Assembly (NCBI GenBank): GCA_902592965.1
Contig: CACJGL010000001.1
Span: 1-64,000, forward strand
Length of the DNA stretch: 64,000 bases
Reading direction: 5' to 3'
Source of the DNA: an uncultured Pelagibacteraceae bacterium
GTDB lineage: Bacteria; Pseudomonadota; Alphaproteobacteria; Pelagibacterales; Pelagibacteraceae
Shown: in pieces, positions 1 through 64,000 of the stretch
How positions within the stretch are numbered: position 1 is the first letter of the stretch
Layout: every line of letters starts with the position of its first letter
The notes under the pieces: generated by a model
The model's input: only the letters and a program-made list of their open reading frames with translations
Databases searched by the model: none
What the model was told of the DNA's origin: nothing
Translations under genes and position numbers: made by a program

Positions 1-664
1 GACCTGTGGAGGTCACTGAATACTTTAGTTGACCATGATTTCTTAACATAACAATTTTTTTATATAATAAATTATCATTAGTAAAAATGGCACCTCCATC
101 ACCAAAAGAACCTAAATTTTTAGATGGAAAAAAGCTAGTACAAGAAATATCAGCAATATTAAGAGAGTTTTTACCTTTAAAAATAGATCCAAGATTTTGT
201 GCCCCATCCTCAATTAACGATATGTTTTTTGGCAACATTATTCTTAATTTTTTTAAATCGCAAGTTCTACCAAATAATGAGGTTGAAATTACTACTCTTG
301 TTTTTTTTGTAATTAATTTTTTTACTTTATAAATATCAAGATTAAAGTCTTCAATATTAACATCTACAAATATTGGTTTTAATCTCAATAGCAAAACTAC
401 CTCTACAACTGACAGCCAAGAAAAACTAGGTATAATTATTTCATCACCTTTTTTTAAGTTAAGAGATAATAATGAAATTAATAACGCGTCTGTTCCTGAG
501 CCAACTGTACAAACATACTTTGAGCCAATGAATTTTGATAGATTTCTCTCTAGTTTTTTAACATCTTTTCCAAAAATAAAATTATTTTCATTTATTGTTT
601 TTTGAACAGATTTAAATATTTTTTTTTTGTATTTTTTATTATAAAGATCTAAATCATTAAACAT
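1..664 (-). CDS. DegT/DnrJ/EryC1/StrS aminotransferase, WbpE-like, 3' end truncated by window edge
   Basis: Hand translation of the minus strand from ATG at 664: MFNDLDLYNKKYKKKIFKSVQKTINENNFIFGKDVKKLERNLSKFIGSKYVCTVGSGTDALLISLLSLNLKKGDEIIIPSFSWLSVVEVV...LIEDGAQNLGSIFKGKNSLNIADISCTSFFPSKNLGSFGDGGAIFTND...; PLP-lysine motif SFFPSKNLGSFGDGG. Missing from the ORF track because it has no stop inside the window. Confidence 0.9.
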   Translation of the reverse strand, partial: MFNDLDLYNKKYKKKIFKSVQKTINENNFIFGKDVKKLERNLSKFIGSKYVCTVGSGTDALLISLLSLNLKKGDEIIIPSFSWLSVVEVVLLLRLKPIFVDVNIEDFNLDIYKVKKLITKKTRVVISTSLFGRTCDLKKLRIMLPKNISLIEDGAQNLGSIFKGKNSLNIADISCTSFFPSKNLGSFGDGGAIFTNDNLLYKKIVMLRNHGQLKYSVTSTG

Positions 665-708
665 ATTTTAATTATTAAAACTCATATCCACGTACCTTTG
701 TGAGAATT

Positions 709-1218
709 TTATTTTTTATATTTTTTCAACATTTTATTCTTTTTCAATTTTTTTTTTTTTAATTCATAGCAAGGATTTCCAATTACAATTGTATCTTTTT
801 TTATATTTTTAGTAACAACTGATCCTGCCCCAATCATAGAATTCTCACCAACTGTTATCCCACATAAAATGGTACTATTTGCTCCCAAAGTTGCACCCTT
901 TTTAATCAAAGTTTTTTCATAATTTTTTTTATTGATTTTCTTTTTTGCAACTGGATATTTGACATTTGTAAAAACAACCGAAGGTCCACAAAATACGTCA
1001 TCCTCAATAGTTACCCCTTGATAAACTGACACATTGTTTTGTATCTTAACGTTATTCCCTATCTTAACATCTTCACCTATAAAAACATTTTGCCCGATAG
1101 TACAATTAAAACCGATTTTAGAATTTTTTGATATATGAGACCAATGCCATATTTTTGAATTCTTACCAATTGTACAGTTTTTATCTATTAAACTTGTTTT
1201 ATGCTTAAAATATTTCAT
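709..1218 (-). CDS. Left-handed beta-helix (hexapeptide repeat) N-acetyltransferase, WbpD/WlbB-like
   Basis: Hexapeptide repeats (IGKNSKIWHWSHI, IGQNVFIGEDVKIGNNVKI); WbpA/B/E-like neighbours. Confidence 0.85.
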   Translation of the reverse strand: MKYFKHKTSLIDKNCTIGKNSKIWHWSHISKNSKIGFNCTIGQNVFIGEDVKIGNNVKIQNNVSVYQGVTIEDDVFCGPSVVFTNVKYPVAKKKINKKNYEKTLIKKGATLGANSTILCGITVGENSMIGAGSVVTKNIKKDTIVIGNPCYELKKKKLKKNKMLKKYKK

Positions 1219-2069
1219 TTCAATACTGATAATAATTTAATTATATTTGAAAATTCAGATATATGAAAATTTCCCTTCATTATCTCTTTATAATTTGTCA
1301 AATGTAAATCATTAAATTTGTCAAAATTTATAATTTTTTTATCTATTTTCATAGTCCTGGAATACCTAGATTTAATTTTATTATTTTTATTATTTAAATC
1401 TTCAATTGACACAATCCATTTTGCTATTGCTTTTTTAAGTATAATTGTTCCCTCTACACGTGAGTCTTTCCTTTTTTTAACTTTAATTTTTTTAAAATCT
1501 CCAAAAATCCATAACAAAATATCAAAAAAATGAATTGCAATATTTACAAGTAATCCTCCAGAATAATTTTTAGTATTTTTCCAACTTTTAAAATACCAAC
1601 TGCCTCTATAAGTATAATATTTTATCTCAACATTAGATTTTGAAACTGTTTGATTTGTATCTTTTTTAAGTTTTTTTAATTTTTTATCTAATCTTAATTG
1701 AAATATACAAAAGCATTTTTTTTTTGTTTTTTTTTCTAACTTTAATATCTTTTTATAATCTTCAAATTTTATAACAGGAGGTTTTTCAACAATTACATTA
1801 CTCCCTGATAAAAGCGAACGTCTTATTTGATTAAAATGTAAATAACTTGGTGAACATATTACTACATAATCAATTTTTCTATTTTTCACATATGAAAAAA
1901 AATTATTTTCATTTTTAAAAAAATTACATTTTGGAAAGATACTATCAATGAAACCAACATTATCATGTTTATCCAATGCGGCTACAAGATTACCTTTAAG
2001 TTGATTTATGCATTTAACATGTTTTTTTGCCACGAAACCAGCTAAACCAATTAAAGCAAAATTTTTCAT
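1215..2069 (-). CDS. Gfo/Idh/MocA oxidoreductase, WbpB/WlbA-like
   Basis: N-terminal Rossmann IGLAGFVAKKH, VEKPP motif; 4-nt overlap with the acetyltransferase gene. Confidence 0.8.
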   Translation of the reverse strand: MKNFALIGLAGFVAKKHVKCINQLKGNLVAALDKHDNVGFIDSIFPKCNFFKNENNFFSYVKNRKIDYVVICSPSYLHFNQIRRSLLSGSNVIVEKPPVIKFEDYKKILKLEKKTKKKCFCIFQLRLDKKLKKLKKDTNQTVSKSNVEIKYYTYRGSWYFKSWKNTKNYSGGLLVNIAIHFFDILLWIFGDFKKIKVKKRKDSRVEGTIILKKAIAKWIVSIEDLNNKNNKIKSRYSRTMKIDKKIINFDKFNDLHLTNYKEIMKGNFHISEFSNIIKLLSVLK

Positions 2070-2122
2070 AATTTTTGTTGTAAGTAATTTTTATTTATAT
2101 AGAAATTCAATTTAAAAAGTAT

Positions 2123-3400
2123 ATGAATTTTTATTCAGCTTTATCAAATAAAATAAGTAAAAAAACAGCTAAAATCGGAATTATAGGTTTGGGTTATGTT
2201 GGTTTGCCTTTAGCATTACAATTCGCAAAAAAAAAATTTAATGTTATTGGATTTGATATAGATATTTACAAGTTATCTCTATTAAAAAAAGATAAATCTT
2301 ATATTAAGCACATCCCAAACAGTCTCATAGAAAAATACAAAAGCAGAATTAAGTTTGAAAGAAATTTTCAAAAGATAATTTTAGTTGATGTAATTATACT
2401 TTGTCTACCCACTCCGATTACGAGCAGATTCAAACCGGACCTATCATATATTAAAAAAACTCTTGAGAACATAAAAAGTTATCTCTCTAAAGGACAAATT
2501 ATAATTTTAGAAAGTTCAACTTATCCTGGCTCTACAAGAGATTTTATTTCACCATATTTAAAAAATTTTAATATAGGTAAAAATTTTTTTTTAGGATATT
2601 CGCCTGAAAGAGAAGATCCAAATAATAAAAAGTATAGCCTCGAGACTATTCCTAAAATTTGCAGTGGTTTTACAGATAATTGTTTAAATATAACAAAAAA
2701 TTTATACTCAAAAATTTTAAAAAAAGTAGTTACTGTATCAAGTCTTGAAACTGCAGAATTTGTAAAACTTTATGAAAATATATACCGAAGTGTTAATATC
2801 GGTTTAGTTAATGAAATGAAAATGATTGCTAATAAATTAAATTTAAATATTTATGAAATTATAGAGGCTGCCAAAACCAAACCATTTGGATTTCAAGCAT
2901 TCTACCCTGGTCCAGGTGTTGGTGGTCATTGTATTCCAGTAGACCCTTATTATTTATCTTGGATTGCAAACAAAAATAATGTCAAAACAAACCTAATATA
3001 TCATGCGGGAAAAATTAATTCAGATATGCCGTCATGGATAATTAAGGAAACCATAAGAAAAAGAAAAATTAATAAAGTTTTGATTATTGGTGTTGCTTAT
3101 AAAAAAGATTTGGATGATACTAGAGAAGCACCTTCGATTGAATTTATCAAAATACTAAGAAAAAAAAAAATTAGAATAGATTATCATGACCCTAACGTAA
3201 AATATTTAAAATCCAGAAAGTTAAAAAAGACTTATGCATCAAAAAATCTTAACTCTCAAATGCTTAAAAAATATGATTGTGTCATAATTATAACTGATCA
3301 TTCAAAATTAGATTATGAATTAATAAAAAAAAATTCACGTTTTATAGTCGATACAAGAAATGTTTTCTCAAAAAAACTTTCAAATGTTTTAAAGTTGTAA
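2123..3400 (+). CDS. wbpA: UDP-N-acetyl-D-glucosamine 6-dehydrogenase (WbpA/WecC family)
   Basis: IGIIGLGYVGLPLA, SSTYPGSTRD, GFQAFYPGPGVGGHCIPVDPYYLSW motifs. Confidence 0.9.
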   Translation: MNFYSALSNKISKKTAKIGIIGLGYVGLPLALQFAKKKFNVIGFDIDIYKLSLLKKDKSYIKHIPNSLIEKYKSRIKFERNFQKIILVDVIILCLPTPITSRFKPDLSYIKKTLENIKSYLSKGQIIILESSTYPGSTRDFISPYLKNFNIGKNFFLGYSPEREDPNNKKYSLETIPKICSGFTDNCLNITKNLYSKILKKVVTVSSLETAEFVKLYENIYRSVNIGLVNEMKMIANKLNLNIYEIIEAAKTKPFGFQAFYPGPGVGGHCIPVDPYYLSWIANKNNVKTNLIYHAGKINSDMPSWIIKETIRKRKINKVLIIGVAYKKDLDDTREAPSIEFIKILRKKKIRIDYHDPNVKYLKSRKLKKTYASKNLNSQMLKKYDCVIIITDHSKLDYELIKKNSRFIVDTRNVFSKKLSNVLKL

Positions 3401-3411
3401 AATGAAATATT

Positions 3412-4512
3412 TTATTTGAAAAAGTTGTAAAATTTTAAAGCAATATCATAAAATTTTTTTTCACTTGGATAAGATAAATGTGATCTAGCCGGTCTATTTA
3501 AATAATTTTGTAATTTTTCTTCAGACCAGCTCATCTTTTTTAAAAAATATTCTTTATCATTTTGTAATTCTTCGTCTGATAGATATGCATGTTGAGAAGT
3601 TAGTTGCTTTAAAGCATCATCTCTTTGCATTTGTTTAGAAATAATTAAAGTACTGAAATGTAGTTTTCTTTTGTCAACTTTAAATTTCTTTGGCAAAATA
3701 TAGCCTTGATAAAATCTTGTAAATACTGACTCATAATGTTTATAAGGATATGGCTTAAAATTATACTGTGATTTAAGTGTTTCTATTGACTCCTTTTTGT
3801 TATAATTAAAATAGTCTAAAAATGATATCCATTTTATTTTTTTGAAAAGTATGTAATAAATTAAGTCAATTGTACTTATAATTGGAAAAGATTTAATCTT
3901 TTGATTACCGTATATTTTTAAAATATTTAAAATATTTTTTTTATCATATTTAAACCAATTCATATTATTTGGCATTGCCATTCCTTCAGTGGCTGTATTT
4001 GTCCCTGCTAAAATATACTTTATATTATTTTTTGAGGCTTGCTGATAGTTTACACTCAGCATTGCGTTGTCCATTAATAATTCAATGTCTATTACATCTG
4101 AGTCAAAAAATGAGTTCATCATATTTTTGTATTCATTCCAATCTATAACGTAGGTGAAAAGATCTAAGTTTAACTTTTTAACTATATTTTCAATATTGTT
4201 TTGAGCTAATTCTGAATTCCAGCCATTGTCCATGTGAACTACTAATGGTCTCAATCCCATCTCAAATACTTTATGAAGAGTAAAACAACTGTCAACGCCT
4301 CCTGATAACCCAACTACACAATCATATTCTTTGTTTTGACCACTGAGTTTAATTTTATTTTTTAAATCGACAATATCATTATTATTTTTTTTTAATTTAT
4401 TTAATTTTTTTTCAAATTCTAAACAATAATTACATATTGAATTATCATTAAAATAAATACCTTCAGCAGAAGTATCCATCACGCATCTAGAACAAATTTT
4501 TATATTATTCAT
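3412..4512 (-). CDS. N-acetyl sugar amidotransferase (WbuX/WbpG/PseA-like, PP-loop)
   Basis: CSRCVMDTSAEGI, PP-loop SGGVDSCFTL; adjacent HisF/HisH homologues. Confidence 0.88.
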   Translation of the reverse strand: MNNIKICSRCVMDTSAEGIYFNDNSICNYCLEFEKKLNKLKKNNNDIVDLKNKIKLSGQNKEYDCVVGLSGGVDSCFTLHKVFEMGLRPLVVHMDNGWNSELAQNNIENIVKKLNLDLFTYVIDWNEYKNMMNSFFDSDVIDIELLMDNAMLSVNYQQASKNNIKYILAGTNTATEGMAMPNNMNWFKYDKKNILNILKIYGNQKIKSFPIISTIDLIYYILFKKIKWISFLDYFNYNKKESIETLKSQYNFKPYPYKHYESVFTRFYQGYILPKKFKVDKRKLHFSTLIISKQMQRDDALKQLTSQHAYLSDEELQNDKEYFLKKMSWSEEKLQNYLNRPARSHLSYPSEKKFYDIALKFYNFFK

Positions 4513-5263
4513 TTAATAATGATTTAATTTTTTCTGTAGGATAGGTAATAAGAACAGCCTTAAACTTTCCATAAAATACAAAAAATGAACCTGCGGCAAC
4601 TGATTTTGCTCCACTTTCAAAAGATTTCTTTATATCATCTATTGAATTAATGCCTCCGCAGAAAATTGTAGGTATGTTTATTTTTGAACTTATTCTTTTA
4701 ATTAAATCTTTATTACTTCCTTTTAATAATCCGTCATTATCAACATCATTAATTAATAGTTCCCCAAACCCATATGATATCATTTCTTCTATAAAATCAT
4801 AAATATTATCTACGTTATAAAAGTCATTTTCTAAATAATTCCAAAGTTTTAATTTTCCAAATATATTCTTTTTTAAGTCAATGCTTAAAACAATACTTTG
4901 ACTTCCAAAATTATTAACAAGATCTACGACGAATTTTTTATTTTTAATTCCATGTGACTGAATACAAATCTTTTCAGCCCCAAGTTTTATTATTTTTTTT
5001 GCATCTTCAATAGTTGATATTCCTCCCCCATAACAAATAGGCACAAAACATTCACTAAAAATTTTAGACAACAAATCAAAATTTATTTTTTTTTCAATTG
5101 TCGCTTTAATGTCTATTATAATAATTTCGTCTGCTTCTTTTTCATTAAATATTTTAACAGCATTTATTGGGTCTCCGACATATTTTGGATTTTCAAATTT
5201 TTCTGTTTTTACTAACCCACCATCTTTTATTAATAAACAAGGAATGATTCTTTTAAGTAACAT
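4505..5263 (-). CDS. HisF-like cyclase subunit of the sugar-amidotransferase module
   Basis: MLLKRIIPCLLIKDGGLVKTEKF, NDVDNDGLLKGSN, IFCGGINSIDD (HisF fold). Confidence 0.88.
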   Translation of the reverse strand: MLLKRIIPCLLIKDGGLVKTEKFENPKYVGDPINAVKIFNEKEADEIIIIDIKATIEKKINFDLLSKIFSECFVPICYGGGISTIEDAKKIIKLGAEKICIQSHGIKNKKFVVDLVNNFGSQSIVLSIDLKKNIFGKLKLWNYLENDFYNVDNIYDFIEEMISYGFGELLINDVDNDGLLKGSNKDLIKRISSKINIPTIFCGGINSIDDIKKSFESGAKSVAAGSFFVFYGKFKAVLITYPTEKIKSLLNE

Positions 5264-5864
5264 TTTTAAGAATATTTTTTAGTAAATTCTTTCCATAATT
5301 ATGACTTTTCTCAGGATGGAATTGTACTCCAAATAAATGAGAATTTTCTACAATTGAACAAAAAACTTTTCCATAATTAGTTGTTCCTGCCTCCAGGTTT
5401 AAATCTTTACATTCTGCGTAGTACGAGTGAGCAAAATAAAATTTTAATTTACTGCTATGGTGAAAAAAAAATTTGGAATTTTTATTTATATCTACATAAT
5501 TCCAGCCCATATGTGGAACATTGACTTTGAGTTTATTTGTGTCAAATTTTTTAATTACTCCATTTAATAAACCTAATCCATTTAATTCACCCTCTTCACT
5601 TTTTTCAAATAATAATTGCATACCTAAACAAATTCCTAAAATATTTTTTTTTTGTTTATTAAACTCAATTATTACTTTATCTAAATTATTTTTTTTTAGG
5701 TTCTTCATGCCTTCATCAAAACTTCCAACACCAGGCAAAATAATTAATTTAGATCTAAAAATTTCTTCGGGATTTTTTGTTATTTTTGCTTTAAAGTTAA
5801 TTTGTTTAAGCATATTCTCAATTGAGGCAAGATTGCATACATCGTAATCAACTATAGATATCAT
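5253..5864 (-). CDS. HisH-like glutamine amidotransferase subunit
   Basis: ISIVDYDVCNLASIENML, ILPGVGSFDEGM, GICLGMQLLF, GVQFHPEKS motifs. Confidence 0.9.
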   Translation of the reverse strand: MISIVDYDVCNLASIENMLKQINFKAKITKNPEEIFRSKLIILPGVGSFDEGMKNLKKNNLDKVIIEFNKQKKNILGICLGMQLLFEKSEEGELNGLGLLNGVIKKFDTNKLKVNVPHMGWNYVDINKNSKFFFHHSSKLKFYFAHSYYAECKDLNLEAGTTNYGKVFCSIVENSHLFGVQFHPEKSHNYGKNLLKNILKNVT

Positions 5865-5946
5865 TTATAATTAAAGTGTAATAAATAAGAATTATTTATA
5901 TTAAATTTAATTTATAAACGCTACTTATAAATAAATAAAGTTTTAA

Positions 5947-6846
5947 ATGAAAAAAGAAAAAGTAAGTGTAATTATAAATTGTCATAACGGATCAAAATTT
6001 TTAAACTCGTGTTTAAAAAGTGTCTTAAATCAAACATATAAAAACTTAGAAATAATTTTTTGGGATAATAATTCTGTAGACCAAACTTTAAATCTAATTA
6101 AAAAAATTAAAGATAAAAGAATTAAAATATTTAGATCATCTAAAACTCTTAAACTTTATGATGCAAGAAATCATGCAATAAAAAAATCAACAGGAAAATT
6201 TTTAGCGTTTATAGATATTGATGATACCTGGTCTAAACTTAAGGTAGAAAAGCAATTAAAAAAAATGAAAAAAGAAAAATCCGACATCATTTATAACAAT
6301 CATTGGATAGTCAAAAATGATAGTAATCATTGGTTAGATAGGAGAGGAAAAACATTATATTCAAAAAATAAATTGCCGTTTTTAAATATGAGTTATGAAA
6401 TATTGAACAATTATCCGATAACTATTTCTACAGTGATGGTAAAAAGAAAAGTTTTTTTTGATGTGGGGGCTTTTAATAAAAAATTTGAAATTATTGGCGA
6501 TTTTGATCTTTTTTTTAGAATATCAACAAGGTATAAATTTTCAGTAATTCAAGAACCGCTCGCAACATATTTATCTCACTCAGAAAATACCTCTAAAACA
6601 AAATTTAAATTAAGAATTATCGAAATGTATAAATGGCTTAAAATAAATAAAAAAAAACGTGAATTTAAAGATTATCATTATTTATTTAATAAGATTTATA
6701 TGAATAATAAATATCTTGAATTATCTAATTATATAATAAACAAAAATTATAGACTATTTTTTATAAATTTAAATGATCAAAAAAATATAAGTCTTTATTT
6801 TAAATTAATTATCAAATTGTTTTACTATATTATTTTTATAAAATGA
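5947..6846 (+). CDS. Glycosyltransferase family 2
   Basis: VSVIINCHNGSKFLNSCLKSVLNQTYKNLEIIFWDNNS...DIDDTW. Confidence 0.88.
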   Translation: MKKEKVSVIINCHNGSKFLNSCLKSVLNQTYKNLEIIFWDNNSVDQTLNLIKKIKDKRIKIFRSSKTLKLYDARNHAIKKSTGKFLAFIDIDDTWSKLKVEKQLKKMKKEKSDIIYNNHWIVKNDSNHWLDRRGKTLYSKNKLPFLNMSYEILNNYPITISTVMVKRKVFFDVGAFNKKFEIIGDFDLFFRISTRYKFSVIQEPLATYLSHSENTSKTKFKLRIIEMYKWLKINKKKREFKDYHYLFNKIYMNNKYLELSNYIINKNYRLFFINLNDQKNISLYFKLIIKLFYYIIFIK

Positions 6847-8078
6847 AAAAATTAAATTTTTTTGTTTACGATTATCCATCAAAAGGTAATGACTCTGATT
6901 TTATAGAAGATGAGATAATACTTTTATCAAAAATTTTTGAGGAGGTGAATATTATACCTTTAAAAAAAAATAATTTTAAATCAGATTATATAAATTATAA
7001 AAATATAAATTACGATTTCTCATTAAATAAAGAAATTTTTAATTTTTATAATGTATTAAAGAAATTAAAAAATATTTTATTAAGTCAAATATTTTGGAAA
7101 GAAATTTTCTCAGTAAGAAAATCAATAACAAAAAAAATTTATATGATTATAAAAGAGAGATACTTGGCTGAATGTATATATATTTGGGTTAAAAAAAAAT
7201 TAAGAAACGAAGATAGAAATGAATTATTTTATTCTTATTGGGCAAATCACACGTTATTGGCATTTTATCTTTTAAAAAAACAAAAATTAATTAAAAATTG
7301 TTTTGCTAGAACTTTAGGAAGTGATTTATTTGGTTTCATTCCAAATGATAAATTTGTTCCATTCAAAAATTATAAATTTCAATTATTAGATTTTTTATTA
7401 ATATTAAATGACGGACAAAAAAATTTACTTTTACAAGAAAAATTGATGACTAGTGATCGCATTATTAAAGCTTATCAAGGAATGAATTTACAAAACTTTT
7501 GTACTCTAAATAATTCTGAAAAAGAGATACATATAGTAAGTTGTGGCGCTCTTATTCACGTTAAAAATACAAATAAAATTTTAGAATTTATTTACTGTTT
7601 AAAAAAAGTTCTACCAGATTATGACATATCATATACGAGTATTGGCGATGGTTATAAATTTAAAGAAATTAAAACTTATGTGAAGAATAATTTAGATTCT
7701 GTAAATGTGAATATTATAAGAAAAATTCCAAATTTTTTTGAATATTTAAAATCAAATAAAGTTGATTATTTTATAAATTTAAGCCACTCAGAAGGTATGT
7801 CATTTGCGATCATGGAGGCTTTAAGTTGTTCTATTCCTGTGATTTGTTCAAATATTCCTGGAAATATAGAGATAATTAATAATAGAAACGGGCACGTAAT
7901 TCATTCAATTGATATTGGAAATTATAAAAAAGTAATTAAAAAGATTGAAATTGAAAAAAAAACAAATTTAATTTTACAAAAGAAAATTGAGTCTAGAAAA
8001 ATAATATTGGATAAACTAGAAAGAAAAAAAGCTTTAGATAATTTAAGAACAATAATAACGAAATTTTATAATCTTTAA
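6843..8078 (+). CDS. Glycosyltransferase, GT4-like
   Basis: C-terminal HSEGMSFAIMEALSCSIPVICSNIPGNIEII. Confidence 0.8.
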   Translation: MKKLNFFVYDYPSKGNDSDFIEDEIILLSKIFEEVNIIPLKKNNFKSDYINYKNINYDFSLNKEIFNFYNVLKKLKNILLSQIFWKEIFSVRKSITKKIYMIIKERYLAECIYIWVKKKLRNEDRNELFYSYWANHTLLAFYLLKKQKLIKNCFARTLGSDLFGFIPNDKFVPFKNYKFQLLDFLLILNDGQKNLLLQEKLMTSDRIIKAYQGMNLQNFCTLNNSEKEIHIVSCGALIHVKNTNKILEFIYCLKKVLPDYDISYTSIGDGYKFKEIKTYVKNNLDSVNVNIIRKIPNFFEYLKSNKVDYFINLSHSEGMSFAIMEALSCSIPVICSNIPGNIEIINNRNGHVIHSIDIGNYKKVIKKIEIEKKTNLILQKKIESRKIILDKLERKKALDNLRTIITKFYNL

Positions 8079-9223
8079 TTTAAGTAATTTATAATTTCTT
8101 TAATAATTCTTTTGACCTGAACCTTTTTTAAATTAGGATATATTGGTAAAGAAAGAATTTCATTATAAGCTTTTTCAGTATTTGGAAAGTTTTTGTTAGA
8201 TATTTTTAACTTCTTTTTCCAAAAAGAATGTCTATGAATGGGTACGTAATGTATGCTGGTTCCAATTTTTTTATTTATTAAATGTTTTACTAAACCATCT
8301 CTTGTCTTTTTTTTAGATTTAGTGACTTTTATAACAAATAAATGCCATGAATTTTTCTTTTCGAAATCATCTTTTTTTGGAAGTTCAATTAAGTGGTGTT
8401 TTAAATATTTGAAATAAATTTGTGCTATTTTTTTTCTTAATAAATAGTTTTTTTTCAATAATTTAAGTTGTGCTAAACCAATTGAAGCTGATAGATCGGT
8501 AAGGTTAAATTTGTAACCAGCATTTATTACATCGTATTTAGAATTTTTTTTTATTTTGATGTACCTATCGTAAGTATTTTTATTTATGCCATGTAAAGAA
8601 TTTAGTTTTATATAGTCGATAATCTTTTTATTTTTAGATAATACCAATCCACCTTCGCCAGTTGTTAAGGTTTTTGTGGCATAAAAACTAAATACAGTTG
8701 CATCTGAATAATTTTCACCAATATAATTACCTTTAAAAAGCGTTGGAAGACAATGTGCTGCGTCCTCTATAACTTTTATATTTCTTTTTTTAGCATATCT
8801 ATAGATTTTTTCTATATCGGCTGGAAGTCCAGCATAATGTACAACAATTATACATTTTGTTTTTTTTGTAATTTTTTTTTTTATACTTTCAAATGAAATA
8901 TTAAATGTGTTCGAGTCAATGTCTACAATAATTGGTTTTGCTCCACAATGATATATACTTGAAACAGTACTAGTAAATGTCAAGTCAGTAGTAATTACTT
9001 CATCATTTTTACCAATTCCTATTGATTTTAAAGCAAGAAAAAGACCTGACGTACATGAATTGACAGCTGAGCAATAAAATTTTTTTTTAAATAATTTTAA
9101 AAAATTGTTCTCAAATTTTTTAACAATTGGACCCGTAGTTAACCATCCTGAATTAAGAATATTTAGTACGTTTTTAATCTCTAATTGCGTAATATTTGCT
9201 TGGTGAAATTTAATTTCTTCCAT
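8075..9223 (-). CDS. DegT/DnrJ/EryC1/StrS aminotransferase (PglE/PseC-like)
   Basis: DAAHCLPT, PLP-lysine SFYATKTLTTGEGG; adjacent 4,6-dehydratase. Confidence 0.88.
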   Translation of the reverse strand: MEEIKFHQANITQLEIKNVLNILNSGWLTTGPIVKKFENNFLKLFKKKFYCSAVNSCTSGLFLALKSIGIGKNDEVITTDLTFTSTVSSIYHCGAKPIIVDIDSNTFNISFESIKKKITKKTKCIIVVHYAGLPADIEKIYRYAKKRNIKVIEDAAHCLPTLFKGNYIGENYSDATVFSFYATKTLTTGEGGLVLSKNKKIIDYIKLNSLHGINKNTYDRYIKIKKNSKYDVINAGYKFNLTDLSASIGLAQLKLLKKNYLLRKKIAQIYFKYLKHHLIELPKKDDFEKKNSWHLFVIKVTKSKKKTRDGLVKHLINKKIGTSIHYVPIHRHSFWKKKLKISNKNFPNTEKAYNEILSLPIYPNLKKVQVKRIIKEIINYLN

Positions 9224-10598
9224 ATTCTTTATAAAAATTCATAAGTATTTTTTTTATTTTTATATCGTTTTCATTTTTTATCTGAACTTTTAAGTCTTCA
9301 AATAATGATTTAAGTAAATTCTGGTTTTTTATTTTTGGATTTTTTGTTGAATAAATGAATTTATTTGCTGTTTTGCTCAATTTTTTATACGATAAATCTT
9401 CCTTTAATTTTTCACCTTTCCTAATTCCAATTATTTTAATTTTTACATCTTTGTTAATAATTTTTATAAATTTTTTTACCAAATCAACAATTTTCATAGG
9501 TCTTCCCATATTTAAAATAAATAATTTTTGTAATGAAGAAATCGTTAAACTTTTAAGTACTAAATAACTTGCTTCCTCAATACTCATAAAGTATCTCTCC
9601 ATTTTTTTATGAGTCAAATTAATAATATTTTTATCTTTTATTTGTTTATTTATTTTGTCAAAATAAGATCCATCGCTTGCGAATACATTCCCAAATCTAA
9701 CTATTGTGATATCTATTTTTTTTATTTTGTTAAATAGATTTTGACAAATTACTTCTCCAAATCCTTTTGTGTATCCCAAAATCCCTAAAGGTTTAACAGC
9801 TTTATCTGTTGATATATAAACAAATTTTATTTTATTTTTAGATATCCTGGCTGCCTCTAACATTGAAAAAGTACCGAGTATATTATTTTTAGCAGCCTGG
9901 ACTACATTATCCTCCAATAAATCAACGTGTTTATAAGCTGCTGCATGAAATATAATATCAATATTATATTTTAGAATAATTTTTTTTATTGAATTAGTAT
10001 CAAGAATATTTCCAATTAAATATTTAATGTTTCTTTTTTTTTTTATTTTCTCTGAATTTATTAATCTACTTAGAGAATTTTCTGATAAATCTAAAAATAT
10101 TAAATTAGATGTATTGAATTTACTTAATTGTCTAGATAATTCTGACCCTATTGATCCCGCAGCACCAGTAACTAAAACATTTTTTTTTGTCAAATATTTT
10201 ATTTTTTCATAGTCTATTTCTAAATTTTTCCTGTTAATAATATCTGAAAAAGTAATTTTCGATAAGTCAGATATTTCAATTTTGTCGTTTATAAGCTCTT
10301 TGTTTGTGGGCAAAGTAGTAATTGTATCTGTTATAAAATTTAATTTTTTAAATAGTTGCTTCCTTTTAATTAGTGATAATGACGGGATAGCTATAATCAA
10401 ATTTAAAGAGCTATTTTCTTCACTCATTAAAACTAAATCTTTGTAAGAAATCACCTTTATCCTCAAAAATTTTTTTCCAACTTTATTCAAGTCATCATCA
10501 ACAAAAAAATCAATTTTTTGATTTGATTTAAGTTTTTTTGCAAGTCTAATCCCTGCATTTCCTGCACCATATATAATAGTATTTATTTTATTTTTCAT
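9210..10598 (-). CDS. Polysaccharide biosynthesis nucleotide-sugar 4,6-dehydratase (CapD/PglF/FlaA1 family) without N-terminal TM domain
   Basis: YGAGNAGIRLAKKL and KNVLVTGAAGSIGSELSRQL Rossmann motifs, FGNVFASDGSYFD; starts directly at the first Rossmann domain. Confidence 0.88.
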   Translation of the reverse strand: MKNKINTIIYGAGNAGIRLAKKLKSNQKIDFFVDDDLNKVGKKFLRIKVISYKDLVLMSEENSSLNLIIAIPSLSLIKRKQLFKKLNFITDTITTLPTNKELINDKIEISDLSKITFSDIINRKNLEIDYEKIKYLTKKNVLVTGAAGSIGSELSRQLSKFNTSNLIFLDLSENSLSRLINSEKIKKKRNIKYLIGNILDTNSIKKIILKYNIDIIFHAAAYKHVDLLEDNVVQAAKNNILGTFSMLEAARISKNKIKFVYISTDKAVKPLGILGYTKGFGEVICQNLFNKIKKIDITIVRFGNVFASDGSYFDKINKQIKDKNIINLTHKKMERYFMSIEEASYLVLKSLTISSLQKLFILNMGRPMKIVDLVKKFIKIINKDVKIKIIGIRKGEKLKEDLSYKKLSKTANKFIYSTKNPKIKNQNLLKSLFEDLKVQIKNENDIKIKKILMNFYKEYGRN

Positions 10599-11499
10599 TT
10601 TTATAGTATCTTATAGTATTCATAATACCTTTTTTAAATTCTATTTTAGGCTGCCAATTTAAAATTTTTTTTGCCTTATATATTTTTGGATAAGAAACTA
10701 AATTTTCGTCATTTCTTAATTTCTTTAGACCATATAATGGTTTGCCCTTACCTATAAAAGTTATAATCTTATTAATAACATATTTTATTGAATATGGTTT
10801 TCCATAACCAATATTAATTATTTCACCTACTTTTTTTGATTTGAAAGATTTTATTATTCCATCAACTAAATCATCAATATATAAAAAATCTCTTTTTTGT
10901 TTGCCCTCAGTGCATGCAAATTTTTGATTATTGAGAGAAGCCTTTATAATAATAGGTATAATGCGGTTAAAATCTTGGCCGGGCCCATAAACTAAATATG
11001 GTCTTAAAACTATAAATGGGAATTTATTTTTTTTTAATTTTTTAAATAAGTACTTTGTTGTTAGAAGTTTAGAATTTGAATAGCTTGAAAGTAACCTTAA
11101 GTCTAAATTTATATTTTTTTCATCGTTGGGATTTTTGGATCTTCCATATTCTAATGAACTTCCAATTTGAATAAATCGGTTTATTGGTTTTTTTAAGAAA
11201 AAATCAATTAAATACTTTGCTCCCAAATAATGAGTATTATAAGTTAAAATTTTTTTTGAATGATCAACATATCCACTAAGATTTACTACATAATCAAAAT
11301 CTAAATTTTTTAATTTTTTAAAAATATTTTTTTTTTTTGTAATATCGCAAATATAATAATTTACTTTTTTTATTTTTTTTTGGGGAGAGGGGTATTTGGT
11401 TGAAAGACTACTGACTTTGTAATTAAGTTTTACTGTTTTCTTGGCCAAATTATATCCAATAAATCCTGTACCTCCCACTATTAATAATTTTTTTTTCAA
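10588..11499 (-). CDS. NAD-dependent epimerase/dehydratase (SDR-e)
   Basis: IVGGTGFIGYNLAKK, RPYLVYGPGQ. Confidence 0.85.
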   Translation of the reverse strand: MKKKLLIVGGTGFIGYNLAKKTVKLNYKVSSLSTKYPSPQKKIKKVNYYICDITKKKNIFKKLKNLDFDYVVNLSGYVDHSKKILTYNTHYLGAKYLIDFFLKKPINRFIQIGSSLEYGRSKNPNDEKNINLDLRLLSSYSNSKLLTTKYLFKKLKKNKFPFIVLRPYLVYGPGQDFNRIIPIIIKASLNNQKFACTEGKQKRDFLYIDDLVDGIIKSFKSKKVGEIINIGYGKPYSIKYVINKIITFIGKGKPLYGLKKLRNDENLVSYPKIYKAKKILNWQPKIEFKKGIMNTIRYYKNEK

Positions 11500-11501
11500 T
11501 T

Positions 11502-12185
11502 CTATTTTAATTTTTTATATACATTTTTGATTAATTCTATATCTCTTTTAGTGTCTAAGCATTGCCAGATACCAAAATGTCTGTAGGCTACTAACTGATT
11601 TTTTTTTGTAGCTTTTTCTAATGGTTCCTTCTCTAAAAATGTTCCATCTCCCTTTATTAAATCTAGAAATTTAGGCTCAACTACAAAAAAACCACCATTA
11701 ATCCAACCTTCGTCTATTTGGGATTTTTCTTTAAAATATTTTACGTAATTACCTTTTATTTTAATTGCTCCAAATCTTGCAGGTGGTCTTACTGCAGTCA
11801 ATGTAATCAATTTTTTTTTTTTGTTATGAAAATTAACTAAAGCGTTAATATCAACATTTGATAAACCATCTCCATAAGTTAATAAAAAAGTGTTATCTTT
11901 TAAATATTTTTTAAGCCTTCTTATTCTACCTCCTGTCATGGTAGTTAAACCAGTATCTATTAGATTTATTTTCCAAGGATATTTATTATTTTTAAAATAT
12001 TGTTTTATTATTCCACCTTTGTAGCCTAAAGCTATATAAAAATCATCAAAGCCAAACTTATAATAATGTTTCATAATATGAACAAGAATTGGTTTGCCTT
12101 TTATTTTAATCATTGGCTTTGGAATAGATTTTGTATACTCAGAAATTCTAGTACCAAATCCACCCGCTAATATAACTACTTTCAT
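11502..12185 (-). CDS. rfbF: Glucose-1-phosphate cytidylyltransferase
   Basis: VVILAGGFGTRISEYTKSIPKPMIKIKGKPILVHIMKHY, LTYGDGLSNVDI, GWINGGFFVVEP. Confidence 0.9.
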   Translation of the reverse strand: MKVVILAGGFGTRISEYTKSIPKPMIKIKGKPILVHIMKHYYKFGFDDFYIALGYKGGIIKQYFKNNKYPWKINLIDTGLTTMTGGRIRRLKKYLKDNTFLLTYGDGLSNVDINALVNFHNKKKKLITLTAVRPPARFGAIKIKGNYVKYFKEKSQIDEGWINGGFFVVEPKFLDLIKGDGTFLEKEPLEKATKKNQLVAYRHFGIWQCLDTKRDIELIKNVYKKLK

Positions 12186-13273
12186 AAATTTTTAATTCTT
12201 TTTTTTAAACAGTTTTCATAAAATTGAATTTGAGCTAGAGATATTTTTTTTATTATATTTTTATTCCTGTAATAATTCATGTACCAAACAGCTACTAAAC
12301 TTGAAGTTTCATCAAAGTTTAAAACTGATCTCCATTTTGTTAATTTACCAACTTTATTTGAATTAAGCTTAAGAAGTTTAGACTCAAAAAATGATTTTTT
12401 TGTTTTTTTTATCTTTATTTTGCTGCTCGCATTCCAAAAAAAGCTTAATTTATTTATTAATTCTATTACTTTATAATTATTTTTGTTTGAAGGGCCAAAG
12501 TTAAATGCCTGGCCATGAAGTCTTTTATTTATATTAAGTTTCGCTGCTAAAATTAAATATCCACCAACTGCTTCTAGTACGTGCTGCCAGGGTCTTGTTG
12601 AACTTGGATTTCGAATAATAGCATGTTTATTTTCTGACCACGACTTTACACAGTCAGGAACTATTCTGTCTTGTGACCAATCTCCACCTCCAATTACGTT
12701 TCCAGCTCTTGCGATACTTAGATAAATTTTAGATTTTGCTTTATTAAAATAAGAGTGGATATAGGAATTAATTATATTTTCAGCTGCAGCTTTTGATCCT
12801 GAATAAGGATCTTTTCCACCTAATATATCATTTTCTTTATAACCTTTTGTTGTTTCAATATTTTTATAAACTTTATCGCTAGTAATTATAACGACAACAC
12901 ATTTTTTTTTAACTTGTTTAAGCGATTCAAGAATATTTAAAGTTCCAACAGAGTTTGTATTGAATGTTTCTATTGGATTATCATAAGATTTTGAAACTAA
13001 TGATTGGGCAGCTAAATGAAATACAAAAGATGGTTGGTAAGACTTAAATATTTTACTTATTTCATCATAATTATTTATGTTTATCATTTTATGTCTAATT
13101 TTTTTTTTTAATTTTATGGATTCAAAATGAGATGGTTTAGTTGGTATATTTTTTGATATTCCTAAAACATTGGCTCCTAATTTAGTAAGCCACAATGTTA
13201 ACCAGGAACCTTTAAAACCAGTATGACCTGTTACAATTACTTTTTTATTCTTAAATGTTTTTTCAAGATTCAT
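12182..13273 (-). CDS. rfbG: CDP-glucose 4,6-dehydratase
   Basis: VIVTGHTGFKGSWLTLWLTKLGANVLGIS, ARAGNVIGGGDWSQDRIVPD, RPWQHVLEAVGGYL. Confidence 0.92.
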   Translation of the reverse strand: MNLEKTFKNKKVIVTGHTGFKGSWLTLWLTKLGANVLGISKNIPTKPSHFESIKLKKKIRHKMININNYDEISKIFKSYQPSFVFHLAAQSLVSKSYDNPIETFNTNSVGTLNILESLKQVKKKCVVVIITSDKVYKNIETTKGYKENDILGGKDPYSGSKAAAENIINSYIHSYFNKAKSKIYLSIARAGNVIGGGDWSQDRIVPDCVKSWSENKHAIIRNPSSTRPWQHVLEAVGGYLILAAKLNINKRLHGQAFNFGPSNKNNYKVIELINKLSFFWNASSKIKIKKTKKSFFESKLLKLNSNKVGKLTKWRSVLNFDETSSLVAVWYMNYYRNKNIIKKISLAQIQFYENCLKKRIKNL

Positions 13274-13287
13274 ATTAAATATTCAAC

Positions 13288-13911
13288 TTATTTTAATATT
13301 TTTTGAAACCAATGGGCAAAAATATGATTTATTATTAAATGAATGTCTTCAACTGGACCATATTCATCTTTATCAGATATTATATGTATAGATACATCCG
13401 ATAATTTTTTAATCTTTCCACCATCAAAGCCTACTATACTTAGAATTTTACTTTTTTTATTTATTAACCACTTGGCTGCTTTTACTAAATTTTCGGAGTT
13501 TCCTGAGGCAGATAAAATTAAAGCGATATCTCCTTTCTTAAAATGAATTTTCAGCTGATTTAAAAAAGTATTTTCATAACCAACATCATTCGCAATTGCA
13601 GTTAATACCGACGTATTATCATTTAAGCAAAAAAATTTAAATGTTTTTTTTGTACCAGTTTTTTTTATTATATCAAAACCTAAATCATTTGCCATAGTCG
13701 TAGCTGTAGATGCTGATCCACCGTTGCCAAAAATAAAAATTGTTCCACCTTTAAGCCTTGTTTGATTTAATATTTTTTCAAATTGCTGTAATTTTTTATG
13801 ATCAATCTTGTCAAATATGTAGCTAAGTCTATTAAAATAATTTTTTGCAAATTCGTTAATATTTTTTGATTTTTTGCTCAAAGCTTTAATATTTTTTATT
13901 TTTAATTTCAT
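13288..13911 (-). CDS. gmhA: SIS-domain phosphosugar (sedoheptulose-7-phosphate) isomerase, GmhA-like
   Basis: IFIFGNGGSASTATTMANDLG, LILSASGNSENLVKA. Confidence 0.78.
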   Translation of the reverse strand: MKLKIKNIKALSKKSKNINEFAKNYFNRLSYIFDKIDHKKLQQFEKILNQTRLKGGTIFIFGNGGSASTATTMANDLGFDIIKKTGTKKTFKFFCLNDNTSVLTAIANDVGYENTFLNQLKIHFKKGDIALILSASGNSENLVKAAKWLINKKSKILSIVGFDGGKIKKLSDVSIHIISDKDEYGPVEDIHLIINHIFAHWFQKILK

Positions 13912-14011
13912 TTTTTATTATATTTATAGCAATTAAAGCACCATATAAATGGGCAATATTAGTTAACTTTTAACTTTAATAATATTATCAAATTCACCTA
14001 ATTCATTTAAA

Positions 14012-14887
14012 TTACCGTTGCCTTATAAATATATAGTTAAAAACTTTACTAAAAGTATTATTACTATCGAAATCAAACAAACTTTCATTATTTTTTTTTT
14101 TTAAAATTTTAAATCCATTTTTTTTCATTATGCTTAAAACTGCCTCATATTGTTGTTCAAAATTTTCATTTACCTCTATCAGTAAACTTTTAATTTTATT
14201 ATTAGATAAAAATTTATCTCCACCTTTCAATATTATGTGCTCAATTCCATCTACGTCTATTTTAATATAATCAGGTATTTCAAGAATATTATTTTCTATT
14301 AAATTATTTATAGAAGTTCCCAATATTTTATATTTCATTTCGGTTTCAAAACTTTTACCCTCGTAATTATAATTTTCACCGAAAGAATTAAGAGCTCCAC
14401 CCTCGAAAAATCTTCCTTCATGCATAGTTAAAATTTTGTTTTCTTTATCTGTTAATGCGATTGGCATTATTAATATTTTATCTTGTAAATTATTTATAGA
14501 AACATTTCTGCTTAGAACTCTTAAATTAGATGTCGAAGGCTCAAAGGCAATAGTTATTGAATTTGCATTTTTAAGTGCATTATATATTGAATACAAACCT
14601 ACATTAGAACCTATGTCCCAAAATATTATCTTATCATTTTTAACAAAACTATCGATCCATTCTAAAGTCTCAGGTTCTTTTTTGTAAAAAGTATTAATTC
14701 GCCAATTAACAAGGCTATTTGGTACAAAAAAATTTACTTTTTTATTTAAAATATTAAGTGATTTATAAGAGTCTTCATGAATAAAATCTTTTAGCCAAAT
14801 TAAAAAATTTTTCTTAAATATAAAAAAAATAATTCTATCTAAAATAAAAATTATTTTGTAAATAAAATAACTAAATTTTTTTAACAT
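14012..14887 (-). CDS. FkbM-family methyltransferase
   Basis: FWDIGSNVGLYSIYNALKN...FEPSTSNLRVL...DYIKIDVDGIEHIILKGG. Confidence 0.88.
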   Translation of the reverse strand: MLKKFSYFIYKIIFILDRIIFFIFKKNFLIWLKDFIHEDSYKSLNILNKKVNFFVPNSLVNWRINTFYKKEPETLEWIDSFVKNDKIIFWDIGSNVGLYSIYNALKNANSITIAFEPSTSNLRVLSRNVSINNLQDKILIMPIALTDKENKILTMHEGRFFEGGALNSFGENYNYEGKSFETEMKYKILGTSINNLIENNILEIPDYIKIDVDGIEHIILKGGDKFLSNNKIKSLLIEVNENFEQQYEAVLSIMKKNGFKILKKKNNESLFDFDSNNTFSKVFNYIFIRQR

Positions 14888-14943
14888 CGATATAATTCTT
14901 ATTTATTTTTAAATTTGATTAAATTTTTTATTCATTTTTAATA

Positions 14944-15648
14944 TCACTCACCACCAGAAATATTTATAGTTTCAGATGATATATAAGAATTTTCGTTAAT
15001 CAAAAACATTAAAAGTTTTGTAATTTCTTTAGAATTACTCATTCTTTTAGCGGGTATCAATTGAATTCTTTTTGACATTCTTTTTTTAGGAATTTTTTTA
15101 TGTATCTTAGTATTAACTAAACCTATTTTAACGTTGTTTATTAAAATATTTTTATTTGATATTTTTCTTAACTCTTTTGGTATAAAGTCTGAACAGTGTT
15201 TTGAAAGAGAATAATTGTAAGTATTATCACCTCCACCAAATTTTGTTCCGATACTTGAACAATTAATAATTCTTCCAAATTTTTTTTTTTTCATATGATT
15301 AATAGAATTTTTTATAATAAAAAGTGGCGCTAAAAAATTAGCATTCAGAGATTTTAATAAATTATTATAATTTGATTTATAGTAAGACTTATTATCTATG
15401 TATCCAATTAAGTTTATAATTATATCAAAATTTTTGAAAATTTTTAAACTTTCGCTGAAATTTTTACCATCCAACAATGCAAAATTTTTTTTAATCAGTG
15501 TAATTTGTTTATTAGATATTTTTGGCTTGTTTTTATTATAATGTAAAAAAAGGCAATTTTTTTTTAAATCTAAATTTTTTATTAATTCTTTAGATATATC
15601 CGAGCTACCACCTAAAATTAAAATTTTTTTTTTTAGACTACTGTACAT
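14944..15648 (-). CDS. Short-chain dehydrogenase/reductase
   Basis: ILILGGSSDISKELI, GRIINCSSIGTKFGGG, YNYSLSKH. Confidence 0.82.
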   Translation of the reverse strand: MYSSLKKKILILGGSSDISKELIKNLDLKKNCLFLHYNKNKPKISNKQITLIKKNFALLDGKNFSESLKIFKNFDIIINLIGYIDNKSYYKSNYNNLLKSLNANFLAPLFIIKNSINHMKKKKFGRIINCSSIGTKFGGGDNTYNYSLSKHCSDFIPKELRKISNKNILINNVKIGLVNTKIHKKIPKKRMSKRIQLIPAKRMSNSKEITKLLMFLINENSYISSETINISGGE

Positions 15649-16787
15649 GATCTACATGGTTTAATATTTTTTCTCATATTTTTGACATGCTCATCTCTCA
15701 ATTGATTATAAGCATTAGATCTCCAAAGTTCTGTTAAATTATCGTTAAATTTTCCAACTGTAAGGTATGATTTATAATCTACATCGCAAGGATTAACCTT
15801 GTTATCCCACCAAATAAACATTCTTCTCCATAAATCGGAACATGGTTCTGATATATTTTTCTCTGGAGAAATGTATGAATTTTCCCATGGATTATATTTT
15901 ACAAACACTATTTGATCCACAAAGTTATTCCAAAAACTTAACATTTTATCAAAGTCTTGACTTTTTGAAAAATTTACACCTGATACTCTTGTAATTATTT
16001 TTGAATGTTTGTACTGTTTTTCTTTAATATTATTGAATAACTCTAAATTTTTTACTATTTTATCTAAATTTCCATTCACTCTAATTTTTGCATATTCATT
16101 TTTTTCTGCAGCATCTGCAGATATAACTAATGTACCAACTGAATCAGATAATATTGCATGACAAATTTTTTCGTTTAACAACGAGGCATTTGTATTAAGT
16201 TTTAAATTTAAAAATTTACCAGATGTATAATTAAGCATTTCAGAAAAATTTTTTGCAACTAATGGTTCACCTCTAGATGCTAGTGTTATAAATTGAATAT
16301 TTTTATGTGCTTGATCAATTATAGTTTTAAAATTTTCCAATGTCATAGTCCCCATAAATCCACTTTTTTTATTTGTAAAAGACTTATCTGTTTCAAAACA
16401 AAAAACGCATCTGAAATTACAAACTGACGAGGGTTCAATTTGTAAACATGGTGGAAAATCATCTATCTCTTTAGATAATGGAAAAATTTCATATCTATAT
16501 CTATGAAAAATGTATTCTAAATATTGACTATCATCTAATCTTTCAAGTTCTGCGAGAGAATTATCTTTAAATGAAAATTTATATTCTTTTTTATCATTAT
16601 CTAAAAGATCATTAACAGCTTTTTTAATTATTTTTTTTTTATAATTTGATACTTCGGTTGAATTAGATAAATTTTCGCTGATTCTTTTGATTTTTAAAAT
16701 TATTTTATTTTTTTCAATATCACCAAAAGATTTAAAATTCTCAAAGCTTTGGGATTTTACAAATTTATCTACTATTTTTTTTTCCAT
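15633..16787 (-). CDS. Radical SAM/SPASM domain protein
   Basis: CNFRCVFC (CX3CX2C) and C-terminal Cys cluster CDVDYKSYL...LWRSNAYNQLRDEH...CRSC. Confidence 0.88.
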   Translation of the reverse strand: MEKKIVDKFVKSQSFENFKSFGDIEKNKIILKIKRISENLSNSTEVSNYKKKIIKKAVNDLLDNDKKEYKFSFKDNSLAELERLDDSQYLEYIFHRYRYEIFPLSKEIDDFPPCLQIEPSSVCNFRCVFCFETDKSFTNKKSGFMGTMTLENFKTIIDQAHKNIQFITLASRGEPLVAKNFSEMLNYTSGKFLNLKLNTNASLLNEKICHAILSDSVGTLVISADAAEKNEYAKIRVNGNLDKIVKNLELFNNIKEKQYKHSKIITRVSGVNFSKSQDFDKMLSFWNNFVDQIVFVKYNPWENSYISPEKNISEPCSDLWRRMFIWWDNKVNPCDVDYKSYLTVGKFNDNLTELWRSNAYNQLRDEHVKNMRKNIKPCRSCTVV

Positions 16788-17496
16788 TTTTTAATAAATA
16801 TTTTACTTGAGGAAGCTGCCATTCATAATCTAAATCTAAGCCACCTTCACATTTAATAGGTAAAATATTTTTTCCCATCCATTTCTGGGGTAATAGACCA
16901 GTTTTTAATTTTTCCAAGCATCTTGGTCTAACTATTGAAACGCTCATATCTGCAAAGAACACGTTTCCTTGGGAATCTCTGTCACAATTTAAAGTTTTTG
17001 GATTTCCAAATATTTTGAATGGCACAAATGGTTTTAGAAATCCATCCTTCCCTAATTTTCGAGCTCTTAAAGGGCTCCACATATTATATATAGAACAACT
17101 GACTGCGGAGTCTGCTTTTTTGTTTTTTTTTAGTTTATTTATACCAGCATTGATTACATTTTTTGTTACAAGTGGGGCATTTGCAAATAATAAAATTACA
17201 AAATCAATTTTTTTTATTTTTTTTTTTATCTCGAAATACGCATGCTCAAAAACATGGTCGCCCAACGATTTACTATTTGCGAGACTTTGTGGCCTATCAA
17301 TTAATTCACAATTGTATTTTTTTGAAATTTTTTTAATTATTGGGCAATCTGTCGAAACGAAAATCTTGCTAATTAATTTTGATTTTTTTGCTGCAATTAA
17401 TGGGTACTCACATAATTTTTTTCCATTAACAGATTTTATATTTTTTCCTGGATAACCCTTGCTACCTGCCCTGCCTATCATTATTGCAATATTCAT
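16765..17496 (-). CDS. Acylneuraminate cytidylyltransferase family (NeuA-like)
   Basis: IAIMIGRAGSKGYPGKNIKSVNGKKLCEYPLIAA. The ORF track begins at 17517, but those upstream codons overlap the palindrome and lie upstream of the predicted transcription start; the second ATG (17496) gives MNIAIMIGRAG, the normal NeuA N-terminus. Confidence 0.85.
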   Translation of the reverse strand: MNIAIMIGRAGSKGYPGKNIKSVNGKKLCEYPLIAAKKSKLISKIFVSTDCPIIKKISKKYNCELIDRPQSLANSKSLGDHVFEHAYFEIKKKIKKIDFVILLFANAPLVTKNVINAGINKLKKNKKADSAVSCSIYNMWSPLRARKLGKDGFLKPFVPFKIFGNPKTLNCDRDSQGNVFFADMSVSIVRPRCLEKLKTGLLPQKWMGKNILPIKCEGGLDLDYEWQLPQVKYLLKNGKKNSR

Positions 17497-17503
17497 CGTA
17501 ATT

Positions 17504-17532
17504 ATTATATCGTTCAATTATTGAACAGTAAA
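17504..17532 (-). promoter_or_regulatory. sigma70-like promoter with GTTCAATTATTGAAC dyad (17512..17526) in its spacer
   Basis: Minus strand: TTTACT-GTTCAATAATTGAACGA-TATAAT, 17-bp spacer, upstream of NeuA-like ATG at 17496. Confidence 0.8.
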
Positions 17533-17540
17533 GAAATTTA

Positions 17541-18476
17541 TCAAATATTTAAGCCTTTGTATAAGTTTTTCATTGTATTAATATTAACATTATTAACTTC
17601 TTCTATAGTATTGAAAGCATTATGACTGCCTAAAATACAATTCCTAAATTTAGTAATTTTACTCTTTTTACTAATTGGTTCTTTTTTAAAAACATCTAGA
17701 GCTGCAAATCTTATTTTTTTTTTTTCAAGCATTTTAATAAGATCATTTTCATTGATTATTCCTCCTCTAGAAACATTTATAATTCCTGAATTTTTTTTCA
17801 TTAATTTCATTTTTTTGTAATTTATTAAATTATACGATGAGCTATTTAAATCACAGGAAGATATTATTATATCTGATTTTTTTAGAAGGAAATTTAAGCT
17901 AGTTTTTTTAATATTTTTGTTTTTAGGTGTTTTTAAATTTTTAATATCATAAAATAGTACTTTCATCCCCAGTTTTATCACCAAGCGTGAGATTTCATTT
18001 CCTATTTTTCCAAATCCAATAATTCCTATAATCTTATTATTTATTAAAAAACCTTGGATTTTGGGCCATTCACCATTTTTAATTTGTTCATGAACTTCTA
18101 AAGTATTACGACTAAAGTTCAAAATAAATGATAATGCAAGTTGAGCAACACTTTTAGTGAATGCATTTGGGGTATTATATATCTTTATACCTTTTTTTTT
18201 TGCATAATTTACGTCAATCGAGTCCAAGCCTGTTCCCCATTTTGATATAACTTTTAATGATTTTGCTTTATTAATAACTTTTTTTGTAAATTCATCATCC
18301 CCACAAATAACTGCATCATATTTAGAAATAATTTTAATAAGCTCTTTCTCTTTAACAACATGCTTTTTTAAAAGAAAAAAAAATTTAATTTTCGAAGTAT
18401 CATATTTTATTTTATTTATTTTTAAAAATTCAATCATAAGTTTCCAAGTAACTAGAACATGTATTTTCTTTTTCAT
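17541..18476 (-). CDS. D-2-hydroxyacid dehydrogenase (SerA-like)
   Basis: GIIGFGKIGNEISRLVIKLGMKVLFYD; INVSRGGIINENDLIKML; catalytic-type GSHNAFNT. Confidence 0.85.
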   Translation of the reverse strand: MKKKIHVLVTWKLMIEFLKINKIKYDTSKIKFFFLLKKHVVKEKELIKIISKYDAVICGDDEFTKKVINKAKSLKVISKWGTGLDSIDVNYAKKKGIKIYNTPNAFTKSVAQLALSFILNFSRNTLEVHEQIKNGEWPKIQGFLINNKIIGIIGFGKIGNEISRLVIKLGMKVLFYDIKNLKTPKNKNIKKTSLNFLLKKSDIIISSCDLNSSSYNLINYKKMKLMKKNSGIINVSRGGIINENDLIKMLEKKKIRFAALDVFKKEPISKKSKITKFRNCILGSHNAFNTIEEVNNVNINTMKNLYKGLNI

Positions 18477-18485
18477 TTTATTGAC

Positions 18486-19158
18486 CTATTTAGATTTTTT
18501 TGTGCTTTTGTTTATATAATATAATAATACTTTATCCATAGAGATTTTTATGAGTTTTAAGACAGGTATTTTATAATTCTGATGATTGGATAAAATTTTT
18601 TTTAAGATATCATTTTTTTTTCTATCATTAATTACAATTACAATTTTTTTAATTTTTTTAATATAATCTATATTAAGTGATATTCTTCTAAAATTCTCAT
18701 TTTTTTTTTTTGAAATTACAAAATTTTTGTATTTAATTATTTTTTTCGGAAAAATTGAACCAATGTGTCCATCATTTCCTACACCTACTAATGCTAAATT
18801 AGGTTTTGGATATTTAATTATCTTTTTATATATCAAATTTTTTTTTTTTAGATCATTTGTATTTTTTAAATACTCGAAGCTAAAAAAATTTTCCTTTTTT
18901 AAAATTTTACTTTTAATTAAAAATTTATTGATTTTATTAAAGTTTCTATTTTTTTTTATTTTAGATATTCTTTCATCAAATAATATTAATTTTTTTTGGA
19001 TAACCTTATTTTTTTTATATAAGTATTTTAAAAAAAAATTAAAAGTATTTCCACCTGAAATTAAAATAGTTTTATTTCTGTAAAAAATCTTCTCTTACTT
19101 TTAAAAGTAAATTTTTTTCTGAGGTAAATTTTAAAATTTTAATTTTTTTTAATTTCAT
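18486..19158 (-). pseudogene. 6-phosphogluconolactonase / glucosamine-6-P isomerase-like gene with two apparent frameshifts
   Basis: Three frames read consecutively: MKLKKIKILKFTSEKNLLLKVREDFLQK* from ATG 19158; then KTILISGGNTFNFFLKYLYKKNKVIQKKLILFDERISKIKK...FEYLKNTNDLKKKK...; then, across the T12 run at 18838-18849, IYKKIIKYPKPNLALVGVGNDGHIGSIFP. The family hallmarks SGGNT and GVGNDGHIGSIFP fall in different frames. Confidence 0.75.
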
Positions 19159-20017
19159 TAATTACTTGATCAATTCCTCTTAATAAATTTATACCTTTAG
19201 AAGGTTTAAGTGTTTGACCTTTAGGAATTTGATAACTAATTGGATTTTTAAAGTAATGAAATTTACTCTTTATATTTTTCAGATATTTTACTTTATTAAT
19301 TTTAAGTCTTTTTATAATAATTTTTATTACTGTTTTTACCTGAATTTTTTCTTTTCCAATTATATTAATATATTTATTATTATATTTGCTCGATAATATT
19401 CTATAAGTTAAAATTGTTGCATCCTTTACATTAATGTAATTTCTTATTTCTTCTCCTGAACCATATCTTATGATCTTATTATTTTTTATACCTTGGTAAA
19501 TTAAATTATATATTGCATTATTAATACTTGAACCAACACCATATATTGAGCCATATCTTAAAATTGAAAAGTTTATATTGTATTTTTCGGAATAATTTTC
19601 AATTATATTTTCACAGGATCTCTTTGTGGAACTATAAAAACCACCCTGATTACTCATCGCATAAATACTACTAGCAAAAATAAATTTCTTTAAATTCTTA
19701 GAATTTCTCAAGGCTTCTAAAATATTTACAGTTCCAATTATATTGCTTTCTATAGTATTCAATGGATCTTTATTAGCCTCATCAAGATCTGAAATTCCAG
19801 CAAAATTAAACACAAAATTAAATTTTTTTATAAAATTTTTTATATGACTTTTTTTTTTTATATCTCCTTTTATAAATTTTACATTTTTATTTAAGTTATA
19901 ATTTTTTTTTCTATCAAATATATAAACATTAAAATTTTTACTTAATAAATAGTTACTAAGATATAATCCCAGAAATCCTGAGCCCCCAAAAATTAATGCA
20001 TTATATTTTTTTTTCAT
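19139..20017 (-). CDS. NAD-dependent epimerase/dehydratase
   Basis: ALIFGGSGFLGLYLSNYLL, YSSTKRSCENII, LRYGSIYGVGSS. Confidence 0.85.
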   Translation of the reverse strand: MKKKYNALIFGGSGFLGLYLSNYLLSKNFNVYIFDRKKNYNLNKNVKFIKGDIKKKSHIKNFIKKFNFVFNFAGISDLDEANKDPLNTIESNIIGTVNILEALRNSKNLKKFIFASSIYAMSNQGGFYSSTKRSCENIIENYSEKYNINFSILRYGSIYGVGSSINNAIYNLIYQGIKNNKIIRYGSGEEIRNYINVKDATILTYRILSSKYNNKYINIIGKEKIQVKTVIKIIIKRLKINKVKYLKNIKSKFHYFKNPISYQIPKGQTLKPSKGINLLRGIDQVINEIKKN

Positions 20018-20026
20018 ATTGTAGTT

Positions 20027-21646
20027 TCACTGAAGAATTATTTGATTTTTTTTTGTCAACTCATTAAATATTTTTTTTTTAAAATTTTTATTAATAAATA
20101 TTTTGTTGCCTGATTTAGTAGATTTTATTAGATAATTACTTAATTCACTAATATTCGAACATACTTTGTAATATGATTTTGGAGTGTTCATAAGTTTCAA
20201 ACTATAAGCATCTGTGAAATTGTCAAATGGAAAGCATAGCTTGCAACCTGCTGCTAATGTTTCCATTATAGAACTTGTAGCACCTGAAGTAATAGTTATT
20301 TTAAATTTAGATGCTAAATTAAAAATATTTCCTTTAACCAAATAAATATTTTTTTTGTCCAAAACATTTACTATTTTTGTAATATCCATTAATGGATGAG
20401 ATTTTAAATAAATCTTACCACCAAATTTTTTATAAAAATCAGTACTCATTATGTTTTCAATAATTAATCTCGAATTCTCTACATCCAAATTTAAATTTAC
20501 TAAAACACTATTAAGGTACTTTTTTTTTATATTTATATTTTTATAAACGTGATTAAATCTAAGAGCCGGTCCTAATACTATATCTATATTTTTATAAAAT
20601 TCCTTTTTTGGTTTAATTAGATTTTTACCAATACATACTATTTTGTTTGGTAAAAGATTATATTTTTTTTCGAAGTTTAAGGGATCTAAACACATAAACT
20701 CTTTGTAAGATGTAAAACCTTGGTAACCAATAGTTTCAATATTTTTTGCAAAAGTGTTAAAACCAAGATTTAAACCCTTATCTACAGCTGTATTTTCAAA
20801 CCAATTGACGAATTTTTTAATATAAATTTTTTTGTTTGAAAGTCTTTTTGCGAATAAATAATTTTGAATACCTATAATTGAAGCGTTTATATTCCTATTA
20901 CGTAAAATTTCATCATTTATTATTCTAGAAATATTAATTTTATTATAATAAATATTTTTAACGAATAATTTTTTTCTTCTAAATATATAAAAAATTGAAA
21001 ATATAAAATCATTAAAATTTAATAAATCAAATTTGTTTAAAAATTTTTTTGATCTTTGAATTTTTATTGTAGTTTTTATTAAATTAAATATTTTTAAATT
21101 AACTATAGTTGGAAAGTACATAACATTTTTTTTTCTTTCAAAAAAATGATTATAATATCTATCCTCGAGTAAATTTGCAGATGAAATAAATTTATCTACC
21201 AAAATTATTTTTTTTGAATTTTTTTTTAATTTATAATGATTTGTATAAATCTTAGATGTTAAAAAAACTAAAAGATGTTTTATGATAGTTATAAAAAAAT
21301 TTGAATATTTTTTTTCTTTTTTTAATTCAAAATTATACTTGGGAAACCTATTTTTTAAAATTTTATATAAATTTTGATTGTCTAAAATTATTTTATTTAT
21401 TGGAATTTTTTTTAAATAAAAATATTCAATTGTATCAATTATACATAAAAAATGAAAAAGTTTAGTTGAGTAATTATTTCTCTCACCGATTGGTGAAACC
21501 CACCAATCAATTTTTTGATAATTTTTTTTTGAAGCATTTTCTATAATTTTAAAAAAATCTTTTCTTAACCTTTTAATTTGTTTAACATAGATCTTTCTAA
21601 AAACCTGATCATAAGTCAAAAAATATTTTGTAGTATCCCATATCAT
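20027..21646 (-). CDS. Putative surface-carbohydrate biosynthesis protein/glycosyltransferase-like
   Basis: Long intact ORF in operon; C-terminal KSHPLMD...ITSGATSSIMETLAAGCKLCFPFDNFTD resembles GT-B-type nucleotide-sugar-binding segments. Confidence 0.5.
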   Translation of the reverse strand: MIWDTTKYFLTYDQVFRKIYVKQIKRLRKDFFKIIENASKKNYQKIDWWVSPIGERNNYSTKLFHFLCIIDTIEYFYLKKIPINKIILDNQNLYKILKNRFPKYNFELKKEKKYSNFFITIIKHLLVFLTSKIYTNHYKLKKNSKKIILVDKFISSANLLEDRYYNHFFERKKNVMYFPTIVNLKIFNLIKTTIKIQRSKKFLNKFDLLNFNDFIFSIFYIFRRKKLFVKNIYYNKINISRIINDEILRNRNINASIIGIQNYLFAKRLSNKKIYIKKFVNWFENTAVDKGLNLGFNTFAKNIETIGYQGFTSYKEFMCLDPLNFEKKYNLLPNKIVCIGKNLIKPKKEFYKNIDIVLGPALRFNHVYKNINIKKKYLNSVLVNLNLDVENSRLIIENIMSTDFYKKFGGKIYLKSHPLMDITKIVNVLDKKNIYLVKGNIFNLASKFKITITSGATSSIMETLAAGCKLCFPFDNFTDAYSLKLMNTPKSYYKVCSNISELSNYLIKSTKSGNKIFINKNFKKKIFNELTKKNQIILQ

Positions 21647-21694
21647 TAATTTTATATAATTAAAAAGTTAAAACATACCATCAAAGTTTTTTTT

Positions 21695-22825
21695 TCATTT
21701 AACAATCTCTTTTAATTTCGAAAATAGTTTTGATGAAAAAATTTCCATTCCTTGGTCGGAGAAGTGAATATTATCTAAATAATTTTTTCTAATATTTGGG
21801 ATTTCTTTTTCCATATCTACAAAATAAATACTATTTTTCGTAGATAATTCTCTTATTATTATGTTTTGTTTTTTTATAATTTCATTGAACTTATTAAATT
21901 TTTTATCAAATTTGATTTCATCATATAAATAATGGCAATATGTACAAATTATTAATTCTATGTCTTGTGATTTACAGGCCGAGCTAAAAATTTCTAAATT
22001 TTTTTTAAAACTTAATAATCCTTTAGAATAATCTGCATTTAAATTTACCTTACCTTTTGAAATAAATCTTTTTATAGAACTTCTAATATTGTACAAAAAA
22101 AATTTATTAAACAAATAGTTAAGAAAATTTAATTTAAAATCATAAATAAAATTAGAAAATTTAATTATATTTTTACTTTGATTAAGGTTTTTTTTATAAT
22201 TTGAAAAATCTTCTTTAAATTCATCTACCAAATATGCCTCAATATCATTATACCCAAGATACAAAACTATAACATCTGGTTTTGTGTATATATTTTCAAA
22301 GATTAATTTATATATAATTTCTTGAATTCCATACATTCCTTGGGCAAAATTATTTACTTCAAAATTTTTATTTAAGATTAAATTTTGATTTATTTTGTCT
22401 TCTAACTTTAATGGTATAGATGTTAGCTCGTCTTTTTCATTTGAAATATAATTTGCTATAGCTGAGTCTCCTATACAGTTTATTCTAAAACAATTTTTTT
22501 TTTTTTGAGCTACTACCTCTTTGTTTCCATTTTTACCGTTGAAATATCCGTAATTATTTGTTGATAATTTCGAAATTTTCATGTCTCCATACAGAGGATA
22601 ATAAACTTTTATATCCTTTTCAGATATTGATTTATTTTTTTTTTGTGTAAATGTTAAATTATGATGAAAGTCAAAGTGGCTATTTGATAAAGTATTCTTA
22701 ACCTTAAACTTATAATTATATTTATTTTTCTTTTTAAAAAAAAAATTAAATAACAAAACAGTTAATAAAATTGATGCTATTATTAAGATAAATATTAATA
22801 ACATGTTTGAATTTAATATTATCAT
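21695..22825 (-). CDS. Membrane-anchored SGNH/GDSL hydrolase
   Basis: N-terminal TM helix; GDSAIANY block, YLGYNDIEAY, C-terminal DNIHFSDQGMEIF (DxxH). Confidence 0.75.
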   Translation of the reverse strand: MIILNSNMLLIFILIIASILLTVLLFNFFFKKKNKYNYKFKVKNTLSNSHFDFHHNLTFTQKKNKSISEKDIKVYYPLYGDMKISKLSTNNYGYFNGKNGNKEVVAQKKKNCFRINCIGDSAIANYISNEKDELTSIPLKLEDKINQNLILNKNFEVNNFAQGMYGIQEIIYKLIFENIYTKPDVIVLYLGYNDIEAYLVDEFKEDFSNYKKNLNQSKNIIKFSNFIYDFKLNFLNYLFNKFFLYNIRSSIKRFISKGKVNLNADYSKGLLSFKKNLEIFSSACKSQDIELIICTYCHYLYDEIKFDKKFNKFNEIIKKQNIIIRELSTKNSIYFVDMEKEIPNIRKNYLDNIHFSDQGMEIFSSKLFSKLKEIVK

Positions 22826-22885
22826 TGAGTTTTTTTAATTACAAACCTTTTAATCACTTTAATTTTAAAATTGATCATAAATATT

Positions 22886-24574
22886 TTAAGAAAATTTAAT
22901 TAATTTTTTTTCTTTTAATTCATATACTGTGTCACAAATATTTAAATTTTCTAAGCTATGTGAAATCATCAAAATTGTTACATCTTTTTTTAATTCCTTT
23001 AAAAAACCAATAATATTTTTTTCTGTTTCTTGGTCTAAAGAATTTGTTGACTCATCAAGTATTAATATTTGCCTCCCAAAATATATTGCTCTTGCGATAG
23101 CTATCCTTTGTGCTTGACCTCCTGAGATATTTTTTCCATCCTCTGAGATGATTTCATCAACAGAATTAGGAAGTTTTTCTATAAAATTTTTCAACTGACA
23201 CTTTTCAATAGCATAATTTAATTTAGATACATTAATACTTTCATTATCTACTCCAAAAGCTATATTTGCTTTAATTGTATCATTTATTATTAATGGTTTT
23301 TGAGGGACATAACTAAAAAAATTGTGACAAACTCTATCAATAGGTTTGTCGTTAATATATATTTTTCCAGTTGATGGCTTAAACAGACCACTGATTATAT
23401 TTATTAACGTAGATTTTCCAGAGCCAGTTTTTCCAAAAAATCCAATTATATTACCTTTATTAAAATTTAGATTTAGGTTGTTTAAAATATTTTCATCATT
23501 ATTCTTAAATTTAAAACCAATATCCTTTAAGATCATTTTTTCAAATTTTTCAAATTTGTAATCATTATTTTTAGAAATTGGGTTTATAATTTTTCCAGAT
23601 AATTGCTCATTTATGACTTCTACTGATGGCAATCTTGTATTCAGCTCCTGAAATCCTGCCAATATTTTAGAAAAGCTTGGAAATGATCTAAGAAGACATA
23701 TGGCAATTAATGCTAAAATCTCTAGTATTGAATTATTATCATAATTATAAATATTTTTTAAAGCAAAAATAGTTCCAACTACTATAAAAAATATTATAAA
23801 TTCAAAATAATATCTTGGAATTGATGAAACAAAAGAAGAGTAAAGATTAAGTTTGTTGACTTTATTAAGATTATATTCGATTTTTTTGTCAAAAAATTTT
23901 TCTAGGGTATATATTTTTATCTCGTTAAGCCCATTGATACTTTGAATAACTTTTTTATAAAGAGCGTTATCAAATAGTATTCTTTCTTTAGCAAAAGACA
24001 GTAAATTTGATTTAAATACTAAGTAATAAATTGAACCAAAAAATAATATTGTAATTACAATAAGCAAAGTAAGTTTAAAATAATTAAAAAATAGAAATAA
24101 AAGTATACTACTAACATATACAACTTCTGTGAATATTTTAAGAATAGCAGAAATAAATAAAATTACTGATTTTGTTTCATCAGTTAAGTATCTTAATTTA
24201 ATTATTGAATTTATTCTTGAAGATTCCTCAAAGTCTAAAAATAAGTACTTTCTAAGAAGTTTTAAAAATATTTTTTTTTGAAAATCTATTTCAATTTTTT
24301 TTTGATAGTACAAACAATATATTTGAAATATAGTTTTGAAAGAAAATACAATTAATATCAGAATTAAAGTATAAGTGGTATTTTCCTTTAAGATTTGAAA
24401 ATACTTGAGTAATTGTATTTCATTATTAGAGCCTAATAAAGTTACTATCAAAAATAAAAAAACTGTTAACCCTAAAATTTCTAATATTATATTTATTAAA
24501 TTTATTAAAAGATAGAAAAATAATTTTTTTTTATTTTCGTCAACAAAATAATAAATAAATTTTTTATATGCCAT
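22886..24574 (-). CDS. ABC transporter, fused TMD-NBD (PglK/MsbA-like exporter/flippase)
   Basis: Walker A GFFGKTGSGKSTLINIISGL; signature ISGGQAQRIAIARAIY; Walker B ILILDESTNSLD; multiple N-terminal TM segments. Confidence 0.92.
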   Translation of the reverse strand: MAYKKFIYYFVDENKKKLFFYLLINLINIILEILGLTVFLFLIVTLLGSNNEIQLLKYFQILKENTTYTLILILIVFSFKTIFQIYCLYYQKKIEIDFQKKIFLKLLRKYLFLDFEESSRINSIIKLRYLTDETKSVILFISAILKIFTEVVYVSSILLFLFFNYFKLTLLIVITILFFGSIYYLVFKSNLLSFAKERILFDNALYKKVIQSINGLNEIKIYTLEKFFDKKIEYNLNKVNKLNLYSSFVSSIPRYYFEFIIFFIVVGTIFALKNIYNYDNNSILEILALIAICLLRSFPSFSKILAGFQELNTRLPSVEVINEQLSGKIINPISKNNDYKFEKFEKMILKDIGFKFKNNDENILNNLNLNFNKGNIIGFFGKTGSGKSTLINIISGLFKPSTGKIYINDKPIDRVCHNFFSYVPQKPLIINDTIKANIAFGVDNESINVSKLNYAIEKCQLKNFIEKLPNSVDEIISEDGKNISGGQAQRIAIARAIYFGRQILILDESTNSLDQETEKNIIGFLKELKKDVTILMISHSLENLNICDTVYELKEKKLIKFS

Positions 24575-24636
24575 TTTTTAATTTTAATTGGTTAAATTTT
24601 TTAAAATAATTTTTAAATATATCTTTAACATAAATT

Positions 24637-26466
24637 TTAATTATATTTTTTTTTAAAAGCTTTCATAAATATGATGGTTGTTAAAATCTGGAATAGTTGA
24701 AAACTATTATTTAACTTATTCTTTTTTAAATTTGTTAATTCCTCTAGAATTTTTTTTTGATTAAAAAAAATTGAATTTTTTACATCTAAAGAATTTACTT
24801 CTTCATAAAAATAATCGAACATTTGATTTCCCAACCAATTTCTTTGAGGATCTACAATTATATTTTTTGTTTTAGTAAAAAATTTATAAATTGGATAATT
24901 TTTGAAAATTTTTTTCATAATAAATCTTGTTTGATTATTATTGATTTTAAGATCATTTTCTAAATTAAAACAGTAAGATGCTAACTCATGGTCTAATAAT
25001 GGGACTCTGTTTTCAACACTCGAATTCATAGCTAACCTATCCATATATTTTAAACTTCTTGGTAAATTAACATATGCTATATCAATCATTTGAGATTTTT
25101 GTAAAAAATTTAACTCACTTTCAAATTTATAATTATTAAAAAAATTTTCGTTTAAAACATAATCCATGTAATCACTATTAAAATAATCTGAATTGATAAA
25201 AGGAGTTGAGTCTTTTGTAGATCCATTTTGATAGGACAATGTAATTATATAATTAAGTATTTTTTCTTTATTTTGTTTTTTTAAATAATGAAATATTTCT
25301 TTTTTATTTTTACAATAAGCATCAAGTAAATATGACAAAAAATTATAATGATAACCGCCTAAAATTTCATCTCCACCCGATCCTTCTAAAGCGACTTTGA
25401 AGCCTCTTAAATTGATTGTTTTATAAACTTTTCTAAGTCCAAACAATCTTATTGAGGTGAATGGACTTTCTAATTCAAGACATATTTTTTCGAAATTGTT
25501 TAAAATGTACCTAGGGTTTATTAAAACATTGTTGTTTTTAAAACCCAGAAATTTTGAGATCGATTTTGCTTTTCTAGTTTCGCCTAATTGATTATCTGAG
25601 AAATCATACGTAAATGTCTCTATTTTATCACTATAATTTTTATTAATAAGATAACATAGAACACTGCTATCAAGACCTCCGCTTAAAAGTAGAGATAGTT
25701 TAACGTCAGAAACTAAATGCTGAGTTATACTCTTATTTATTAAAGTTGATAAATGTTCGACTTTATATTTTTTATTTTGATCAAATTTTGAGTCATAAAT
25801 TTTCCAATATTTAAATGATTTTACTATTTTTTTTTGAAATGTTTTATAAACAGCTGGTTCGTGATTTTTAATATTTTCAAAAAATGTATTTGTTCCTGAG
25901 TCCAGTTCTTGTTTAAAAAAAAAATTAGCAAAAGTTTTTTTTTCAAAACTATAATACTTTAAATAAGAAATAATTGGTTTTATCTCACTTGAGAATAGAA
26001 TCTGATTTTCATCTTTAAAATAATATAAAGGCTTTATCCCAAATCTATCTCTTGCAGTAAATATACTATTTTTCTTCTTATCAAAAATAACTAAACTGAA
26101 CATTCCTTTTAAAAATTTTAGCATGTTGCTTCCATAAATTTCATATAAGTTAATTAATATTTCTGTATCCGATGATCCTTTGAGTTTAGAAATATTATTT
26201 ATTTTTACTTTAAGATCTTCCGCATTATAAATTTCTCCATTAAATGCTATAACATATCTACCAGAGTGGCTTGTCATAGGCTGTCTTCCGTTTTTAGACT
26301 GATCAATAATACTTAAACGATAAAATATCATATTTATATTCTTATAAACGAATGAATGCATATCGTCTGGTCCTCTATGTTGAATTTCTTTGGAAGCTTT
26401 AATAAAATTTTTCTGATCTAATTTAAAATTGTTATTAAGTTTGTAGTGAACAATAAAACCACACAT
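24637..26466 (-). CDS. asnB: Asparagine synthase (glutamine-hydrolysing) family
   Basis: MCGFIVHYK (catalytic Cys at position 2 requires start at 26466, not the ORF-track 26472), HRGPDD, AFNGEIYN, LLLSGGLDSSVL. Confidence 0.9.
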   Translation of the reverse strand: MCGFIVHYKLNNNFKLDQKNFIKASKEIQHRGPDDMHSFVYKNINMIFYRLSIIDQSKNGRQPMTSHSGRYVIAFNGEIYNAEDLKVKINNISKLKGSSDTEILINLYEIYGSNMLKFLKGMFSLVIFDKKKNSIFTARDRFGIKPLYYFKDENQILFSSEIKPIISYLKYYSFEKKTFANFFFKQELDSGTNTFFENIKNHEPAVYKTFQKKIVKSFKYWKIYDSKFDQNKKYKVEHLSTLINKSITQHLVSDVKLSLLLSGGLDSSVLCYLINKNYSDKIETFTYDFSDNQLGETRKAKSISKFLGFKNNNVLINPRYILNNFEKICLELESPFTSIRLFGLRKVYKTINLRGFKVALEGSGGDEILGGYHYNFLSYLLDAYCKNKKEIFHYLKKQNKEKILNYIITLSYQNGSTKDSTPFINSDYFNSDYMDYVLNENFFNNYKFESELNFLQKSQMIDIAYVNLPRSLKYMDRLAMNSSVENRVPLLDHELASYCFNLENDLKINNNQTRFIMKKIFKNYPIYKFFTKTKNIIVDPQRNWLGNQMFDYFYEEVNSLDVKNSIFFNQKKILEELTNLKKNKLNNSFQLFQILTTIIFMKAFKKKYN

Positions 26467-26515
26467 AATCAATTTCTATTCAAAGTTAAAATTAAAAAAA
26501 AATTTATAAATCAGT

Positions 26516-27238
26516 TTATTTATTTCCAATTTGGGCAAAACTGTCTGCAAACTCCCTGATAACTTTTAAATCATTAAAATCCATACTACAAACATGCGCC
26601 ATTTCTGTTTGTGATCCTGTGGCTTTATTTGTTGTAAAGTGCTTCTCAACATATTTTGCTCCTTTTGAAATTGCATATATGCAGGCTGATGTGCCAATTG
26701 TATGATCACTATATCCTTTAAAAAAACTTTCATTAAAATCAGGCATTTCTATATCACTCAATGTGGTTGGATATTTTGAAACACAATAAAGATATTCAAC
26801 ATTTTTTTCATTGAATGGTAATTTTTTTTTTTTGTAATCAAACATACCTAAAGAAATTAAAGTCGGTTTTTTTATTTTGATAATTTTTTTACATAAACTT
26901 AGATCTTCTACAGATCTACTTGCAATTTTGTAATAATTAAAATTTAATTTTTTACACCAATCAATTCTTTCTTTATCAAAGATTGATGCAAATAATTCAA
27001 TTCCTATTAAATCAGAATATTTTTTTATATCACTCAATTCTTTTTTTGTAATTTCAATGTAAGTTCTTTTGGTATCATTAAATAATTTCTTACTCGAATA
27101 TAGTTGAACTTTAACAAAATCTGCTCCCCCTATTTTGCATTGTAAGATCATTCTCTTTACTTCATCTATACTTCCATGATGCTGAGGATGAATCTCTGCA
27201 ATGATTTTAGTTCTATTTTTTAAATATTTATAATGCAT
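26516..27238 (-). CDS. NeuB-family (sialic/legionaminic/pseudaminic acid-type) synthase, catalytic domain only
   Basis: IIAEIHPQHHGSIDEVKRMI, GADFVKVQLYSSKKLF, YSDHTIGTSACIYAISKGAKYVEKHFTTNK; only 240 aa. Confidence 0.82.
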   Translation of the reverse strand: MHYKYLKNRTKIIAEIHPQHHGSIDEVKRMILQCKIGGADFVKVQLYSSKKLFNDTKRTYIEITKKELSDIKKYSDLIGIELFASIFDKERIDWCKKLNFNYYKIASRSVEDLSLCKKIIKIKKPTLISLGMFDYKKKKLPFNEKNVEYLYCVSKYPTTLSDIEMPDFNESFFKGYSDHTIGTSACIYAISKGAKYVEKHFTTNKATGSQTEMAHVCSMDFNDLKVIREFADSFAQIGNK

Positions 27239-28484
27239 TTTTTTTATTTTTTAATCTTAACAAATCTTTTTTATTATGAATATCTACAATATCTGTCTTA
27301 ACAACTCCAAAATAAGTACTAAGACTTTTTTGAAATAAAGCTTGTTTTTTCATTACTCTAAATGCAGCGTTTTGAATATTTTCTGAATTAATACTACTAA
27401 CCTCATTTAAATTATATTTTATTAAATGATTTATTGCATAGTCTAAATCTTGATGAACTACCTCTGGTGAATTTGCTTGCAAAGAAACAATTAAGCTTGG
27501 TTTATTCTTTAGCTTCAAGCTAATATGCTCATAAGCATGCCTTATTACATCAATTTTAAATACGTTATCTTTTGATAAATATTTAGGCCTCTTAATTGGT
27601 CTTGCTTTATATTTTTTGATAATTTTTAAAATTTTTTCACTTTCGGATGAAACATAGACAGATTTAATAAATTTAGATTTTTTTGCTGCTTCAATTGCCC
27701 AGTAAATCATTGGCTTTTTCCAAATAGGATAAATATTTTTATTTTTAAGCCTTTTTGAATTGGATCTTGCTGGAATTATAGCTATCACGTTCTCTAACAA
27801 AGAATTATTTTTTTTATCAAATTTTATATTTATGTTTTTTGCTGACATTAAATTAATCTTTGATCTAAACTTATTTGCGTAATCTTTATTGAGCGTTTTA
27901 TTATTCTTGTGCATTCTGTACCTATAAAGAGGTATCTTTAAATATTCTAAATTATATTTTTTACCAAACCTTATTCTCAGCTCTTCTTCTTCTCTGTGTT
28001 TAAAGTTTTTATTATAAGCTCCATATTTCAGAAATTTTTCTCTGTTGTACATTATTCCACATGATATAGGAAAGTTTTCACTCGACACAACTCTTACCTT
28101 GTCATTATTTTGAACTAAAATATAATCACAGGCTAGTGCTAAGATCTTTGGATTTGACTCTAGATATAAGGTCATAATTCTTAGAAAATCTTTTGAAACA
28201 TAGTCATCTGCATCAAGTCTTACAAAATACTTACCCTGTGCTTTTCTAATAGCTTTATTGGCAGAAGCAGCAACTCCGAGATTTTTTTTGTTCTTTATAA
28301 TTTTAAAATTATCGAATTTTGAATACTGTCTTATTATTTCAATTGAATTATCTTTAGAAGCATCATCTATTACAATTATTTCATAATCAGAGCTGTTTAG
28401 GTTTTGATTGATTACACTGTTAATACATCTAGATAAAAATTTTTCGTAGTTATAATTTGTAATAATTACTGATACTTTTATCAT
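27228..28484 (-). CDS. Bifunctional: N-terminal GT2 glycosyltransferase fused to C-terminal acylneuraminate cytidylyltransferase (NeuA-like)
   Basis: N-term VSVIITNYNYEKFLSRCINSVINQNLNSSDYEIIVIDDASKDNS...RLDADDYVSKDFL; C-term VIAIIPARSNSKRLKNKNIYPIWKKPMIYWAIEAAKKS...SLQANSPEV. Confidence 0.85.
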   Translation of the reverse strand: MIKVSVIITNYNYEKFLSRCINSVINQNLNSSDYEIIVIDDASKDNSIEIIRQYSKFDNFKIIKNKKNLGVAASANKAIRKAQGKYFVRLDADDYVSKDFLRIMTLYLESNPKILALACDYILVQNNDKVRVVSSENFPISCGIMYNREKFLKYGAYNKNFKHREEEELRIRFGKKYNLEYLKIPLYRYRMHKNNKTLNKDYANKFRSKINLMSAKNINIKFDKKNNSLLENVIAIIPARSNSKRLKNKNIYPIWKKPMIYWAIEAAKKSKFIKSVYVSSESEKILKIIKKYKARPIKRPKYLSKDNVFKIDVIRHAYEHISLKLKNKPSLIVSLQANSPEVVHQDLDYAINHLIKYNLNEVSSINSENIQNAAFRVMKKQALFQKSLSTYFGVVKTDIVDIHNKKDLLRLKNKKNAL

Positions 28485-28496
28485 ATTTAATTTTGT

Positions 28497-29321
28497 TTAA
28501 AAATTAGAAGAATAGAATTTTAGTTGACTTTTATTAATTACTCCTAATGGTTTTTCTTTGAGGTAAAACACAGTTTGATTTAGTTCTTTATTTTCTTTTA
28601 GAATCCAATTTCTTTTTAAATGATCTTTTAAAAATAATACATTTTGAGGCATTCCATCAACAATTATAATTGTTCCTGGGTACAAAAAATACTCTATCTT
28701 TAAGATATCTGATGAAATCGGATTTATTTCTGTACTATATCTTTTTTTTAATATGTTTTGCACTCCTGGTCCGTCTATATATATCAAATCAGCATTTATA
28801 ATCTCATTGTTGTCATATTCAAAAGAATAATGGCTATTGAATTTTGTAATGATGCCCTTGAAGTACTTAAGTCTAAAGTTTTTAATCTTTAATTTTTTTA
28901 AAATTTTTTTTGTAATGTTAATATAATATTTATTATCATCATATGAGATAACATTGAAAGGGTTTGAATATTTAAAATAATTTTTTTTTAAATATGGAAG
29001 ACTTTCATTAATATGGTCTTTTTTTGAAAGGGCAGAATTAATTTTCACAAGTTTGTTTTCGTATTTTTCTTTATTAATCTGCAATGCATCTGCAATTATA
29101 GCTGTGGAAATACCAGAGCCAAACTCTAGAACTTTTATTCTTTTATTTTTGGTAATAATAGAATGTAGTCGGAATAAATCTATAAGGTTAGGTAAATAAT
29201 TTTTTTTTTTAAATTTAAGATTAGATTTTTTATATTTTAAAAATTGATCATATATAAATTTAAATTTCGATTCTTTGAAAAAGTTTATTGATTGATTTAA
29301 ATTAACTTTAGGAATAATCAT
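28497..29321 (-). CDS. Methyltransferase-like protein of unknown function
   Basis: KVLEFGSGISTAIIADALQ motif. The ORF-track start (29345) is a TTG inside the palindrome; the ATG at 29321 (MIIPKVNLNQS) sits just downstream of the predicted promoter. Confidence 0.6.
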   Translation of the reverse strand: MIIPKVNLNQSINFFKESKFKFIYDQFLKYKKSNLKFKKKNYLPNLIDLFRLHSIITKNKRIKVLEFGSGISTAIIADALQINKEKYENKLVKINSALSKKDHINESLPYLKKNYFKYSNPFNVISYDDNKYYINITKKILKKLKIKNFRLKYFKGIITKFNSHYSFEYDNNEIINADLIYIDGPGVQNILKKRYSTEINPISSDILKIEYFLYPGTIIIVDGMPQNVLFLKDHLKRNWILKENKELNQTVFYLKEKPLGVINKSQLKFYSSNF

Positions 29322-29331
29322 AAATAAAAAC

Positions 29332-29360
29332 AATATAAAGTTCAATTATTGAACAGTAAA
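29332..29360 (-). promoter_or_regulatory. sigma70-like promoter with GTTCAATTATTGAAC dyad (29340..29354) in its spacer
   Basis: Minus strand: TTTACT-GTTCAATAATTGAACTT-TATATT, 17-bp spacer, upstream of ATG at 29321. Confidence 0.8.
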
Positions 29361-29445
29361 GCATTATAATTTAAAAATTAAAAAAATTAGTTATTTTTTA
29401 AAAAAAAGTGATATATTTTTTGATAACTATATTTTTTCCTAAATA

Positions 29446-31056
29446 ATGGATTATTTATTTATTGACCATTTAAATGAGTTGCATCTCACAAAGAAAAATC
29501 TTGTCAGAGATAATCTGAAAAACACTAAATATTTAACTAAAAATTACTTGTATCTAAAAAAATTTAATGAAAGGCTCAATTTACACACCTTTAGAAAATT
29601 AAATCAAATACATAATGTTAATTTTGACAAAAATTATTGGTCTATATTAAACACAAATTGGCAATGGACATTTATAGAGTTTATTTTTGAAAAGTGGAAT
29701 TTTCTTAAAAGAAATTCTTATAAGCTTAAAATAAGACATGAAAAAAATTACAATTTTCGTTTATATAAATCTGATGATATATGGCGACTAATTCAAAGTA
29801 AAAAGTTTAGTTCATATATTTCATCAAAAATAATCAACAAAAATAAAATTCAAAAGAAAACTAAAAATATTTTTTGTATAAGTGAAAATAAAATAAAAAT
29901 TAGTATTTTTGAAAAAATATTAATTTATTTTTTAAAAAAAAAAATTTTTAAATTAAAAAACATTTTTTTAAACATCCCATTAAATTTTTTTGATAAAATC
30001 TTAATAGCTTATAAATTTAATTCTCTTTGTTTATCATTACCTAATCAAAATTTTAATTTTAATAAAAAAATTAATCAAAAAGTAAGAATTAATCTTTATA
30101 AAAATTTTCCTGTTAAAAATAATTTTGAAAAGTTGATAATAGAAGAACTACAAAATATTTTCCCATTATCCATGATAGAAAATTATGATTTTTATAAACA
30201 AAAATATTTAAAACTTGATTTACCAAACAAACCTGAAAATATAATATGTTACTCTGGTATTTGGGCTAATAATTTAATTTCGTTGTATTTAGCTGAAAAA
30301 AAAAAAGTTAGTAATATCATTCTTTTTCAACACGGAGCACTTTACGGAACAAGTAAATTTCATTTTCATCAATCCTTTGAAGAGATGGTTAGTGACGTTT
30401 ACATCACGTGGGGCTGGAAAGAAAAAAAAAACCATTTACCTTTAGGTCCTATCAATATTATTAAGCCTAAAAATAAAACTGAGATAATATCTAAAATTTT
30501 ACTAGTGATTCCTGGAGAAATTTCTCCAAGAATAATTGCATCAGATTTTGATAGAAAATCTATAACTGATATTTATTATGATGCCGCTTATTTATCTAAA
30601 ATTATAAAAAACTTAAAAAAATACCAAACAATACTTAGAATTAAGATAGTAAAAAATTTTAATACAATTAAAAAATTTTATTTGAAAAATGGCGCTATTG
30701 ACAAATTTTCATCGATTCAATCTCCAAAGGATAGAGATACAAGTAAAGCCCTAGTAATTTGTTTGTATGAAACCACCTTTTATTATGAAATGATTTCAAC
30801 AAATACACCTGTAATTTTATTACTTTCTCAAAAGAGATATAAACTAATAAAAACTAATTATAAAAAAAAATACCAAATACTATTGGAAAATAATTTACTT
30901 TTTTTAAAAAAAGAAAAACTTGCTAAATTTTTACAAAAAACAGATTTAAAGAAATGGTGGTTAGAAAAAAAAACTCAAAATGCTTTAATTAAATTTAAAA
31001 GTGGTTTTTTTAAAGTTGAAAATAACAAAAACGTTTATTTTAAGAAAATTATTTAA
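29446..31056 (+). CDS. LIC12162-family putative transferase
   Basis: Intact 536 aa ORF; ICYSGIWANNLISLYLAEKKK...QHGALYG...ALVICLYETTFYYEMISTNTPVILL resembles LIC12162-type proteins of surface-polysaccharide loci. Confidence 0.6.
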   Translation: MDYLFIDHLNELHLTKKNLVRDNLKNTKYLTKNYLYLKKFNERLNLHTFRKLNQIHNVNFDKNYWSILNTNWQWTFIEFIFEKWNFLKRNSYKLKIRHEKNYNFRLYKSDDIWRLIQSKKFSSYISSKIINKNKIQKKTKNIFCISENKIKISIFEKILIYFLKKKIFKLKNIFLNIPLNFFDKILIAYKFNSLCLSLPNQNFNFNKKINQKVRINLYKNFPVKNNFEKLIIEELQNIFPLSMIENYDFYKQKYLKLDLPNKPENIICYSGIWANNLISLYLAEKKKVSNIILFQHGALYGTSKFHFHQSFEEMVSDVYITWGWKEKKNHLPLGPINIIKPKNKTEIISKILLVIPGEISPRIIASDFDRKSITDIYYDAAYLSKIIKNLKKYQTILRIKIVKNFNTIKKFYLKNGAIDKFSSIQSPKDRDTSKALVICLYETTFYYEMISTNTPVILLLSQKRYKLIKTNYKKKYQILLENNLLFLKKEKLAKFLQKTDLKKWWLEKKTQNALIKFKSGFFKVENNKNVYFKKII

Positions 31057-31076
31057 ATAAACTAAATGAATAGTGA

Positions 31077-32081
31077 CTAGTTTTTGAAATTTGCAATTAA
31101 TTTTTTATTTTTAGAGCAAATAAAATAGAGTTCTGATGATTTGCATTTTTTATCCACAATATTATCTAAATTACGTGAATAAATATTATTATTATTTAAA
31201 TAGTTTAATATTCCCTCTGAAAAAGAAAAAAGATGCTGTTTATTAATTTTAGAGTCTATATGACACTGTACTAAAACAAACTTACTAATAGACAATGCTT
31301 TTTCTAAAATTTTTTTTGGTTGAAAAGTATGATCTAAAGTTAGAAAAATTCCAAATAAATCAAAATTGGTTTTTTTGATTTCATCTCTTATATCGTGAAC
31401 TTCCAAATCAAACAACTCCATTGCTAAAGATTTACTATTAACAGATTTATAATTATCATTAATACCCCAACATAAACTTGAATTATCTATGAATAGATAT
31501 TTATTCACTTCTTTTTTCAAAAAATATTTTTTTTTAATTTCTTTTAATTTTTGGAAACTTTTTTTCGAGATTATTGAAGAAATCTTTTGAGATTTTTTAC
31601 TTTTTCCTGCAACTTGCCTTAAACTTAAATATCTTATTGCCTCGTTAAAAACATTTTTTCTAAATTTTGGTAAATCTTTATACTCCTCTTTAAAAAAATC
31701 TAAAAATATACCCATAAAAGGACTATTAAATTCTGCATAATTTTTTATATTAATATTATTCTTTATGAATTTAAATAACTGTCCATGAGAAGAATATTTT
31801 TTGTTTCTAGAGAAATTAATCAAATTTGTCCAACTTTTATTATGTTGACCATAAATATTTGAATATATTTTTTTTGTAGTATGTTCGTCAAACCAGGGAT
31901 TATTCTGAAGATTGTTGCATTTTAAACATCTATATACTTTAATTTTATCAAATTTTTTTTCTGTCAAATTTAAGTCAGATATAATTGCTTTTACATAAAA
32001 ATTTTTTGGTAAATACTGATTTTTTTCTTTTTTAAATTTTTTTGAATTACAAAAAATGCAGGCGTTATAAGATTTAAACAT
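31077..32081 (-). CDS. Protein with N-terminal Cys pairs (C-methyltransferase-like arrangement)
   Basis: CIFCNSKK...CLKCNNLQNNPWFDEHTTKKIYSNIYGQHNKSW; C-terminal DLFGIFLTLDHTFQPKKILEKALSISKFVLVQCH. Confidence 0.55.
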   Translation of the reverse strand: MFKSYNACIFCNSKKFKKEKNQYLPKNFYVKAIISDLNLTEKKFDKIKVYRCLKCNNLQNNPWFDEHTTKKIYSNIYGQHNKSWTNLINFSRNKKYSSHGQLFKFIKNNINIKNYAEFNSPFMGIFLDFFKEEYKDLPKFRKNVFNEAIRYLSLRQVAGKSKKSQKISSIISKKSFQKLKEIKKKYFLKKEVNKYLFIDNSSLCWGINDNYKSVNSKSLAMELFDLEVHDIRDEIKKTNFDLFGIFLTLDHTFQPKKILEKALSISKFVLVQCHIDSKINKQHLFSFSEGILNYLNNNNIYSRNLDNIVDKKCKSSELYFICSKNKKLIANFKN

Positions 32082-32082
32082 T

Positions 32083-33207
32083 TTAAGTTAAATTAATACA
32101 ACTTTTTAAAAATTTATTTAATGTTTTATGTCTCCCATTTCTTAAAGTTTCTTGATAAATTTGAGACTCTTTTTGACTAAATGGTCTCGTAAACTGGTAC
32201 ATGCTAAGAGATATTAAAACCTTTAAATCTTGGTTTTTTACAAACTTTTTCTTAATTTTTTTTATTAATTTAATATTTTCATTTATAATTTTTTCTTTAT
32301 ATTTCACATCAAAGATTTGATCTTTACCGTTGATAGTTTTTAGGTAATTTTTAACATCTATCAAACCAATATTTTTAGATATTTTTTTCGTTATATATAT
32401 TCTATCTCCACTGATAGAAAAATATTTTTTTGTTTCATGATTATATTTTCGAAAATCATTATCAAAATGCAAAATAGATCCTCCTAAAATTTTTATATCA
32501 TGAATTATATCTTTAGGATGAAAATTATGTTTTCTGGGTACAAAAAAATCATCTAATACTCTTGAATTTTGGTAATTATTTTTGTCACCAAATGAATGTA
32601 TTATAGAATTATAAATCTGTACTTTTTTTGAGGTTTTTTTTAATTTTTTTAAGTCGTCTCTTGATCCTAAGATATATCTTATAGCATCAACAATGAAATA
32701 CTTAAACTCACCACTTCTGTAAAAGCCCATATACATTTTTCCATTAATTTTCAGAGCTTTAATAAATTTTGATAAGCAATATGCGGGATTTAGTAAATGC
32801 TGATAAATTCCTGCTAAAAATATAATGTCAAATTTGTTCTCTCCCAAATTTATTTTTTCAATATTACCTGAAATACTTTTAATATTTTTTCCATTTTTTT
32901 TTGCCCACTTATTAAGTGATTGAACATTTTCTTTGGATATATCAACATGAGTAACGTTTGCATTTTTGCTTGCAAAAAATCTACTTTCTCTACCTGTTCC
33001 AATGTTAAAAACATTCATATTTTTTAATTGGGACAATCTGATATTCATTTTTTTTAAAGATATTTTAATATATTCCGAAGAGTCATTATCTGTATTTGCT
33101 ATTCTAAAACCATCTTTTTCTCTAAATAAGGGTCCCCAAGATAGGTTTTCATAAACATATCTAGTAAGTTTTTCATAGTTTTTTTGAACTAAAATTTTTT
33201 TTTGCAT
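32083..33207 (-). CDS. Class I SAM-dependent methyltransferase
   Basis: MNVFNIGTGRESRFFASKNANVTHVDISKENV...FDIIFLAGIYQHLLNPAYCLSKFIKALKINGKMYMG. Confidence 0.78.
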   Translation of the reverse strand: MQKKILVQKNYEKLTRYVYENLSWGPLFREKDGFRIANTDNDSSEYIKISLKKMNIRLSQLKNMNVFNIGTGRESRFFASKNANVTHVDISKENVQSLNKWAKKNGKNIKSISGNIEKINLGENKFDIIFLAGIYQHLLNPAYCLSKFIKALKINGKMYMGFYRSGEFKYFIVDAIRYILGSRDDLKKLKKTSKKVQIYNSIIHSFGDKNNYQNSRVLDDFFVPRKHNFHPKDIIHDIKILGGSILHFDNDFRKYNHETKKYFSISGDRIYITKKISKNIGLIDVKNYLKTINGKDQIFDVKYKEKIINENIKLIKKIKKKFVKNQDLKVLISLSMYQFTRPFSQKESQIYQETLRNGRHKTLNKFLKSCINLT

Positions 33208-34010
33208 TAAACGCTTTCATAAGTTTTTTTATTATATTTTTTATCTGAATATTTATAGATATTAAGTCCACTTTTAAAATCATTAGATATCATGTTGTGA
33301 TATCTTCCAATAATTGAAATACGAAATTTTTTTGAAAAATTTATTCCACTTCTATGAACAAGATCTAGATTCATAACCAATACATCACCCAATTTTAAAT
33401 CAGCTTCCATTATGTTATTCTCCAGTTCAAGAAATTTTTCTGGTATTAATCTCTGTTGCGAACTATATTTATTTTTTCTCTTTTTTTTTATATTTAAAGA
33501 TCCAATTTTATGTGATTTTTTTAAAAATTGTAGCCTTCCCATTTCCTTTGATAATTTTCTAACTGGCAACCACAAGACTAATCCGTTACCACCATCTAAA
33601 TTTTGTCTACAATAAGATGAGTCTTGATGCCATCCAAGTGAATTTCTTTTATCATTTGAACCATCTAATCTTAAAGCTGGTTCAGTAAATGTTATTAAAT
33701 TTTTTTTAACTTTGAGAATATTTGAAACGTTTTTTAAAATTTTATCTGTTGTGAAAACTTGATATAAATTTCCTAAAGTCTGCATGCTATCATATAACAA
33801 ACCAAAATTTTTTTTATTTTTTTTCCTTAGTTCATAAAGTAAATTATCTAAATCATTGTTAATATTAAGCTTTGATAATTTTGAATATTTTTTTGCATTT
33901 GCTAATAATGAAAACATTATTTGTGAAAGTTGTTTTTTAGGAACAATGTTTCTGATTACGATAAAACCTAATTCTTTGTATTCTTTAATATTTATCTTTT
34001 GTTTTTTCAT
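33207..34010 (-). CDS. Phytanoyl-CoA dioxygenase (PhyH) family, 2-oxoglutarate/Fe(II)
   Basis: LGWHQDSSYC...GRLQFLKKSHKIGSL...GDVLVMNLDLVHRSGINFSKKFRISI (HxD...H). Confidence 0.85.
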   Translation of the reverse strand: MKKQKINIKEYKELGFIVIRNIVPKKQLSQIMFSLLANAKKYSKLSKLNINNDLDNLLYELRKKNKKNFGLLYDSMQTLGNLYQVFTTDKILKNVSNILKVKKNLITFTEPALRLDGSNDKRNSLGWHQDSSYCRQNLDGGNGLVLWLPVRKLSKEMGRLQFLKKSHKIGSLNIKKKRKNKYSSQQRLIPEKFLELENNIMEADLKLGDVLVMNLDLVHRSGINFSKKFRISIIGRYHNMISNDFKSGLNIYKYSDKKYNKKTYESV

Positions 34011-34016
34011 ATTAAA

Positions 34017-35870
34017 TTAATTAAAGTTTGATTTAATTATCTCTTTAGACTCTGGTAAACTTGTTGCTCCAAAACAATTAAAAAAAAGTTTGTCATAACT
34101 TTTTTTGTTTATCATATTTAAATAATATAAGTTAACTAATTCAATAGCTTTTTTTTCATTATTTGTAAAAATATTTTCATAATCTTTAAAATAAGAATTA
34201 GGGTATTGATTGTTTAAATCGCAAAATAAAAGGTTTTTTTTCTTAAAAATAGAATAAATTAATGGACTAGAAAAAGGCATGGCAATTGTTAAGTCTGATT
34301 TTTCTATAATTAAATTATTAGGATATATATTTTCTACAACGATAAAATTTTTTTTATCATATATTTTTTTTGCCAAAATTTTAATTTCATTTTCTAGTGA
34401 ATAATAAGTTTCAAATTTTTTTTTGCTTTTGAAGTATATTATATACCTTTTATCATTTAATAATTTTTCAGCTAACTTTAAAAACTTGTAATGAGTATCT
34501 AGACTATTGCAGCTTGTATAAGAATTATATGATGAATTAAACATCAGTATTTTGAATTTTGAATTATCAAATATGTCATCACGAATTTTTTTATTTTTCG
34601 ATAGAAAAGCGGGTCCTGAAACAATAAATTTTTTTGAAATGGAATGATTTTGCTTACTCATCATAAGACTTTGTAAAGTTTGGTGATGTTCAATATCATA
34701 ATTAAAAAAGGCCATTTTTGTATTATTATAATTCTCAATAATCTTACTGTTAAAAATATTTTCTGAATTAGTAGCTTTATAATGTATTGTTTTAAATTTA
34801 TGTTTATTAAATATAATATTTCTAAAATAATGAGTGAATTGATAGTTGTGATAAGAAATATAATTTTCGATCTTATAGTTATTGCAAAAGTTGTTCCAAA
34901 TAAAATAATTTGTGTAACCTTCAAAAAAGAAATCAAATATTAGTATTTCCCTTTTTAAAATTAATTGTAAATTTATAAAAAAAGATTTAAAAAATATAAT
35001 CAAATTATTACAAATTAATTTTAAATTAATATTTGTCTGCTGTTTGAGATTAGAGTTGCAAAAATCATAATTTGAATTCTGCAGCCCCTGGAATTTTTCG
35101 TAGTTATTTTTTTTAAGATTGTCTTCCAATACAAATAAACTTTGATTTATCAATTTTTTGTCATCTTCTATAATCCAGTCTAAACTACCATTTTTATCAA
35201 AAGTAAATCCATTGGAATAAATTCTAAATGCAACTTTATATTTTTTTTTTTGAATGTTAAATTTGAACTTATTACAAATGAAAGATGCATATATTGGATA
35301 TAGAATTAAAATTAAAAATTTTTTAAGCGAAAAGCTCTTCTCTCTTATTGGGAAAATTAAATTTGTTACTTTTGATTTTTCTTTATCAAATTCTTTAAGT
35401 AAACAATTTCTTTCATTAAAAATATAACAAGATAAATTTTTGTTAAATTTTAACAACACTTTTATTATGATTTTTAAATCATAATAATCCTGACTTAAAT
35501 CAACAAGGTACTTTTTAAATGCATATTCAATTTTTTGATCACTATATAATTTTGATAGAAAATTTATATAAATCGAATTTTTTTTAAAAAAATAATTATA
35601 AATATTATTACTTTCTTTAAATGATTTTTTGTGTGATAGCCACATCAAGTAAATATTTTTGTTGAAATTTTGCCACGAAAATATTTTGTAATTTATTTTT
35701 TTTTCTTTAAGGTATTTTATATCTGCATCATTTAAATTAAGCTGCCTAAAAATTAATATCTTATTTTCTAAGTTTTTTTCAGAAATAAATTTTTTTGAGG
35801 TTTTATTAAGACAATCTATAATATATACTTCATCGTACTTACTTAATTGATTTAAATTTTCATTAAACAT
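34017..35870 (-). CDS. Hypothetical surface-polysaccharide protein (GT-B-like C-terminus)
   Basis: Intact 617 aa ORF; NLIIEKSDLTIAMPFSSPLIYSIFKKKNLLFCDLN near C-terminus; polysaccharide operon context. Confidence 0.5.
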   Translation of the reverse strand: MFNENLNQLSKYDEVYIIDCLNKTSKKFISEKNLENKILIFRQLNLNDADIKYLKEKKINYKIFSWQNFNKNIYLMWLSHKKSFKESNNIYNYFFKKNSIYINFLSKLYSDQKIEYAFKKYLVDLSQDYYDLKIIIKVLLKFNKNLSCYIFNERNCLLKEFDKEKSKVTNLIFPIREKSFSLKKFLILILYPIYASFICNKFKFNIQKKKYKVAFRIYSNGFTFDKNGSLDWIIEDDKKLINQSLFVLEDNLKKNNYEKFQGLQNSNYDFCNSNLKQQTNINLKLICNNLIIFFKSFFINLQLILKREILIFDFFFEGYTNYFIWNNFCNNYKIENYISYHNYQFTHYFRNIIFNKHKFKTIHYKATNSENIFNSKIIENYNNTKMAFFNYDIEHHQTLQSLMMSKQNHSISKKFIVSGPAFLSKNKKIRDDIFDNSKFKILMFNSSYNSYTSCNSLDTHYKFLKLAEKLLNDKRYIIYFKSKKKFETYYSLENEIKILAKKIYDKKNFIVVENIYPNNLIIEKSDLTIAMPFSSPLIYSIFKKKNLLFCDLNNQYPNSYFKDYENIFTNNEKKAIELVNLYYLNMINKKSYDKLFFNCFGATSLPESKEIIKSNFN

Positions 35871-35895
35871 AATTAGTTATTAAATTATGAAAAAA

Positions 35896-36909
35896 TTAAT
35901 TTTTGATAATTTTATCCATTATAATTTGTGTTTTAAAAGCTTGAGAAAAATCTGCTCCTAAGAATTTCTTTTTATTATCTGAGTTTTTTACTATATGTTG
36001 CAAATATTTAACAAGGGCAGTTCTCCAAGGATTCACTCCAATTATTTTTTCCGATCTCAAACTATCTTTAACACTTATATTTTTTGATCTTCCACTAGAA
36101 TTTTGAAATATGAGTTTATCAAAGTTATTGAGCTTTAAAGTTCCTTTCTCACCATTGGCAATAATATTTAGGCCACTATCAACACTTGAAATACAAGAAC
36201 AATTAATATTTCCAAGAGATCCATTTTTGAACTCACATATCATTGAAAAAAAACTTTCTACATTTTTTTTCCACAAAAATTTTTTATTACCATTATTTTT
36301 CAAAAAATTTCCTTTAAATGAATGAACCTTATTTATTTCACCATTTAGGAAAAATAGTAAATCAATCATATGTGATCCAAGAGCTAGCACTTGTCCTCCA
36401 CCACTTTTTTTATTGAACCACCAATTTTTAGTTTTTTTTTCATCAATCATGTTGGTATGATGCTCAATTGTTATGTAATTTATTTTACCTAAAAAGTTAT
36501 CTTTAATTAATTTTCTCATTTTTAAGATATTTGGATGAAATCTTAATTGATGATTAACGAATGCAAATCTATTTTTATTTTTTACGTATCTAAGCATAAT
36601 TTTAGCATCTTTTAAATTACCTGATAGTGGCTTTTCACAAAACACATTCTTATTGTGCTTAATAGATTGAATCAAAAATTTTTTATGAGTGTACGGCGGT
36701 GTTTCGATAAAAATTAAATTAATTTCTTTATCATTAAAAATTTTTTTATAATCATTAGTTACATATTTTAAATTTTCTTTATTTTTAATTTTTTTAGGAT
36801 TTCTACAGTAAATATATTTTACCTCCATTTTATCAACAAATTCTACACATGGTAGAACTACTCTTTCTCCAAATCCTGCGCCTAAAATCCCTACTATAAA
36901 ATTCTTCAT
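35896..36909 (-). CDS. Gfo/Idh/MocA-family oxidoreductase
   Basis: VGILGAGFGERVVLPCVEFV, FCEKPLSGNLKDAKIML, HQLRFHPN, GGGQVLALGSHMIDLLFFL. Confidence 0.88.
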   Translation of the reverse strand: MKNFIVGILGAGFGERVVLPCVEFVDKMEVKYIYCRNPKKIKNKENLKYVTNDYKKIFNDKEINLIFIETPPYTHKKFLIQSIKHNKNVFCEKPLSGNLKDAKIMLRYVKNKNRFAFVNHQLRFHPNILKMRKLIKDNFLGKINYITIEHHTNMIDEKKTKNWWFNKKSGGGQVLALGSHMIDLLFFLNGEINKVHSFKGNFLKNNGNKKFLWKKNVESFFSMICEFKNGSLGNINCSCISSVDSGLNIIANGEKGTLKLNNFDKLIFQNSSGRSKNISVKDSLRSEKIIGVNPWRTALVKYLQHIVKNSDNKKKFLGADFSQAFKTQIIMDKIIKN

Positions 36910-37622
36910 TTCAATTTTTTATTTTTTAATAAAATTTCTGCTAATAATAAATCTCTTTTTGTATCAATGTTAACTGAGTTATTATCATCCATTATATATG
37001 CCAGACTATCTTGCGTACCATATCTTTTGCCTTTTAATATCATATCCCTTCTGCAAGCGTATATAGATCCATTACGTATGTATGCCACAGGTCTTAAATC
37101 TTGCCTTTCCCCCTCTGGTATTTCTATAAGAGTTTTATTAAAATTTCTAATTTTACCATTTACCAATTTTTTTATTCTTAAAGGGTGATGATCTTCCAAC
37201 TTCACAACTCCAATAACGCTGTCAGCCTTTGTTTTTATAATTTTTTTTAAAACGTTATCAATATCCTTATAAGTTTTAAGAGGATTTGTTGCCATGAGTT
37301 CAACAATAAAATCATATTTTTTTCCTTCATCTTTTTCAGCCCACTTTAAAGCATGAAGATCAGCTTTTGCTGCTGAAGCTTTGTCTCCAGATAGATTCTT
37401 TGGCCTTAAAAATGGGGCTTCTGCTCCATACTTTTTTGCAATATTTTGTATTTCTTTATCGTCTGTAGAAACTAGGTATCTTGTAATTAGTTTACTTTTT
37501 TTTGCCTCTTTGATTGTGTAATACAATAAAGGTTTTTTATTAATCTTGTAAATATTTTTTTTTCTAATTGATTTTGAGCCTCCCCTGGCTAAAGTAATTG
37601 CAAGAATTCTATGTTTTTTCAT
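36906..37622 (-). CDS. Acylneuraminate cytidylyltransferase family (NeuA-like)
   Basis: RILAITLARGGSKSIRKKNIYKINKKPLLYYTIKEAKKSKLI, FIVELMATNPLKTYKDID. Confidence 0.88.
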   Translation of the reverse strand: MKKHRILAITLARGGSKSIRKKNIYKINKKPLLYYTIKEAKKSKLITRYLVSTDDKEIQNIAKKYGAEAPFLRPKNLSGDKASAAKADLHALKWAEKDEGKKYDFIVELMATNPLKTYKDIDNVLKKIIKTKADSVIGVVKLEDHHPLRIKKLVNGKIRNFNKTLIEIPEGERQDLRPVAYIRNGSIYACRRDMILKGKRYGTQDSLAYIMDDNNSVNIDTKRDLLLAEILLKNKKLK

Positions 37623-37629
37623 CTGGGAA

Positions 37630-38682
37630 CTAAAAAGAAAAATTTAATTTTTGTTTTTTAAAAAATTGATTTAAATTATTAACGGTAATTTTGTCTAACA
37701 GTATTCCTTTTTTATTAAATATTCTTCTATTCTCTCTTTCAAATTCGCCTGGGACTAGAATTTTTTTAAATCCCTTTTGAAGTCTTGAGCTTTTTACGTG
37801 TTTGTAAAGATCATTTAAATTTTTTTTAAATATCTTTATCGATGTAAAAGGCCGAATTTTTATTGCTATAAAAGTTACTGCATTGCCATGCTGATTTTTT
37901 TTGTTACTTGAGCATCCAGCTTTTGAAAGAGCTCCTCCCAACACGTCAACCGCTAAAGCTAAAGCATAACCTTTATGACCCGCTAAACCACCAAGAGGTA
38001 GAATGGAGGCCTTTGGGTCAAAATATAAATCTTTAGGATTTTGTGTTATTTTTCCAAAATAATTTAACAAAAAACCTTTTTGCATTTTTTTTTTCAAAAA
38101 ATGATTAATTTTTACTTTTCCTTCTGCTATTGAGCTTGTAGATAAATCCATTTCAAATAAATCTTTATTTGGTCCAGGTGTTGAAATAGCAATAGGGTTC
38201 GTCGGAAGTTTTCTATCTATGCCGCCAAAAGGAGACACAATGTGACTTGTTCCATGTAAATTTGAAAAAGCGATACATACCAAGTTTTTTTTTGCAGCTT
38301 GATTGGTAAAGTCTGCAAGTCTTCCTACATGATTAGCTTTTTTCAAAGTTACGCAGGAAACATTATTTTTTAATGCTTTTTTAATACACAGTTTAATTGC
38401 ATAATCTGCTGCTAATTGACCAAAACCCCAATTACCATCGAGAGAAGCGGTGGTTGCCGTTTGGGAAATGATTTTTGTTTTTGCGTTAACTTTTAAATTA
38501 CCTTTTTCTAACTTGTCTAAATATATTGGAACTCTTGTTACACCATGAGAACCTTGTCCTGATAAGTCAGCATTTATTAAAAGAGAGGAGACTCTATTAG
38601 AATTTTTTTTTGTTAGTCCATAACTATATAGTAAATTACTTAGTGCCTTAAATAGTTTTTTTGTATTAACTCTTTTTAGCAT
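37630..38682 (-). CDS. Ldh-family (malate/lactate/ureidoglycolate dehydrogenase type) oxidoreductase
   Basis: ADLSGQGSHGVTRVPIYLDKLEKG, HVGRLADFTNQAAKKNLVCIAFSNLHG, GLAGHKGYALALAVDVLGGALS. Confidence 0.88.
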   Translation of the reverse strand: MLKRVNTKKLFKALSNLLYSYGLTKKNSNRVSSLLINADLSGQGSHGVTRVPIYLDKLEKGNLKVNAKTKIISQTATTASLDGNWGFGQLAADYAIKLCIKKALKNNVSCVTLKKANHVGRLADFTNQAAKKNLVCIAFSNLHGTSHIVSPFGGIDRKLPTNPIAISTPGPNKDLFEMDLSTSSIAEGKVKINHFLKKKMQKGFLLNYFGKITQNPKDLYFDPKASILPLGGLAGHKGYALALAVDVLGGALSKAGCSSNKKNQHGNAVTFIAIKIRPFTSIKIFKKNLNDLYKHVKSSRLQKGFKKILVPGEFERENRRIFNKKGILLDKITVNNLNQFFKKQKLNFSF

Positions 38683-38694
38683 TACTTAAATGAA

Positions 38695-39372
38695 TTAACC
38701 AATACCTTTCCAAGTGTTACCTTTTTCAGTATAATGATGATCTGCCTCCATGTCTGGATCATAAAGGAATGACAATCCTTTTTTAACAACATCATTAGCC
38801 CAATATCTATCTTCTTTACCTGGCAGATGTTCATCGAATGGATTTTTAGAAAGATATTTTCTGTTATACATAGCAATACTGTTGTGAATAAAGTATCTTT
38901 TTTCCATTTCAGAATACATATTTATAACTCTTTTATTTATAAAATGAGACCAGATATATCTTTTTGTAATCTTCTTACCATTCCATATGGGAATATTATT
39001 GCCAAAAACACAAACATATTTTTTTAAATCTTGGATATGTTTTTTCAAATTTAATTTTTTTAAGACACAATGAGCGGAAATTATCATTAAATGAGGATTT
39101 GAGGATTTTTTTACACCCATGTTAAGTGCCTTACCGGGTGTATAATTATCAATTTTAATAATTTTAATTTTAGTGTACTGCTTATTTTTTTTATCATTTA
39201 ATAGAGGGTCTTGGGTGAAATGACGGACTATATTTTCTGTTTCATCTGTTGAGTTATTGTCAACAATGATTATTTCAGGTTTATAAATAAAATCTAAAAC
39301 TGATTGTATGGTATGTCCAATCCATCTATCTTCATTTCTTGACCTGATTATTACTGAAATTTTATCACTCAT
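38695..39372 (-). CDS. Glycosyltransferase family 2
   Basis: ISVIIRSRNEDRWIGHTIQSVLDFIYKPEIIIVDNNSTDET. Confidence 0.88.
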   Translation of the reverse strand: MSDKISVIIRSRNEDRWIGHTIQSVLDFIYKPEIIIVDNNSTDETENIVRHFTQDPLLNDKKNKQYTKIKIIKIDNYTPGKALNMGVKKSSNPHLMIISAHCVLKKLNLKKHIQDLKKYVCVFGNNIPIWNGKKITKRYIWSHFINKRVINMYSEMEKRYFIHNSIAMYNRKYLSKNPFDEHLPGKEDRYWANDVVKKGLSFLYDPDMEADHHYTEKGNTWKGIG

Positions 39373-40168
39373 TACTTGTCCACCTTCCTCTATAATTCAA
39401 AACTACATCTTCTTCACATTTTTGAAAATCTAAACCCCTGTCTTTTTGCATCTTTAATAAATTGTCTCTAAAGTCGCACAATCTCTTAAGCTCATTTGGT
39501 GATAATGCAAACTTATTATCTCTACCTGGTAAATCTTTGTTTGTGGTAAAATGCTTTTCTATTACCTCCGCTCCTTGTGATAAAGCCATCAATGCATCAT
39601 CTATTCCAGCAAAATGACCACTATATCCAACATGCTTAAAGTGTTCTTTAAGTTTTTGTAGTTTCGGCATATTAACGTTATCTGGACTACATGGGTAAGA
39701 AGAAACACAATGCATTATAATAAATTTTTCACTGTTATTCAGGCTTTTCAATTTTAGAACCTCATCCCATTTTGAGGCTCCCGTAGATAAAATAACTTTA
39801 TCAAATTTTGCTAAACACTTTTGAATTAAATCTAGGTTTGCCACTTCTTGGCTAGCAATTTTTATTAATTCGGGATTTATTTCATGCATGATATTTATTC
39901 CATCATCATCAAAAACTGATGAGAGAAATTTAGTTTTTTTACTATTACAATAATCCTTTAAGATGTAATGTTTTTCTTTGGTTAGCTCAGCTTTCTTATA
40001 TATTTCTCTTCTGTCATCGTTATCCCAAGATCCTTTGCCTAATTTTTTTTCTGACCAAGTTTGAAATTTGCAAATATCTGCTCCTGATTCTACGGCACTA
40101 TCTATCATCTCTTTGGCAAGGTCCATGTCTCCCATATGGTTCCAGCCGATTTCTGCAATAATTATCAT
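39365..40168 (-). CDS. NeuB-family synthase, catalytic domain only
   Basis: IIIAEIGWNHMGDMDLAKEMIDSAVESGADICKFQTW, YSGHFAGIDDALMALSQGAEVIEKHFTTNKDLPGRDNKFALSP; ends shortly after NYRGRW. Confidence 0.88.
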   Translation of the reverse strand: MIIIAEIGWNHMGDMDLAKEMIDSAVESGADICKFQTWSEKKLGKGSWDNDDRREIYKKAELTKEKHYILKDYCNSKKTKFLSSVFDDDGINIMHEINPELIKIASQEVANLDLIQKCLAKFDKVILSTGASKWDEVLKLKSLNNSEKFIIMHCVSSYPCSPDNVNMPKLQKLKEHFKHVGYSGHFAGIDDALMALSQGAEVIEKHFTTNKDLPGRDNKFALSPNELKRLCDFRDNLLKMQKDRGLDFQKCEEDVVLNYRGRWTSNE

Positions 40169-41163
40169 TTTTTATCTTCTTTAAATGATTTAGCAAACTC
40201 AACATATTTTTTCATACCTTTTTCAAGGTTAAAATATGGTTTATAATTCAACAACTTTTTTGCTTTGCTTATAGACAACGTGCCTCTTTTGGGTCTTTGA
40301 TGATCTCTTTCTTTAAATATGTAATTTAATCTTGGGAAATACTTCGATAAAATTTTAACATATTGATATAGTGTCATTGCTTTTCCAAAAGTAATATTGA
40401 AAGTTTGATTTATTGCTTTTTTGCTAAGAGCTGCAAGAATTGCTCCATTGGCCAAATCTTCAACAAAAGTAAAATCTAATTTTTCATCTTTGCCATTTAT
40501 TGCTAAAGTCTCTCCTTTAATTGCTTTTTCTAAAAAAATTTGAGTGACTCTTTGATTCATATCTGTTGGTCCATAGACAGCAGATGGTCTAATTATGGTA
40601 TAAGGAATATTGTAAAAATTACATAAACCTTTTGTTATCGCCTCACCTGCTAGTTTCATTGTACCATATATTTCTTTTGGATTTGTTTCATCTGTTTCAT
40701 ACGCTTTTTTTTTCTTGAAATCTCCATAAACCATACTTGACGAGAAATAAACAAATCTTTTAAATTTACTTTTTTTTATAGATTGAAAATAATTTAAACA
40801 TTCTAAAATGTTTGTAGTAGTATCTACTGATCCGATCCTACATTCTTGACCAGTAATATTTTCTAATTTTGCCACAGGAACAGCAGAAGCATGAAAAATT
40901 ATCGACGGCTTATATTTTTCTAGAATTCGCAAAACTAATTTGAAATTACTAGCATCCCCCCTTTCAATGATAATTCTTTTATCTTTATCAAATCTAAATT
41001 TTCTGTAATCATTAAAATAATCTTTAAGCGGGTTTATAAAACCTGTGTACGAATCTATCAGAATACACTTTGATGCTAGGTTTTTTTTAAGAATTATTTT
41101 TGCTAAGTTAGAACCTATAAAACCAAGACCGCCTGTAATTAAGATGTTATTTTTTTTTAACAT
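40165..41163 (-). CDS. NAD-dependent epimerase/dehydratase
   Basis: ILITGGLGFIGSNLAKIIL, YGTMKLAGEA, IRPSAVYGPTDMNQRV. Confidence 0.88.
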   Translation of the reverse strand: MLKKNNILITGGLGFIGSNLAKIILKKNLASKCILIDSYTGFINPLKDYFNDYRKFRFDKDKRIIIERGDASNFKLVLRILEKYKPSIIFHASAVPVAKLENITGQECRIGSVDTTTNILECLNYFQSIKKSKFKRFVYFSSSMVYGDFKKKKAYETDETNPKEIYGTMKLAGEAITKGLCNFYNIPYTIIRPSAVYGPTDMNQRVTQIFLEKAIKGETLAINGKDEKLDFTFVEDLANGAILAALSKKAINQTFNITFGKAMTLYQYVKILSKYFPRLNYIFKERDHQRPKRGTLSISKAKKLLNYKPYFNLEKGMKKYVEFAKSFKEDKK

Positions 41164-42271
41164 TTTCTATATACCAATTTTCAATGTTTTTAAGAATCCA
41201 ATTTATCTCTCTTTTATTCAAATTTGGATGCATTGGAAGTGTAATAATTTCTTTAGCTAAAAGTTCTGTGTTAGGTAAATTTATTGAATATCTGTTTAGA
41301 TACTTTTGCAAATGAAGGGGGGGATCAAAGTGAGCTGAAGCTTCAATATTTTTCTTTTTTAAATAATATAACAAATTGTTCCTATATTTTTTAACACATT
41401 GAAATGAGTACATTTGGTAAGAATGAGTAAGATTTTTTTTTACTTTTTGCGTTAAAAAAATTCCAGAGAATTTTGATAAAAAAGTATCGTAAATTCTTGC
41501 TATTTTACGCCTTTTGTTATTTAATTTATTTATCCTTTTCAATTGAGATATTCCAAGAGCTGCTAAATGATTTGGTAATCTAAAATTATGTCCTGGTAAG
41601 TCTGATTCTCTATTCCAATAAAATTTTTTTTTATCTTTATTAATTCCATGTGCTATTAATTTTTTTATCTCCTCATATCTTTTTTTATTATTTGTAGTGA
41701 GCATTCCTCCCTCTGTAGTAGTAATATTTTTAGTTGGGAAAAAAGAAAAACAACCAAGTCCAAATGATCCTGTGTATCTTTTATTCCATGTGGCTCCGAG
41801 TGTTTCAGCACTATCCTCTATTAATTCTATTTTATTTTTTTTACAAATTTTAACTATGTTTCCCATTTCACAAGGGAGTCCACTATAATGGACCACAATT
41901 ACTGCAATTGTTTTTTTTGTTATTCTCTTTTTAATAAATTCGGCTGTGATATTTCTTGAATTTATATCAACATCAGCAAAAACGGGTTTATTCCCAGTAT
42001 TTAAAACAGCATTCGCAGTTGAAACCCAAGTCCAACTTGGAATTATTACTTCCCCCCTTTTTTTTATTATTTTTAACGCACATTCCAATGCACTTGTACA
42101 AGAGTTCATTGAAATTGCATACTTTGATTTAACAAGAGAACAAAAATTTTTTTCAAATTCTAAGTTTTTCGGTCCATGTGTAAGCCATCCAGATTTAAGA
42201 CTTTTTAACATGACGCTATAATCTTTTGGACTAAAATCTGGTTTTGAAAAGTGAATTTTTTTCATATTCAA
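41147..42271 (-). CDS. DegT/DnrJ/EryC1/StrS aminotransferase
   Basis: SCTSALECALKII, EDSAETLGATW, PLP-lysine SFFPTKNITTTEGGML. Confidence 0.9.
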   Translation of the reverse strand: MNMKKIHFSKPDFSPKDYSVMLKSLKSGWLTHGPKNLEFEKNFCSLVKSKYAISMNSCTSALECALKIIKKRGEVIIPSWTWVSTANAVLNTGNKPVFADVDINSRNITAEFIKKRITKKTIAVIVVHYSGLPCEMGNIVKICKKNKIELIEDSAETLGATWNKRYTGSFGLGCFSFFPTKNITTTEGGMLTTNNKKRYEEIKKLIAHGINKDKKKFYWNRESDLPGHNFRLPNHLAALGISQLKRINKLNNKRRKIARIYDTFLSKFSGIFLTQKVKKNLTHSYQMYSFQCVKKYRNNLLYYLKKKNIEASAHFDPPLHLQKYLNRYSINLPNTELLAKEIITLPMHPNLNKREINWILKNIENWYIENVKKK

Positions 42272-43080
42272 TTTATCTTATTATAAAAATCATAATTTAA
42301 TTTTAGATCACCAAAAACTCTTATAACATCACCATTCGTATCATCGCTTATTTTAGATTTTTTCCAAGTTTCGCAATATCTGTTTTCGGGAAATAAATTA
42401 TTAAAAAAATTTCTTGTAAAATAATAAGTGTGAGTTGACTTAATTTTTTTTTTTGTTTGAATAAAGCAATTTGGTACTTCAAAAAAAAATTTTGTTTCTT
42501 TGTGTGAAATTTGACTAAATTTTTCAAAAGTTTTTTTTATTGACCTCACATGTTCCAAAGAATGACTAGCATAGATTAAATCAAACTTTTCATTTACCAT
42601 ATTAATATCCGTTATATTTTCAATATTCTCATAATTTAAAATATCTTGATTAATAAAATAGTCTATGTTTGTAACTTTATGATCATTTATAGCGCATAAA
42701 ATTGAAAAGCCCGCATGCCCTGATCCAAAATTTAAAATGTTAATTTTTGTTTTATCAAATTTACTAAATAGTTTTTTTGTTAAATCATAATGTTCCAGAT
42801 CCCTTTTTCTTATTGGTAGTTCCTTAAGTTTAAAATCTTCTCCAACATTAGATGAGTAATATTCGGAGAAGAAACCTTCTTTAGGCATTGGATCCACTCT
42901 ACTATAAGTTTCATAGTGCATAAGATTTAAATTTTTAAAATATTTATCCATTTTTTCCAGTTTTATATTTAAATTTATTTTTTTACTTTTTTCCTCGGGT
43001 AATAATTTAAAAATGTTTAAAATTCTTAAAAGCTTATTATAAATTATTAATTGTAAGTTTAAAATTTTATTGAAACTCAT
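42268..43080 (-). CDS. Class I SAM methyltransferase
   Basis: INILNFGSGHAGFSILCAINDHKVTNIDYF...FDLIYASHSLEHVRSIKKTFEKFSQISHKETKFFFEVPN. Confidence 0.8.
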   Translation of the reverse strand: MSFNKILNLQLIIYNKLLRILNIFKLLPEEKSKKINLNIKLEKMDKYFKNLNLMHYETYSRVDPMPKEGFFSEYYSSNVGEDFKLKELPIRKRDLEHYDLTKKLFSKFDKTKINILNFGSGHAGFSILCAINDHKVTNIDYFINQDILNYENIENITDINMVNEKFDLIYASHSLEHVRSIKKTFEKFSQISHKETKFFFEVPNCFIQTKKKIKSTHTYYFTRNFFNNLFPENRYCETWKKSKISDDTNGDVIRVFGDLKLNYDFYNKIN

Positions 43081-43090
43081 ATCTTAAAAT

Positions 43091-43393
43091 TTATTTTTTT
43101 TGTTCAATTTCTTTTTTTAACTCTTCATATTCTTCCATTTTTCTTTTCATAAAATTTAAAGTGAGTTTTGTTTTTTCTGATATACCTTTAGGAGTTAATA
43201 TATATAAATAATTCATTTTTTTTGGATTTTTTTTAAAATTTTTAATTTTAATAAGACCTTTTTGTTGCAATGATTTTAAACAATAATTTAGTTTTCCTAA
43301 ACTAAAATTTAATTCTTTAGCAAGCTCTCTTTGAGAAAACTCTGGTTTGTTTCTCAATTTTCTTAATACGTGTAAATTATCCTCTTCATTCAT
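43091..43393 (-). CDS. MarR-type winged-HTH regulator (EPS-associated MarR family-like)
   Basis: LHVLRKLRNKPEFSQRELAKELNFSLGKLNYCLKSLQQKGLIKIKNFKKNPKKMNYLYILTPKGISEKTKLTLNFMKRKMEEYEEL; small wHTH with C-terminal coiled helix. Confidence 0.85.
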   Translation of the reverse strand: MNEEDNLHVLRKLRNKPEFSQRELAKELNFSLGKLNYCLKSLQQKGLIKIKNFKKNPKKMNYLYILTPKGISEKTKLTLNFMKRKMEEYEELKKEIEQKK

Positions 43394-43401
43394 AATACTT
43401 T

Positions 43402-43430
43402 ATTATATCGTTCAACTATTGAACAGTAAA
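43402..43430 (-). promoter_or_regulatory. sigma70-like promoter with GTTCAACTATTGAAC dyad (43410..43424) in its spacer, upstream of the MarR-like gene
   Basis: Minus strand: TTTACT-GTTCAATAGTTGAACGA-TATAAT, 17-bp spacer, upstream of ATG at 43393. Confidence 0.82.
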
Positions 43431-43495
43431 GAAGTAAAATTTAATTGAATACTCTTAGGTATTATTTGTACCAAAAAACCTATATTTACTATTTT

Positions 43496-44023
43496 TTAGA
43501 TATCAATATATTTAAGGATTTGCTTAAACTTTTTTACAGTAAAATCTGGTTTTCTATTTATTTTTTCATTGTAGTTGTTGTCAATTAGGATTGTTTTGCA
43601 ATTTGAATTATAACCAGCATTAATATCTCTCCACCTGTCCCCTACAACGAAACTTTTTTTTAAATCCAATTTAAATTTATTTTTTAATTCAATTATCATA
43701 CCTGGATTTGGCTTTCTAAAAAAATTTTTATCGTCATCAGAATAACATACTGCAACTTTATCTAACAAGAGTTTTCTTTTTAAATAAGAGTTAATATTTT
43801 CAACATTAATTTTCGAATTAAGTTTTCTTGAGACGTCTGGTTGATTTGTAATTAAAAATAATAAATATTTTTTTTTAAGCATAGCACAAACTTCAACTAC
43901 ATCCTTTTTAATATAAATTTGACACAATTTTTGAAATGACTGTGGTTTGAAACCTTTGTATTTAGGTATATCAATTAATGTACCATCTCTATCAAAAAAA
44001 ATAGCTTTATTGTTATTAATCAT
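43496..44023 (-). CDS. HAD-IIIA phosphatase (GmhB-like)
   Basis: KAIFFDRDGTLIDIPKY, LLFLITNQPDVSR, FVVGDRWRDINAGYNSNCKTILI. Confidence 0.85.
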   Translation of the reverse strand: MINNNKAIFFDRDGTLIDIPKYKGFKPQSFQKLCQIYIKKDVVEVCAMLKKKYLLFLITNQPDVSRKLNSKINVENINSYLKRKLLLDKVAVCYSDDDKNFFRKPNPGMIIELKNKFKLDLKKSFVVGDRWRDINAGYNSNCKTILIDNNYNEKINRKPDFTVKKFKQILKYIDI

Positions 44024-44035
44024 TTTACTTTAAAA

Positions 44036-45562
44036 TTAATTATTTCTTAAAGAGTCTATATAATATTTAACAGTTTTTAGTATTTGATTGATTTTGGGGT
44101 ATCCAGAATTTCCTAAAATATTGACTGCTAAAGCACCAGATATTTGGGAAATTAATAATTGGAGAAATAAATTGTTTGTTGTTTTTGATAAAATACTAGA
44201 CATGCAATGAAAAATATCACCCGCTCCAACAGAGTCTATTGCATTATTATTTAATGTTGGGATTTTGTAAGAATTTTTTTTGTCCAATGCTAATGAAAAT
44301 TTACCGCCACATGTTAAAAAACAGTGATCAGACTTTAAAATTCTAAATAGTTTTTTTAATTCTGACAAATGATTCAGGTTTCTTTTTGAAGCAAACAACT
44401 CCAATTCTTTTTCGTCTAAGGTAAACATGTTAACTTTTGAGTATTTTTTATCAATTATATTAAAACCATAATTAAGACTATTTGTTTGAACATTAATTGA
44501 TAAGAATTTCGATTTATTTTGTATAAGATTTCTGATTTTATTTGAAAAAATATTATGGCCAAAATCTTGAACAATGACTATATCATATTTTGGAAGTAAA
44601 ATATTAAGTTTTTTTATTATTACACTCTCATCTTTTATAGATAAAGATTTATTTTCAAAATCATTTATTGTTATTATTTTTTTAATTCTCTTATCAACTT
44701 CTTTCTCTACAACTCTCTTTTTTATAATTTTATTATAGTATTTTGATACTATTGGTTTTGAATTATTCGTAAAAAGTTTTTTGATTTTTTTATCATTGAG
44801 AAGATTATTATTAATTATAGATACTAATTTAACATTTTTAATAAAAGATGAGAGAAAATTATATGATGCTAATGCACCCCCTGGCATTGTATATTCCTCA
44901 TTTACTGTACAAGATAATGTATTTGATTTTGGTGAGATCCCTTTGGTACTTACGAATAAATATTTGTCTATTATTGTTTCGCCTATAATAAGAACCTTTA
45001 ATTTTTCAAATTTTTTAAATAAATTTTCAATTTCATTAAAATTAATATTGCTCAAATTTGATTTGATTACATTATCGTTAATACCAAATAGTTCCTCTGA
45101 AATGAGTTTTGATGAACTTTGGATATTATTTCCCAGAAACTTTATTTTTCCACCAGTAGATTTTAGAACCTTTTTTTCTTTTTCTAGATTTCCTATACTG
45201 TCTGAATCTTTATACTCTTTGCCTTTACAATAAAAATGGGGTTTAAAAGTTTTTATTGCTACAGATGCATCATAACTATTTATTTTAAATGCATAATCAA
45301 TAATTTTAATTTGCTCTAAATATTTTAATCTAACATTTTCATTAAAATAAGGACTATGGAGATTTTTCTTCATAAAATTATCCCCTGTAATTGTCACTAT
45401 TAGTATATCTCCTAATGATTTTGCTTTTTTTAAATGGTCAAGATGTCCAGGATGAACTAAATCAAATGCTCCGTGGCATAGGACTATTTTTTTTCCCTTT
45501 TTTCTTTTTTCAGAAATAATTTTTAATCTAGATTTTAAATCTGGAGTAATTTTTTTATTCAT
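44036..45562 (-). CDS. Fused nucleotidyltransferase (N-term) and PfkB-type carbohydrate kinase (C-term); HldE-like with inverted domain order
   Basis: N-term IVLCHGAFDLVHPGHLDHLKKAKSLGDILIVTITGD; C-term PGGALASYNFLSSFI...NNNAIDSVGAGDIFHCMSSIL. Confidence 0.88.
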   Translation of the reverse strand: MNKKITPDLKSRLKIISEKRKKGKKIVLCHGAFDLVHPGHLDHLKKAKSLGDILIVTITGDNFMKKNLHSPYFNENVRLKYLEQIKIIDYAFKINSYDASVAIKTFKPHFYCKGKEYKDSDSIGNLEKEKKVLKSTGGKIKFLGNNIQSSSKLISEELFGINDNVIKSNLSNINFNEIENLFKKFEKLKVLIIGETIIDKYLFVSTKGISPKSNTLSCTVNEEYTMPGGALASYNFLSSFIKNVKLVSIINNNLLNDKKIKKLFTNNSKPIVSKYYNKIIKKRVVEKEVDKRIKKIITINDFENKSLSIKDESVIIKKLNILLPKYDIVIVQDFGHNIFSNKIRNLIQNKSKFLSINVQTNSLNYGFNIIDKKYSKVNMFTLDEKELELFASKRNLNHLSELKKLFRILKSDHCFLTCGGKFSLALDKKNSYKIPTLNNNAIDSVGAGDIFHCMSSILSKTTNNLFLQLLISQISGALAVNILGNSGYPKINQILKTVKYYIDSLRNN

Positions 45563-46641
45563 ATTTTATTTAAAAGATCATAGTAAACTTTATTTGAAAA
45601 TGAAAAAAATTTATACTGATTATTAGATTGCCAAGTATATTTTTTAGGATTGAGAGGAAAAAAATTAATAGCAAAGTCATAAAAGAAAGTGTAATGTAAA
45701 TATGGAACTTTACTAAAAATTGCAAATTCACTTATACCACCTCCAGTATACTGAATGTTAAGGTGAGAATTTAAAATCAAGTTTCCATCATCAATATAAG
45801 TTTTACTGTAATTTTTAGAAAATTTTAAATCCAATTTTTTTTTTTTACTAAATTTTTTTAACAAACTGCAACCATTATTATCTGAAATAATTAATATCTT
45901 GTAATTTAAAAATCTTTTCTTGATGATTCTAATGGATTTTAAAAAATTTTGGTAATCTATATTTCTTATCTGAGAGTAAGGTTTGGGATATAATCTAACA
46001 GAAAAAGTTACATATTTGGAGTTTTTGAAATCTTTTTGAAATTTTTTATTATTTATTTTTTTTTTTTTAAATATAAATTTATTAACAAATGCATCTTTTT
46101 CATTTTTAATTTTTTTATTTAAAAAAAAAGTAGATAAAAAATAAGTTGGTTTTCTCATTAAAGTATCAGCTTTAAATAAAATATTAAAATTATTCTTTTT
46201 ACGATATTCATCAAATTGTTTCCATTTTATTAATTTTAGATTTTTAGTATTTCCAAATACAAACCTATAGATATTTGTCAAAACTTTTAAATGGCTGATA
46301 ATTCCATTTTTATCTTTTAATCTTTTCCAGCCACCTCGATACTCACCAATTATAATTATAAAAATAACATTTCTTTTTTTAATTTTATAATATTTTGCAA
46401 TCATCAAATATCTGAAAAAATCTCCGTATGTTGGTGGTGAAACTTTACAATCATATGTTAAGATTAGATTTTTACCTTTTGAAAAAAAAAAGGAGTAATA
46501 ATTTTTAATATAAATTTTATAAAAAATTTTAAAAAAATTAAAAATTTGCCATATTATCGAGTGTCTTGGGGCAATTTGGTAAACTATGTTAAGTGGGAAA
46601 AAAACTAAATATTCAACTTTTGATAAGAAGTTTATTATCAT
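45559..46641 (-). CDS. Hypothetical, possibly glycosyltransferase-like
   Basis: Intact 360 aa ORF with 4-nt overlap to neighbour; NIQYTGGGISEFAIFSKVPYLHY. Confidence 0.5.
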   Translation of the reverse strand: MIINFLSKVEYLVFFPLNIVYQIAPRHSIIWQIFNFFKIFYKIYIKNYYSFFFSKGKNLILTYDCKVSPPTYGDFFRYLMIAKYYKIKKRNVIFIIIIGEYRGGWKRLKDKNGIISHLKVLTNIYRFVFGNTKNLKLIKWKQFDEYRKKNNFNILFKADTLMRKPTYFLSTFFLNKKIKNEKDAFVNKFIFKKKKINNKKFQKDFKNSKYVTFSVRLYPKPYSQIRNIDYQNFLKSIRIIKKRFLNYKILIISDNNGCSLLKKFSKKKKLDLKFSKNYSKTYIDDGNLILNSHLNIQYTGGGISEFAIFSKVPYLHYTFFYDFAINFFPLNPKKYTWQSNNQYKFFSFSNKVYYDLLNKI

Positions 46642-47585
46642 TTTTTCAATTTCTTAGAAAGAAATTTGGTCCTATAAGATTGTTCAGAGTTATTGAGTTT
46701 TTTATTTTTATATTTTTCAAAAATATCAGAAATTGCGTCTTCAACTTTAAATTTGTGCTTAAATCCTTTAGTTAAAATTTTTTTTGAAAAAAGCCTATAA
46801 GATCTAACATCAAACTCCTTTTTTATGTATATTTTTGGAAATCTTAATTTTTTTTTTATTATTTTGGCTACTTTAAGTATTGAGTAATTTTCAAAACCTA
46901 TATTATATGTTCCTTGTAATTTCTCATTTTTTAGAAAAAAGAGAAATGCATTTAACATATCTTTAATATGTACTTGTGGCCTTATTTGCTTTCCACCATT
47001 TACTGTAATGATTTTTTTTGTTATCGCTGAATAAGTCATTGCATTGACTGTTAAATCTAATCTCATAGAATCAGAAACACCACAAATTGTTCCGGGTCTT
47101 AAGATCACCGTACTAAAAAAATCTTTATAATTATTTACTATTTTCTCACCTACCATTTTAGTTTTATTATAATCTGATAGTGGTACTAGTTCTGTGTTTT
47201 CATCCACTTTTTTTTTCTTACTAACTCCATAAACACTTCCAGATGAAACAAAAATAAATTGTTTGATTTTGCTTAATTTACAAATGTCTAACAATTTTAA
47301 TGTTGATAAAACATTTGTCTCCCAAGTTATTTTTGAATTAAGTAAGGCAGCAGGATCATTGGAAATGGCAGCTAAATGAATAACCTTCTTAAAACCCTTT
47401 AAATCTTTCGAATTTATATTATCAATATCTTTTTTTATTACTTTAATATTTTTATTTTTTTTTCCAAATTTATTATTGAAATAACCTATATCTAAAATTT
47501 TTACTTTATAACCGTTTTTAACCAAAAATTTTGATAGTTCGGTCCCAAGATATCCAAGTCCTCCTGTAATTAAAACTTTATCCAC
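46638..47585 (-). CDS. NAD-dependent epimerase/dehydratase
   Basis: VLITGGLGYLGTELSKFLVKNGYKVKILD, VSSGSVYG, YNKTKMVGEKI, LRPGTICG. Confidence 0.87.
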   Translation of the reverse strand: MDKVLITGGLGYLGTELSKFLVKNGYKVKILDIGYFNNKFGKKNKNIKVIKKDIDNINSKDLKGFKKVIHLAAISNDPAALLNSKITWETNVLSTLKLLDICKLSKIKQFIFVSSGSVYGVSKKKKVDENTELVPLSDYNKTKMVGEKIVNNYKDFFSTVILRPGTICGVSDSMRLDLTVNAMTYSAITKKIITVNGGKQIRPQVHIKDMLNAFLFFLKNEKLQGTYNIGFENYSILKVAKIIKKKLRFPKIYIKKEFDVRSYRLFSKKILTKGFKHKFKVEDAISDIFEKYKNKKLNNSEQSYRTKFLSKKLKK

Positions 47586-48438
47586 TTTTTTTATTAAAAT
47601 AATTAGGGTTATTGATATATCTTTTTTTTCTTCTCATTCGCCAATTATAAACACTTTCTTCAATATTGAGATCACTACCTATAAGTTCAAATAGTTTTTT
47701 ATTTTTATATGATTTTTTTTTAAGCATTTTTGAATAATTGAGTTGTGGTTTTACAAATGGCAAAGTAAACATATTTACTATCAAGTTCCTATCTTTACTG
47801 GTCAAATTTTCGCCTGCCCTATGATACAACATTGCATCTAAAAATATTACATCACCTTTTTTTGCAATCAATTGTTTAGTATTTTTGAGATTAACTTTGT
47901 TTGGTAAATGCTCAACTTTATGAGATTTGGGCACCACAAAAGTAGCTCCATTTTGTTTTGTAAAATCATCTAAACAAACCAATACATTCATGGCTATTGG
48001 TTTAGAGCTAACAAAAGTTTGAAACGGCAAATCACGATGCCAAGCACTTCCAAAATGAGCTGAGTAAGCTCTATTGATTGGAGCATTTTGAAGATTTATA
48101 ATATATCGGCCCTCAAAACATTCTTTTAACATACTTTTTATTTTTGAATTAAATAAAAATTTTTTAAAATAATCGTCATAACAAAAAAGGGCTCTAACTA
48201 CATTATTATCGTCTATAATTTTTAAATTTTTTTCCCCTCCAAATTCTTTAATTTGCTTTTTATAAATTATATCGATTTTTGATTTGGCAACATCGCAGTC
48301 TCTAGAATTAAAAATATTTTTTAAAATTAAAAAACCAGATTTTTTTAATTGATATAATTTATTATTTTTATATTTAGAGGAAACTTTATCCTTTGTATAG
48401 TTTCCATAACTATACAGCTTAGAACTTATTTTTTTCAT
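47578..48438 (-). CDS. Phytanoyl-CoA dioxygenase family (paralogue of 60983..61834)
   Basis: SAWHRDLPFQTFVSSKPIAMNVLVCLDDFTKQNGATFVVPKSHK...KGDVIFLDAMLYHRAG. Confidence 0.85.
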   Translation of the reverse strand: MKKISSKLYSYGNYTKDKVSSKYKNNKLYQLKKSGFLILKNIFNSRDCDVAKSKIDIIYKKQIKEFGGEKNLKIIDDNNVVRALFCYDDYFKKFLFNSKIKSMLKECFEGRYIINLQNAPINRAYSAHFGSAWHRDLPFQTFVSSKPIAMNVLVCLDDFTKQNGATFVVPKSHKVEHLPNKVNLKNTKQLIAKKGDVIFLDAMLYHRAGENLTSKDRNLIVNMFTLPFVKPQLNYSKMLKKKSYKNKKLFELIGSDLNIEESVYNWRMRRKKRYINNPNYFNKKSG

Positions 48439-49607
48439 TTTTTGTAATTTAAAAAAAATTTTTTTATCAACTTTGAAGTATATGCAATTTGCTCTTTTGT
48501 TATAAATTCATGAACAGGCAATGAAACAGTGGAATTAGCAATCTTTTCAGCCATCGGAAAATCTCCTCTTTTATACTTTAAAAATTTCGAAGCTGGTTGT
48601 AGATGTACTGGTATTGGATAGTGAATCTTGGCATCAATTAAATTTTTGTTTAAGTATTTAATCAATTTGTCCCTGCTGTGTTTAACGTTTAAATGATATA
48701 AGTGAAAAACTTCTTTTATATTTTTATTTCTTTTTACAGTTATAATCTCGCTTATTTCTCCCAAATATTTGTCAAATAGGTGAGCATTTTGAATTCGTTT
48801 TTTTGTAATATTAGTTAATTTTGTTTTAAGTTTATAATTTGCTACACATGCTTGTATGGTATCTAGTCTAGAATTATAACCAAACATTTTACATTTATTT
48901 CTATTTTCTAGTCCGTGGTTTCTTAGCAAAAAAAGTTTTTTTGCTAATGATTTATTGTTTGTTAATATGAAACCCCCGTCACCCCAAACATTAAAATTTT
49001 TTAATGGATGTAAGCTAAATGTACATGCATCTCCAAACGAAACTATTTGTTTCCCATAATATCTTGAGTCAATTGCATGGCAGCTGTCTTGAACGATTTT
49101 GAGATTATATTTTTTTGCAATTTTTCTTATAGTATTCATTTCGCAAGGTCTCCCTGCCCAATGAACTGGCATTATAGCCTTTGTCTTTTTTGTAATTTTT
49201 GAAATTATTTTATTTTCATCAATATTATAATCTTCTTTTATATCAACAAATACAGGTTTAGCTCCTGCAGTCACAATGGAACCGACTGTAGCAATAAAAG
49301 TATATGGCGTTGTTATAACTTCATCTCCCCTTCCTATACCAAGCGCTTTTAAAACTAAGTATAATGCATCAGTACCATTGCCAACACTAATAGCAAATTT
49401 TGAACCCATTCTTTTTGATAAATCTTTTTCAAAATTAATAACTTCATTTCCCAAAGTGTAATCGCCATACTTTACAACGTTTGCAATTTTTGAAAAAATT
49501 TTTTTATAATCTGAAAACTGTTCAACTAGATAACTATGGTTGATATTATATTTTTTATTTTTTGCGTACTGTTTAGGTAAAAAGTTTATTTTAGTATTGT
49601 TTTTCAT
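48435..49607 (-). CDS. DegT/DnrJ/EryC1/StrS aminotransferase
   Basis: VGNGTDALYLVLKALGIGRGDEVITTPYTFIAT, QDSCHAID, FSLHPLKNFNVWGDGGFILTN. Confidence 0.9.
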   Translation of the reverse strand: MKNNTKINFLPKQYAKNKKYNINHSYLVEQFSDYKKIFSKIANVVKYGDYTLGNEVINFEKDLSKRMGSKFAISVGNGTDALYLVLKALGIGRGDEVITTPYTFIATVGSIVTAGAKPVFVDIKEDYNIDENKIISKITKKTKAIMPVHWAGRPCEMNTIRKIAKKYNLKIVQDSCHAIDSRYYGKQIVSFGDACTFSLHPLKNFNVWGDGGFILTNNKSLAKKLFLLRNHGLENRNKCKMFGYNSRLDTIQACVANYKLKTKLTNITKKRIQNAHLFDKYLGEISEIITVKRNKNIKEVFHLYHLNVKHSRDKLIKYLNKNLIDAKIHYPIPVHLQPASKFLKYKRGDFPMAEKIANSTVSLPVHEFITKEQIAYTSKLIKKFFLNYKK

Positions 49608-50578
49608 TATATTTTATAGTTAAGTTTTTTATTTTTAAAGTAATTATAATTTTTTTCATAAAATAGTATTGTTTCCTTAAGGCCATCGTGTAGAGTTGTA
49701 TGAGTAGTCCATTTTAATTTTTTTTTTGTAAACGAACTATCTAATTTGTAAATCTCATCCTTTCCCACTCTATCTTTTGCTTTTTTTATTAAATAATTAT
49801 AATTTTTATTTAACATCTTACATATGATTTTAATTATGTATTTTATAGATACAAATTTGTCTCCAGAAAAATGATAAATTTCACCTATTTTGCCATTTTT
49901 TATTACTTTTAAAATAGCTTCACAAAAATCCTCTGAAAAAATAAAGTTTCGTTTACTATTTCCTTTTCCTTGAAGAGGAAACTTGATGTTCTTTTTTATG
50001 GACATAATTATTTTAGGTATGAGCCTGTAGAGTTCTTGTCCGGGACCGTAAAAATTAGAAAATCTAGAGATTATTATAGGAAATTTTTTTGAATTAAACG
50101 CATTCCTAAAATTTAACTCTGTCATCAACTTGCTCACTGCATAAGGTGTGGATGGTAAAAAATTATTGTAATTTTCTTTTAATTTATTTTTTTTATTTCC
50201 AAAAACCTCCGGAGTAGAAACATAAATATATTTTTTTAAAAATCGCATTTTATTAAAATTTTTAATTATACTTAATCTTGACTCAACATTAATCTTGTAA
50301 TACCTCTGTTGGTAATTCCAACTTTCATTAACCATGCAAATTGATGCGTAATCTAATATTATTTCTGGTTTAACTTTAAAAATTAGCTTTAATAACTTCT
50401 TTTCATCTTTTAATAAATTAATTTTGTGAATTTTTATGTCCTTACCTTTATACAATAAATAATTAATTTTTTTTGTGGAATTATAAGTTCCTATAATTTT
50501 AAATTTTTGATTAAAAAGATAAGATGCAACACTCGCTCCTGAAAAACTAGAAATACCCAAAATTAATATTTTTTTCAT
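49607..50578 (-). CDS. NAD-dependent epimerase/dehydratase (SDR-e)
   Basis: ILILGISSFSGASVASYLF, YVSTPEVFGN, TPYAVSKLMTEL, SRFSNFYGPGQ. Confidence 0.85.
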   Translation of the reverse strand: MKKILILGISSFSGASVASYLFNQKFKIIGTYNSTKKINYLLYKGKDIKIHKINLLKDEKKLLKLIFKVKPEIILDYASICMVNESWNYQQRYYKINVESRLSIIKNFNKMRFLKKYIYVSTPEVFGNKKNKLKENYNNFLPSTPYAVSKLMTELNFRNAFNSKKFPIIISRFSNFYGPGQELYRLIPKIIMSIKKNIKFPLQGKGNSKRNFIFSEDFCEAILKVIKNGKIGEIYHFSGDKFVSIKYIIKIICKMLNKNYNYLIKKAKDRVGKDEIYKLDSSFTKKKLKWTTHTTLHDGLKETILFYEKNYNYFKNKKLNYKI

Positions 50579-50633
50579 TATTATTTAATTTTTTAAATTA
50601 TATTCTTTACAAGCTCTTTATATAAACTTATAT

Positions 50634-50662
50634 TTGTTCAACAATTGAACAACTTATATAAT
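50634..50662. promoter_or_regulatory. Fourth dyad GTTCAACAATTGAAC (50636..50650) in a divergent intergenic region
   Basis: Perfect 19-bp palindrome ttGTTCAACAATTGAACaa; plus-strand TTGTTC-N17-TATAAT possible; lies between minus gene 50578 and plus gene 50731. Confidence 0.7.
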
Positions 50663-50730
50663 AATTGTTAATTATCAAGTAAATCTATGAATTTTTAACA
50701 ATTAATTATTAATAATTGTTTTTTTAAAAA

Positions 50731-51459
50731 ATGGTAAAATTTAATTCCTATTCTAATCGTTTAATTACTAAACCTTGGGGTTATGAATATATAATATTTA
50801 AAAATCAAAAAAAACTCGCACTTATATTTCTTAAGATTTTAAAAAATAAACAAACTTCACTACACTGTCATCCAAATAAAAAAACTGGATTTATAATTCT
50901 TAGTGGAACTGCTAAAGTACAAATAGGAATATACAGAAAAAACTCAAAAGTTTATAAATCACAATCAATATTGGTTTTTAGACCGGGTCTGTTCCATTCT
51001 TTAAAATGCGTTTCTAACAAACCATTGATTGCTTTGGAAATAGAAACACCATTTAATACTAAAGATTTAATAAGATTTTCTGATAATTACGGTCGACAAT
51101 TAAAACCATACGAAGACTTAAACTTAACAAAAAAAATAAATTCAAAATTTATAAAGTTTAAAAAACCAAAACAAAATTCAGGGTATATTTATAAGTTGGA
51201 TAATATGCTTATAGAAGTTCGAAATCATAAAAATTATAAATATCTGTTTAAAAAAAATGAAAAATCAATTAGTGCTATTTTGGATGGTAGTATAGTATCT
51301 AACGATAATAAAAAAGTTATAACGCACGGAGAAATTGTAAAAACTAAAACTTTGGAAAAACTTTCTAAACAATTCAAAATTAAAAAAAATTTGACTGTAT
51401 TGAAAGTTATAAAAAATAAGGATAAAAAAAGAAGATACAAAGAGCTCCATTATGTATAA
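50731..51459 (+). CDS. Cupin-domain protein, mannose-6-phosphate isomerase type-II-like
   Basis: ITKPWGYEYIIFKN...SLHCHPNKKTGFIILSGTAKV...RPGLFHSLKC...LIALEIETPFNTKDLIRFSDNYGR. Confidence 0.75.
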   Translation: MVKFNSYSNRLITKPWGYEYIIFKNQKKLALIFLKILKNKQTSLHCHPNKKTGFIILSGTAKVQIGIYRKNSKVYKSQSILVFRPGLFHSLKCVSNKPLIALEIETPFNTKDLIRFSDNYGRQLKPYEDLNLTKKINSKFIKFKKPKQNSGYIYKLDNMLIEVRNHKNYKYLFKKNEKSISAILDGSIVSNDNKKVITHGEIVKTKTLEKLSKQFKIKKNLTVLKVIKNKDKKRRYKELHYV

Positions 51460-51976
51460 AAAAGCATTAATTATTACCTCTAAATTAGCCCAAGATCATG
51501 AATTTATATATCCATTTTATAGATTAAAAGAAGCAGGATATGAGGTTTCGACTTTTAATAATGAGACAAAACAAGTTTTAGGTTATTTTGGAACCAAGAT
51601 ACCCCCAAAGGAAGAAGATAAAATAATAACAGCAGATGAAGTAATAGTTGATGAATACGAAACTTTAGTTTTACCAGGTGGTATAAAATCAATGGAGATT
51701 TTAAGATTAAACAAAGAAGTTTTAAAAATTATAAGAGATTTCAATGACAAAAAAAAATTTATCGCAGCTACATGTAGCGGTGTAATGCTTTTGATTTCAG
51801 CAAAAATTATAAAAAATAAAAATATATCTGGATATTATGCATGGAAAGATGACATCGAAAATGCTGGAGCAAAATTTGTTGATAGTCCTTGTGTTGTGGA
51901 TGAAAATTTAATTACTTCACCGCATTATAAGTATGTTGGAGAATGGATGAAGGGATTAATTAGTAAATTGAAATAG
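51452..51976 (+). CDS. DJ-1/PfpI family protein
   Basis: ADEVIVDEYETLVLPGGIKSMEILR...FIAATCSGVMLLISAKI. Confidence 0.85.
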   Translation: MYKKALIITSKLAQDHEFIYPFYRLKEAGYEVSTFNNETKQVLGYFGTKIPPKEEDKIITADEVIVDEYETLVLPGGIKSMEILRLNKEVLKIIRDFNDKKKFIAATCSGVMLLISAKIIKNKNISGYYAWKDDIENAGAKFVDSPCVVDENLITSPHYKYVGEWMKGLISKLK

Positions 51977-51977
51977 T

Positions 51978-52982
51978 TTATATTTTTATTAAAGGTCTGA
52001 TTACTTTTCCTTTTTGAAAATCCTCTAATGCTATTGATATTTCATCTAAATTGTAAATTTTATTACCAAATAGATATTTACACTTAAAATTTTTTAAATA
52101 TTTTTCAAATAATTTAAAATTTTTATCGTAATTGAATTTTTTTTCCCATGATCCGGATATTTTTTTTCCATAAAGTAATTGCCAAGGATCAATTTTTAAC
52201 ATTGTATTATTTTTATAGTTACCAATTATAAATACTTTTCCTCCAAAACTTTTTGCATAATATATACATTCATTTACTATCTTTGGGTTGCCTGTGCATT
52301 CTAATACATAATCAAATTTATCTCTAAATTTTTGTACGTCTTTTTCCTTTATCACTTTGTTAGCACCCAGTTTTTTTGCAATTGAAATTTTATTTTTATA
52401 TTTTTCAACAATCGCAATTTCTTTAAATTTCGATTTTTTACTCGCATAAACTGCTAAAAGACCAACTCCGCCGCAACCTAAAATTAGTATTTTTTTTTGT
52501 TTTGTGTTATTCGTGTTTAGAAAAATACAATTAAAAGCTGTTGGCGCGGCGCATCCTAAGAGTACGCTTTTTATTAAATTTGAATTTTTATTAAGTTTTT
52601 GAATTTTATTCTCACTTACTAAAGCATATTTTGAAAATGTATTTACTGGCCCTGCATTAATTTTTTTATCTTTGTATCTATATATTGACCCTCCAGCATT
52701 TATTCCTTCAGAAAATACCCATGTAAGACATACGTTATCCCCCTTTTTTACCTTTCTAACATCTTTTCCAATTTTTAGAACTTTTCCAGTTGCTTCGTGA
52801 CCAAGACAATGTGGTAAGAATTTATCCTCTCCTCTACTTCCATTTATTTCTTGAACCTGCGTATGACAAATAGATGCATATTTTAATTCAACTAATACTT
52901 GGCCTCTTTTTAAAAAGGGCAAATTTAAATCTAAAATTTTAATTTCATTTATTTTAGTTAATACTGCAGATCTTGATATCAT
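51978..52982 (-). CDS. Zinc-type alcohol dehydrogenase (MDR family)
   Basis: ASICHTQVQEINGSRGEDKFLPHCLGHEATGKVLKIGKDV; ILGCGGVGLLAVYASK. Confidence 0.9.
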   Translation of the reverse strand: MISRSAVLTKINEIKILDLNLPFLKRGQVLVELKYASICHTQVQEINGSRGEDKFLPHCLGHEATGKVLKIGKDVRKVKKGDNVCLTWVFSEGINAGGSIYRYKDKKINAGPVNTFSKYALVSENKIQKLNKNSNLIKSVLLGCAAPTAFNCIFLNTNNTKQKKILILGCGGVGLLAVYASKKSKFKEIAIVEKYKNKISIAKKLGANKVIKEKDVQKFRDKFDYVLECTGNPKIVNECIYYAKSFGGKVFIIGNYKNNTMLKIDPWQLLYGKKISGSWEKKFNYDKNFKLFEKYLKNFKCKYLFGNKIYNLDEISIALEDFQKGKVIRPLIKI

Positions 52983-53725
52983 TAATTTCTAAAAGAATTT
53001 ATTTCTCTGCTATCAAGTATTATATCACCTGAAATAGCTTTTGAGTTTTTATTTAATATAAATTCTATTAATGGAAAAATTTCATTTATAGTATTAAATT
53101 TTTTTAATGGCATTCTCGTATTTTTAAATTTTTTATATGCTTTAAAATTTTTGATTTTTAAACGAGCAAAACTATTATCTTTTGTCTCAAAAGCTCCTAA
53201 AATTATATTCTTAATATCTATATTTTTCGAAATTAACCTTTTTGACAGAATATTTGAATAAACATTTAATGCAGCTTTTGTAGTACTATATCCAACTGAA
53301 GCAACACTTTCAACAGAAGCGATACTGCTAATATGAATTATCTTTAATGGTTTTTTTTTTTTTATTGCTTTTTTTATTAATAGATTATTTATCTCTGACT
53401 GTGAAAATAAATTTGTATCAAAGAGTTTTAAAAATTGTTTTTTTGAAATTAAATCATCTTTAATACCAAGGCCACCCCCCATGCAATGAATAATAACATC
53501 TATATTATTAATTTTTTGTAAATTTAATTTTAAAGATTTTAATTCCTTGTCTTTTGTAATATCGCCTGCGAAATATTTGTACTTATTATTTGTAATTTTT
53601 TGAAGTTCCTTCATTTTTTTTTTTTTATTACCCGTACAAATTAAAGAATAATTTTTTTTATGAAACTCTTTTGTAAGAGCTCTGCCCAAACCACTTGTCG
53701 ATCCATTTATCAAGATTTTAATCAT
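52982..53725 (-). CDS. Short-chain dehydrogenase/reductase
   Basis: ILINGSTSGLGRALTKEFHKK, IHISSIASVESVASVGYSTTKAAL. Confidence 0.87.
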   Translation of the reverse strand: MIKILINGSTSGLGRALTKEFHKKNYSLICTGNKKKKMKELQKITNNKYKYFAGDITKDKELKSLKLNLQKINNIDVIIHCMGGGLGIKDDLISKKQFLKLFDTNLFSQSEINNLLIKKAIKKKKPLKIIHISSIASVESVASVGYSTTKAALNVYSNILSKRLISKNIDIKNIILGAFETKDNSFARLKIKNFKAYKKFKNTRMPLKKFNTINEIFPLIEFILNKNSKAISGDIILDSREINSFRN

Positions 53726-55520
53726 CTAAAACCTTTGCCCTATCTCTTTCGTAATCGAGTTTATCTTTTGGGAGAAAAGGATATAAATCATCAAAAGCAG
53801 GAACATCAAAAGTTCCATCTTCTTTAAGCCTATTTTGAATACGGGGTATTAACTCTTGATATGGATGCAAATTTATTTCAGCGATTACCGCTTTTTTTGA
53901 ATTTATTATTTCTTTTAATTGCGTATTCATGTTTTTATTAGTAATTTTTTTGTACTGAAAATCATAAGTATGTGCTAACTTTTTAAACGAAGGAAAAGTA
54001 AGCCCAGATTTTGGATCTGCTCCAACAATTCTGTTAAAATTTTTTTTCTGCATTAATTTCATGGTTAGATAACCTTTGTTTTCTATAATAAATAATTTTA
54101 ATGGTATTTTATAATTTTTGACAGTTTGTAATTCTTGTAAATTAAACATTAATCCCCCTTCACCACTTATACAAATTGGATTTTTATTTTTATTAGCAAA
54201 ATATGCACCAATAATTCCTGGTAAGCCAAAACCCATTGCGGCTAATCCACTTGATGTAAACAGTCTTTGGCTTTTTGGTTTTAAAATTTTAAAAGTTTGC
54301 ATTGTGCAAGTAAAACTTGTTCCCATGTCTGTTACTATAGTTTCATTTCCATTTAAGTTTTTTGACAAGATATCAATAAAATCAAATGAATTAATGTATT
54401 TACTCTTTAAATTATCAATTTTATTTCTGATAATATATTTTCTCTTCCAATCATTTATCAAAGATATCCAAGGGTTAAATTTTTTGATTTTTTTATTTTT
54501 TAAAAATTTATTACTTTCTTTCAAAAAGAGTTGGATATCTCTTTTAATCTTAACATCTAAATTAAGAAATTCTTTCGAATTCATTTCGTTATGATCTATA
54601 TCAATATAAATTTTTTTTGAATTTGGAGAAAAATTTTTTTTGTTGTATCCAGTTTGAGGAATTGAAAGCCTTGTGCCTATGATTATCATTAAGTCTGAGC
54701 TTTGCGCTGCTAAATTTGCAGTCCTTTCTCCAAAAATCCCCATTCTACCAACATATAATTTATTATTTGTTGCAATAATGTCGGACGCATTCCATGAGGT
54801 AATAACAGGAATTTTTACTTTGCTTAAGTATTCTTTAAACTCTTTGTTAGAGTTAGATAAATGAATACCATTTCCAATTATAATTAAAGGTTTTTTTGAT
54901 CGATTTATTTCTTTTAATATCCTTGAGCTTAGTTTCGAGTTATATTTTATTTTTTTAATATTTTTTTTTTTGAATTTTTTGATTTTTTTTAAATCTATAT
55001 ATTTTGACTGGACATCTAAAGGAATATCAATCCATACTGGTCCTTGTTTATCTGAAAGCATTTTCTCATAAGCTTTATTTAGAATAATATCTATCTCATT
55101 TGGATTTGAAATTACTTTTGCATATTTTGTAATTGGTTTTACAAGATCAATTATATTTATTTCTTGAACTCCAACTTGTCTAGTATTTGTTTTGTTAATC
55201 ATGTCTTGTGTTGGAACTTGTCCAGAAATTACAAACATAGGAATTGAGTCTATCCAAGCACCTGTCACTCCTGTTATGGCATTTGTTGCGCCAGGACCTG
55301 ATGTTGTGTGAAGTATACAAGGTTTGTTTTGTATTCTATAGTAGGACTCCGCTGCCATACTAGCTGATTGCTCATGATGAAAAAAAATGAACTTGTATTT
55401 ATTATTTTTTCCAAAAGAATCATTTAGGTGCATAGCTCCACCACCTGTTATACCAAAAATATGTTTTATTCTTTTTTTTTCAAAAAATTTTGAAATAAAA
55501 TCTGATACTTTTATTTTCAT
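53718..55520 (-). CDS. ThDP-dependent enzyme, acetolactate synthase-like
   Basis: FGITGGGAMHLNDSFG, HHEQSASMAAESYYR, TSGPGATNAITGVTGAWIDSIPMFVISGQVP, ISGEGGLMFNLQELQTVKNYKIPLKLFIIENKGY. Confidence 0.9.
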   Translation of the reverse strand: MKIKVSDFISKFFEKKRIKHIFGITGGGAMHLNDSFGKNNKYKFIFFHHEQSASMAAESYYRIQNKPCILHTTSGPGATNAITGVTGAWIDSIPMFVISGQVPTQDMINKTNTRQVGVQEINIIDLVKPITKYAKVISNPNEIDIILNKAYEKMLSDKQGPVWIDIPLDVQSKYIDLKKIKKFKKKNIKKIKYNSKLSSRILKEINRSKKPLIIIGNGIHLSNSNKEFKEYLSKVKIPVITSWNASDIIATNNKLYVGRMGIFGERTANLAAQSSDLMIIIGTRLSIPQTGYNKKNFSPNSKKIYIDIDHNEMNSKEFLNLDVKIKRDIQLFLKESNKFLKNKKIKKFNPWISLINDWKRKYIIRNKIDNLKSKYINSFDFIDILSKNLNGNETIVTDMGTSFTCTMQTFKILKPKSQRLFTSSGLAAMGFGLPGIIGAYFANKNKNPICISGEGGLMFNLQELQTVKNYKIPLKLFIIENKGYLTMKLMQKKNFNRIVGADPKSGLTFPSFKKLAHTYDFQYKKITNKNMNTQLKEIINSKKAVIAEINLHPYQELIPRIQNRLKEDGTFDVPAFDDLYPFLPKDKLDYERDRAKVLDD

Positions 55521-55521
55521 A

Positions 55522-56184
55522 TTATAGACCTAATTTTCCTGCATTTGAAAAATAGTAATCTCCTCTGAAGCCGATGATTCTAAATAATTTTTTCCACTCC
55601 TTTTCAGTTAAAATTGTAGTTCCTAATAATGTCCAATCTAAGAATCTATCTCTATCTTTTTTGTTTGTATAAGATGCGATTGATATGTAACTTTTTTTTG
55701 AGATTCTTTCAATTTGTTGCAAAGTCTTTATAACATCTCCCAAGTTTTGCATATAAATTGAATTGAAAGCAATTACCAAATCAAACTGTTTCTTTTTAAA
55801 AAAGTCAAGTCTGTGATAATCATTTAAAAATAAATTCTTTTTCGGAATTTTTTTAACTTTGGTAATAGGGTACTTATGATTTTCTAAACCATATAATTTT
55901 ATACCAGGAATTAATACTTTTAAATCTTGAAGAAGAAAACCTTTTTTACAACCTATTTCTAAGACTTTTGAATTTTTTGATAGATTATATTTTTTTATAA
56001 GTTTTGGAAGAAGGGTTTTCCATCTTCCATCATATTTAAAACCGCCGTATCCATTTATTCTTTTTCCATCATAATATTCTTTATCGAGTCTCCATGCTAT
56101 AATTCTATTTTTTATATCCCTTAATTTGCTTAATTTTTTTCTTTTTATTTTAGAACTAAAATATCCTATGTCGTACTCTGGCAT
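55522..56184 (-). CDS. Class I SAM methyltransferase
   Basis: SKVLEIGCKKGFLLQDLKVLIPGIKLYGLENH...FDLVIAFNSIYMQNLGDVIKTLQQIERISKKSYISI. Confidence 0.82.
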   Translation of the reverse strand: MPEYDIGYFSSKIKRKKLSKLRDIKNRIIAWRLDKEYYDGKRINGYGGFKYDGRWKTLLPKLIKKYNLSKNSKVLEIGCKKGFLLQDLKVLIPGIKLYGLENHKYPITKVKKIPKKNLFLNDYHRLDFFKKKQFDLVIAFNSIYMQNLGDVIKTLQQIERISKKSYISIASYTNKKDRDRFLDWTLLGTTILTEKEWKKLFRIIGFRGDYYFSNAGKLGL

Positions 56185-56189
56185 AAGAA

Positions 56190-58178
56190 CTATACTCTTT
56201 TTATCTCTAAGAATTCGTTATTATTAACAAATTTATTATTTTTAAAATCATCAAAGTGCAAATTAAGCACATCAAATCTCTCTGACCAATAATCTGAATT
56301 ATCCAATGAATTTTTTAATTTATTTAGTAATTTGCTATCTATTTTATTAGATAATTTATTTTGAAGGTATGCATAAAAATACATAACAATTGCATTGTCT
56401 GGTGCAGTTTTATAATGAACATATTCTAAAAACTTTAAGTGCTGATTCAGTCTATTTATATTGTTTTCTTTAAAAATTTGATAAAAATTTAATCTATAAT
56501 TCATATAGAACCAAATATCGTCCAACTCATCAGGTTTTGGAATATCATTCATATTATAATCAGTTATTTTTTTAAACGGTTTTACAATTTTGCCAGCTCT
56601 TTCAATTTTTCTTTGTAGTGAAAATTCTCCAATATGATAAGTGGGGTCTTTTTTATTTATTTTAAAATTTCCACTTTTCATATCATCCATTTCTGAATTT
56701 TCTCTTTCTTCCTCAAAGTTAAGTTGACCCTCTTTTTTTCCAACCAAATTACTCTCTGTCATTAAGTCATGAATAGGAGTTTTCTTCCAAGGTTGCAAAA
56801 TTGTAACATTATACCAAGCCAAATTCATTCTCTCTGCTAAATTAATAGTATCAAATATTTTAGAAATATTTTCCTCTGGGAAACCAACAATTAAAAAACC
56901 TCTGGAATTTATTTTTTTAAATTGATTAAGTTTGTCTGCTGCTTTTATAAATGTTTCAATAGTGCCTGGTTTTTTTATCTTTTTTAAAACTTCTCTATTT
57001 CCAGATTCAATTCCTATGTAACAACCGATGCATCCCGACTCATCCATCGCTTCAACTACACCAGGCTTTGTAATAGAATGAGCTATTAATCCATTTGTTG
57101 CATCCCATGAACTTTGGAGATTTTTTTTTACCATCATATTAAACAATTCTATTGCTCTTCTCTCATCTTTTAAAAGATCGTCATCAAGCCACGAAATGTG
57201 GTCGATACCATATTTATTTTTTAACAAAGAAAGTTCATCTTCAACCGATTTTAAAGATCTCTGTCGAACACCTACGCCATTAAATATTCTTACATTGCAA
57301 AAAGTACATTGCGCACGGCAGCCTCTATTCGACAAAACTGTTCCAATTTTGACATCTTTCCTAAAAGCAGACCATGATCCAATGGTTCCATATTTTGAAT
57401 ATTCTTCGACTTTTATAAGTTCATATGCAGGCAAAATCTCTAAATCTAAATGTTTAGGTCTGCCATCTATTTCTATTTTTATTAATTTTCCATAATCTTC
57501 TTTGATATAAGTCATAGAAAGTTGATCTATAGAAATTTTTTTATTTTGATATTCAATTAAACTAACAAAAGATAATTCTGCCTCATTTAAAAAAGCAATA
57601 TCTATGGGTGAAATTTCAGATAAAATATTTTCAGGGTCATGTGAAATATGTACACCGCCAGAAACTAAAGGCACCTCTGAAAGATTATGTTTATTTAAAC
57701 TGTCTCTATTTTTTATCTCAAAACATACATCCTTATAAGAATTATGAGTTACAGAGAACAAACATGTTATACTTATCAAATCAGGTTGAAATTCTGATAT
57801 CTTTTCCCACAATTTTTTTTTCCAGAATTCTTCAAAATTAAAGTTTTCACTTCTTTGAGTTTCAACACATTTTTTACTAACCTCATGGTGAAGATTTAAT
57901 ATCTCAACTTTATATCCATTCTTTAGTAGATGCCTAGCAACTATTAATAATCCGTATGGAGGATAGTCACTATTTCTTTTTCTGTGCGCTCTGTCAAAAT
58001 CAAAAGTTTCTTTATTTGCATCTGGAGGATTAATTAATAAAATTTTATTTATTTTTTTATTACCAAAAATTTTTAGCAAAGCTAAATCTATTCTATTTTG
58101 ATTTAGATTTAATTCCTCAATATTATTAATTTCAATATTGGCAATATTATAATTTTCTTTTAGATTAAGATTTGACAT
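56190..58178 (-). CDS. B12-binding-domain radical SAM protein
   Basis: ILLINPPD...YPPYGLLIVARHLLKNGYKVEIL...PLVSGGVHISHDPENIL (B12-binding-like domain) plus NRGCRAQCTFCNV (CX3CX2C). Confidence 0.88.
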   Translation of the reverse strand: MSNLNLKENYNIANIEINNIEELNLNQNRIDLALLKIFGNKKINKILLINPPDANKETFDFDRAHRKRNSDYPPYGLLIVARHLLKNGYKVEILNLHHEVSKKCVETQRSENFNFEEFWKKKLWEKISEFQPDLISITCLFSVTHNSYKDVCFEIKNRDSLNKHNLSEVPLVSGGVHISHDPENILSEISPIDIAFLNEAELSFVSLIEYQNKKISIDQLSMTYIKEDYGKLIKIEIDGRPKHLDLEILPAYELIKVEEYSKYGTIGSWSAFRKDVKIGTVLSNRGCRAQCTFCNVRIFNGVGVRQRSLKSVEDELSLLKNKYGIDHISWLDDDLLKDERRAIELFNMMVKKNLQSSWDATNGLIAHSITKPGVVEAMDESGCIGCYIGIESGNREVLKKIKKPGTIETFIKAADKLNQFKKINSRGFLIVGFPEENISKIFDTINLAERMNLAWYNVTILQPWKKTPIHDLMTESNLVGKKEGQLNFEEERENSEMDDMKSGNFKINKKDPTYHIGEFSLQRKIERAGKIVKPFKKITDYNMNDIPKPDELDDIWFYMNYRLNFYQIFKENNINRLNQHLKFLEYVHYKTAPDNAIVMYFYAYLQNKLSNKIDSKLLNKLKNSLDNSDYWSERFDVLNLHFDDFKNNKFVNNNEFLEIKRV

Positions 58179-59572
58179 TAAAATTTATTTAAATTTAAAT
58201 TTCTATCTAAAGAGCGGATACCATCTTTAAACTCTCTTTGTGACAAATACTTGTTATCTTTGTATGAGTCGAAAATATTGCAAATGTGATTTATGAAATA
58301 ACTCCCCAAATCTGTAACTGAATATACTTGATTTTTTTCGTCATAGTTTAGGAAATCGATTTCTACAAATTCCTCTAGTTTATATAGAACATTATTATCT
58401 AAAATATCGTTATCATTGAGTTCTTTAAGATGTAACTCTTCAAAGTTTAATAGATCCATTATAATTTTTCTTCTCTTAATATCCTCGTTATTTAATTTTT
58501 TTTCTCTATTAATTGGAAAATTTTTTTTTTCTATACTTTCAATATATTTATCAACTGAATAAATGTTTTGATAATAATAATTGCCCAACTTTCCAGTTGC
58601 AGATGGTCCTACTGATATCATGTCATATGCCCAACCTGGAGAGAAACCATTAGGATTTCTATAAAGTTTTTTTTCATTTTTATATTTACTAAGTATATCA
58701 TTATCTAAAGCAAAATGATTTACACCTATTTTTTGATAATTATTTAAGATAAGGATATTTGTACACAACTCATACATTTGAATTTTTAATTCATCCGTAG
58801 GTAGATCTATTTCTTTATAAGCATTTTGATGCCTATATATTTCCGGTCTGTGATCCATGTTTAATATAGTTATTCTTGAAGGTTTTAAAGATACAATTTT
58901 CTTTGTGGTGGTTTCTAGAGATTTTTTTGTTTGTTTAGGAAGTCCAAATATAAAGTCAAAGTTAATACTATCAAAAGTTTCTCTAACTTTTTTATTAAGT
59001 AAATTATCTATAAGCTCGTAATCGTTAATCCTATTCACTGCTTTTTGTACGTCTTTATCGAAATCCTGAATGCCAAGAGAAATCCTATTTACTCCATAAA
59101 AAGAATATTTTAACAATTTTTCAGAATTCATATCATTTCTTGGGTCTACTTCTAAGGCAATTTCTTTTAGCGCATCGGAATCTATATTTTCTTTTATTGT
59201 TTGGATAATTTTTTCAAATTTTTGCTCTGGGATTACAGTTGGTGTTCCACCTCCAAAATGGATGTCTGTTATTTTCAGCTTCTTACCAAATCTTCTTGCT
59301 GCATTAAATAAAAGTTCAAGTTCTTTAATTATGCTTGAAGAAATTTTATCATAATGATCTTCTTTTCTTGATATGACTGTATAGCAATGGCAAAAATAAC
59401 ATTGTTTTGGACAAAATGGAAAATGTAGATACATCGAAAGCTGAGAATTAGATTTAATAATTTTTTCTAAATAAGAATTAAAATTTTCATTATTATTTAT
59501 TTTTTCCCAATTTGATTGAGTTGGATATAAAGTATAAAATGGTACTTTTCTTTTTATATATTTTTGTATCAT
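58178..59572 (-). CDS. HemN-like radical SAM protein
   Basis: RKVPFYTLYPTQSNW, LHFPFCPKQCYFCHCYTV (CX3CX2CXC), DIHFGGGTPTVIPEQ, NRISLGIQDFDKDVQKAVNR. Confidence 0.88.
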   Translation of the reverse strand: MIQKYIKRKVPFYTLYPTQSNWEKINNNENFNSYLEKIIKSNSQLSMYLHFPFCPKQCYFCHCYTVISRKEDHYDKISSSIIKELELLFNAARRFGKKLKITDIHFGGGTPTVIPEQKFEKIIQTIKENIDSDALKEIALEVDPRNDMNSEKLLKYSFYGVNRISLGIQDFDKDVQKAVNRINDYELIDNLLNKKVRETFDSINFDFIFGLPKQTKKSLETTTKKIVSLKPSRITILNMDHRPEIYRHQNAYKEIDLPTDELKIQMYELCTNILILNNYQKIGVNHFALDNDILSKYKNEKKLYRNPNGFSPGWAYDMISVGPSATGKLGNYYYQNIYSVDKYIESIEKKNFPINREKKLNNEDIKRRKIIMDLLNFEELHLKELNDNDILDNNVLYKLEEFVEIDFLNYDEKNQVYSVTDLGSYFINHICNIFDSYKDNKYLSQREFKDGIRSLDRNLNLNKF

Positions 59573-60483
59573 TAAGCTGGCTTAATTTGATAATTTTCAG
59601 CATCAGCGATATTTATTTTATTACTAATACTGTAACCTGTATGCCTTTTTTGAACTTCATCACTTTGATTGCTATACATTGACAAAAACCACCTGCCATC
59701 TTCCATATTGTTCCAGCTTGGTTTTATATTGGTGTTAACTGGTGCAACGCCATGTTGAACTGTAGCAAAACCAATTCCTAAATCACCAACATCAATATAG
59801 TCTTCGGCTTGCACGATCTTATTATCTTTGTCTATAAGATAAAAACCCAAACCGTTAAAATCATGACCTCTTTTACTCATATAACCACTAATGAATAATT
59901 TTTGAAATTTATAAGGATCTGAATGTGGCTCCAAATATCCTATTGATGACGGGTATCTTACTAATTGCACCCTATCAACTACTCCATTTTTTGGGGTATT
60001 ATCTTCATATTCGTTAAATTTTAAACCCATTAGTTTTTTAACAAGTCTCCACTTAGTATCAATTTCTTTAAATAAGTTAATTGGGTCATCATTCCATCTA
60101 TAAAAATAGTAGGAATGAGAGCATCTTGCAAAACTATATTTTTTGCCAATCTCTAAATCAATCTGCCTATGAAAATCAGGTGTTCCCTCTGTCATTTTAT
60201 GAAATGAAGTGGGAATATTCTCAAAATGATTATAACAGTCTCTTTTAATCCTATCTAAGAAAGATTTTTTAAATGAGTTTTTTATAAGATAAAAATCACC
60301 TAGATATAAATTTTTAATAATCTCTCTTAAATCATCTTCTCTATCTTCTGATAAAATATTTTTAAAATATTCAAAATCTAATTTGACAATATTTCGTACT
60401 TTCCTAGGAAGTTCGTATTTGTCTTTAAAACTGTTCCAAATTGAATTATATAAACTCATAAATTTAGTCTGAATAGATAACAT
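59572..60483 (-). CDS. Putative 2OG-Fe(II)-type oxygenase
   Basis: VQLVRYPSSIGYLEPHSDPYKFQKLFISGYMSKRGHDFNGLGFYLIDKDNK...DVGDLGIGFATVQHGVAPV (HSD...H). Confidence 0.65.
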   Translation of the reverse strand: MLSIQTKFMSLYNSIWNSFKDKYELPRKVRNIVKLDFEYFKNILSEDREDDLREIIKNLYLGDFYLIKNSFKKSFLDRIKRDCYNHFENIPTSFHKMTEGTPDFHRQIDLEIGKKYSFARCSHSYYFYRWNDDPINLFKEIDTKWRLVKKLMGLKFNEYEDNTPKNGVVDRVQLVRYPSSIGYLEPHSDPYKFQKLFISGYMSKRGHDFNGLGFYLIDKDNKIVQAEDYIDVGDLGIGFATVQHGVAPVNTNIKPSWNNMEDGRWFLSMYSNQSDEVQKRHTGYSISNKINIADAENYQIKPA

Positions 60484-60530
60484 AAAGATTTATATGTGCA
60501 CAGTAAATTGATATTTTTAGCAATCTTATA

Positions 60531-60953
60531 ATGTTAAAAAAAGTAGTTATCTGCATAATTTTGAAAGAAAAGCAAATAATGCTTCAACTAAGAGACAACA
60601 AAAAGAATATACTTTATCCAAATAAATGGGGATTTTTTGGTGGTGACATAAAATCTGGTGAACAACATTTGGAGTCTGTTAAAAGAGAAATGAAAGAAGA
60701 GTTGAATATAAAAAACTTCAAAAAATTAAAATTTGTTAAAATATACTTTGATGCGACCACTAATTCATTATTTCATATATACATTCTAAGACTTAATGAA
60801 AACGTTGTACAAAATGAAGGTGTAGACTATGATTTTTTTTTGGATTACCAATTCTTAAAAAAAAGAAAATCAAAAAAACTTGGCAAGTTTTTTGAGTGTG
60901 CAGATGTTAGGCTTATGAAAATATTTGCAAATTTTGCTAAAAGGTTTTTTTAA
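60531..60953 (+). CDS. NUDIX hydrolase
   Basis: GFFGGDIKSGEQHLESVKREMKEELNI Nudix box. Confidence 0.88.
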   Translation: MLKKVVICIILKEKQIMLQLRDNKKNILYPNKWGFFGGDIKSGEQHLESVKREMKEELNIKNFKKLKFVKIYFDATTNSLFHIYILRLNENVVQNEGVDYDFFLDYQFLKKRKSKKLGKFFECADVRLMKIFANFAKRFF

Positions 60954-60982
60954 CATAAATTATAATTTAATTATTTAAAATT

Positions 60983-61834
60983 ATGAAAATATTACCTAAA
61001 TCTATGCGAGGAAATAATGATAGAACTCATGGAGTTACAGAATTTTATAAAGTAAGTTCAAAAATTGAAGAGGCAAAAGAGTCCGTACTAAGAAAGGGAT
61101 ATTATGTTTTTGACAACATGGTTGATAAGAAAAAAGTTTCTTTAGCTAAAAAAAAATTATTAGATATATATAAGAAACAGGTCATTGAAGTTAAAAAAAA
61201 TAATTTCACTTTAGAAAAAATATTTGATGAAAATGTTGTTCGTTCTCCATTTGTTTATGATAAATTATTTTTAGATTTTATATTAGATAAAAATATACTA
61301 AATGTTGTAGAAAAAATTCTTGGTAAAAATTTCATACTTATGTTGCAAAATTCTCCAATATGTATTCCATCTAAAAGTCATCAAGGATTTTCTTGGCATA
61401 GAGATCTCGTGTGGCAACACTTTACTACAAATACACCAATATCTGTTACGGTAACAATACCATTAGTTGATTATACATTAAAAAATGGAGGCATGGAGAT
61501 TTTAGAAAGTTCACACAAAGAAGCTTCATTTCCAACGAAAAATTATGTTAATATAAATAAAAAAACAATCCTAGCAAAAAAAGGTTCCGTAATATTTTTT
61601 GATTCAATGTGTTATCACAGGTCTGGTCTAAATAAATCTTCTCTATCAAGATATCTTCTTGTAATGGTCTTTACTCTTCCATTTATAAAGCAGCAAATTT
61701 GCATTCCTAGCATGTTAAAAAAAACTAAAATTGAAAAAAAACTAAAGAGAAATCAAAAAAAAATTTTAGGATATTTTAATACAGTGCCAGAGACTATAAT
61801 TGACTGGCGCATATCAAGACTAAAAAGAATTTAA
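60983..61834 (+). CDS. Phytanoyl-CoA dioxygenase family (paralogue of 47578..48438)
   Basis: FSWHRDLVWQHFTTNTPISVTVTIPLVDYTLKNGGMEILESSHKEA...KGSVIFFDSMCYHRSGLN. Confidence 0.85.
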   Translation: MKILPKSMRGNNDRTHGVTEFYKVSSKIEEAKESVLRKGYYVFDNMVDKKKVSLAKKKLLDIYKKQVIEVKKNNFTLEKIFDENVVRSPFVYDKLFLDFILDKNILNVVEKILGKNFILMLQNSPICIPSKSHQGFSWHRDLVWQHFTTNTPISVTVTIPLVDYTLKNGGMEILESSHKEASFPTKNYVNINKKTILAKKGSVIFFDSMCYHRSGLNKSSLSRYLLVMVFTLPFIKQQICIPSMLKKTKIEKKLKRNQKKILGYFNTVPETIIDWRISRLKRI

Positions 61835-61904
61835 TTATTGTAAGTGAAATAAAAAAAACTTTACATATTAAAAGAAATTATTTATATATTTTTTATACTG
61901 AAAT

Positions 61905-62074
61905 GCATGGTGGGAAATCAGTGTGAAATTCATTGGCTCTTCCTGGAACCGTAAAGTCGGAGCGCCACCCAGTAGAGTCCTTTGATGAATGATGGCCAGG
62001 AAAAGTCTAGTTCTTCTAAATTAATTATCAGAGGCATTAACAATTTGTAGGATTTAAATCCTTGAAAGGAATTT
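61905..62074 (+). promoter_or_regulatory. Cobalamin riboswitch with translational expression platform
   Basis: gcatggtgggaaatcagtgtgaaattcattggctcttcctggaaccgtaaagtcggagcgccaccc matches the B12-riboswitch core (GTGxxAAxTTC... / ACxGTAAxGTCGGAxxGCCACCC). It lies directly upstream of a BtuB-like receptor. Shine-Dalgarno AAAGGA is 7 nt before the ATG. Confidence 0.9.
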
Positions 62075-63943
62075 ATGTCTAAACTGATAATTTTAAGTAT
62101 TATTTATTATCTTGTATTAACTTTTTTCTCATATTCAAAAGATCTCGATGAAATTAAGTGTGTATGGGATAACAAAAATAATATACCTTGTTTAGAAATT
62201 GTAGGACAAATATCAAATTCTTCCCAGTTTTCAAAAAAGGGAATAAACAAAATAGTTATTTCAAGAAAACAAATTCAAGAAAGTGGAGCCTCAGATTTAA
62301 TTGATATATTAAAGTCATACCCCGACATTAACATCACGCAATCAGGTCCAAAAGGTCAGCAAGCTTCAATGTTTATGAGAGGGACTGGATCGAACCACAC
62401 TTTGGTAATGATAAATGGTATTCCCATAAATGATCAATCGACAACTCAGGGGGCTCATGATTTTGGTTTAGACTTTATTCAAACAATACAACAAATCGAG
62501 ATTTATCCTGGTTCAAGTGCAACACAATTTGGAACAAATGCTATTGGTGGAGCAATTAACATTATATTGACTGGAGATTATGAAAATTCAATTAATTTTG
62601 CGTCAGATCAAGACACAAATTATGAATTAAGTGGAAATAAAACAATAATTTTTGACAACTCTTCACTTAATTTAAAAATTGGCAGCGTAAAGCATGAAAC
62701 AATAAGCGCGCGAGGTGACCCATCCAATGAGAAAGATAAATTAATAAATTATTCTTCCAATATAAATTATGAAAATTATTTAAATTTTGATACTCGTTTT
62801 TTTAACAATATATATTTAAGACAAACAAAAACAGAATATGATAATTCAATATCAAATCAATCAGGTTATAAGGGTGACAACAAAATGGGAGCATATCAGA
62901 TTGGTTTAGAAAAATTAGATAAATTAAGTAAGAGTAAATATATTTTATATTATAACTTTTATGACAGAGAATATGACGAAAGAGGAGTTAAAGATACATA
63001 TGAAAGTGAGGTTGTGGGAATTAAATATGATCTATCCAAAATAATAAGAGATAATTTATCTTTTGGATTTGGCTCAGAGTATAAATATGATTGGGGATAT
63101 TTTGATAATAATGGCTCATATGAAGCAACAACAAAAGGACATTCGGACAATATCTCGATTTTTGCAAATTTAGGATGGAACTTTAATGACAATTTAAATT
63201 TATCATTTTTCTCAAGAAGCGATAAGCATAAACACACTGGGAATAGCATGACACATAAATTTAATTTAGCAAAAGAAGTATTTGGATCTAATTTTGGAAT
63301 TGCTTACATGCAAGGTCTAAGAAATCCAACATTATATGAATTATTTGGAACAGATAATTTTGGGTATTCTGGTAATAAAAATTTGTCTCCTGAAAAAAGT
63401 AATACTTTAGAACTATACGCTGATTTGAAATTAAATAACTACTTAAGTTCATCTGTAAGAGGTTTTAGATCAAATATAAAAAATAATATTGAATATATAA
63501 ATAATAAATATCAAAATGATAGTGATGACATTGATCTGAATCAATCTGGCATCAATGTTGATATTTCATTTAAAAATAAAAATTATTTTATAAAAACCTT
63601 TTCATCATTTTTATCGTCAAAAAAGGAAGATGGATCAGATCAAACAAGAAGGCCTGAAAAGAATTATGGAGTCAAAATTTCAAAAAATATAAGTAATGAA
63701 TTAATTGGTAATTTTAATTTTCATTTACTTTATAATCATTACGGAAAACATTTTGATATTGATTCAATAAATTTTAATACAGTTGAAATGGATAGCACAG
63801 ACCTAATAGACTTAAAAATAGTAAAAAGCTTTAATAATTCTGAATATTATTTAAAAATTACAAATTTGTTAAAAGAGAAATATCAAAGACCCCATGGATA
63901 TAATCAGGATGGAAGAATAATAAAACTAGGATTTAAATATTAA
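62075..63943 (+). CDS. btuB: TonB-dependent outer-membrane receptor, BtuB-like
   Basis: Signal peptide, INKIVIS TonB-box-like, plug domain GASDLIDILKSYPDINITQSGPKGQQASMFMRGTGSNHTLVMINGIPIND...IEIYPGSSATQFGTNAIGGAINI; terminal GFKY; B12 riboswitch upstream. Confidence 0.9.
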   Translation: MSKLIILSIIYYLVLTFFSYSKDLDEIKCVWDNKNNIPCLEIVGQISNSSQFSKKGINKIVISRKQIQESGASDLIDILKSYPDINITQSGPKGQQASMFMRGTGSNHTLVMINGIPINDQSTTQGAHDFGLDFIQTIQQIEIYPGSSATQFGTNAIGGAINIILTGDYENSINFASDQDTNYELSGNKTIIFDNSSLNLKIGSVKHETISARGDPSNEKDKLINYSSNINYENYLNFDTRFFNNIYLRQTKTEYDNSISNQSGYKGDNKMGAYQIGLEKLDKLSKSKYILYYNFYDREYDERGVKDTYESEVVGIKYDLSKIIRDNLSFGFGSEYKYDWGYFDNNGSYEATTKGHSDNISIFANLGWNFNDNLNLSFFSRSDKHKHTGNSMTHKFNLAKEVFGSNFGIAYMQGLRNPTLYELFGTDNFGYSGNKNLSPEKSNTLELYADLKLNNYLSSSVRGFRSNIKNNIEYINNKYQNDSDDIDLNQSGINVDISFKNKNYFIKTFSSFLSSKKEDGSDQTRRPEKNYGVKISKNISNELIGNFNFHLLYNHYGKHFDIDSINFNTVEMDSTDLIDLKIVKSFNNSEYYLKITNLLKEKYQRPHGYNQDGRIIKLGFKY

Positions 63944-63965
63944 ATACTTGTTTTGCATTATTTGA

Positions 63966-64000
63966 ATGATAGATATTTATAATGAATTATTTAAAAATAT
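63966..64000 (+). CDS. Possible start of next gene, truncated by window edge
   Basis: ATG at 63966 stays open to window end (MIDIYNELFKN...); no other evidence. Confidence 0.25.
   Translation, partial: MIDIYNELFKN

Follow-up and report, generated by a model that had tools for sequence, protein, structure and literature searches.

The window, a stretch of 64,000 nucleotides that we attribute to SAR11 because nearly every related locus bears the name Pelagibacteraceae, carries a gene for a small winged-helix protein of the MarR_EPS family. The spacer of its own predicted promoter, and those of the first promoters of two other runs of surface-glycan genes, hold the same inverted repeat, GTTCAA-N3-TTGAAC. 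We consider it about 85% probable that this regulator is a local, cassette-borne autorepressor blocking the promoters of a surface-glycan island. The family assignment, the dyads, their geometry and conservation, and their co-occurrence with the regulator are direct results of computation. Very likely the regulator and the dyad form a real and functional pair; binding of the dyad by the regulator is strongly supported by comparative genomics, and the sequence evidence is a strong indication that the protein acts as an on-off switch for its own gene and for its cluster. Autoregulation is likely, and so is regulatory control over at least three of the runs in the glycan locus; control of a fourth run is uncertain. 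Repression, and any 'master' control of the whole locus, we infer from promoter geometry.

The regulator and the dyads in the window

The regulator is encoded by an open reading frame with an ATG start at the head of a minus-strand run (Table 1), where the initial annotation had placed it. Its 100-residue product scored 133.7 bits with the NCBIfam model TIGR04176 (MarR_EPS; positions 2-98 of 105), the curated cut-off being 88 bits, in agreement with the earlier impression that it resembles the EPS-associated MarR proteins. It also matched PF01047 (29.2 bits; threshold 24.6), as a MarR-type winged-helix protein should. The AF2 monomer model (mean pLDDT 84.5) has a winged helix-turn-helix fold and a long C-terminal helix (68-99), with helix 32-44 lying where a recognition helix is expected. 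The best solved structures found with this model using Foldseek were MarR-family regulators such as HcaR, MexR and MepR (TM-scores about 0.65-0.70, by query length). When some 50 proteins of the window were scanned, several had no Pfam match and no second DNA-binding regulator was found, so this protein is still the sole evident regulator there. A search of viral contigs for relatives of the regulator found none.

The exact 12-letter dyad occurs four times in the window, and these are the only four copies in the 1,039,268-base assembly, which at 1.04 Mb is 79% complete and may lack further sites; the reversed control pattern has none. Relaxed searches gave no excess, with 10 dyads of up to two mismatches in the window against 6.7 expected, and 4 copies of the 10-letter core genome-wide against 4 for its control. 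The signal in the window resides in the exact dyads and their positions, and these counts and positions rule out a chance origin. The hexamers of the regulator promoter were found independently by a promoter scan (10 of 12 matches, 17 nt apart); chance alone would give 1.0 such site in the stretch scanned, so that by itself the scan is weak. The dyad begins immediately after the -35 hexamer and stops 2 nt short of the -10, so that the initial description of it as filling the promoter spacer is literally correct. The layout TTTACT, dyad, NN, TATAAT or TATATT is present at 43410, 17512 and 29340, with a background of 0.27% of positions upstream of minus-strand genes. On the plus strand, the dyad at 50636 starts 2 nt after the predicted -10 of a TTTACA-17-TATATT promoter (50606-50634). 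On the minus strand, it is upstream of a predicted -35, and the promoter scan did not place it within any predicted promoter of the run from 50578. The idea of a 'master switch' is partly supported, in that three of the four promoters have an identical, apparently blocked layout. The predicted -10 lies very near the ATG at 43393 and at 17496 (43394-43402 and 17497-17504), which would give leaderless or nearly leaderless transcripts.

Table 1. Predicted features of the glycan locus (coordinates are those of the window)
Feature	Position	Strand	Evidence
Run headed by cytidylyltransferase (ATG at 17496), with aminotransferase, SDRs, SIS, radical SAM; predicted target	8075..17496	-	ORFs, Pfam
Predicted operator dyad GTTCAATTATTGAAC	17512..17526	.	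Exact match; spacer of TTTACT/TATAAT, minus strand
Run with GT2-cytidylyltransferase fusion, NeuB, AsnB, ABC transporter; predicted target	17541..29321	-	ORFs, Pfam
Predicted operator dyad GTTCAATTATTGAAC	29340..29354	.	Exact match; spacer of TTTACT/TATATT, minus strand
Run headed by regulator, with DegT aminotransferase, SDR, NeuB, GT2, cytidylyltransferase; predicted autoregulated	31077..43393	-	ORFs, Pfam
Regulator gene, MarR_EPS (TIGR04176) winged-helix protein, 100 aa	43091..43393	-	NCBIfam score, AF2 model
Predicted regulator promoter: -35 TTTACT (43430-43425), 17-nt spacer with dyad, -10 TATAAT (43407-43402)	43402..43430	-	Promoter scan; geometry kept in alignment of 56 relatives
Predicted operator dyad GTTCAACTATTGAAC, regulator's own promoter	43410..43424	.	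Exact match; conserved upstream in 77/80 related loci
Run (genes 49607..43496: SDRs, DegT, PhyH, cytidylyltransferase-like/PfkB, HAD phosphatase) beside fourth dyad; possible target	43496..50578	-	Pfam
Predicted operator dyad GTTCAACAATTGAAC, between divergent genes	50636..50650	.	Exact match; promoter scan
Cupin gene and DJ-1/PfpI gene, divergent from the 50578 run; predicted target of fourth dyad	50731..51976	+	Pfam, promoter scan

Pfam matches identify the minus-strand runs that begin beside the dyads as carrying nonulosonic-acid and other surface-glycan genes, including two NeuB, several cytidylyltransferases, DegT aminotransferases, SDR epimerases/dehydratases, glycosyltransferases and an ABC transporter. 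The regulator is therefore surrounded by exopolysaccharide/surface-glycan genes (NeuB, cytidylyltransferases, DegT, SDR and GT2), as is characteristic of MarR_EPS, and homologues of these glycan genes lie within 6 kb of the regulator in 72 of the 80 related loci described below. At 4505-5864, a His_biosynth-family protein is encoded beside a class-I glutamine amidotransferase, resembling the HisF/HisH-like pairs of sugar amidation. At the far end of the window (61895-61975), an AdoCbl-II cobalamin riboswitch (95.1 bits) is found just upstream of a gene resembling TonB-dependent B12 receptors (62075-63943).

Conservation of the dyad and its co-occurrence with the regulator

Eighty related regulator loci, nearly all from SAR11, were compared. 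The core dyad, GTTCA-N5-TGAAC, was present no more than 120 bp upstream of the regulator in 77, and in 61 the match was exact. In one of the three others, L058, the letters are a run of N; in L064 and L072, the gene before the regulator has tandem dyads at its promoter. The latter two were rejected as counter-examples, since their dyads sit at the first promoter of the operon. All 13,312 dyads (five bases, spacer 0-12) were then counted upstream of the regulator with no motif assumed. GTTCA-N5-TGAAC ranked first, with 77/80 loci in SAR11 and 16/19 in distant Proteobacteria, and no locus of either group had this dyad at another spacing. Two of the SAR11-like regulator loci carry labels of Woesearchaeota (L083) and Neomarinimicrobiota (L107); at about 70% identity, these are probably binning errors.

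Outside SAR11, the N5 dyad was found within 250 bp in 48 of 63 proteobacterial loci and an N4 form in 2, other independent dyads being far lower; within 600 bp upstream, the numbers were 54 and 10, respectively, of 74 loci. Six of the loci that lacked it within 250 bp (L150, L153, L161, L170, L175 and L195) have the dyad farther upstream, in each case with an ops element in between, and no dyad site was seen in L204 or L044. The spacing in Rhodobacterales relatives is GTTCA-N4-TGAAC. When 11 named plasmid loci were held out as a test, 8 had an exact dyad and 3 had one with a single mismatch: the 8 exact sites are N4 sites of Rhodobacterales, 2 more Rhodobacterales have one-mismatch N4 sites, and Aliarcobacter has a one-mismatch N5 site. 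The Aliarcobacter locus (L222) is on a plasmid of A. butzleri; the neighbour of its MarR_EPS gene is predicted to be tet(H), and the displayed stretch contains no polysaccharide gene. Position 34, in the recognition helix, was considered as a determinant of spacing, as members with G, A or S lack the N5 form (0/6 versus 45/54, p = 1e-4). This idea was rejected because N5 is retained in members with W, L or R and the members with N4 belong to the Alphaproteobacteria, which confounds the association with phylogeny.

A tandem second dyad was identified in 56 of the 77 loci. It usually follows the first by 22-24 bp and most commonly ends 2-3 bp before the start codon. The regulator promoter of the window, with its single dyad, is unlike this usual pair. 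In the logo of the 56 tandem loci, CTTTACT is followed by the dyad and then, 17 nt from the -35, by a TATA-like -10. The 80 loci contain 22 further core dyads, none inside an ORF and all intergenic, which precede glycan genes such as those for NeuB, UDP-GlcNAc 2-epimerase, Polysacc_synt_2 and cytidylyltransferase.

Relatives of altered architecture also have the dyad. Proteins of about 700 residues (L047-L055 and L206) start with a MarR_EPS-like N-terminus, to which ATP-sulfurylase and APS kinase are joined in frame (Pfam on L053), an arrangement suggestive of an enzyme able to control its own gene. GTTCA-N4-TGAAC is found upstream of all 9 such fusions from one alphaproteobacterial family, and the N5 dyad is upstream of the L206 fusion, from the class of G202. 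Another set (L207-L213; about 210-240 residues, with a longer frame in L207) joins a related winged helix-turn-helix to an extra C-terminal part, which had no Pfam match in L211 and may be a sensor domain; 6 of these 7 have GTTCA-N5-TGAAC upstream.

Among 250 SAR11 genomes, an exact dyad was found in 34 of the 48 with the regulator and in 17 of the 202 without it (Fisher p = 2e-18, related genomes being treated as independent). This corresponds to 1.54 versus 0.10 exact dyads per genome, a difference of about 15 times, and the control pattern was not raised. In the regulator genomes, 55 of 64 listed dyads are on the same contig as the regulator and no more than 50 kb from it. The exact 12-letter dyad is missing from 14 of the 48, and the three of these that were inspected (G011, G012 and G025) have one-mismatch sites. 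The co-occurrence of motif and regulator, proposed as a check in the initial annotation, was therefore evident in and around SAR11, in the other proteobacterial loci, in the held-out plasmids and in the genome counts. The opposite case, dyads without a regulator, which had been named as evidence against the pairing, was largely explained among the cases inspected. Ten of 11 single dyads checked in regulator-free genomes are inside ORFs, but one, in G539 (62% complete), is intergenic. G028, with four dyads and counted as regulator-free in the Fisher test, was rejected as a counter-example because one of its dyads adjoins a regulator start cut by the contig end. The family-f2 dyads GTTCAAGATTTGAAC were also set aside; they are one conserved sequence with near-identical flanks in five genomes of a sister family (L013-L017), presumably coding and unrelated.

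Proposed mechanism and competing explanations

We propose that a dimer of the regulator would bind GTTCAA-N3-TTGAAC, with GTTCA-N5-TGAAC as its core. Since the dyad fills the space between -35 and -10 both in the promoter of the regulator and in those that open two other glycan runs, the bound dimer would physically block RNA polymerase at these sites. A dimer on the fourth dyad would cover the point at which transcription of the divergent cupin gene is predicted to start. In most relatives, the second dyad, about 23-24 bp downstream, would extend coverage up to the start codon and provide space for a second dimer. If a signal, perhaps a nucleotide-sugar or a glycan intermediate, released the dimer, the regulator and the runs would be switched on simultaneously, with autoregulation keeping the response in check. 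The earlier prediction of autoregulation appears well supported, given the dyad in the regulator's own promoter and its conservation upstream of the regulator in relatives.

The geometry could also be read as activation, with the regulator re-aligning the promoter hexamers from a dyad between -35 and -10, as MerR-type proteins do. The -35 sequence TTTACT falls short of the best consensus, and on the minus strand the 50636 dyad is in a classical activator position, just upstream of a predicted -35. However, MerR-type promoters have spacers lengthened to 19-20 nt, whereas the three window promoters and the logo have the optimal 17 nt. The second dyad reaching to the start codon in many relatives suits a roadblock, and MarR relatives are mostly repressors; we regard activation as unlikely. 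An RNA role for the repeat, as a leader hairpin controlling translation or termination, is the least probable reading. In tandem loci the downstream dyad is indeed transcribed and nearly reaches the start codon, but the first dyad lies in the promoter spacer, ahead of whatever is transcribed from there, the stem has just 5-6 pairs, and a scan of the dyad promoters found no terminator-like site.

Sequence co-occurrence by itself cannot name the binding protein, and a protein encoded elsewhere might bind the dyads while the regulator merely travels with the cluster. That this is so seems very improbable. The dyad tracks the MarR_EPS family across SAR11, Gammaproteobacteria, Rhodobacterales plasmids and the fused relatives, it is found at the regulator's own promoter, and it is scarce and mostly coding in regulator-free genomes; its spacing, N5 or N4, varies with the sublineage of the regulator. 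The LexA box of Alphaproteobacteria is a direct repeat, GTTC-N7-GTTC, with sites genome-wide at DNA-repair genes. LexA was rejected as an explanation of the window sites, since the dyad is an inverted repeat and all four exact copies are in one glycan locus. Repression by the regulator itself remains our preferred interpretation.

Known systems and the ops element outside SAR11

A local MarR-type autorepressor is a known kind of system. The window regulator shares with the classical autorepressors of the MarR, MexR, MepR and SlyA type a winged helix and a palindromic site at its own promoter; the overlap of this operator-like site with the promoter is seen in both its position and its conservation. 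It differs in its length of 100 residues (about 140 in the classical proteins), and in its single C-terminal helix, so that the typical dimer/ligand pocket may be missing or differently arranged. Its predicted regulon is a glycan island rather than drug efflux or catabolism. From MarR_EPS (TIGR04176) it differs in nothing of kind, being alike in score and in polysaccharide-gene setting. In the open-licence literature searched, no operator, autoregulation or regulon of MarR_EPS was found, and the family name occurred in one paper, reporting an up-regulated gene (PMC10599003). The window looks like one of the variable O-chain biosynthetic clusters of Pelagibacterales (PMC11898729), a paper whose main text makes no mention of regulator, promoter or transcription. 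SAR11 surface-glycan islands are among the most variable parts of very abundant genomes, and in the literature searched their regulation appears essentially unstudied. What the present analysis makes open to testing in vitro is a named protein together with an exact 15-bp site and four promoters. For a family annotated in many Proteobacteria, with no target described in the literature searched, the predicted operator is also a tool for finding regulons.

Like the window regulator, RfaH is associated with the front of long surface-polysaccharide operons; RfaH works on elongation, whereas the window regulator would work on initiation. No ops-like GCGGTAGC was found in the SAR11 window, which does not fit the pattern of an RfaH/ops-controlled operon. 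Outside SAR11, 22 of 74 loci have this ops core upstream of the regulator, compared with 2-3 for control words. The ops element recruits RfaH, and two plasmids encode an RfaH/NusG-family protein beside the regulator. In all 19 loci with both elements, the order is dyad, ops, regulator, a layout that would tie control of initiation to RfaH-dependent elongation. Neither the conservation of the dyad operator nor its serial layout with ops was found in the open-licence papers searched. With somewhat better than even confidence, we suggest that the dyad is the long-conserved operator of a whole uncharacterised regulator family, comprising single-domain MarR_EPS proteins, the winged-helix-sulfurylase-APS kinase fusion and the paralogues of about 220 residues. 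Glycan cassettes would then carry a self-limiting switch, and many of those outside SAR11 would couple it to RfaH/ops, gating initiation and elongation in series. Most of the Rhodobacterales plasmid loci (among L214-L221, L223 and L224) also have a common element, TGCGGTAGCC, about 25-40 bp before the regulator, which resembles the ops element.
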